The position numbers and the translations under genes are program-made. A stretch of DNA of 34,185 nt from Armatimonadota bacterium (lineage in GTDB: Bacteria > Armatimonadota > UBA5829). Position 1 is the stretch's first letter; every line of letters begins with the position of its first letter. Location of the stretch: positions 1 through 34,185 of the forward strand of contig JAAYKE010000059.1 in assembly GCA_012522575.1 (NCBI GenBank), read 5' to 3'. The notes beneath the pieces were generated by a model, which did no database searches, had not been told where the DNA came from, and saw only the letters and a list, made by a program, of their open reading frames with translations. Positions 1 through 34,185 of the stretch are shown here, piece after piece.

Positions 1-205
1 ATTGTAGTCACCTCCATAAAAGAGTTCGACACCAAGCCCACGAATTCATGCCTACTGGCCTATTATTTTTGAGACAGCTTCAGGGTTTCCCGAAACAACG
101 GAAAAGCAGATTCCTAAATCTTTGATGGGTAGGGATCTCCGAATCGCCGTTTGCTTTTACATAGCGCAACCCAATCAACAAAGTGACGTTGCGATACCGG
201 CTCGG

Positions 206-231
206 ACTTCGGACATCTGACTTCGGACATC
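206..231. repeat. Heptamer-phased tandem repeat (two 14-nt units)
   Basis: The unit ACTTCGGACATC occurs twice with a 14-nt period, and each unit can be read as two related heptamers (ACTTCGG and ACATCTG). It lies immediately before the palindromic element at 233-333. The short ORFs that cross it on both strands show no protein-like character, so I treat the stretch as repeat DNA. The repeat is plainly visible; its function is unknown. Confidence 0.6.
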
Positions 232-232
232 G

Positions 233-333
233 AAAAAAGCAGATTCCTCGCGATGCTCGGAATGACGTGCGAAGGATTATGAGAATAGCCCAACATCAAT
301 GTCACTTCGAACGCAGTGAGAAGTCTGCTTTTT
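233..333. repeat. Palindromic dispersed repeat element, left copy
   Basis: Two inverted arms lie at 233-266 and 301-333. Read in the orientation GTCA(T/C)TTCGA...TCTGCTTTTT, the arms point away from each other, so the T-rich ends are outside and the GTCA ends inside. Each arm is itself partly palindromic around its middle. A half-arm fragment (AAAAGCAGATTCCT) is also present at 102-115. The same arm type recurs at 34021-34137 with the opposite arrangement. The whole 1-390 stretch has no credible gene; the overlapping short ORFs only translate the repeat. It resembles REP- or MITE-like intergenic elements, and its position downstream of the minus-strand gene ending at 391 could make it act as a transcription terminator. 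Confidence 0.65.
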
Positions 334-390
334 CGATACGAAATACAGCCTCTTCGCTTTTTGTATAGGGCAAAAGAGAAAAAGGCGCGA

Positions 391-2661
391 CTAGCGGGCT
401 AGACGGAACCCGCTGTGGTAGCTAGAAACAACCGGGGTGGCGCCGTTGCGGTAGGCGCATCGGTTGTCGTCGTCGGTGCTGCCCCAACTGCCGCCCCGCA
501 GGACACAAGAGTTGCCACTTGCAGGCCCCTGGGGGTCGATTGATGGACTAACAGAATAATAGCCTGCGTCATACCAGTCCTTGCACAATTCCCGTACATT
601 GCCTGCCATATCATGACAACCATAAGGGCTTGCTCCGGCAGGATAGCTGCCAACGTGCGCTGTCTGATATGCCGGATAACCGCCGCCGGCAGGGTTGGTA
701 TCATTGTAGTTGTTGCACTTCCCTGCGTCCCATAAATTGTCCCACGGATACACATTTGGATGTGTCCCTGTCCACCGCGCTGCCTTTTCCCACTGAGCTT
801 CGGTCGGCAGATGACCTCCTGCCCAAGTGCAGAAAGCCTCGGCTTCGTAGTACGTCACTCCAACCACAGGATGGTTCTCGGTTTGAGTGAAAGTGTAGCC
901 TGTGTACCAAGTCTGAGTGGCCGCCCAGTATTGCGGCTCAGTGCGATTTTTGCTTGTTTTCCAACTCCAGCCTTCAGTCGACCAACAAGCAGGAATAGAG
1001 TAGCCGCCTGCTTCAATAAACTGACGATACTCCCCTCGCGTCACCTCATACTTGCCTATGTAGTAGTCTGATAGATAGACCGAATGCTGTGGAAGTTCTC
1101 TTGCATAGCTGTACGGCTCAGAGCCGTTGTTGCCCATAAGAAATGAACCAGCCGGAATGTGGATCATCTCAACGTTAATAATGGGCGGGTGTGTACTGAT
1201 CACCTGTATATCCCGAACAAGAACTAGCGGAATGTAGAGCGAGTCATCGTCTTTGTTGATTGAGCTAATGCCAACTATGGTGACATATTCCCAGTCTGCG
1301 TCAAGCAGTGTGCCAGCGTCAACTGTGCATCTTATATAAAGCCCCGAACCATCATCGATTTGGAAAGTGGTATTGTCTACCTTGTTGAACCTGCCCCAGA
1401 CCTTGACCAGCAGACCTATGTTGTTGATGCCGACGCCTCCTGTGACGCCGCTCTGGCCCGCTGTCCCGGATACCCGCCAGTCGCTGCCGCCAAGTGCAAG
1501 ATTATTCATACCTAATGGATCAATGTTTCCGGTATCATTCGGAGCCGATGACTGTGTTGCTTCGGATGCAAGGATGTATCGTTCCTTGTGAGTGTTGGTT
1601 TTCATAACGCCGGTGACATCGGCTCTAAAGCCGATCTCTAAACCGTGATCAGATTTCTCCACTCTGATGCCCATAGTGCGGTTGTCCTCTTCAACATAGA
1701 AGAAGTCCGTCGCAGTATAGGTGACTATTTTGCCGTTAAGGGTAACTGAGGTATCGTCAGACAATGCCTTGGCTGCAGCAACAGTTGGCTGTAGCGTATT
1801 TGGCACAGCGGCCAGGCGGAACCCGGTGGTGTTCAAATAGTAGGTGTTCGGGTAATTGCTGCCACGGAAGGCGCATCGATAGCAATCGTTACTGCCGCTC
1901 CAACTCCAACTACCGCCCCGCACAACACGAAGGATGCCGCTTGCAGGTCCCTGCCCGTCGCTTGGATCAAAAGAATAGCTGCCATACCAATCCCTGCACC
2001 ACTCCCGTACATTGCCAGCCATATCGTGACAACCATAAGGGCTTGCATCGTTTGGATAGCTGCCGACAGGCGCTGTCTGAGACTTATCGTAACCGCCGCC
2101 CTCCGGGTTGGCATCGTATCGGTTGTTGCACTTCTCGACATCCCAATCGTTGTCCCAAGGGTACACATTCGGATCTGTCCCTGTCCACCTTGCCGCCTTT
2201 TCCCACTGAGCTTCGGTAGGAAGATAGCCACCTGCCCATTTGCAAAACGCTTCTGCCTCATAGTATGTCACTCCAACCACAGGGTGGTTATCCGTCTGGG
2301 TGAAGGCGCCGGTTCCCCAGCTCTGCTGCGCCGCCCAGTGGTACGGCACGGTGCGATTGGCGCTCACCTTCCACTGCCAACCATCACTGGACCAATAGTC
2401 AGGGTTAGAGTAACCGCCTGCTTCCATAAACCGACGATACTCCCCCCGCGTTACTTCATACTTGCCTATATAATAATCTGTGAGATAAACCAAATGCTGG
2501 GGCCGTTCATATGGACTACTATAACCTTCAGAGGCGCTGCTGCCCATAAGAAAGGGCCCTGCTGGAATATAGATCATCTCACAAGGATTTACTTCGGCCT
2601 GAGCAACGCCGGTTTGAACAGCGAAGCCTATTATCAATAAAGCAATTAATATATATTTCAT
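391..2661 (-). CDS. Secreted protein with two SUMF1/FGE-fold domains flanking an OB-like region
   Basis: The protein has 756 residues. A signal peptide (about 1-22, ending near VAQA) is followed by a SUMF1 (formylglycine-generating-enzyme fold) domain at about 27-287, a beta-rich region at about 290-490 that looks like two OB-type folds (pattern SVTLNGKIVTY...FFYVEE...GIRV), and a second SUMF1 domain at 497-756. Both SUMF1 domains show the family signatures PVVGVTYYEAEAFC, LPTEAQWEKAARW, GCHDMAGNVRE, RGGSW and GFRLA. The two active-site cysteines of true FGE, which should fall just after GGS(Y/W), appear absent in both copies, so sulfatase activation is unlikely; an extracytoplasmic binding or structural role is an inference. 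The start is an ATG with AGGGAAGA 7 nt upstream. A strong promoter lies 80 nt further up. The two SUMF1 copies remain similar at DNA level, pointing to a fairly recent internal duplication. Confidence 0.85.
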   Translation of the reverse strand: MKYILIALLIIGFAVQTGVAQAEVNPCEMIYIPAGPFLMGSSASEGYSSPYERPQHLVYLTDYYIGKYEVTRGEYRRFMEAGGYSNPDYWSSDGWQWKVSANRTVPYHWAAQQSWGTGAFTQTDNHPVVGVTYYEAEAFCKWAGGYLPTEAQWEKAARWTGTDPNVYPWDNDWDVEKCNNRYDANPEGGGYDKSQTAPVGSYPNDASPYGCHDMAGNVREWCRDWYGSYSFDPSDGQGPASGILRVVRGGSWSWSGSNDCYRCAFRGSNYPNTYYLNTTGFRLAAVPNTLQPTVAAAKALSDDTSVTLNGKIVTYTATDFFYVEEDNRTMGIRVEKSDHGLEIGFRADVTGVMKTNTHKERYILASEATQSSAPNDTGNIDPLGMNNLALGGSDWRVSGTAGQSGVTGGVGINNIGLLVKVWGRFNKVDNTTFQIDDGSGLYIRCTVDAGTLLDADWEYVTIVGISSINKDDDSLYIPLVLVRDIQVISTHPPIINVEMIHIPAGSFLMGNNGSEPYSYARELPQHSVYLSDYYIGKYEVTRGEYRQFIEAGGYSIPACWSTEGWSWKTSKNRTEPQYWAATQTWYTGYTFTQTENHPVVGVTYYEAEAFCTWAGGHLPTEAQWEKAARWTGTHPNVYPWDNLWDAGKCNNYNDTNPAGGGYPAYQTAHVGSYPAGASPYGCHDMAGNVRELCKDWYDAGYYSVSPSIDPQGPASGNSCVLRGGSWGSTDDDNRCAYRNGATPVVSSYHSGFRLAR

Positions 2662-2742
2662 AACAATCTTCCCTTCGACGTTGATATGAACGTCAGCAGC
2701 TCACTTGTACGTCACGAAATTGGCTTGGTTTTCCACTACTGT

Positions 2743-2771
2743 ATTATGCAAGCATAATATTCGCTTGTCAA
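2743..2771 (-). promoter_or_regulatory. Sigma70-type promoter of the double-SUMF1 gene
   Basis: On the minus strand, a perfect -35 box TTGACA (2766-2771) is followed by a 17-nt spacer and CATAAT (2743-2748, five of six matches). This predicts a leader of about 75 nt before the ATG at 2661 and separates this gene from the murA-mreB operon upstream. Confidence 0.75.
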
Positions 2772-2848
2772 TGGATGATCTCGGAGTTTGTGCATCAGAA
2801 AGGATCTATGACCTATGAACGATCAGGGCGGATTTTAATACGTGTAGC

Positions 2849-3334
2849 TCAGTCGTTCTTTGGCGGGGGAATATGATTTTCGATAAGTCGCTTAGCCACC
2901 GAAGTCAGCGCCTGCGCCAACTCCTCTGGGGATATAGCTTTATCGTGGTCCTTCGTCAACGGCGAATCTGCGGCAATATATCCTTGAAATGTCAATAATT
3001 GTGCAGCAGCGACCTTCGAGGAGTCCTTCGACTGCCCGCCAGAGCCTGGAAGGAGGCCATCGTTAGCACGCGCCGATTGCTGCTTCACCTCCGGCTCGAG
3101 GCTGTTCTCTATATAATCGATCATGCTCACCAGCGCCACCGCAAGCTCATAGCGAGTGACAGTCTTGTCGCCTTTGAACGTGCCATCGGGATAGCCATTG
3201 ACCACGCCGTGCGATTTAAGCTCCTGCACAGATTCCGCCGCCCAGTGATCATCGGGCACATCTTTGAATTGATCCGAAACAGCAGGGGAGATCAGGCACA
3301 TACACAACAAAGAACACACAATGGGGATTCGCAT
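2849..3334 (-). CDS. Small exported protein with one S-layer-homology (SLH) domain
   Basis: The product has 161 residues. A signal peptide (about 1-20) is followed by one SLH domain at about 22-75, with the family pattern FKDVPDDHWAAESVQEL...GVVNGYPDGTFKGDKTVTRYELA. The remaining 85 residues are hydrophilic and unrecognised. SLH domains bind secondary cell-wall polymers or peptidoglycan, and in diderms such as cyanobacteria and Deinococcus they tether outer-membrane proteins to the wall. Only one SLH unit is present, where three is common, so it may bind weakly or act as an oligomer. The start is an ATG with an excellent ribosome site (AGGAGG, 6 nt upstream). It follows mreB by 55 nt on the same strand, so it is probably the last gene of the murA-mreB transcript. 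Confidence 0.8.
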   Translation of the reverse strand: MRIPIVCSLLCMCLISPAVSDQFKDVPDDHWAAESVQELKSHGVVNGYPDGTFKGDKTVTRYELAVALVSMIDYIENSLEPEVKQQSARANDGLLPGSGGQSKDSSKVAAAQLLTFQGYIAADSPLTKDHDKAISPEELAQALTSVAKRLIENHIPPPKND

Positions 3335-3389
3335 TTCAGCCTCCTCGTCGGGAGCAAGCGGTAAAGATAGTGCGGCAGTGCCGTTTTAT

Positions 3390-4412
3390 TTACGCCTCGA
3401 AGCCGGTCTCTATAAACTGATCCCGGATCATATCCAATTGATCCAGCGCGCGCCCGCAGCCCAGAGCCACGCAACTGGTCGGGTCCTCCGCCACATGCAC
3501 CGGTATTCTCGTCTGCTTTGACAGCAGTTTGTCAAAACCACGAATCAACGATACGCCGCCCGTCAGCATTATGCCGCGTTCGATAATATCCGAACTCAGT
3601 TCCGGAGGGGTCTGCTCCAATACCGATTTTACCCGATCGACAATCGCCATAATCGGTTCCATTAGAGCCTCGCGCACCTCGCTGGACGTAACCTCTATCG
3701 TCTTAGGCAGTCCGGCCACCAGGTCGCGTCCGCGCACCTCAAGAGCCAACTCCTGCTCCAGAGGATACGCACTGCCGATCTTCATCTTGATCTCTTCGGC
3801 GGTGCGATCGCCGATCATCAGGCTGTATTTCGTCTTGATATGACGCTGAATGACATCGTCGACCTTGTTGCCGCCGACGCGAATTGATTTCGAGCTGACA
3901 ATGCCATTCAGTGAGATGACCGCAATATCGGTTGTCCCGCCGCCGCAGTCAATTATCATATTGCCGCCAGGCGCAGCAATCGGCAACCCTGCTCCAATAG
4001 CCGCCGCAAGAGGTTCTTCGATGGGATATGCCTGTTTTGCCCCTGCGCTTTTGGCGGCCTGCACCACTGCGCGCTTCTCGACAGGGGTGACTTGCGAGGG
4101 GACAGCCACTATAATCGTGGGCTTGAGCATTCGCCTCTTGCCGCAAACCTTCGCGATCAGATATTCGAGCATCTTCTGCGTGGTGCTGTAGTCGGCTATA
4201 ACGCCCTCACACATCGGCCTGATAGCTACAATGCTGCTGGGTGTGCGACCAAGCATAAGTCGCGCTTCCTCGCCAACCGCCACGAATCGCTTGGTCGTAG
4301 TATTCACTGCCACCACCGACGGCTCACGAAGAACTATGCCTTTGCCTTTGAGATAGACAAGGATATTTGCTGTGCCCAGGTCGATACCCAGCTCAGGCAC
4401 CAGATTAAACAA
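3390..4412 (-). CDS. mreB: Rod-shape-determining actin homologue MreB/Mbl
   Basis: This 340-residue actin-family ATPase forms membrane-associated filaments that direct peptidoglycan synthesis along the cell length. Phosphate-binding motif 1 is GIDLGTANILVY near the N terminus, phosphate 2 is DCGGGTTDIAVISL around residue 155, the GDRTAEEIKMKIG segment is present, and the adenosine motif is GIMLTGGVSLIRGFD. The length is normal for MreB/Mbl. The start is a TTG at 4412 that overlaps the end of murA by 8 nt, so translation is probably coupled; GAGGGAA lies upstream. The usual mreC and mreD partners are not adjacent. A murA-mbl arrangement is known from Bacillus-type genomes, so this may be the Mbl-like paralogue and not the mreBCD copy; the sequence alone does not decide. 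Confidence 0.93.
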   Translation of the reverse strand: MFNLVPELGIDLGTANILVYLKGKGIVLREPSVVAVNTTTKRFVAVGEEARLMLGRTPSSIVAIRPMCEGVIADYSTTQKMLEYLIAKVCGKRRMLKPTIIVAVPSQVTPVEKRAVVQAAKSAGAKQAYPIEEPLAAAIGAGLPIAAPGGNMIIDCGGGTTDIAVISLNGIVSSKSIRVGGNKVDDVIQRHIKTKYSLMIGDRTAEEIKMKIGSAYPLEQELALEVRGRDLVAGLPKTIEVTSSEVREALMEPIMAIVDRVKSVLEQTPPELSSDIIERGIMLTGGVSLIRGFDKLLSKQTRIPVHVAEDPTSCVALGCGRALDQLDMIRDQFIETGFEA

Positions 4413-5688
4413 GGATTGATTCCCTCTCTATATCATTTGAACTCGATACTATTTGCGCGCCCAGCAGATTGAACTTCTCCGCCAGGTTTTCGTAACCGCG
4501 CTCCATGTGTTCCGTTCCGCTGATTACCGTTTTGCCCTCAGCTACAAGCCCGGCGCACAACAACGCAGCTCCGCCCCTCAGGTCAGGCGCAGTCACAGGC
4601 GCCCCGAAGAGCTTCGGCACTCCGGTAATAACCGCGGTGCGCCCATCCTGTTTTATCTCCGCGCCCATCCGAGCGATCTCATCGACATATTTGAACCTGC
4701 GCTCGTAGACATTTTCCCGAACAACGGATACGCCTTCCGCTATGGACAACATAACGGCAAACGGCTGCTGCAAATCGGTCGGAAAACCAGGGTGGGGCAT
4801 AGTGGTGATATCGGTAGCCATCGGCCTCGCGTTGCATCTGATCCGCATCGCGTTGTCATACATATCAACAATCGCGCCCACTTCGCGCAGCTTCAGAACA
4901 AACGGCTCAATATGATCGGGGCGGATGCTCTCCACCGTCACATCGCCTCTGGTTATAGTTGTGGCCACCGCAAAAGCGCCGGCTTCCATCCTGTCGGAGA
5001 CGATCTCAAACTCGACGCCGTGCAGTTCCTTGACGCCTTCGACCCTCACAATGGGAGTGCCCGCGCCATGAATAATAGCGCCCATCTTTGTCAACAGGTT
5101 AGACAACTCCACAACCTCCGGCTCCATAGCCGCGTTATGGATAGTGGTCACTCCCTGTGCAAGACAGGCCGTGGTCATAATATGCTGAGTCGCCCCTGCG
5201 CTGGGCAGGTTAAAATATATCTGCGTACCGTGCAGAGTATCGCTTTCAGCCTCAACATAGCCGTGTTCTATATTGACCACTGCTCCGAGAGCCTGAATGC
5301 CTTTTACATGCAAATCAATTGGTCTGGCGCCGATATCGCAGCCGCCCGGCATCGCTACCTTAGCGTAGCCTCGTCGCGCCAGCATCGGACCGAGTACACA
5401 GAAAGAGGCCCGCATCTTCTTAACAAGTTCGTAAGGGGCCTCCGTGGATTCTATATCGGTCGCATCAATGCGGACCACGCCTTGCGCGAGTTCATCACAA
5501 CCAACCCCCAAAGCCCTGAGCATGTCCATCATGGTGCGGACATCCCCAATCTCAGGGACGTTGTGCAGAATAGTCTCACCTTTGCCGAGCAACGCCCCTG
5601 CCATAATGGCAAGAGTGCTGTTCTTGCTGCCGCTGGAACGTACTGTTCCAACCAATCGCGCGCCGCCGGTTAATGAGAGCTTGCCCAA
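4405..5688 (-). CDS. murA: UDP-N-acetylglucosamine 1-carboxyvinyltransferase MurA
   Basis: MurA transfers enolpyruvate from phosphoenolpyruvate to UDP-GlcNAc, the first committed step of peptidoglycan synthesis, in the cytoplasm. The 427-residue length is normal for the family. The conserved lysine is at residue 22 in SGSKNS, and the catalytic loop PGGCDIGARPIDLH carries the cysteine (about residue 117) that is the fosfomycin target, so a fosfomycin-sensitive enzyme is expected. The start is a TTG at 5688 with AGGAGG nine bases upstream; no ATG gives a better fit. The gene is first in an operon with mreB and the SLH gene, which ties wall-precursor supply to shape control. A strong promoter lies at 5758-5787. 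Confidence 0.96.
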   Translation of the reverse strand: MGKLSLTGGARLVGTVRSSGSKNSTLAIMAGALLGKGETILHNVPEIGDVRTMMDMLRALGVGCDELAQGVVRIDATDIESTEAPYELVKKMRASFCVLGPMLARRGYAKVAMPGGCDIGARPIDLHVKGIQALGAVVNIEHGYVEAESDTLHGTQIYFNLPSAGATQHIMTTACLAQGVTTIHNAAMEPEVVELSNLLTKMGAIIHGAGTPIVRVEGVKELHGVEFEIVSDRMEAGAFAVATTITRGDVTVESIRPDHIEPFVLKLREVGAIVDMYDNAMRIRCNARPMATDITTMPHPGFPTDLQQPFAVMLSIAEGVSVVRENVYERRFKYVDEIARMGAEIKQDGRTAVITGVPKLFGAPVTAPDLRGGAALLCAGLVAEGKTVISGTEHMERGYENLAEKFNLLGAQIVSSSNDIERESILV

Positions 5689-5757
5689 ATGCCTAGACCT
5701 CCTGTCGGAATTCTACTCTCAGTCATCTCGCCGACAAGCACAAATAACGTCTGGTCA

Positions 5758-5787
5758 AGTATAACTGAAGAGTTCAGCGGGTGTCAA
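5758..5787 (-). promoter_or_regulatory. Sigma70-type promoter of murA-mreB-SLH operon
   Basis: The minus strand carries TTGACA (5782-5787, perfect), an 18-nt spacer and TATACT (5758-5763, five of six). Transcription would start about 65 nt before the murA TTG. The remaining part of the 5789-5948 gap downstream of lnt shows no clear terminator. Confidence 0.75.
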
Positions 5788-5948
5788 GACTCGCGCAAAC
5801 CGCGAATCTGCATCCTGCGAAAACATCCCGCTTCAATCTAATAACGCTCAACGCCTCCAAAAGGTGTAACGTATCTCAATAAATTTAACCCAACGCATAT
5901 TTCGCTACTGCACCGCCAAAATCCCTTCTTTGCGGCATCATTGATCAA

Positions 5949-7493
5949 TTATGCCCCGTGTTTGCGGTTGTTCTTGTCACGTGCAGACCTTCTCAGCTTA
6001 ACGGGAGCCGAAACCAGACCTATCAATGCAACCACAATGCTGGCGTAAGGCAGCCAGTCTCCAAATAGCGTATATATGCTCAAATCGTGGCTCGGCGTTA
6101 CCTCACAGGTGATTATCCCTTCTTCAAACAGCCCGATTTGATGTCGAATCCGCCCTGTCGGATCGATCACCGCCGATATTCCAGTGCCTGCCGCCCTCAA
6201 CAGAAACCGCCGGTTCTCAATAGCCCTCAGCCTCGCCATCATCAAATGTTGTTCGGCGGCTGATGTGCGTTGAAACCAGGCGTCGTTGGATACCACGCAC
6301 AACACCTCCGCGCCGCGATAGGTCTCGTTGCGCGATATATGAGAAAAAGTGGACTCAAAACAAATGCTGGCACCTATTTTGCCGATTGGAGTATCGATTA
6401 GAACGTGTTCTTTGGCCGGACACAAGTCCTCGTCCCTGATCCCGTATCGATCCAGAAACCGCAGTTTATTCCTGAGAGGCACAAACTCTCCATACGGAAC
6501 CAGATGCGCCTTTCTATACGATCCGGTCAGCTCTCCGCTCGCATCAAAGGCAAGCAAGGCATTATAAATACAACTTGAATCTATCGGGTCGGGCACTTCA
6601 TATCCGCCAACCAGCAAACAGGTATTTGACGCGACGGCAATATCGGCAATAGTGTTGATAATATAGCCATCGGAAATATCTGTGGGTATCGCAGATTCCG
6701 GCCACAAGATGACAGAGGGCTTGCTTTTAGCCGCAAGCTGCGTCAGGCGGGAGTATTTCTCAATAGCCATTGGGATGAAGTTGGGTATAGGATTGAAATC
6801 GTTTTTCATATTTCCCTGCACAATGGCTATCTTGCGTCCGTGATGGTCAGGCTCAAAACCACGCAGGCTCACCATCCCAAATATCAAAACGCCTCCTACC
6901 AATGCTGCGGCTGCATACAACGGCGTCATCGATCGAGGCTTGTTGTCGATCGCCGCACTTATCGCCAGACTAACAAAGCAGAGCAGAAAATCTATTCCCC
7001 ACGCCCCGGTTATGGACGATATCTGCGCTATGGGCAGGCAATTTGCCTGGCTGTGAGCTAAATTGCCCCAGATAAAAGCGTAAGGGCTGAGGCTCCTCAA
7101 AAACTGCAGAGCCGTCCACGCGGCAGGCACAGCCAAATATCCCAGTTTCCCGATTCGGTGCGGTGCGACTCGAACATACAACACGCCAAACACAGCCAGA
7201 TACAGAGACTGATATATAGTCAACAACACCCAGGGCAGTGTGCCGAAAAGAGCCACCCAGCGCAGAATGATGGCGTAATAAATTATCCCTGCTATCAATC
7301 CCTGCAATGCCGCCCGGCGCGCGTTGGCGACTCGCAAAGCCAGCATCAGCGGAACGAGTCCGACCCACGCAGCTATCCACCAACCCGGCCCGGGCATAGA
7401 AGTCGCCAGAATCAAACCGCACGCCGCGGGTAAAATTACGTGACGAAATCCCCTAAGCGCGTTATAATAAGTGGCAATGACCATGTTTGGCAT
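5949..7493 (-). CDS. lnt: Apolipoprotein N-acyltransferase Lnt
   Basis: Lnt adds the third acyl chain to the N-terminal cysteine of lipoproteins in the inner membrane, allowing their sorting. The N-terminal part is a series of hydrophobic transmembrane segments (roughly residues 15-210), followed by a periplasmic nitrilase-fold domain. The catalytic triad is visible: Glu in ILWPESAIP (about 266), Lys in RKAHLVPYGEFVP (about 328) and Cys in GASICFES (about 378). One more hydrophobic segment ends the protein. The length (about 514 residues) is typical. The start is uncertain: GTG 7502, ATG 7493 and ATG 7484 are all possible and none has a clear ribosome site; I chose the middle one. The 5' end overlaps the divergent lipoprotein gene, a plausible substrate of this enzyme. 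Lnt presence supports a diderm cell. Confidence 0.93.
   Translation of the reverse strand: MPNMVIATYYNALRGFRHVILPAACGLILATSMPGPGWWIAAWVGLVPLMLALRVANARRAALQGLIAGIIYYAIILRWVALFGTLPWVLLTIYQSLYLAVFGVLYVRVAPHRIGKLGYLAVPAAWTALQFLRSLSPYAFIWGNLAHSQANCLPIAQISSITGAWGIDFLLCFVSLAISAAIDNKPRSMTPLYAAAALVGGVLIFGMVSLRGFEPDHHGRKIAIVQGNMKNDFNPIPNFIPMAIEKYSRLTQLAAKSKPSVILWPESAIPTDISDGYIINTIADIAVASNTCLLVGGYEVPDPIDSSCIYNALLAFDASGELTGSYRKAHLVPYGEFVPLRNKLRFLDRYGIRDEDLCPAKEHVLIDTPIGKIGASICFESTFSHISRNETYRGAEVLCVVSNDAWFQRTSAAEQHLMMARLRAIENRRFLLRAAGTGISAVIDPTGRIRHQIGLFEEGIITCEVTPSHDLSIYTLFGDWLPYASIVVALIGLVSAPVKLRRSARDKNNRKHGA
7440..7468 (+). promoter_or_regulatory. Promoter of the lipoprotein gene, probably giving a leaderless transcript
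   Basis: GTGACG (7440-7445, four of six to TTGACA), a 17-nt spacer and a perfect TATAAT (7463-7468). The predicted start of transcription falls on or next to the ATG at 7477. The promoter lies inside the first codons of the divergent lnt gene. Confidence 0.5.
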
Positions 7494-8199
7494 ACGAATC
7501 ACATCGTTTATTTTAGCATTGATTATACTACCTATGCTAACCGGGTGCGCCAGCTATCCGGAAGGCCCTGTGACGACCGGAAAGCAACTGATCCTTACAA
7601 TGAAGGTGCAGGGCAGAATAAACCCGTACGATTCCCTTACTCCCGGCGTTCAACGGCACTACTTCATTGCCATTGATAACGACGGCGATCCCGAAACCGG
7701 CCCGTGGGCTGCCATTGCACAACCCTACGGAGGAACCGGCTGGGTCACATCAAAGGACGCCGCGCGCAGCGTAGGTCTGACATCGTATATTCAATATGAT
7801 TCCACCAGCCCCGAAGGCTATATCGTCGGAGTGCTGCCCGGAACATATTTTCAGAACGAAACCGCTCCTCAGCCGCCCATTCTATTCGAATTGCCCGCAC
7901 CGGACACTATGCGCGTTACAATTGATTTCAGCCAAATCGCCACCTCAACTATTCCTGCCGACGAGATAAAGCAACTGGACATTAACTTTATCACAACCAA
8001 TGCCATCCCCAAATCCGGGGAATTCGCGCCCGGCAGAATCTGGGACGGCCTCGGCCCTACCGGCCAAAACTATGTCAAGATAGACACCACACGCGATAAC
8101 CCCTACTACGACTACAATTCCGACGGCCCGCCAGTCAGCGATCCGGACCTCAAAATCGTCTACTGGTCAATAGAAGTGCGAACGATATCGTTCAAATAA
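7477..8199 (+). CDS. Putative lipoprotein of unknown function
   Basis: The product has about 240 residues. A hydrophobic signal segment ends in the lipobox MLTGC (cysteine near residue 23), so the mature protein should be lipid-anchored. The rest looks beta-rich and polar, with patterns such as HYFIAIDNDGDPETGPWAA, WVTSKDAAR and FELPAPDTMRVTIDFSQI; I do not recognise the family. The opening resembles secreted beta-sandwich domains, but that is only an impression. GTG 7471, ATG 7477 and ATG 7483 are possible starts; ATG 7477 fits a -10 box ending nine bases earlier, and no ribosome site is seen. It is divergent from lnt with overlapping 5' ends and convergent with the gene ending at 8545. No obvious operon partner. 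Confidence 0.75.
   Translation: MTMFGIRITSFILALIILPMLTGCASYPEGPVTTGKQLILTMKVQGRINPYDSLTPGVQRHYFIAIDNDGDPETGPWAAIAQPYGGTGWVTSKDAARSVGLTSYIQYDSTSPEGYIVGVLPGTYFQNETAPQPPILFELPAPDTMRVTIDFSQIATSTIPADEIKQLDINFITTNAIPKSGEFAPGRIWDGLGPTGQNYVKIDTTRDNPYYDYNSDGPPVSDPDLKIVYWSIEVRTISFK
7513..7540. promoter_or_regulatory. Inverted repeat around a -10-like box in the lnt/lipoprotein divergent region
   Basis: Perfect 7-bp arms TTAGCAT (7513-7519) and ATGCTAA (7534-7540) are separated by 14 nt. Between them the minus strand carries a perfect TATAAT (7522-7527), which could be the -10 box of lnt; no good -35 box is seen. The site lies within the signal-peptide codons of the lipoprotein gene. A regulator-binding role is inference. 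Confidence 0.3.
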
Positions 8200-8338
8200 A
8201 AGCCCCTGCCGGCCTGCCTTATATTTTCCAGAGTATTTTACCAGAGAACCAGCAATATTACCGGGATAAGCCGGTGTTTTTGCGTGGAAAACTATAAGTG
8301 GTAATCATAAACACACCGTTTGCCGCTCATTGAAATCG

Positions 8339-8517
8339 GGAGGATGGCTCGGGATGATCACGCCGGAGTAAAACCGCGCTCAAAGTGTTTCCAGCCCTCC
8401 AAAACAGTGCCCGCCGCGTCAGGGCTGAATCTATCGGGGCAGTTGGCATCTGCACTGCCCGGCTTGAGGATTTATTGACGCACAAGCGCCCGGAAGACAC
8501 CCCCCTCCGGGCGCTTG
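8339..8517. other. Structured non-coding region between convergent genes (possible ncRNA or bidirectional terminator)
   Basis: The 345-nt gap 8200-8544 contains no convincing gene but holds a series of inverted repeats. A perfect 12-bp GC-rich stem CAAGCGCCCGGA (8483-8494) pairs with 8506-8517 around an 11-nt loop. GGGCAGT (8437-8443) pairs with ACTGCCC (8454-8460). CAGCCCT (8392-8398) pairs with AGGGCTG (8421-8427). The same AGCCCTCC segment (8393-8400) can instead pair upstream with GGAG and GGCT at 8339-8349, giving mutually exclusive folds. The last hairpin could terminate transcription from both sides, although neither side has a strong U-tract. No known riboswitch, 6S, SRP, RNase P or tmRNA signature was recognised. 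Confidence 0.45.
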
Positions 8518-8544
8518 CTTATGAAACTAGCACGCAATTTAACG

Positions 8545-10659
8545 CTATGAGCCTCGCTTGCTCCACTTTTTCCACATGGCAGGGTCAGAGAGCATTTTAA
8601 TGAACAGCCCTCCGACAACCGGTCTGGCCTGCATGCCGTTTACCTGCTTGGCATCGGTAGTCCAATACCAGTCGGAAAAAGGAACCCTGCTGGGCGTCTC
8701 GTTCAAATACTTATAAATCGGGTCGATTATCTCCTCAAACCTCTCCCTGGAATCCGTCAGCGTCCCCACAAACGTCTGCCACTCCAGCTTGGTATAAGGC
8801 TTGCGATTGTCCAGCGATATCCCGTACGGATTCACCACTTTCGCATAATACGCAAGCTCCGCAACCGCGATATCCGGGTCAAACAGTCCAAGAATGAGCA
8901 GCTTATCCCATACAAGGTTATACTTCAGGCTCCAGGTTCCGGGTTGATCGAACGCCAGACGATAATGATCTCCATCGGAAGCCATTTTCTTCCACTGAGC
9001 GGCCATCGATTTCGCCAGCTCAAAGTATTGCTCAGATAACTGATTCTCTCCGAGCATCTTCGCCATATCTGCATAACACGCCAGAGCCACTATTGCCTTC
9101 AAAGACAGATTGGTGTTATGCGCCAAATGGCCGGCGAAGTCATCGGTGCACAACTGATGCTCAGGGTCTAGTCCCTTTTCCTTTAGATAATTCGCCCATT
9201 TCGAAATGGTAGGCCAGTATATTCTGGCATAATCGGCATTGCCCTCAATTCGAGACAACACGCCCAGCATTATGAGCATATTGCCGGACTCCTCAACGGG
9301 CATCTGATTTTCCATCTGAGTTGCTCCGCCGCCATAAACCTGCCCGTTTGCCAGCGGATAAGTGCCCACATCGTGAGGAGCAAAATCATTTGGCCACATC
9401 GGCGACCTGGAATACTGCATTACAGGTTCCAACAGCGCCTTCAGCAGATCGGGACATAAAAGCATATAAATCGGCGACGCCGGATACGCTACGTCCACCG
9501 TTGCAATGCATCCGTTGGAGAAGTTTTCCTTGGAGAAAAACAACGGAGTGCCGTCGATATCCACAGTCAGCTTATGCGCCGCGATTGCGTGCCTGTAAGC
9601 AAGGGAGAGAATCTGCGCATACTTTTCTCCGCCGCATTTGGTCGCATCGCGCACAAGGTCGGCATCAAATTGTTCGCAGCGTTTCTTTAGAGCAGGATAA
9701 TCGCGCGCTGCAGCACGAATCAAATCCTCCGCGTTCCATCCTCCCCGACGCCAGTAAGGCCGCAGTTTCCTGTGCAGGAATTCTATCGAATATATGTCAT
9801 CATAGACCAGCGTAACCAGCCTCGATACCGACTTTGTCCCCACCTTGCCCAGATCAAAGGTGCAAACTGCAGCCGGCCAGCCGTCCCTTACGGCCTTTGG
9901 CATATCCATCGAGTCCCCATCCGGGAGCGTGCCGTCTTTTGTGAACATTCCGCGGGTCAAGTCAGAAGAGTTGAGCACGCCTTTGTTCTCCGGCGCATCA
10001 GGAAATACAACGTAGAGGTATCCCCAGTCGATTCGCAGATCGTCTCCGGCGCGGGATAATATATCCTGTTTCGCAGAACCCATCCTCAGAACCCTGAGCT
10101 TTTCGGTTCCTCCAAGCCTGTACTGACCCCATTCGGCCTCCTGATTGGCGCGGTCAACCACAATCTCGGTGGTGGCGTCGAAATACAGCTTAACATCGTG
10201 CTCTTTGCCGTCCGTCGAAGAGACCTGCATCTCTATATAACTTGCCGATCTGGACAATACATCCAGATCATCGGTAAGCAGCGGGGTCATAAAGGTGACG
10301 ACCAGCTTCACTCCGCCCGCGCCAAACTCATAAATTGAGCGCGTAGGCAGCACTTTTAAGCTGATTTGTTCCATTGCGGGAGCCTCGCCCCAGGGTGACA
10401 TAAACTTATATGACTTACCGTCGATATTGGCCATTCCGACCATGGAATGATTTGTCCCCGTCCAATGCTTGGTATATTCGTCTGTCAATCTGTCAGCCGT
10501 TGACCAGATGCTGAAATACGGGTCGCAGGTCACCAGCGGGACTGCAGGCGGCCGAAATGCCGCGTTTTCAGATGATGAAGCAGCCATTGTTCCTCCTGTT
10601 ATGCATATTGCGATAGCCAGTGTAATAATTGCTCGGCGCAGCGCGTTGTTTCCTGTCAT
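8545..10659 (-). CDS. Secreted GtaA-like (glutaminase A family, DUF4965-type) protein
   Basis: The protein has 704 residues with an N-terminal signal peptide (about 1-27, ending in a TMAAS region). The start of the mature part, PPAVPLVTCDPYFSIWS followed by LTDEYTKHWTG, is the hallmark of the GtaA/DUF4964-DUF5127-DUF4965 group. A beta-rich domain covers roughly residues 100-330 and a six-hairpin (alpha/alpha toroid) domain about 340-690, with HAIAAHKLTVDIDGTPLFFSKENFSNGCIATVDVAYP in pieces typical of the family. The family is named after a fungal glutaminase, but many bacterial members probably act on carbohydrates or peptides, so the substrate is open. The ATG start has GAGGGG eight bases upstream. 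It is a single-gene unit facing cysE divergently. Confidence 0.85.
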   Translation of the reverse strand: MTGNNALRRAIITLAIAICITGGTMAASSSENAAFRPPAVPLVTCDPYFSIWSTADRLTDEYTKHWTGTNHSMVGMANIDGKSYKFMSPWGEAPAMEQISLKVLPTRSIYEFGAGGVKLVVTFMTPLLTDDLDVLSRSASYIEMQVSSTDGKEHDVKLYFDATTEIVVDRANQEAEWGQYRLGGTEKLRVLRMGSAKQDILSRAGDDLRIDWGYLYVVFPDAPENKGVLNSSDLTRGMFTKDGTLPDGDSMDMPKAVRDGWPAAVCTFDLGKVGTKSVSRLVTLVYDDIYSIEFLHRKLRPYWRRGGWNAEDLIRAAARDYPALKKRCEQFDADLVRDATKCGGEKYAQILSLAYRHAIAAHKLTVDIDGTPLFFSKENFSNGCIATVDVAYPASPIYMLLCPDLLKALLEPVMQYSRSPMWPNDFAPHDVGTYPLANGQVYGGGATQMENQMPVEESGNMLIMLGVLSRIEGNADYARIYWPTISKWANYLKEKGLDPEHQLCTDDFAGHLAHNTNLSLKAIVALACYADMAKMLGENQLSEQYFELAKSMAAQWKKMASDGDHYRLAFDQPGTWSLKYNLVWDKLLILGLFDPDIAVAELAYYAKVVNPYGISLDNRKPYTKLEWQTFVGTLTDSRERFEEIIDPIYKYLNETPSRVPFSDWYWTTDAKQVNGMQARPVVGGLFIKMLSDPAMWKKWSKRGS

Positions 10660-10820
10660 TAATACATCCCCTCATCGACGATACTTTAGTTTAATGCATA
10701 GCCTGCCAACAAAACAGAGTTCGGTATCGCGCGTGGTAATCCTTCTGAACGAACAGGCACAAAGATGGGTAGATATATATGACAATTGCGGCGCGCTCCT
10801 TGTTTGAGCATTTTTAGCCG

Positions 10821-10829
10821 TGGTATACT
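10821..10829 (+). promoter_or_regulatory. Extended -10 promoter of cysE
   Basis: TGGTATACT forms an extended -10 element (TG-n-TATACT, hexamer at 10824-10829). TTGTTT lies 18 nt upstream as a weak -35. The box ends only nine bases before the cysE ATG, so the transcript would have almost no leader. Confidence 0.5.
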
Positions 10830-10838
10830 TGGTGAGGT

Positions 10839-11483
10839 ATGTGTAGCAAATTCAGAGCCGATTGGAAAGCGGTATTCCTAAACGATCCTGCCGCGCGAAA
10901 TGCGTGGGAGGTGCTCACCTATGCCGGGCTGCACGCCGTATCATGGCACAGGGTGGCGCACTTTTTCTGGCGATGTCACCTGAAGTTCTGCGCAAGGCTG
11001 ATTTCGCAGATCACACGGCTGTTTACCGGCATTGAAATACATCCCGGCGCGACCATCGGCAAGGGATTTTTCATTGACCACGGAATGGGAGTGGTGATCG
11101 GCGAGACTGCGGAAGTCGGCGACGATTGTCTTATATATCACGGCGTCACCCTTGGCGGAACCAGCCTCGAAAAAAAGAAGAGGCATCCTACGCTTGGCAA
11201 TAATGTAGTTATCGGAGCCGGAGCCAAGGTGTTGGGAGATATTGTTTTGGGCGATAATGTTCAGGTGGGAGCAAACGCGGTCGTGCTCAAGGACGTGCCG
11301 CCAAACTCGGTAGTGGTGGGGATCCCCGGCAGGGTTGTCGTTCAGGACGGCCACAGAGTGCCTGAGCCTCAGCCGCTGACCCACGGTCGCGATATGGACC
11401 CTATAATGGATATACTGAAAAGCATGCTCCAAAGAATAGAGAAACTCGAAGACACAACACACGAAAACGGGAAAGGTGGCTAG
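10839..11483 (+). CDS. cysE: Serine O-acetyltransferase CysE
   Basis: CysE makes O-acetylserine from serine and acetyl-CoA, the acceptor for sulfide in cysteine synthesis, in the cytoplasm. The 214-residue length matches the short (EpsC/Bacillus-type) class. The N-terminal helical domain reads [22 protein letters not shown]...[15 protein letters not shown], and the left-handed beta-helix carries [18 protein letters not shown] and [19 protein letters not shown], which contain the expected catalytic histidines. The ATG is preceded by GGTGAGG at very short spacing, and a -10 box lies nine bases upstream, so initiation may be leaderless. It is the first gene of cysE-cysS-vanW; pairing with cysS links cysteine synthesis to its charging onto tRNA. 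Confidence 0.95.
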
Positions 11484-11484
11484 A

Positions 11485-12918
11485 ATGTCTCTTAGCCTCT
11501 ACAATACGCTTACGCGCAAAAAAGAGGAGTTCAGCTCAATTGAACCCGGCAGGGTGAGGATGTACACCTGCGGCCCTACTGTCTACAACTACGCTCACAT
11601 CGGCAACCTGAGATCGTATATATTCGCCGATATCCTGCGCAGGACGCTGCAATACTTCGGCTACGAAGTTCCGCAGGTGATGAACGTCACCGATGTCGGC
11701 CATCTTACCGATGACGCCGATTCCGGGGACGATAAAATGGAGCTTCAGGCAAAAAAAGAAGGCAAAGACATCTGGGAGATCGCCCGTCACTTTGAGGATG
11801 TCTTTTTTGATGACATCGAGAAGCTCAATATCGAGCCTCCCGCCGTGAAGTGTCGGGCTACCGAACACGTCTCTGAGATGATCGCTCTGGTGGAAAAGCT
11901 CTTCGAGCGTGGACACGCCTATGAGACAGCGCAGGCAGTCTATTTCGACGTGACCACATTTCCCGCCTATACGGAGCTTTCAAGGCAGTCGCTCGAAGAT
12001 AAACTCACCGCGGCAAGGGACGATGTGCAGGAGGACCCGGAGAAACGCAACCCCGCCGACTTCGCTTTGTGGTTCAAGGCTGTCGGGCGATTCGAGCATC
12101 ATATTATGCGGTGGGATTCGCCGTGGGGAGTCGGGTTTCCGGGCTGGCACGTCGAGTGCTCGGCTATGTCGATGAAATACCTCGGTCAGACTCTGGATAT
12201 CCATACCGGAGGTGAGGATCACGTCTGGGTGCATCATCCAAACGAAAGCGCACAAAGCGAAGGGGCTACCGGTCAGAAATTCGTGCAATACTGGATGCAC
12301 GGAGCGTTTCTGGTTGTCGGCAGGCTCTCTGCCGACGACGATGACGAAGACCGCCGAATGGGTAAATCCGAGGGTAACTTTTTGCGGCTTCAAACGTTAA
12401 TAGACAAGGGATATGATCCCCTCGCATATCGCTACCTGTGTTTTTCCGCCCATTATCGGGCAAAATTGAAGTTTACGTGGGAGTCGATGGATGCGGCGGC
12501 ATCGGGTTACGATAGTCTAAAGGACTTTGTCGCTCGCGCAAAGCAGATTGGCGGGCAGGAACAGCCCTGGGTGCAGGAGCATAGAAATAAATTCGAGCAT
12601 GCAATAGCTGACGATCTGAATATGCCCCAGGCTCTGGCGGCGGTCAACGAACTTATTCGAGAAGCCGACAGGCGCAAGGAGTATGGAGTGCTCGATGCGT
12701 TGTATGACTTTGATAAGGTTTTGGGCTTAAACCTGCGCAAATCCGCCGAGAAAGCGACGTCTGCGGATGCTGAAATAGAGAATATGATAAAGGAGCGCGA
12801 GACCGCTCGTGCAAACAAAGACTGGGCGAAAGCCGATGAGTTGCGCAAAAGTCTTAGTGAGATGGGTATCCTGCTGGAGGATACCGCATCGGGAACGCTT
12901 TGGAGAAGAACGGAATAA
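11485..12918 (+). CDS. cysS: Cysteinyl-tRNA synthetase CysS
   Basis: CysS charges tRNA-Cys with cysteine. The 477-residue protein shows the class I signatures: zinc ligand Cys29 in MYTCGPTVYNY, the HIGN motif at about 38-41, the zinc/cysteine-pocket segment GWHVECSAMSMKYLG with IHTGGEDHVWVHHPNE, and a KMSKS-type loop RMGKSEGNF at about residue 290. That loop deviates from the consensus and is preceded by an acidic stretch (DDDDED). The C-terminal helical domain is present (EIENMIKERETARANKDWAKADELR). The ATG at 11485 follows the cysE stop by one base and has AAAGGTGG upstream; a GTG at 11476 is possible but less likely. Confidence 0.96.
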   Translation: MSLSLYNTLTRKKEEFSSIEPGRVRMYTCGPTVYNYAHIGNLRSYIFADILRRTLQYFGYEVPQVMNVTDVGHLTDDADSGDDKMELQAKKEGKDIWEIARHFEDVFFDDIEKLNIEPPAVKCRATEHVSEMIALVEKLFERGHAYETAQAVYFDVTTFPAYTELSRQSLEDKLTAARDDVQEDPEKRNPADFALWFKAVGRFEHHIMRWDSPWGVGFPGWHVECSAMSMKYLGQTLDIHTGGEDHVWVHHPNESAQSEGATGQKFVQYWMHGAFLVVGRLSADDDDEDRRMGKSEGNFLRLQTLIDKGYDPLAYRYLCFSAHYRAKLKFTWESMDAAASGYDSLKDFVARAKQIGGQEQPWVQEHRNKFEHAIADDLNMPQALAAVNELIREADRRKEYGVLDALYDFDKVLGLNLRKSAEKATSADAEIENMIKERETARANKDWAKADELRKSLSEMGILLEDTASGTLWRRTE

Positions 12919-12934
12919 TAGGCGGAGTCTATAG

Positions 12935-14281
12935 GTGAGCAAAAAACTTGTTCGGTTTGTGGCGGGTTTGGGCATTGGAGCGGCAGTCTGCTTGCTTGTC
13001 ATACTCACTCTGGTTATTCGTTTCAGAAATAGTGACACGATATGCCGCGGAGTCAGTGTGGCGACGGTGGATATCGGCGGGATGTCCAAAGACGAAGCAG
13101 GTCGGATCGTCCAGAGTTGGGCTAAAAAGCAGGCGTCAAAGCATATTACCCTTGTCGCGCTTGACCGCAGATGGAGCGGCGCTCAAGGGGATATGGGTAT
13201 TCGTGTCGATTGGCCGGAGGCTGTCGATCGCGCTTTTGCAATCGGGCGCAGCGATTTTTCTTTGAACTCGATAATATGTGCGCTTACCACAAGGGGCAAG
13301 GGCAAAAGTATTGCGCCGAAAATGCTGATCGACGACAGCCGTCTGGAAAAGACGCTTCGCAAGGTCGCTCTTGCCGTAAATGCTCCTCATAAGGATGCAA
13401 GGCTGCGCATTGAAAACTCCAAACTGGAGATCGATCAGGATGTTTTCGGCCTGCAACTCGAAGAAAAAGCCTCACAAGTAGCAATATCAAAGGCAATCAA
13501 GGCCGGGCAGAATCTGATTCAACTTCCGATTGTGCCTGACCCACCGGAAGTCACGGCAAAGGATGCTTCCGGCATCAATACCCTGCTCGCCAGCTTCTCT
13601 ACTCCGTTCAACAGGGGAACGGTAGGCAGAACCCACAACCTGACGCTGGCTGCGAAATCCATCGATGGCGTGATACTTATGCCCGGCGGCGTATTTTCAG
13701 TCAATGATACGGTGGGGCCTCGTCTGGCAAAGCGCGGCTACCGCATCGCACAGATATTTGTGAAAGGCAGACTCGAGGACGGCCTTGGCGGAGGAGTATG
13801 TCAGGTATCAAGCACCCTGTTCAACGCCGCTTTGCTGGCGGGACTCACAATTAAGGAGCGAAGCCCGCATTCGCAGGTTGTCCCCTATGTGAGCGCCGGT
13901 CGCGACGCCACTGTCGCCTATGGCTCAACGGATTTTCGATTTGAAAACTCCGCCAAGCATCCAATCGGCATCATATCGATGGTCCAGGGCAGCCTACTGG
14001 TGGTTCAGATATATGGCTCGGCAGAGGATAAAAAAGAAGTCAGCCTCTCGACGAGCGTCATAAAAAGAACCGCCGCAGCCAGCAAGACCGTCGTTGACTC
14101 CTCTTTGTCCGAAGGCCAGAAAAAGGTGGTCGACAAAGGATCAAGCGGCCTGCAGGTGGTTCTATACCGCAAGTTCAAGGGCAACGAAGGCGACGATGTG
14201 TCCGATTCGTTCAGATCCGTCTATCGTTCTCAGGCAGCCGTCGTCGCCGTCGGCCCTTCGGCTCAATCGAGCGCTGAATAG
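12935..14281 (+). CDS. VanW-family membrane-anchored protein
   Basis: The protein has 448 residues. A signal anchor (about 5-31) is followed by a putative peptidoglycan-binding region (PG_binding_4-like, about 75-190) and the VanW domain (about 230-365), with signatures STPFNRGTVGRTHNL, LMPGGVFSVNDTVGPR, GGGVCQVSSTLFNAAL and the SPHSQVVPYVSAGRDATV stretch. The C-terminal tail resembles the usual VanW end. VanW was named from vancomycin-resistance clusters, but the family is widespread and of unknown biochemical function; a wall-related role is inferred. There is no other van gene here, so resistance should not be assumed. The start is a GTG with GCGGAG about eight bases upstream, 16 nt after cysS, so it is in the same operon. 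Confidence 0.88.
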   Translation: MSKKLVRFVAGLGIGAAVCLLVILTLVIRFRNSDTICRGVSVATVDIGGMSKDEAGRIVQSWAKKQASKHITLVALDRRWSGAQGDMGIRVDWPEAVDRAFAIGRSDFSLNSIICALTTRGKGKSIAPKMLIDDSRLEKTLRKVALAVNAPHKDARLRIENSKLEIDQDVFGLQLEEKASQVAISKAIKAGQNLIQLPIVPDPPEVTAKDASGINTLLASFSTPFNRGTVGRTHNLTLAAKSIDGVILMPGGVFSVNDTVGPRLAKRGYRIAQIFVKGRLEDGLGGGVCQVSSTLFNAALLAGLTIKERSPHSQVVPYVSAGRDATVAYGSTDFRFENSAKHPIGIISMVQGSLLVVQIYGSAEDKKEVSLSTSVIKRTAAASKTVVDSSLSEGQKKVVDKGSSGLQVVLYRKFKGNEGDDVSDSFRSVYRSQAAVVAVGPSAQSSAE

Positions 14282-14316
14282 TCAATCACCTGCTGTCTTA
14301 TAGACCACAGCCCTGC

Positions 14317-14341
14317 AATTTGTGAACTATTTTCACAATTT
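14317..14341. promoter_or_regulatory. Candidate MarR-family operator
   Basis: AATTTGTGAA (14317-14326) and TTCACAATTT (14332-14341) form a nearly perfect 10-bp inverted repeat (nine of ten positions) around a 5-nt spacer. It ends three bases before the -35 box of the efflux promoter. Size, A/T richness and placement suit a MarR dimer, and a MarR gene is third in the operon. Function is inferred. Confidence 0.55.
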
Positions 14342-14344
14342 CCA

Positions 14345-14373
14345 TTGACACGGAAAAATAGTTAAGGTACATT
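14345..14373 (+). promoter_or_regulatory. Sigma70-type promoter of the efflux operon
   Basis: A perfect TTGACA (14345-14350), a 17-nt spacer and TACATT (14368-14373, four of six) lie 36 nt before the ATG of the membrane-fusion gene. Confidence 0.65.
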
Positions 14374-14409
14374 AATAGTAAATCCTCATTAAACAATGCG
14401 AGGGACTTA

Positions 14410-15990
14410 ATGAAGCGTTGGACCTACGTTTTGGTACTGGTCCTTTTTTTAGGGTCGCTGATTGGCTGGCGATTAGTACAGAAACAAGCAGAAAACAAAG
14501 CCGTTGCAGGAATGAGGGAGACACGTAAAAACGCTCCCTCCCTGGTCTCCACAGAAACCGCTGCGATACGAGATATTGTAAAAAACTTCAATGCCACCGG
14601 CACTGTAGAATCTCCGCAGAATGTGAAAATAGCCTCCAAGGTGAGTGGCAGAATCGACTATCTGGAGTTGCGCGAAGGGGATAAAGTCAAGCGCGGCCAG
14701 GTGTTGGTTCGCATCGATCCCCGGCAAATCGAAGCCGAAGTCCACAGGCAAAAGGCGGCTCTTGCCGAGGCGCAATATCGTCTGGCTCAGGCAAAGATCA
14801 ATCAGAACTCCACCAATGTCGGCGTGAATGCTCAAATACGCCAGCAGGAGGCGTCTCTGTCCAGCTCTCAGGCCGACTTAAAACAGGTCAGGCAAAACTA
14901 CGAAGCGCAGCAGGCGGCGGCCAATGCCGGCGTGACCGATGCTGCGGCGCGAGTCAAAAATGCGGAAGCCGGAATAAAAAGCGCCCAGGCTAACCTCGAT
15001 AATGCGCAGGCCAGGCTCAATCGAATTATGGATCTCTACCAGCAGGGTTTTGTGGCCGCCCAGGACGTCGATGATGCCAAAGCAGGGGTCAGCGTGCAGG
15101 AATCGGCTGTCGATATCGCAAAAGGTCAGCTCAATTCGGCCACCGCACAGCGTGAAGCAGCGCAGCAGCAGGCAGATATTGTAAAGACAAAGGGTAAGGC
15201 CGACATCGCGGCATCTGAGGCAAAAGTCGAGCAGGCCAGGGCTTCTCTGGAGTATGCACAGGCTAATATCTCACAAAAATCCGCCTACGAACAAAGCCTG
15301 TCCGCATTGCAGGCCGGCGTGGATGCCGCAAAGGCGTCCCTTCGAAGCGCCGAGGCGCAAAGAGCCGATACGGTGCTCGTCTCACCTCTGGATGGAGTGG
15401 TAACCGGACGCCACGTCGATCCCGGCGCGATGACCACGCAGGGCCAGCCTATCCTCACTGTGCAGTTCGTTCAGCAAGTCTGGGTGACGATTTCAGTGCC
15501 GGAGGAGATCAGCGCGATGGTGCATTTGGGTCAGAACGCAGTCGTATCGTTCGATGCACTCGCAAATAGAAAGTTCAACGGCAGCGTGGTGCAGTATAAC
15601 CCATCCGCGGACGTGCAGAGCAGGCAGTTTATGGTGCGGGTCAGCCTGGATAACAAGCAGGGTTTGTTTAAGACAGGCATGTTTGCCCGCGTCGCTTTGG
15701 AGATTGAACGAGGCAAGGACCTTGTTTGCGTGCCGAGAGAAGCGATAAAGCAGACAAATGGCGACACCTATGTGATGGTTGTTGAAAGCAGCAAAGATGG
15801 TGAAGTCGCTCGGAGGAGAAACATCGTAATGGGGATGTCCGATTCCGGGTTCACCTCTATTGCGCAGGGGCTTGAAGCCGGTGAAAAGGTAGTTATGTTA
15901 AGCGCGTTTCCGGTTCGTGATGGAGCAAAAATCATAACCGGAGATGATAACAAACGCCCGGGCGCTGGAGGAAAGCGGGGCAAGCCGTGA
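14410..15990 (+). CDS. RND efflux periplasmic adaptor (membrane fusion protein)
   Basis: This 526-residue adaptor links the inner-membrane RND pump to the outer-membrane channel. An N-terminal membrane anchor (about 4-22) is followed by the first half of the lipoyl domain (IASKVSGRIDYLELREGDKVKRGQVLVRIDP, in pieces around 76-110), a long Ala/Gln-rich coiled-coil hairpin (about 110-315), the second lipoyl half (VLVSPLDGVVTGRHVDPG) and the beta-barrel and membrane-proximal domains. The hairpin is much longer than in AcrA-like adaptors and nearer to EmrA/HlyD dimensions. The C terminus is a basic, Gly-rich tail. The ATG has GAGGGA upstream. The stop overlaps the next gene's GTG, so translation is coupled. 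Substrates cannot be told from sequence. Confidence 0.93.
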   Translation: MKRWTYVLVLVLFLGSLIGWRLVQKQAENKAVAGMRETRKNAPSLVSTETAAIRDIVKNFNATGTVESPQNVKIASKVSGRIDYLELREGDKVKRGQVLVRIDPRQIEAEVHRQKAALAEAQYRLAQAKINQNSTNVGVNAQIRQQEASLSSSQADLKQVRQNYEAQQAAANAGVTDAAARVKNAEAGIKSAQANLDNAQARLNRIMDLYQQGFVAAQDVDDAKAGVSVQESAVDIAKGQLNSATAQREAAQQQADIVKTKGKADIAASEAKVEQARASLEYAQANISQKSAYEQSLSALQAGVDAAKASLRSAEAQRADTVLVSPLDGVVTGRHVDPGAMTTQGQPILTVQFVQQVWVTISVPEEISAMVHLGQNAVVSFDALANRKFNGSVVQYNPSADVQSRQFMVRVSLDNKQGLFKTGMFARVALEIERGKDLVCVPREAIKQTNGDTYVMVVESSKDGEVARRRNIVMGMSDSGFTSIAQGLEAGEKVVMLSAFPVRDGAKIITGDDNKRPGAGGKRGKP

Positions 15991-18900
15991 GCATAGCCCA
16001 ATTTGCGGTCAGCCGCCCTGTTGCGGTAGTAATGCGTATTGCCGCGCTTGTTCTTTTGGGGATCGTCTGTATCGGCAGGTTGCCCGTCGATTTGCTGCCG
16101 AAGGTATCGCTTCCAACCATATCCGTTATGACGGAATGGCCGAACGTGGCTCCGGAGGAGATAGAAGCGCAGATAACGCGTCCAATCGAGCGCGCAGCAT
16201 CGCAGGTCACCGGCCTGTATCAAGTCACCTCCACTTCTATGCAGGGCATATCCCAAGTGCGCGTTCAGTTGCAGTGGGGAACCGATATCGGTCAGGCGGC
16301 AGTCGAGGTGCTGCAGCTCGTCCAGAGGGCAAAACGACAGTTTCCAGTCGACCAGACGCTCAGGGATCCCATCGTGAACAAGTTTGACCCCAACCAGATG
16401 CCGATTCTGGTCTTTGGTATCACTGGCATGAAGGATACGGTCAAGCTGCGCACGCTGATTGACAATCAGATATCTCCTATTATCGAATCAGCGGATGGAG
16501 TAGCCTCGGCGACTGTGACCGGCGGAGAACAGAGGGCGATAGTAGTCGATGTCGATCCGGAACGTCTGCGTGCTCATCATATCCCTCTCAGCAAGGTTAT
16601 CAGCAGGCTGCTGGCGGAGAACCTCAATCTGCCTGCGGGAATCGCCAAAGAGAGCGACACCGAATACACCATCCGCAGCCTTGGCTGGTTCGTTAGCCCG
16701 TCTGAAATAGCCAAAATGCCGTTGGGGACATATAACGGTCAGTTGATTTCACTCGGCGACGTGGCGGCTATCCGCGACTCCCACAGCGAAACTCGCGCTT
16801 ATGCCCGACTCAACAGTGAACCCTCAGTTGGGTTGACGATCACAAAGCAGAGCGCGGCAAACACGATCAGCACCGCCGACTCCGTTTTTGAGCGTGTAGA
16901 GAGGGTCAAACAGCTCTATCCTGAGCTTAAGTTCGGCCTTGCGTTTAATCAGGCTGCCTATATCCAGGATTCCGTCAACAACGTCAGGGACGCGGCGATT
17001 CTCGGCGGCATGCTGGCCGTTTTAATTCTGCTTTTCTTTTTGCGCAACGTCCGCAGCACGCTTGTTGTGGCTCTTTCTATTCCAACATCGATCATCTCGA
17101 CTTTTGCGCTGCTTTATTTTTGCGGCTTCACTATAAACACTATGTCGCTTGGAGGGTTGGCGCTTGCTACAGGCTTGATTGTGGATGACGCCGTCGTGGT
17201 GCTGGAGAATATATTCCGGCATATTGAGCGCGACAAAAAATCCCCTCGCGAGGCGGCTGTCACCGGCACTATGGAGATTGTTTCTGCGGTAGTCGCCTCC
17301 ACATGGACCGTTATGGTAGTCTTTTTGCCCTTGCTGCTGATCAAGGGACAGGCCGGGCAGATGTTCACGCAGTTTGCTCTGGTCGTCATATTCTCCCTTG
17401 CGGTATCGCTTCTGGACGCTACTACCATCGTGCCTATGCTGGCGACGCGGTTTATTACCACCGACGCCCATCAGGATCCATCGGAAGTCTCCTCAAAGCG
17501 CGGCCTGCTGTCAGGGTTTTTCTCCTGGGCAGGTGTAGTGCTGGGAAATCTGGACGCCACATATCGCAGAGGGCTGGAATGGGCGCTGGCGCATAGGAAG
17601 TTCACTTTAATAGGCGCATTCGCCCTCACAGCCTGCAGCTTTTTGCTGCTTCCGTTGATTGGCAAGGAGATGATGCCACAGTCGGACAGCGGTGACTTCA
17701 ACGTTGGAGTAAAACTGCCCGTCGGGACTGCGCTCGATACCACCAATAAGGAAATGTCAAAGATCGAAAAAATCGTTCTGAGCAATCCTAATGTCGGCAC
17801 TAGATTCTCATCTGTCGAAACGGGACGCGGGCCGAGATCTCTAACTCCGTATCAAAGCTCATTGACTGTCAAGTTAAAAGACAAAAGAGATCAGACCACC
17901 CAGCAGGTTATGTCCGATTTGCGCCGGCAGCTTATGTCTTTGCCGGGAGTCAACGCCCGTCCGACGCAGCGTGACATTGTTGCGCAGATGATGACCGGAG
18001 GCAATTCGAGCATCGAAGTTGACATCTTCGGCGACGACCTCGGCGAGCTTTCCCGGGTTTCAAAAGAAGTCATGATGAGCCTGCGCGGCATACCGGGTCT
18101 GGAAAACGTCGATGTCGGATGGGAAGAGGCAATGCCGGAAATACAGTGGATTGTTGACCGGGATAAGGCGCAGCAGTTGGGAGTCAGCTTTTCGGAAGTT
18201 GCCAATGTAATCGGCACTGCCACCAACGGAACCATCGCCACCTACTATCAGGAAAAAGGTTTTCAGTATCCCATTATCGTCCAAATGCCGGAGTCTCGAC
18301 GAAAAACAGCCAGGGAGATGGGCAATTTGGTCGTGCGCACAGGGACTTTTGAGAGCGGATACAACGATGTTTTGCTGAATCAGGTTGCTCAGCCCACTTA
18401 TGGCTATGGGCCGAGTCAGATCGACCGAATGGATCGCAGACGATATGTTGCGGTGGTGGGCATGCCGCAGGGCAGGGCGTCGAGCGAGATACAGGCCGAC
18501 ATTCAAAAGGTGATGGACAGCGTAAAGATGCCCTCCGGATTTTATTGGGACTGGGGCACGAACCAGAAGCGGCAGGCCGAGGAGTTCGGAGGCATGGGAG
18601 TGGCGGTTCTGCTGGCGATTGCTCTGATCTATATGCTGCTTGCCAGTCAGTTCGAATCACTAATACACCCGCTTACGATATTATTTTCAGTGCCTCTGGC
18701 GGCTACAGGTGTAATTTTGGGACTCTTCCTGACGGGTCGAACATTTGGGTTAACTGCCTTTATTGGCGTGTTGATGCTGGTGGGGATCGTGGTCAAAAAC
18801 GGCATTTTGCTGGTTGACTACACCAATCAGCTTCGTAACAGGGGAATGGATCGCAAGCAGGCGCTGTTGACGGCGGGGCCGACTCGATTGCGCCCGATTC

Positions 18901-19109
18901 TGATGACCGCCGCCGCCGCTGTCTTTGGAATGCTGCCTCTTGCTCTTGCACTTGGCAAGGGATCGGAAATCCAGGCTCCTATGGCGACTTCCGTCATCGG
19001 AGGGTTGATCTCCTCCACTTTCCTCACCCTGTTCGTTGTCCCGGCGGTCTACACCGTCTTTGATGATATCGCGTTGTTTATTCAACGAAAGCGCAAGGGT
19101 TCGGTATGA
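15987..19109 (+). CDS. RND multidrug-type efflux transporter (HAE-1/AcrB-like)
   Basis: This is a 1040-residue proton-driven inner-membrane exporter of normal AcrB length. It begins with FAVSRPVAVVMRIAALVLLG (TM1) and has the porter domain, a central TM bundle with the paired aspartates in LIVDDAVVVLENIFRHIE (TM4), and in the second half VGIVVKNGILLVDYTNQLR (TM10) with the relay lysine. The proton-relay residues are thus intact. The metal-exporter (HME) signature is not evident, so an HAE-1-type drug or small-molecule pump is favoured. The start is a GTG in a GTGA overlap with the adaptor stop, and its end forms an ATGA overlap with the MarR gene. Expression is probably controlled by that MarR protein through the palindrome at 14317-14341. 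Confidence 0.95.
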   Translation: MSIAQFAVSRPVAVVMRIAALVLLGIVCIGRLPVDLLPKVSLPTISVMTEWPNVAPEEIEAQITRPIERAASQVTGLYQVTSTSMQGISQVRVQLQWGTDIGQAAVEVLQLVQRAKRQFPVDQTLRDPIVNKFDPNQMPILVFGITGMKDTVKLRTLIDNQISPIIESADGVASATVTGGEQRAIVVDVDPERLRAHHIPLSKVISRLLAENLNLPAGIAKESDTEYTIRSLGWFVSPSEIAKMPLGTYNGQLISLGDVAAIRDSHSETRAYARLNSEPSVGLTITKQSAANTISTADSVFERVERVKQLYPELKFGLAFNQAAYIQDSVNNVRDAAILGGMLAVLILLFFLRNVRSTLVVALSIPTSIISTFALLYFCGFTINTMSLGGLALATGLIVDDAVVVLENIFRHIERDKKSPREAAVTGTMEIVSAVVASTWTVMVVFLPLLLIKGQAGQMFTQFALVVIFSLAVSLLDATTIVPMLATRFITTDAHQDPSEVSSKRGLLSGFFSWAGVVLGNLDATYRRGLEWALAHRKFTLIGAFALTACSFLLLPLIGKEMMPQSDSGDFNVGVKLPVGTALDTTNKEMSKIEKIVLSNPNVGTRFSSVETGRGPRSLTPYQSSLTVKLKDKRDQTTQQVMSDLRRQLMSLPGVNARPTQRDIVAQMMTGGNSSIEVDIFGDDLGELSRVSKEVMMSLRGIPGLENVDVGWEEAMPEIQWIVDRDKAQQLGVSFSEVANVIGTATNGTIATYYQEKGFQYPIIVQMPESRRKTAREMGNLVVRTGTFESGYNDVLLNQVAQPTYGYGPSQIDRMDRRRYVAVVGMPQGRASSEIQADIQKVMDSVKMPSGFYWDWGTNQKRQAEEFGGMGVAVLLAIALIYMLLASQFESLIHPLTILFSVPLAATGVILGLFLTGRTFGLTAFIGVLMLVGIVVKNGILLVDYTNQLRNRGMDRKQALLTAGPTRLRPILMTAAAAVFGMLPLALALGKGSEIQAPMATSVIGGLISSTFLTLFVVPAVYTVFDDIALFIQRKRKGSV

Positions 19110-19579
19110 CAAAAGACACACATTCAGATGAGGACGCCAAAGGCGATTCTTTGCTCCTCAAACAAAGCGAGGATATGGTCGCGGCATTCTCGGCGTTGAT
19201 GCGGAATATGTTTGCATTGGCCTCCGACGACCTGTCTATGGAATTGCCGGGAGCGCAGCTTCGCGTATGCGGAATGCTTTGGGATGGCCCAAAAACCATG
19301 ACTGTGCTCACCGAAGAAATCGGCATCACGCACAGTGCAATCACTCAGATCGCGGATAGACTCGAAAAAGCGGAAATGGTGGAGCGTGTGCCTGAGGCTG
19401 ACGATCGACGCTGCAAAAAACTGGCTCTTACCGCCAAAGGGATCGCAGTATTGGAGGATCGCCGCAGGCGCAGAGTATTGAGGGTGATGAACATCCTGCG
19501 GATGCTTAGCCTGGAGGAACGCGATGAAGTCGTCGGTGCGCTGAGGACTGTAGCAAATGCCAGCCTCCGATTTAAGTGA
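19106..19579 (+). CDS. MarR-family transcriptional regulator
   Basis: The protein has 157 residues, a normal MarR size. The winged helix is seen at about 70-120, with LTEEIGITHSAITQIADRLE as helix-turn-helix and VERVPEADDRRCKKLALTAKG as wing. The N-terminal segment LLKQSEDMVAAFSALMRNMF would form the dimer interface with the C-terminal helices. MarR proteins usually repress their own operon and release DNA on binding small aromatic compounds. Here the gene is third in the efflux operon, joined to the transporter by ATGA and followed 14 nt later by the TolC-like gene, an arrangement that predicts autoregulation of the pump. Confidence 0.92.
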   Translation: MTKDTHSDEDAKGDSLLLKQSEDMVAAFSALMRNMFALASDDLSMELPGAQLRVCGMLWDGPKTMTVLTEEIGITHSAITQIADRLEKAEMVERVPEADDRRCKKLALTAKGIAVLEDRRRRRVLRVMNILRMLSLEERDEVVGALRTVANASLRFK

Positions 19580-19593
19580 CGGGAAAGGACGAT

Positions 19594-20967
19594 ATGGTGC
19601 GATTACGACCTTTATTCATAACGACCGGCCTGATAATATGCTCAATGAATGCGTTCGCCGAGCAGACAGCGCCGATTCAGCCAAAAATCAAGGAGACTCC
19701 GCTGCCGCCCGCGATAACGCTTCCTGCGCCGGAAAAAACTCCTGCGGATGTGCCGAACCGTCCCCTTACAGCCGAAGAAGCAGCCCGCATAGCCCTGACC
19801 CATCAGCCAAACGTCGCAATAGCGCAGGCGGGTGTTGTCACGGCTAAAGGCGGCGTGACCCGGACTAAAGCCGCTCTGTTGCCCACGGTAGCGGGAGCGG
19901 GCAGCTACAACTCCATCGCTCACGCGCCGGCAACCGATTTTCCCGGCACGGGCGCGGCTACAGGGTATCAGCTCTCTGCAAACGTCAGGCAGCTTATTTT
20001 CGACTTCAATCACACCAGGGATCTGGCTAAGCAGGCGTCTCAGAAACTACGCGCCGCCAACGCCAATATGACCAAAGTGGAATCGGACACGGTGTTGCGC
20101 GTAAAGCAGGCGTTTTATGCCTATGCCCAAAGCACGAAGCTTGTCGCAGTCAACGAGGCCAACGTCAAAAACGCGCAGAGTCATCTTGCGCTGGCGCAGG
20201 CCAGGCTCGATGCGGGCGTAGGTCTGCCTACGGATGTCGTGAGAGCGCAGACCGCGGTGGCGAACTCCATATTTAATCTCAATCTGGCGCGAAATACGGC
20301 TTCTCTGGCCGGGGTATCCCTTGCGGAACAAATCGGCATCGACCCAAGGACGCCGATAGTTCCGGCGGATACGGGCGAATCGGAGATCGATATTGACGAC
20401 CTTGTCGCTCTAACGCAGCAAGCCCTCGAATCCCGCCCGGAAGTCGCGCAGGCGGAGGCAAACCTGTCAGCCGCAGGCTATTCGGTCAGCGCAGCAAAGA
20501 CCTCAAGCGCTCCTGCGGTATCGGCCAACGCCGGCTGGATGCAGCGCGGAACGGATTTCCCTCCTGGCAATAACACGCTCACCTACGGCGTCGCTTTGCA
20601 GTGGACTCCGTTTGATTCCGGCCTGACTGCCGGTCGAGTTGAAGAGGCAAGAGGCGCGTTGCTGGCTGCCGAGGCGGATATGGAAGCTGCCGAACTAAAG
20701 GTCACATCCGATGTGTCACGCGGATACGTCGATCTGAAAACCGCCGAGCAGAGAGTGATAACCTCCGAGGCCGAGGTAGCAAATGCGCTGGAAGCTCTGC
20801 GGCTGGTCGAAGGCAGATACAAATCCGGGTTGGGGACATTTCTCGATGTGCTAGACGCGCAAACTGCCTATATCAATGCCGACAGCAACAAAGTAAACGC
20901 GCATTTTTCGGTGGATCAAGCCAGATCCGCCCTCGCACACGCCATTGGCCGACCGCTGACGAAATAG
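19594..20967 (+). CDS. TolC-like outer-membrane efflux protein
   Basis: This outer-membrane channel partner of the pump has 457 residues. A signal peptide (about 1-22, ending at AFA) is followed by a short proline-rich linker and two outer-membrane-efflux-protein repeats: about 50-240 (LTAEEAARIALTHQPNVAIAQ opening) and about 265-450. The second repeat carries typical coiled-coil segments ending in ALRLVEGRYKSGLGTFLDVLDAQ. No lipobox cysteine follows the signal peptide, so it is TolC-type, not OprM-type lipoprotein. The ATG at 19594 has AAAGGA just upstream; the longer GTG start at 19576 would overlap marR and lacks a ribosome site. It ends the efflux operon; I see no strong terminator in 20968-21064. 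Confidence 0.92.
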   Translation: MVRLRPLFITTGLIICSMNAFAEQTAPIQPKIKETPLPPAITLPAPEKTPADVPNRPLTAEEAARIALTHQPNVAIAQAGVVTAKGGVTRTKAALLPTVAGAGSYNSIAHAPATDFPGTGAATGYQLSANVRQLIFDFNHTRDLAKQASQKLRAANANMTKVESDTVLRVKQAFYAYAQSTKLVAVNEANVKNAQSHLALAQARLDAGVGLPTDVVRAQTAVANSIFNLNLARNTASLAGVSLAEQIGIDPRTPIVPADTGESEIDIDDLVALTQQALESRPEVAQAEANLSAAGYSVSAAKTSSAPAVSANAGWMQRGTDFPPGNNTLTYGVALQWTPFDSGLTAGRVEEARGALLAAEADMEAAELKVTSDVSRGYVDLKTAEQRVITSEAEVANALEALRLVEGRYKSGLGTFLDVLDAQTAYINADSNKVNAHFSVDQARSALAHAIGRPLTK

Positions 20968-21064
20968 ATATCGCCCATAGTCTCGGCAATCGCGTTTTGC
21001 GCATAGCAACTTCCCCTGCTGGTCATCATAATGCCCATCGAAATGGTGCACTTGCCGGCTTTGA

Positions 21065-21094
21065 TTGACCCCTTATGATCGAATTGAGTATAAT
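21065..21094 (+). promoter_or_regulatory. Sigma70-type promoter of ftsK
   Basis: TTGACC (21065-21070, five of six), an 18-nt spacer and a perfect TATAAT (21089-21094). Transcription would begin near 21101, which rules out the TTG at 21065 as an ftsK start and supports ATG 21137. Confidence 0.7.
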
Positions 21095-21136
21095 ACGTTT
21101 GGTTCGAAGCGGCTGGCTGAAGGGCCGGGGAGAGGT

Positions 21137-23476
21137 ATGCCTGAAGTGCGCAAGACGCGGACATCCACAACACGGCGAAGCACAAAAAAGACGAGCGCAA
21201 AAAACACGCAATTCATCCCTGTCGTAGATATCACGGGAGTATTGCTGATCGTCTTTGGCCTGGTGACGCTCATATCGCTTTGCGCGGAGAATTCCACGGG
21301 CGCGCTGGGTCGTTATCTGGCCCCTGTTATGCGCAACAGCGTCGGAATTGGGGCGTATATTATCCCGTTTCTGATCGGTCTGATCGGCGCATTTTTTATT
21401 GTAGGGCCGCTCAAAATTATCACACGCAACATCGTCATCGGCAGTGTGATGGTGTTTCTTTCCATAATTGGCGGCACATCCCTTGCCAGAGGAATTCCGT
21501 GGGAAAACCTCAGCAGCGGCGGGGGATACGCGGGCAATATTCTTGCTGTGCTGGCGCGCAAAGCCGGCGGTGAGGTTGTGGGTCACATTCTCCTCGGCGC
21601 GCTTGCGGTAGTGGGACTTATCACCATCGTCGATCAGCCTCTGGCGAATCTCATAGACTTAATCAGGGGCTATTGGATTGAAGCCTCTGATAATGCCTCC
21701 GAGCGGTCAATGCGGCGCAGGGAAGCCAGGGAACTCAAAGAGGCCGCGGCCAAGAATAAAGCCAAAGACGCTGCATCGGATAGTCAAAAACGATCAATGG
21801 CCCGCATGTTCGGCCAGATATCAGACGAGGAACCCGAAAAGCCTCCCAAGCCCGCTGCGGTCAAGATAAATATGCCTCTTTCTCCCAAGCCTCAGGGGAT
21901 TCCGAAAAACGGCAACGGGCAAAATGCGGACTCTGAAGAATCCGGCTACGCTGAGTTTCGGCTTCCTCCCACGAGCCTGCTGGCGGAGCCTCCTCCTCCT
22001 CCGCCAAGAGTCGAAAGCGAACTGAAGAACAACATAGAGATCATCGAGCGCACCCTCGAAGAGTTCAAGGTGCAGGCAAACGTAGTTGAGATCGCCTGCG
22101 GCCCGACCGTGGCGCGCTATGAAATACAGCTTGCTCCGGGGATAAAAGTAAACAAGATCGTAGGGCTTGCCGACAACCTCGCAATGCAGTTGGCCGCTAT
22201 CGACGTTCGAGTGGAGGCTCCCATACCCGGCAAAGCTGCGATCGGCGTTGAGGTTCCTAACAAGAATCGCGGCATTGTCGTGCTGCGCGAAATAGTCGAA
22301 AGCAAACCTTTTAACGAGACCAATTCACTTTTGACGTTCGCATTAGGCAAGGACGTGGCCGGACAATCGATTGTTGCGGATCTGGCGAAAATGCCGCATA
22401 TGCTTGTGGGCGGGGCGACAAATGCGGGCAAGAGCGTGGGTCTCAACTCTCTGATCGCCAGCCTGCTTTTCAGAGCCACCCCTGATCAGCTTAAGCTGGT
22501 CCTTATCGACCCTAAGAGGGTGGAACTGAGCTTATTCGACGGCATCCCGCATCTTGCATGCCCGGTTGTAAAAGACGTCAAACAGGCAGCGAGCGTATTT
22601 AGAGCGGTTGTGCAGGAAATGGAGAAACGCTACGAGATATTCTCGCGCAACAGCGTCCGCAATATAGACGGGTATAATGAGCGGGTTACCGAATCGGAAC
22701 GAATGCCTTATATGGTGGTGGTGGTCGACGAACTCTGCGACTTAATGATGCAGGCGGCTGCCGAGGTCGAGGCTTCCGTGCAAAGGCTGACACAGCTAGC
22801 GCGCGCAACCGGCATCCATTGCGTGTTAGCTACTCAGCGGCCATCGGTAGACGTTATCACAGGCGTTATAAAAGCGAATATATCATCGAGGATGGCGTTT
22901 GCGTGTTCGTCATATCACGACAGCAAAACCATTCTGGATCAAAAAGGCGCTGAGCGGCTTGTCGGGAGGGGAGACATGCTGTTTTTGCCGATAGACGCCG
23001 CCAAGCCGACCCGCATACAGGGATGCTATGTCTCCGAGCGTGAAATTGAGGCTTTGTGCGACTATCTCAAGGAGCAGCGCAAACCTGTTTTCACCATTCA
23101 ACCGGGCGCGGCTCCGGGCGATGGAGGCGGCGGAGGCGGGTTTGATGATGCGTTTACCGATGAGTTCTACGAGCCGTCGGTGCGGTTTGTGGTAACAAAT
23201 GGCTATTGTTCAACTTCGATGCTTCAGCGCAAGTATAAAATAGGCTACACTCGAGCCGCGCGCATAGTCGACGCTATGGAAGAGGCGGGTATTGTCGGCC
23301 CGCTGGACGGAGCCAAGCCGCGACAGGTTCTGATTGCGGCGCAGGACCTCGAGTCGGTGCTTGGCGGCAAGTTAGGGCTTCCGTTCGATGATAGCTACAA
23401 TGACGACGGCGACGAGGAATATGTGCCGCATGCAGAGGTCGTTGACCTTAACGAAGAAGAGGGCCAGGACGAATAA
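21137..23476 (+). CDS. ftsK: DNA translocase FtsK/SpoIIIE
   Basis: This septum-located motor pumps chromosome ends away from the closing division site. The 779-residue protein has a basic N terminus, four transmembrane segments (about 30-49, 68-91, 97-116, 146-166), a short Pro-rich linker (PEPPPPPPR-like, about 290), then the alpha/beta motor with Walker A GGATNAGKSVGLN (about 425) and Walker B YMVVVVDELCDLMM (about 524), and the gamma winged helix (about 675-736, LQRKYKIGYTRAARIVDAMEEAGIVG) that reads polar KOPS/SRS-type sequences. The acidic tail is short. The length is closer to SpoIIIE than to E. coli FtsK. The ATG at 21137 has GGGGAG upstream. Confidence 0.95.
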   Translation: MPEVRKTRTSTTRRSTKKTSAKNTQFIPVVDITGVLLIVFGLVTLISLCAENSTGALGRYLAPVMRNSVGIGAYIIPFLIGLIGAFFIVGPLKIITRNIVIGSVMVFLSIIGGTSLARGIPWENLSSGGGYAGNILAVLARKAGGEVVGHILLGALAVVGLITIVDQPLANLIDLIRGYWIEASDNASERSMRRREARELKEAAAKNKAKDAASDSQKRSMARMFGQISDEEPEKPPKPAAVKINMPLSPKPQGIPKNGNGQNADSEESGYAEFRLPPTSLLAEPPPPPPRVESELKNNIEIIERTLEEFKVQANVVEIACGPTVARYEIQLAPGIKVNKIVGLADNLAMQLAAIDVRVEAPIPGKAAIGVEVPNKNRGIVVLREIVESKPFNETNSLLTFALGKDVAGQSIVADLAKMPHMLVGGATNAGKSVGLNSLIASLLFRATPDQLKLVLIDPKRVELSLFDGIPHLACPVVKDVKQAASVFRAVVQEMEKRYEIFSRNSVRNIDGYNERVTESERMPYMVVVVDELCDLMMQAAAEVEASVQRLTQLARATGIHCVLATQRPSVDVITGVIKANISSRMAFACSSYHDSKTILDQKGAERLVGRGDMLFLPIDAAKPTRIQGCYVSEREIEALCDYLKEQRKPVFTIQPGAAPGDGGGGGGFDDAFTDEFYEPSVRFVVTNGYCSTSMLQRKYKIGYTRAARIVDAMEEAGIVGPLDGAKPRQVLIAAQDLESVLGGKLGLPFDDSYNDDGDEEYVPHAEVVDLNEEEGQDE

Positions 23477-23511
23477 TCGCGCAACGCCGGCGGATATTGT
23501 GCGGCGCGAGA

Positions 23512-23517
23512 TATTAT
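23512..23517 (+). promoter_or_regulatory. -10 box directly before rimO (possible leaderless start)
   Basis: TATTAT (five of six) is followed by seven bases and the rimO ATG. No ribosome site and no good -35 box are seen. Alternatively rimO is only co-transcribed from the ftsK promoter, 48 nt after the ftsK stop. Confidence 0.35.
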
Positions 23518-23524
23518 ATTTTAT

Positions 23525-24853
23525 ATGGCAAAAGTAAGCCTGATTAGCCTTGGTTGTCCTAAGAATCTGGTAGATTCTGAGGTCGCGCTTGCTGAAATAG
23601 CCGGCGCAGGGCACGAAATAGTAGTAGATGAAGCTGTCGCGGATGTGATAGTGGTCAATACATGCGGGTTTGTGCAGAGCGCGAGACAGGAGTCGATGGA
23701 TGCTGTCTGCGGCGCGCTAAAACGCAAACGCGATGGCACATGCAGGGCGGTGGTCGTGATAGGCTGCCTGTCTCAACGCTATGGGCCGAGCTTGAAAGGA
23801 GCTGGTCGCAAAACGCATATTGATCCGAGCGAGCTTGATGGCGTGTTGGGCGTCGAGCATACAGACAAACTCGCCGAAACGATCGATCGAGCGCTATCCG
23901 GACAAAAAACGTTTGATGAAAGCGATCCGAACGTGGCGTGGACGGAGCCGCAGGCGCGGGTTTTGTCTACTCCGCCGTGGACTAGCTATATAAAGATATC
24001 GGAGGGATGCTCCAATCGCTGCGCCTATTGCGCGATTCCGGATATTAGAGGGCCTTTTCGTAGTCGTCCAGAGGATTATATCCTCTCCGAGGCGCAAAGG
24101 ATGGCAGAGGTCGGCGTAAAAGAAATCAACCTGATAGGCCAGGATTTGACGCAGTATGGAGAGGATTCGGGAGATACGAACAGGCTGGCGTCTTTGGTGA
24201 GGAAGCTAAATGAGGTCGATGGCCTGCGCTGGATAAGGCTGATGTATTGTTATCCGGCTAAGATAACGCAGGAACTAATCGATGCGATGGCGGAGTGTGA
24301 GAAGGTTGTAAAATATCTGGATATTCCGCTCCAGCACGCGGATAATGATATCCTTGTGGCAATGAACCGTCGAGGCAACTCGGAGAAATATGCCGCGGTG
24401 ATCAATGCGATTCGAGCTAAAATACCGGATGTTGCACTGCGGACAACCTTTATTGTAGGATTCCCCGGGGAAAGCGACGCGGCATTTGAGAGGCTTTTGG
24501 GCTTTGTCGAGCGGATGCGTTTCGACAGGGTAGGTGCGTTTATATACTCTCGTGAAAAGGGGACGCCGGCGGCAGGGTTTCAGCCGGTGCAAAGCAGGGT
24601 CGCACAGGAGCGATACGACAGGCTGATGTGTCTGCAGCAGGACATATCACTGCATCGAAATAGAACATTGATCGGAAATAAGCTTGAGGTTTTGGTCGAG
24701 GGCCGAGTCGAAAACGCTATGTATGGCAGGAGCTATCGAGACGCTCCGGAGATAGATGGCCTGGTCTATCTGCCAAACTCAACTGCAAAACCGGGAGAAT
24801 TTGTAGAGACAACCATTGCCGATGCTACGGAATACGATTTGATCGGGACATAG
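23525..24853 (+). CDS. rimO: Ribosomal protein S12 methylthiotransferase RimO
   Basis: RimO is a radical-SAM enzyme that methylthiolates an aspartate of ribosomal protein S12. The 442-residue protein has the N-terminal UPF0004 domain with three cysteines (LGCPKN, VNTCGF, VIGCLSQ) for the second iron-sulfur cluster, the radical-SAM motif CSNRCAYC at about residue 162, and a C-terminal TRAM domain. LISLGCPKNLVDSE at the N terminus is characteristic of RimO as opposed to MiaB. No ribosome site precedes the ATG. It lies between ftsK and the winged-helix protein on the same strand. Confidence 0.94.
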   Translation: MAKVSLISLGCPKNLVDSEVALAEIAGAGHEIVVDEAVADVIVVNTCGFVQSARQESMDAVCGALKRKRDGTCRAVVVIGCLSQRYGPSLKGAGRKTHIDPSELDGVLGVEHTDKLAETIDRALSGQKTFDESDPNVAWTEPQARVLSTPPWTSYIKISEGCSNRCAYCAIPDIRGPFRSRPEDYILSEAQRMAEVGVKEINLIGQDLTQYGEDSGDTNRLASLVRKLNEVDGLRWIRLMYCYPAKITQELIDAMAECEKVVKYLDIPLQHADNDILVAMNRRGNSEKYAAVINAIRAKIPDVALRTTFIVGFPGESDAAFERLLGFVERMRFDRVGAFIYSREKGTPAAGFQPVQSRVAQERYDRLMCLQQDISLHRNRTLIGNKLEVLVEGRVENAMYGRSYRDAPEIDGLVYLPNSTAKPGEFVETTIADATEYDLIGT

Positions 24854-24949
24854 GCTATTGCGGAGTTGCAGGAAATCTGCCTATCGGGACATCGAAAATG
24901 CAGAAATCTCTGCGCTCAAGCAGTGGCCGAGCGAAAACGGAGGGAAACA

Positions 24950-26785
24950 GTGACGAACTCAGCAATAAAGCTGACTAAAGAAGATATTGCGCGTGCCAAC
25001 GCAAAGTTGTATCTGGCGGATAAGGCCTATCTTAAATTATTGGGCAGAGATCAGCCGGCAAAGTTGCGCCAGGTGGCCAAATCAATTGATGTGCAAGGGG
25101 TTAGCCCCAGGCTTATTCGCAGCGTTATGCTCGAAAGCGACCGCTTCGAGACAATCGACAGACGATGGGCTCCGTCGATACGATGCAGCGATATACGCAG
25201 GCCGTTTGAGCGGGTGTTGGCGGACTTGCTGGTGAGCGCGGGAATACCGGTGAGCGTCGAGGCGCTTGCCGAAGAACTCGGCCAGATTTACGACCGCCCT
25301 GCCGATACCTACAAGCAGATGCTGCCGAGGATATTGTCCGGCGGGGAAAATTTCTTTGACGCAGGCTCGTTGGGATATGGCCTGTCGCAGTGGCTGCTCG
25401 AACCGACCTCCGATGATGAGGCCGATATAATATTCGACAACAATCTGTCTCAGGATCAGATTGATGAATATTCCAAAGATTGCGATGGCGGGGAATGGGA
25501 CGCCGACAATATCGCCGAATCGGCCGCTGCAATACTCAAAAAATGCAAAAAGCCGGTGCCGGTTAAGATACTTGCTCTATTCGCATGGAGAAGTCTGCAG
25601 ACGGATTTCCAGTCAATCGACTTCTATGCGCAGTTGGTATCCGGGGATCAGATTCTGCTTTTGTCCGACCAAAAGGCATACCCGGCGAGCGCAGAAAAGG
25701 GCTTTATGACCACTATCGGCAAGCTCGCCGAAGAAGTGGCGGCCCTGCCGATGGACGAAGAGGACGAGGCGGACGGGCCGGTCACGGTCACCGACACCGA
25801 TAAAGAAGAGATCATCAAGCGGATACTCGAAAAAGGCAGCGCATCCGCAGAGGACCTTATCGAGTATGTCCTTGAGGTTGGATCCGATGAACCGGCTTAT
25901 GCGGGCGCGTATGAGCAGCTCAGGGACGCTTTGGCTGCTGATGAGCGTGTGATGTGGCTTGGAGGCACGCGATATGGCGAGCAGGTGGTATTCCCGGACG
26001 AAGTTCAGCTTATGCCGCCATCTCTGATCGTAGCTGCCACTGTGCCATACGAAACTCCCGAAGGCGATGTCTTCGATCAGGAATTGGAAGTTGAAGGCTT
26101 CGAAGGGGACCTCAAGACCGCTATCTACGATCCTTTGGTCGAAGACGTGACCGACGAGGACCCGACCCTGACCAACTATCAGCCCAACGAGGACTCTCAG
26201 CGGTGCGTGCTCAAATATCACCATAAAGTGGAAGCAACGTTCCCGATATGCCAGATCAACCCTGATTTCTTCGGCTCGGAGCCTGCGATTATACCGATCA
26301 CGCTCATTGATGAGGGCAAAAGAAAGCCGGCATTCGTTAACAACGAACTGCGTTTGATCTTCGGGCCGCAGGACTTCTTCCAGGAGATCACGGAGGTCTC
26401 CGGCGCGGTGTTTTATATCGAGAAAACTGCAAAGCCCGGCGAGTTCCGGTTTAGATATGACGGTGAGGTAGAAGAAGAACTCGCGATTGATACTGCTCGC
26501 AGCCTGGAACTGCTCGATATACGCAACGATTTCGAGAGTCGGGAAATGCCGATGTTCGACGTGATCACCAGCATACTGGGACAGCGCGGGCAGGGCATGA
26601 CCTTCGCGCAGCTTGTCAACGAGGTCAACATTATCAAGCGCACCTCCCGGCTGGTGGTCGCCTCAATTTTAAGTTCATACCACTGCTTCCATACACGCGG
26701 CAAGTCAGGACTATGGCAGCTTGATGCCAAGAAAATCACTCAGGGCTTCACCAAGAACAAGAGGAAATATATCAAGAAAGACTAA
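24950..26785 (+). CDS. Unassigned protein with several winged-helix-like units
   Basis: I do not recognise a named family for this 611-residue cytoplasmic protein. By eye it contains repeated units of helix, turn, helix and strand that resemble winged helices of the HARE-HTH kind: about 32-78 (LRQVAKSIDVQGVSPRLIRS), 84-150 (ADLLVSAGIPVSVEALAEEL), 186-245 (ILKKCKKPVPVKILALFAW), 283-350 (IIKRILEKGSASAEDLIEYV) and a C-terminal unit at 533-593 (ILGQRGQGMTFAQLVNEVNI...GLWQLDAKK) followed by a basic tail. An acidic, beta-rich region (about 365-525) separates the fourth and fifth units. Nucleic-acid binding or a transcription role is inferred. The GTG start at 24950 has GGAGGG six bases upstream; the longer TTG start at 24866 has none. 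A terminator follows. Confidence 0.7.
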   Translation: MTNSAIKLTKEDIARANAKLYLADKAYLKLLGRDQPAKLRQVAKSIDVQGVSPRLIRSVMLESDRFETIDRRWAPSIRCSDIRRPFERVLADLLVSAGIPVSVEALAEELGQIYDRPADTYKQMLPRILSGGENFFDAGSLGYGLSQWLLEPTSDDEADIIFDNNLSQDQIDEYSKDCDGGEWDADNIAESAAAILKKCKKPVPVKILALFAWRSLQTDFQSIDFYAQLVSGDQILLLSDQKAYPASAEKGFMTTIGKLAEEVAALPMDEEDEADGPVTVTDTDKEEIIKRILEKGSASAEDLIEYVLEVGSDEPAYAGAYEQLRDALAADERVMWLGGTRYGEQVVFPDEVQLMPPSLIVAATVPYETPEGDVFDQELEVEGFEGDLKTAIYDPLVEDVTDEDPTLTNYQPNEDSQRCVLKYHHKVEATFPICQINPDFFGSEPAIIPITLIDEGKRKPAFVNNELRLIFGPQDFFQEITEVSGAVFYIEKTAKPGEFRFRYDGEVEEELAIDTARSLELLDIRNDFESREMPMFDVITSILGQRGQGMTFAQLVNEVNIIKRTSRLVVASILSSYHCFHTRGKSGLWQLDAKKITQGFTKNKRKYIKKD

Positions 26786-26813
26786 TCTGTCGCTTATCGA
26801 TACAACGGCAAAT

Positions 26814-26843
26814 GGTGGCGGTCGGCTCGGTCGCCACCTTTAT
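26814..26843 (+). terminator. Rho-independent terminator
   Basis: GGTGGCG (26814-26820) pairs perfectly with CGCCACC (26832-26838) around an 11-nt loop and is followed by TTTATC. It closes the rimO/winged-helix transcript and separates it from gltX. Confidence 0.7.
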
Positions 26844-26897
26844 CGTGTTAGAATTCCGGCAGGTGAAATACAACAAATACCCAAGGACTAAAGATCA

Positions 26898-28364
26898 ATG
26901 ACACCGGACAAACCCAGATTACGTATGGCTCCAAGCCCTACAGGCTCCCCGCATATCGGCAACATCCGCACGGCAGTTTTCGATTATCTCTACGCGCGAC
27001 ATACCGGCGGCACGTTTATTTTGCGCATCGAGGACACCGACCGCAATCGTTTCGTTGAGGGAGCACTTGAGGAGATGATGTATGCGCTAAGGTGGATGGG
27101 GATGCAATGGGACGAAGGTCCCGAAGCAGGTGGCGACTTTGGTCCGTATTTTCAATCGCAGCGATTGGATATATATCACCAATACGCCGACCGTCTTGTC
27201 GAGCAGGGCAGGGCGTATCGCTGCTATTGCACCAGAGAGCGGCTGGAGGAGATGCGAAAAGTGCAGGAGGCCGCCAAGCTGCCCCCGGGATACGATCGCC
27301 GATGCCGCAATCTCAGCAAGGAAGAAAGCGGGACCCTCGCACAAGAAAATCCGAATCCCGTCATCCGATTTGCCATGAACAGGGATGGAACGACTGAGCT
27401 TGACGATGTGGTGCGGGGACACGTCAGTTTTCGCAACGATCTGCAGGACGATTTCATAATTATAAAAGCTGATGGATTTCCCACCTATCACTTTGCCAGC
27501 GTGGTCGACGATCATCTGATGAAGATAACCCACGTCGTGCGCGGCGATGAGTGGCTTTCGAGCGCACCCAAGCACGTGCAGATATATGAGGCTCTCGGCT
27601 GGCAGGCTCCGGTGTGGGTCCATCCGTCACTTATTTTAGACGAGAGCGGCAAAAAGCTCTCCAAGCGCAGCGAGGCGCAGACGCGCTTTCTATCCTATAT
27701 CGAAGATGGCTACCTGCCGGAGGCGATGCTCAATTTCCTGGCGACTATGGGATGGAGCGCGGGTGAGGATAGAAAGTTATATTCCCGCGAAGAACTGATC
27801 GAGAAGTTTGCTTTGGAGGGGATCACCAATCACCCGGCGATCTTCGACCTCGCTAAACTAAACGACCTTCAGGGAGAATACATCAGGATGCTGGCGGTGG
27901 AGCAGCTTGCCGATATGATACAGCCGCGGCTGCAGCAGGCAGGTTACATCGGAGATTCGCTTGCCGGTGATGACATATCCTACCTGCTCCGAGTGACCGC
28001 TCTCATTCAAGATCGACTGGTGCTGTTGAATGAGGCCGCGGATATGGTTTCATATTTCTACTCCGATGAGTTCGAATATGACGAAAAAGGAGCCAGAAAA
28101 CATCTTGCGAAGGATACGACGCCTGCGATATTGAAGGCGGTTATATCAAAACTGTCGGATGTAAATAGCTGGACGGTCGGGGACATCGAGTCGGCGATGA
28201 GAGCTGTAGCCGACGACCTGGCTGTAAAGGCGGCGGATATAATCCATCCGACCCGAATGGCCGTCACCGGGCGAACCTGGGGACCGGGTCTGTTCGAGTT
28301 GATGGAAGTAATCGGCAAGTCCCGCGTAGTGGCGCGATTAGAACGCTGCGCCGGCGGGTTGTAG
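26898..28364 (+). CDS. gltX: Glutamyl-tRNA synthetase GltX
   Basis: GltX charges tRNA-Glu, and in many bacteria lacking GlnRS also tRNA-Gln. The 488-residue class I synthetase has the HIGH motif as PTGSPHIGNIRT (HIGN at 19-22), a zinc-site pattern CYC...YDRRC starting near residue 110, the KMSKS loop KKLSKRSE near residue 250, and the C-terminal helical anticodon-binding domain. Whether it is discriminating cannot be judged from these motifs. The ATG has AAGGA ten bases upstream. It is followed 20 nt later by the first amidohydrolase-like gene, with which it is probably co-transcribed. Confidence 0.96.
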   Translation: MTPDKPRLRMAPSPTGSPHIGNIRTAVFDYLYARHTGGTFILRIEDTDRNRFVEGALEEMMYALRWMGMQWDEGPEAGGDFGPYFQSQRLDIYHQYADRLVEQGRAYRCYCTRERLEEMRKVQEAAKLPPGYDRRCRNLSKEESGTLAQENPNPVIRFAMNRDGTTELDDVVRGHVSFRNDLQDDFIIIKADGFPTYHFASVVDDHLMKITHVVRGDEWLSSAPKHVQIYEALGWQAPVWVHPSLILDESGKKLSKRSEAQTRFLSYIEDGYLPEAMLNFLATMGWSAGEDRKLYSREELIEKFALEGITNHPAIFDLAKLNDLQGEYIRMLAVEQLADMIQPRLQQAGYIGDSLAGDDISYLLRVTALIQDRLVLLNEAADMVSYFYSDEFEYDEKGARKHLAKDTTPAILKAVISKLSDVNSWTVGDIESAMRAVADDLAVKAADIIHPTRMAVTGRTWGPGLFELMEVIGKSRVVARLERCAGGL

Positions 28365-28384
28365 CGGAAAGGGTGAGGTAGTAT

Positions 28385-29116
28385 ATGGCCTTTGAGATAA
28401 TAGATGCCAATACAGTCTTTGGCCCGTGGCCGATTGTGCGAGCGGATATGCCGGTTGACAGGCTGACAAAAGCGCTCAGCAAACACGGAGTGTCGCAGTC
28501 TATTGCGATTTCCACCGTGGGAGTTCTGCACAATTACGGGGATGGCAACAACGAGACCCTTAGATTGTGTTCCGAACAGGGCGGGACTTTGATCCCGGCT
28601 GCAACGATAGATCCGAGGGGATATTTCGGCGCAAAAGGGCTGGCGGCAAAGCTGGCGGAAGCCGGATTCAAAATGTTTCGTTTTTTTCCGCTCATTCAGG
28701 AGTGGCCGTTGGATCATTCGGCGTTTTGTGATATGCTCGATGACATTGAGCCTGTCGGAGCCCCTGTGATGATTCAGGCCAGGGAGACCGGATGTCCGAG
28801 CGCTTTGCAGCGGATTTTGGGCGGGCGCGATATCACTTTTATTCTCGAAGGCATTTCCTTTGAGAATATGGCCGAGGCGGTTTCGGTGATGCGAAAATAT
28901 CCGAATATCGTGTGCGATACGCGAGAGCTTCGAGTGCCGGGCGCGTTGCGATTCCTGGTAGATCAGGTCGGAGCCGACCGCGTAGTCTTCGGCTCGGGAT
29001 GCCTGCGCAGTTCCCTTGCGGCCGCGCTGGGCTATGTGATGGATGCCGATATCCCCGACGAGGCCAAAAGCGCGATATTGAGCGGCAATATAAAGCGCTT
29101 GCTGGGAGGTGCTTAG
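28385..29116 (+). CDS. Amidohydrolase-like (Amidohydrolase_2 type) protein, first of a tandem pair
   Basis: The 243-residue protein looks like a short TIM-barrel of the metal-dependent hydrolase superfamily. It opens with FEIIDANTVFG, where active members have D-x-H-x-H, so both first-strand histidines are missing. Later segments fit the family: PAATIDPRGYFGAKGLAAKL, FRFFPLIQEWPLD, and the end RVVFGSGCLRSSLAAALGYV with IPDEAKSAILSGNIKRLL, which mimics the usual VLFGSDxP...I...N..RLL ending but has Cys/Gly where Asp would be. It may therefore be non-hydrolytic. The ATG has GGTGAGG six bases upstream. Its stop codon directly touches the start of the second copy. Confidence 0.75.
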   Translation: MAFEIIDANTVFGPWPIVRADMPVDRLTKALSKHGVSQSIAISTVGVLHNYGDGNNETLRLCSEQGGTLIPAATIDPRGYFGAKGLAAKLAEAGFKMFRFFPLIQEWPLDHSAFCDMLDDIEPVGAPVMIQARETGCPSALQRILGGRDITFILEGISFENMAEAVSVMRKYPNIVCDTRELRVPGALRFLVDQVGADRVVFGSGCLRSSLAAALGYVMDADIPDEAKSAILSGNIKRLLGGA

Positions 29117-29857
29117 ATGGCAATTATTGATCTTCATGCCGAAATCGGCACCACGCCGGTGTGGGGAGTATCGTTTTCCGAGGCCAACCTCACCCGCAGT
29201 ATGCAAAAATACAACGTCCAGCGTTCGATCATCTCATCAACCATCGGCAATTCATGTGACTTTCGTCGAGGCAATGCTCAGATCGCCAGAATCGTCGAGG
29301 CCAACAAGTCGATGCTTGGCTGTGTGGTTGTGAATATGAACTATCCCGAGCAGTCGCAAAAAGAGATGCATGCATATCTTGCCCAAAACGAGTTTGCCGC
29401 TCTGTTGCTCACTTCAGGGCTGCGCGGACGCCATGTCACCCTTGCGGAGACAGAGGAAATACTAAACGCGCACAGAAGATTTGTTAAACCGGTCTTTTTG
29501 CACACGCCAAATCAGGCCGCAGCACTTGCGGCAAATGAGATCGCCAAAACGTTCAACATCATGAAATTCGTGTTGATAGGCATGGGTGGGGACGGCTGGC
29601 GGATGGCGACATTACTTGCCGAGAGAACCCTCAACCTTGTATTGGAAGTATCAGGCTCGTCGAGTCCGGACAAGATAAACTTTGCAGTCGAACGGATCGG
29701 CGCGCACAGGATGGTCTACGGCAGCGGCCTGCCTTACGTGGACCCGTCTGCCATAATTGGCCTGGTTCAGGATGCCGATATAAGCGATTCCGATAAGCGC
29801 AATATATTCCAGGGCAGCGCTCAGCGATTATTCGGCTGGAAGCGGAGCCAGGAATAG
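29117..29857 (+). CDS. Amidohydrolase-like protein, second of a tandem pair
   Basis: The 246-residue protein is a homologue of the preceding one. It opens with IIDLHAEIG, retaining one histidine of the D-x-H-x-H motif, and has the same architecture: SIISSTIGNSCDF, ALLLTSGLRGRHVTL, KPVFLHTPNQAAAL, and the end HRMVYGSGLPYVDPSAIIG followed by ISDSDKRNIFQGSAQRLFGW. The final catalytic aspartate (usual GSD) is a glycine (GSG), so metal-dependent hydrolysis is doubtful. GGAGGT precedes the ATG within the end of the first gene. Tandem placement after gltX and before thioredoxin suggests one transcript; the pair could form a heterodimer. The substrate is unknown. Confidence 0.75.
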   Translation: MAIIDLHAEIGTTPVWGVSFSEANLTRSMQKYNVQRSIISSTIGNSCDFRRGNAQIARIVEANKSMLGCVVVNMNYPEQSQKEMHAYLAQNEFAALLLTSGLRGRHVTLAETEEILNAHRRFVKPVFLHTPNQAAALAANEIAKTFNIMKFVLIGMGGDGWRMATLLAERTLNLVLEVSGSSSPDKINFAVERIGAHRMVYGSGLPYVDPSAIIGLVQDADISDSDKRNIFQGSAQRLFGWKRSQE

Positions 29858-29902
29858 CGAGATAGGATTAATGACAAAACACGATTTAGTAGGAGGAGAG
29901 AA

Positions 29903-30223
29903 ATGACGGCTACTGCTATCACTGCTGACAATTTCGATGCGGAAGTGCTGAAATCCGATGTCCCCGTCATCGTCGACTTTTGGGCCGAATGGTGCGGCCC
30001 CTGCAAGGCTTTGGCTCCGACAATCGATGAGATTGCAAATGAGTACGAGGGCAAGATCAAAGTATTCAAGCTCGATGTGCAGACTGAGGCCGCGCTGGCC
30101 AGCAAATACGGCGTATCGAGCATTCCCACGCTGCTTTTCTTTAAGGGCGGGGAAATAGCAGACCGCATCGTAGGGTTGCGACCCAAAAATGACATAACCG
30201 GCCGCATAGCCCCGCTGCTTTAG
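29903..30223 (+). CDS. trxA: Thioredoxin
   Basis: This 106-residue cytoplasmic disulfide reductase keeps enzymes such as ribonucleotide reductase reduced. The active site is FWAEWCGPCK with cysteines at 31 and 34, and the cis-proline loop is VSSIPTLLFFKGGE. The length is standard for TrxA. There is no signal peptide or anchor. The ATG has a very strong ribosome site (GGAGGAG) 5 nt upstream, predicting high translation. A terminator hairpin overlaps the stop codon. No thioredoxin reductase gene is nearby. Confidence 0.95.
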   Translation: MTATAITADNFDAEVLKSDVPVIVDFWAEWCGPCKALAPTIDEIANEYEGKIKVFKLDVQTEAALASKYGVSSIPTLLFFKGGEIADRIVGLRPKNDITGRIAPLL

Positions 30224-30230
30224 CGGGTTT
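30211..30230 (+). terminator. Terminator overlapping the thioredoxin stop codon
   Basis: CCCGCT (30211-30216) pairs with AGCGGG (30222-30227) around a 5-nt loop, followed by TTT. The stop codon lies inside the hairpin. The U-run is short, so efficiency is uncertain. Confidence 0.5.
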
Positions 30231-30256
30231 GATACAAATCGGTGTTTCGGGATTGG

Positions 30257-30284
30257 CGATGTACGAACCCGGAACATCGATTTT
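30257..30284 (+). terminator. Possible second terminator after thioredoxin
   Basis: CGATGT (30257-30262) pairs with ACATCG (30274-30279), followed by ATTTT. It may back up the first hairpin. The rest of the gap to 30426 shows no further clear signal. Confidence 0.35.
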
Positions 30285-30426
30285 ACCTCTGCTGACGATC
30301 ACAACTTACGATTCCGGCCTGCATTTCTCGTTTCTTTCCTCCAGCCCGCCCTCTAACTCGCCACAATATAGTATGTAAAACTAAGTGTCATCGAAAAAAT
30401 ACCACTCTAAGTGAGGGAGTTCCATA

Positions 30427-31626
30427 ATGGCCTCTACGATCGGCGCTGGCGCTGGGGAATTTGATGAGCGTCTTGTTAGTGTAATTCAAAATGAGTTAGC
30501 GCAGGGAGAACAGGTAGTAGCTCAGGAAGCCGGAGACCAGGGGCAGGCTATAGCCCTGACCGGGTTACGTATCATAATCGCTAAGGCCGGGCTTTCAGCA
30601 ACCGGAGAATTGCACGGCCTCAAAGTCGGTTCTTTCAAATTATCCGACATTACGGCGGTCAACCTCCGCAAAGGGCCGCTCGGAGCAGTGATTCAAATAT
30701 GCGACGATGCCGCAGATAACGCATCAGTTGGGCCGAGGCCCGATAACATCATTGTCTTTACCGGTGCGGACAGAGTCAAGAAAGCGCAGGCTTTTGCCTC
30801 TGATCTGGAGGCTTTGACGCAGATGTCCGTGAATCGGATAGACCCGACCAGCAAACCGGTGAAGGAAGCCGCCGCCGTTGTAAAACCTGCCGCTCCTGAA
30901 GTGCAAGAAGCTGATGAGGCCGTTGCACATGCCGAAGCGGTCGAGGCGTCGCCAGAGATCGCTGCGCCCGAAGAATCAATTCCCCAAGAGCCGGAACCAG
31001 AAGCTCGATCGGCTTTCAAACCGAACCCTCGTTTGCCGAAATCCGTTCGAAAAAAGGAGATTGGCCCAAACAGGATGCTCGTTGCGTTTGGCGTGCTTGC
31101 CGCCCTGGTATTTGTCGGCATGGCCATAATGGCTCCTCTGCACGATGCACAACTGGAATCTGCGCCGATTGGCGTATCCGGAACAAGTCAGCTCAACAAT
31201 GTCAAACTGCAGGCAGCCGCTATATCCAACTACGCCAATTCCATAGATAAGTTGCTCAGCAAAGCCAACTCCACCACAGATGCGTTCAAGGCCGTTGTCA
31301 GAAGCTCCGACAAGAACGCGATACTCTCAGCCAGCAGATCGTTGATATTGGATCAGGTTTTTAGAGAAGTGGCGGATATGAGCGCGCCTCCCGGATTGGC
31401 AGCAGCCAAAGAGGACCTTGTGGAAGGGCTGTTGTCACGCAAAAATGCTGTTGCCGCCGCTGCCGGAGCTGCGAGTTCCTCCGAGGCGATGAATGTGCGC
31501 GCATTGTTGTCACGCTTCGATGAGGCAGACAAACAAATCAGTCGAGGCAGATCCAACATCAGGAACGCCAATGCAGCCGCAGAACTCAAAGTGGCCGAAT
31601 TGTCCGGTTCGGGCAAAAAGCAATAG
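30427..31626 (+). CDS. Membrane-anchored protein with PH-like N-terminal domain, function unknown
   Basis: The 399-residue protein has three parts. Residues about 12-135 look like a bacterial PH-type domain (QNELAQGEQVVAQEAGDQG, AIALTGLRIIIAKAG, FKLSDITAVNLRKGPLGAVI), the pattern of short-chain bPH/YokE-like domains. Residues about 150-205 are a flexible Ala/Glu/Pro-rich linker. One transmembrane segment (about 217-238, LVAFGVLAALVFVGMAIMAP) is followed by a mostly helical domain. With no signal peptide, the PH-like part should be cytoplasmic and the helical part outside (inference). The ATG has GAGGGAG upstream. It is convergent with grpE; the 50-nt gap shows no strong terminator. Confidence 0.75.
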   Translation: MASTIGAGAGEFDERLVSVIQNELAQGEQVVAQEAGDQGQAIALTGLRIIIAKAGLSATGELHGLKVGSFKLSDITAVNLRKGPLGAVIQICDDAADNASVGPRPDNIIVFTGADRVKKAQAFASDLEALTQMSVNRIDPTSKPVKEAAAVVKPAAPEVQEADEAVAHAEAVEASPEIAAPEESIPQEPEPEARSAFKPNPRLPKSVRKKEIGPNRMLVAFGVLAALVFVGMAIMAPLHDAQLESAPIGVSGTSQLNNVKLQAAAISNYANSIDKLLSKANSTTDAFKAVVRSSDKNAILSASRSLILDQVFREVADMSAPPGLAAAKEDLVEGLLSRKNAVAAAAGAASSSEAMNVRALLSRFDEADKQISRGRSNIRNANAAAELKVAELSGSGKKQ

Positions 31627-31676
31627 CAGCCGATGCGCAATAAGCGATCCCGGATCGAATGGCCCTCGGCAGGGTG

Positions 31677-32234
31677 TCAGGGTTTAGTCGCCACCTTGAC
31701 ACGTGATGGCCGCAGGACTTTGCCGTTAAGCGTATAGCCCTTTTCGATCTCTTCAATTATGGTGTTGTCCTCATATTCATCGGTCTCTTCAAGCATCAAA
31801 GCCTCGTGATACTCAGGGTCAAACTGCATTCCGACAGCTTCAATCGGCTGCAAACCCTCCCTGGCCAGCATTTCTAGTATATGTTTGAGGGTTAGCGTTA
31901 CGCCCTCTACCAGCGATTCGTAGCTGTGTTCGGCTTCGGCGGCCTGTAGCGTGCGGTCGAAGTTGTCTATGAGCGGGAGCAGTTTCAAGATCAAATCTTC
32001 TCGCACAAGACCATTCAGGCGCGTGACCTCATCGCGCTGCCGTTTACGATAGTTGTCAAAATCGGCCATCACCCGCAGATAGCTGTTTTGGGTGTCTTCA
32101 ACGCTGCACTTCAGGCTCTCGATCTCCTGTTGCAGAGCGTTTATGTCCAAATCCATCTCATCCTGATCCGCGTCTTCTTCAACTGGAGCTTCAAATTCGA
32201 TTGGCGCTTTGTTGGCTGGATTATTTTTATTCAT
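31677..32234 (-). CDS. grpE: GrpE nucleotide-exchange factor of DnaK
   Basis: GrpE releases ADP from the Hsp70 DnaK. The 185-residue protein has an acidic N terminus, the long dimer coiled coil (about 30-85, with [17 protein letters not shown] as family signature), [13 protein letters not shown], and the C-terminal beta domain ending [21 protein letters not shown] longer reading frame to 32288 exists, but the ATG at 32234 has AGGAG five bases upstream and does not overlap the chaperonin gene. It follows the group III chaperonin by 31 nt on the same strand, so they are very likely co-transcribed. dnaK, dnaJ and hrcA are not in the window, so its partner must be elsewhere. Confidence 0.95.
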
Positions 32235-32265
32235 CTTACTCCTCGGCTTGCTTACAAGCGAACCT

Positions 32266-33813
32266 TTATCCGTCTTCTCCCTCGTCACGTTTTCTGATAA
32301 TCGTATTTATCCGCAGTATTGCTTCTGCAATCTCCGCTGCTGTTCTAAGCGCATGCAGCTTGACCGCAGTAGGGTCAAATATGCCGTTTGCGATCATATC
32401 CGCGATCTCACCCGTATCACAGTCTATGCCTAGACAGTGCGACCCGGCTTCATGTTGCGCTACTATCAAATTCTCCACTTTCTCAAGGGGATTTAATCCC
32501 GCGTTTGCCACTATGCATCCCGGAGGTTTCTTCAGAGCCGCCGCTACGCAGTCGATTCCGTATGCCGCCATGCCTCGCGCGCTTTCCCTGATCGCCTGCA
32601 CGTGTCTCAATGCAGCGATTTCAATTGCGCCTCCTCCGGGGACGATTCCCGATGAGACAGCCGCCTGCAATGCTCCTGCGGCGTCTCGGGCGACTCTCTG
32701 ACGCTCATCTTTTACCTCTCTGGTCGATGCGCCAATCAACACTGTGGCCATCTTTGCGTCGCTGTCGCCAACTACCCGAATATGATTCAGCCTTTCATCC
32801 TCGTATACCCGACCGCAGACGCCCAAAAAACTTTTCAGCTCATCCGGGCTTTTTGCAAGTCCGGCCCTCTTTATCGTCCTTGCGCCGGTCAACGCTGCAA
32901 GAGACGCAATATCGCGCGATGACAGCCTGCGCACGGCCAGTATCCCGGCATCTACCATCAATTCCTCGGCAACAGGGTCAATGCCTTTAGCAGTGGCAAC
33001 GAATCCGACTCCCAGGTCAATCAACTTCTGTATGTTGGCGCGGAACTCTTCCTGCATTGCGATATGACGCGCGAATCCGGATTCCGTAGCCAGAGCCTCG
33101 TTTTCGACTTGCGGAGGCTCCAGCGCCTCGTCGACTATGAGCACGAGCGGATTTTCGACCGCCGTCGGCATCTGTTTGCTGGCGCGCTGCTTATCGAGTA
33201 TCATCCCGTTGATTACTTCACTTTGAGCGCCCTCGGCGGCGACCACAGAATCCGCCAGTCGAAACCCGGCTGACTTCAGCGTCTCCTCACCTATCAGGCG
33301 CGCAGCTTTCACCACCATATCCGCGATTTCCGCATTGCCGCGTGCAGCGATGAGCGCAACTGCAAATACGGCCTCATCGTTCACTGAGACTTCCGTTGAC
33401 TTCGATGCAACGAATGACAGCGTGTCACTTATGCCCTGTCGAATGCCTTCGATAACCCTGGTTACGGGCACTCCTTTGGATACATGCCCGACGCCTTCGG
33501 CTATAAGCGCAGCAGCCAGAATAGTCGTCGTGGTTGTGCCATCGCCGATCTCTTCTTCCTGCGCCCGCGCCGCTCGTATCAGCATTTTCGCCGCAGGATG
33601 AGCGGTGTCGATCTTATCCAGTATAGTCGCGCCATCGTTGGTTACGGTGACATCGCCGAACTTGTCGACCAGCATACAGTCCAGCCCTTTCGGCCCGATA
33701 GTGCCCTCGACGGCAGCGGAAAGGGAGCTTATCGCCGATGAATTGGTCATAAGCGCGGCTAATCGCTCATCGACATCGGTTGTCTTGGAGACTTGTTTTA
33801 CGTGGCTGCTCAT
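32266..33813 (-). CDS. Archaeal-type (group III, thermosome-like) chaperonin in a bacterium
   Basis: The 515-residue ATP-driven folding ring subunit is of the thermosome/CCT type, not GroEL. Signatures are [28 protein letters not shown] (in pieces, residues about 38-64), [18 protein letters not shown], the ATP-site motif GDGTTT at 90-95, and [14 protein letters not shown] near 400. Such chaperonins carry a built-in lid, so no GroES is required. Bacterial members (group III, first characterised in Carboxydothermus) are rare and have been reported next to dnaK-system genes; here the neighbour is grpE. The C terminus is acidic and lacks a GGM-type tail. The ATG has AAGGA eight bases upstream. 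No CIRCE element is seen before it, so HrcA control is not supported. Confidence 0.93.
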
Positions 33814-33845
33814 ATTGTTAAGTCCTTGCCGGCTAATCGCTCACT

Positions 33846-33875
33846 ATTATGGCACACTCAGGGGACTGCCGTAAA
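33846..33875 (-). promoter_or_regulatory. Possible promoter of the chaperonin-grpE operon
   Basis: On the minus strand, TTTACG (33870-33875, four of six), an 18-nt spacer and CATAAT (33846-33851, five of six). The leader would be about 25 nt. This is a modest match; a heat-shock-specific element was not found. Confidence 0.35.
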
Positions 33876-33956
33876 GTCAGATCGGCAAACGTAACAGCTC
33901 ACGAATGATGAGTACTCCTGTCTGTAGTGTCCGATCTCCGTCTCGGACTAGGCCGT

Positions 33957-33984
33957 TTAGAGGTTAGAAGTTAGAGGTTAGAAG
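33957..33984. repeat. Perfect 14-bp tandem repeat built of heptamers
   Basis: TTAGAGGTTAGAAG occurs twice without a gap, that is, four heptamers of the form TTAGA(G/A)G. It lies between the chaperonin gene and the terminal palindromic element, in the same relation as the heptamer repeat at 206-231 has to its element. The function is unknown. Confidence 0.7.
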
Positions 33985-34020
33985 AGTTATTGAGAGGGTT
34001 ATGCGTAGCCTCCAAATTTT

Positions 34021-34137
34021 GTCATTCCGAGGCGAAAGCCGAGGAATCTGCTTTTTCCCATCTCTTTTCCGGGTTTCGGTTCTTTCGTGCTTTCGCGATT
34101 TACGGAAAATCAGATTTCTCACTTCGTTCGAAATGAC
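34021..34137. repeat. Palindromic dispersed repeat element, right copy
   Basis: Arms at 34021-34056 and 34106-34137 are imperfect inverted copies, both beginning GTCATT(C/T)CGA when read inward and running to a TCTG(C/A)TTTT end. The left arm contains GGC-GAAA-GCC flanked by ATTCC and GGAAT, so each arm can fold alone. The arm sequence matches those at 233-333, but here the GTCA ends are outside. The stretch 33814-34185 holds no credible gene; the ORF crossing it only translates the repeat. An additional small palindrome (GTCCGA...TCGGAC) lies at about 33929-33948. Confidence 0.65.
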
Positions 34138-34185
34138 ATAGTGTGTGTGGCTGGGACTGAGGCTAGTCACTACAACCACAAAGAG

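Follow-up and report, generated by a model that had tools for sequence, protein, structure and literature searches.

When a chaperonin gene is followed directly by grpE, with neither dnaK nor dnaJ behind it, the two genes might form a specialised unit of their own, or they might be what is left of a larger heat-shock operon. This question is raised by a locus at the end of a contig from a member of the Armatimonadota, which an earlier note had taken for an unusual, reduced chaperonin–grpE unit. The window that we analyzed is this entire contig (C15; 34,185 nucleotides), one of the 189 that make up a 3.06-Mb genome. The evidence leads us to regard the pair as, in all likelihood, a functional two-gene operon, the central part that remains of an ancestral heat-shock operon of the HrcA type. 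The features of the locus are the following:

32266..33813, minus strand: Group III chaperonin subunit (cpn), 515 amino acids, ATG start; recognised by Pfam Cpn60_TCP1, PDB and Foldseek matches and by its place in a tree
32266..33813, minus strand: domains of the chaperonin, equatorial, intermediate and apical, with a built-in lid
31677..32234, minus strand: grpE, nucleotide exchange factor of DnaK, 185 amino acids from the ATG at 32234; recognised by Pfam GrpE
32235..32265, minus strand: spacer of 31 nt between the cpn stop and the grpE ATG
33846..33875, minus strand: weak sigma-70-like promoter candidate upstream of cpn, TTTACG-N18-CATAAT
33964..34185, no strand assigned: copy of a dispersed repeat at the contig end, outside the operon, which limits the upstream view

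Only 372 bp are visible upstream of the chaperonin gene before the contig ends. The terminal repeat, about 220 bp long, has copies in some 40 contigs of the same genome at 84–93% identity, and the ending of the contig on such a dispersed element probably explains the fragmentation of the assembly; short pieces similar to it also occur in genome G235. On the other side of the pair, the gene past grpE (30427–31626) lies on the opposite strand. Profile searches of the window recovered neither dnaK nor dnaJ, and the sole match to the HSP70 profile (3390–4412) is MreB. Elsewhere in the window are an RND efflux set read in one direction (HlyD-type adaptor, AcrB-type pump, MarR regulator and outer-membrane channel; 15987–19109 with 14410–15990, 19106–19579 and 19576–20967), a gene for a 756-amino acid protein with two stretches resembling formylglycine-generating enzyme (FGE-sulfatase; 391–2661), and two adjoining amidohydrolase-2 genes that are alike and fall in the same cluster (28385–29857).

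The product of 32266–33813 is a Group III chaperonin. It matches Pfam Cpn60_TCP1 (E = 1.8e-115), and the motifs by which the earlier note had recognised a thermosome-type subunit are all present (IGPKG at residues 39–43, GDGTTT at 90–95 and VPGGG at 391–395). Among PDB sequences the best natural chain is 5x9u with 416 bits, the best natural thermosome reaching 225 bits; two engineered ancestral proteins also score in this search. With the AlphaFold2 model (pLDDT 85, pTM 0.78) as query, Foldseek returns 5x9v and 5x9u first (TM 0.86 and 0.84), and thermosomes rank lower. The phylogeny that had been proposed as a check places the protein inside Group III, apart from Group II (support 99) and Group I (100), each of which is separate, Group III itself forming one branch of a split supported at 86. 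A thermosome (Group II) identity is excluded by the tree and by the NCBIfam thermosome models, which score 289–292 bits, below their cut-offs of 400–671. A GroEL (Group I) identity is likewise excluded by the tree, and the GroEL of this genome is a separate gene, accompanied by groES, on contig C166. As the earlier note had assumed, the host is bacterial and the gene is no archaeal contaminant: It follows host taxonomy, nesting within a clade from the host's GTDB family (100) and one from the host's class (96), and those relatives that carry a name, matching at 65–69%, come from Armatimonadetes MAGs.

The best natural match by both sequence and fold is Ch-CPN of Carboxydothermus hydrogenoformans (PDB 5x9u/5x9v; PMC5635000), to which the window protein is 41% identical over the Foldseek alignment. 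Like Ch-CPN, it has no nucleotide-sensing loop (there is a six-residue gap relative to thermosomes after G159) and it keeps the equivalents of Arg155 and Asp373 (R158 and D377); the ATPase residues D60 and D91, which are the Asp of the NDG and GDGTT motifs, are also present. The lid is shorter than in thermosomes. Four of its residues, Leu237, Phe243, Tyr246 and Phe253 in Ch-CPN numbering, have been called strictly conserved (PMC5635000); the Leu and both Phe are common to the two proteins, but Tyr246 is replaced by His250 in the window chaperonin. This position varies in other Group III members too (Y in 54, H in 8, F in 5 and R in 1 of 68 sequences), so that strict conservation of the Tyr does not extend to the larger sample. 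The window chaperonin also departs from the published habit of Group III in being encoded away from dnaK, which lies on contig C26, with grpE found only beside cpn. Location in a dnaK operon is a genomic habit of Group III and not a defining property of the protein.

The downstream gene matches Pfam GrpE (E = 8e-47; 159.4 bits, cut-off 25.8) and NF010738 (155.7 bits, cut-off 137). Its longest open reading frame starts at a GTG (32288..31677) and would overlap cpn by 23 nt; the ATG at 32234, which has a GAGGAG Shine-Dalgarno sequence, yields exactly the 31-nt tandem spacing given in the earlier note. No terminator-like site was found in the 31-nt spacer, which folds no better than its shuffles (z = −0.49), and the arrangement suggests that the two genes are probably co-transcribed. 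The end branch leading to the window GrpE has a length of 0.84, against 0.05–0.34 for most of its family; the adjoining chaperonin stands out less.

That dnaK and dnaJ are lacking, as the earlier note had claimed, is correct for the visible transcript but not for the genome, where the search that it had suggested recovered groES, groEL, dnaK and two dnaJ, all on other contigs. The genes for dnaK, hsp20, dnaJ and a MerR-type (hspR-like) regulator stand together on C26, groES–groEL on C166 with a CIRCE element upstream, dnaJ2–prmA–rsmE on C185 without dnaK, and hrcA alone on C34. Nor does dnaK lie just past the end of the window, since it is situated inside its contig and in an operon of its own. 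No second dnaK was found beside dnaJ2–prmA–rsmE or elsewhere in this genome. Because the window grpE is the single match in the genome, and hence the only copy, its product is the only GrpE available to DnaK.

Control of the pair is less easily read. The suggestion of joint control of the chaperonin and the Hsp70 exchange factor is plausible in the sense of co-transcription, but no CIRCE precedes the pair, while the groES of the same genome has one with a single mismatch; because of this, joint control of cpn–grpE with Hsp70 appears doubtful on sequence grounds. Neither a clear CIRCE nor a clear HAIR was found before cpn, nothing there was CIRCE-like above chance, and the promoter candidates upstream, three against 2.1 expected, are no more numerous than chance would give. 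The dnaK gene is preceded only by a HAIR-like site with three mismatches, which is too weak to claim control by HspR. In most hrcA–cpn–grpE loci of the Armatimonadota, hrcA is present with no recognisable CIRCE (at up to three mismatches; G221 is the exception), unlike in Bacillota. The strongest of the weak CIRCE-like sites in the phylum, with three to four mismatches, are upstream of hrcA in G220 and G221. HrcA in Armatimonadota may read another operator at these loci.

According to published accounts, Group III genes reside, one exception apart, in dnaK operons (PMC5635000, PMC5220055), and our Bacillota comparison agrees. Within one Bacillota phylum, 102 of the 299 sampled genomes have a Group III chaperonin, and all 40 loci examined, which were spread across the score range, read CIRCE–hrcA–cpn–grpE–dnaK–dnaJ with zero or one mismatch in the CIRCE before hrcA. 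The window resembles this operon in that grpE stands immediately behind cpn and on the same strand; it differs in that no hrcA, CIRCE, dnaK or dnaJ adjoins the pair, within an upstream view that ends at the contig edge.

If the missing dnaK were peculiar to the window, one might suspect a special module, but this is not the pattern within the phylum. Of 291 Armatimonadota genomes, 41 encode a Group III chaperonin, and 40 of these loci are evaluable, one stopping at a contig edge. In 33 of the 40, grpE lies downstream of cpn on the same strand (directly in 32 and behind a 3.6-kb insertion in one), mostly with gaps of −119 to 252 nt; in seven it does not. A dnaK follows grpE in only two (G192 and G193), each with a second dnaK elsewhere, such that 31 of the 33 pairs, and hence 31 of the 40 evaluable genomes, have the arrangement that had been called unusual. 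Several relatives without the chaperonin have hrcA–grpE without dnaK and with no cpn in between (G045, G056, G180, G218, G219 and G229), or a lone grpE (G242); as in the window, the grpE of the hrcA–grpE loci is far from dnaK. Because these relatives also keep grpE apart from dnaK, the missing dnaK is a trait of the phylum and not the mark of a special reduced module. Since the GrpE proteins of G242, G229, G218 and G219 nest among those of chaperonin carriers in the tree, the chaperonin was probably lost several times from this very position next to grpE. Two loci are irregular. At the one with the insertion (L022 = L056; G235), the approximately 3.6 kb between cpn and grpE (1745–5384) include a duplicate of the cpn end (a 77-amino acid ORF, 3007–3240), and a TnpB/Cas12f-like gene (6627–8102) lies downstream of grpE. 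At the other (L090, G202), the grpE behind cpn is split across two frames (7564–8035), and this genome has no other complete grpE; the split reflects sequencing error or decay.

The surroundings of the pair are less stable. Upstream of cpn, hrcA is found in 24 genomes. No member of the window's family has it immediately before cpn: in one genome it is 1.7 kb away, and in those others whose upstream sequence is long enough it is not nearby. The genes that flank cpn–grpE on either side in this family differ between genera. Nearly every genome has a single grpE. It is beside cpn in 33, five have it within the main dnaK operon (G203, G204 and G206–G208, the linkage in G206 and G208 being read from coordinates), and in two it is linked to neither (G191 and G230). 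It looks as though a redundancy was settled in different ways. The main dnaK genes, mostly in the order dnaK–hsp20–(grpE)–dnaJ–MerR, form one clade in 20 of 20 sampled cases (support 97). A second type of dnaK is present in five genomes, where it either belongs to the cpn operon (G192 and G193) or forms dnaK2–dnaJ2, with prmA–rsmE behind it in G228 and G230. Intermediate arrangements also exist: f26 has hrcA–cpn–grpE–dnaK2, and f2 and f3 have hrcA–cpn (with grpE next in f2) and, elsewhere, dnaK2–dnaJ2–prmA–rsmE.

Under the explanation that we favor, the ancestral operon would have been hrcA–cpn–grpE–dnaK2–dnaJ2–prmA–rsmE and would have broken after grpE in Armatimonadota; in the window's family, hrcA would also have moved off and dnaK2 been lost, with dnaJ2–prmA–rsmE left on another contig. 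The chaperonin would act like its solved relative, as an ATP-driven double ring, of 16 subunits as expected of Group III, whose own lid closes over clients with no need of GroES. To judge from copy number, the sole GrpE would work in trans, serving the DnaK encoded in the separate dnaK–hsp20–dnaJ–MerR/hspR-like operon, and the missing motif suggests that the pair would stand outside HrcA/CIRCE control. Counting against this account, the second-type DnaK stands apart from the DnaK of Bacillota, the sequence ahead of cpn is cut short by the contig end, and the comparison of the two phyla, which stops short of their common ancestor, only partly separates breakage from the genes never having been joined.

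The pair might instead be a dedicated module, in which GrpE-driven release from DnaK hands clients directly to the Group III ring, so that both proteins must be made together. The retention of adjacency in 33 of the 40 genomes despite turnover of the outer neighbours argues for this, as do the 4-nt start/stop overlaps in G241, G244, G232, G233, G257 and G209 and the same adjacency in Bacillota. However, seven genomes have cpn with no adjacent grpE (f30, f29, G191 and G230), four relatives (G242, G229, G218 and G219) lost cpn and kept grpE, the single GrpE must serve DnaK generally, and in genomes from outside the window's family hrcA remains next to cpn almost as frequently; we therefore consider a dedicated module unlikely. 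That cpn and grpE have stayed together for so long would be expected under selection on their linkage, but also from the inertia of a short operon. It seems to us quite improbable that the chaperonin stays with grpE, and not with dnaK or dnaJ, on break-up of the Hsp70 operon because GrpE and the Group III ring perform consecutive steps, GrpE triggering the release of clients into the chamber, the coupling being to the exchange factor and not to DnaK.

Explanations invoking a foreign origin fare worse. A recent horizontal gain of a Bacillota chaperonin–grpE fragment by the window lineage might be suspected from the frequency of Group III in Bacillota and from one tree that set Armatimonadota among Bacillota. 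Yet the Armatimonadota Group III proteins form one clade (99, in the wider tree) that follows families and order, such that entry is at least as old as the class, and the window GrpE groups with its own family (99), making a recent gain highly implausible. We also reject transfer of the whole operon from Bacillota, because the second-type DnaK groups apart from that of Bacillota. For the older history, the first tree placed Bacillota inside Armatimonadota and the wider tree the reverse, and an AU test did not reject Bacillota as one clade (p-AU = 0.61); the phylum may thus have received the chaperonin by vertical descent or by one old transfer, in either direction. We give almost no credence to an assembly chimera or contamination, by which a foreign Group III locus was binned into a genome without one. 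The pair does lie close to the contig end (372 bp), and the same-genus genome G234 shows neither gene, but the pair recurs in eight other members of the GTDB family, with which the window protein clusters (100). Moreover, the remainder of the contig aligns with G234 at 67–74%, the G234 contig stopping 132 bp after the match and before the pair, and the window genome contains about 40 copies of the end repeat. The apparent absence from G234 reflects a contig end and not gene loss.

We conclude that cpn–grpE without dnaK, most probably the remnant of an HrcA-type operon, is a real but modest variation on the known dnaK-operon theme. Published accounts favor transfer of Group III from an archaeon to Firmicutes (PMC12696368), and the spread of these chaperonins across many Armatimonadota families is a point for that debate. 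That Group III chaperonins cooperate with DnaK has been argued chiefly from the location of their genes in the dnaK operon (PMC5635000, PMC5220055). Armatimonadota provide a natural test of this argument: The chaperonin persists in many families after the link to dnaK was broken, and therefore a transcript shared with dnaK is not needed for its retention. Armatimonadota also preserve steps in the dismantling of a heat-shock operon.
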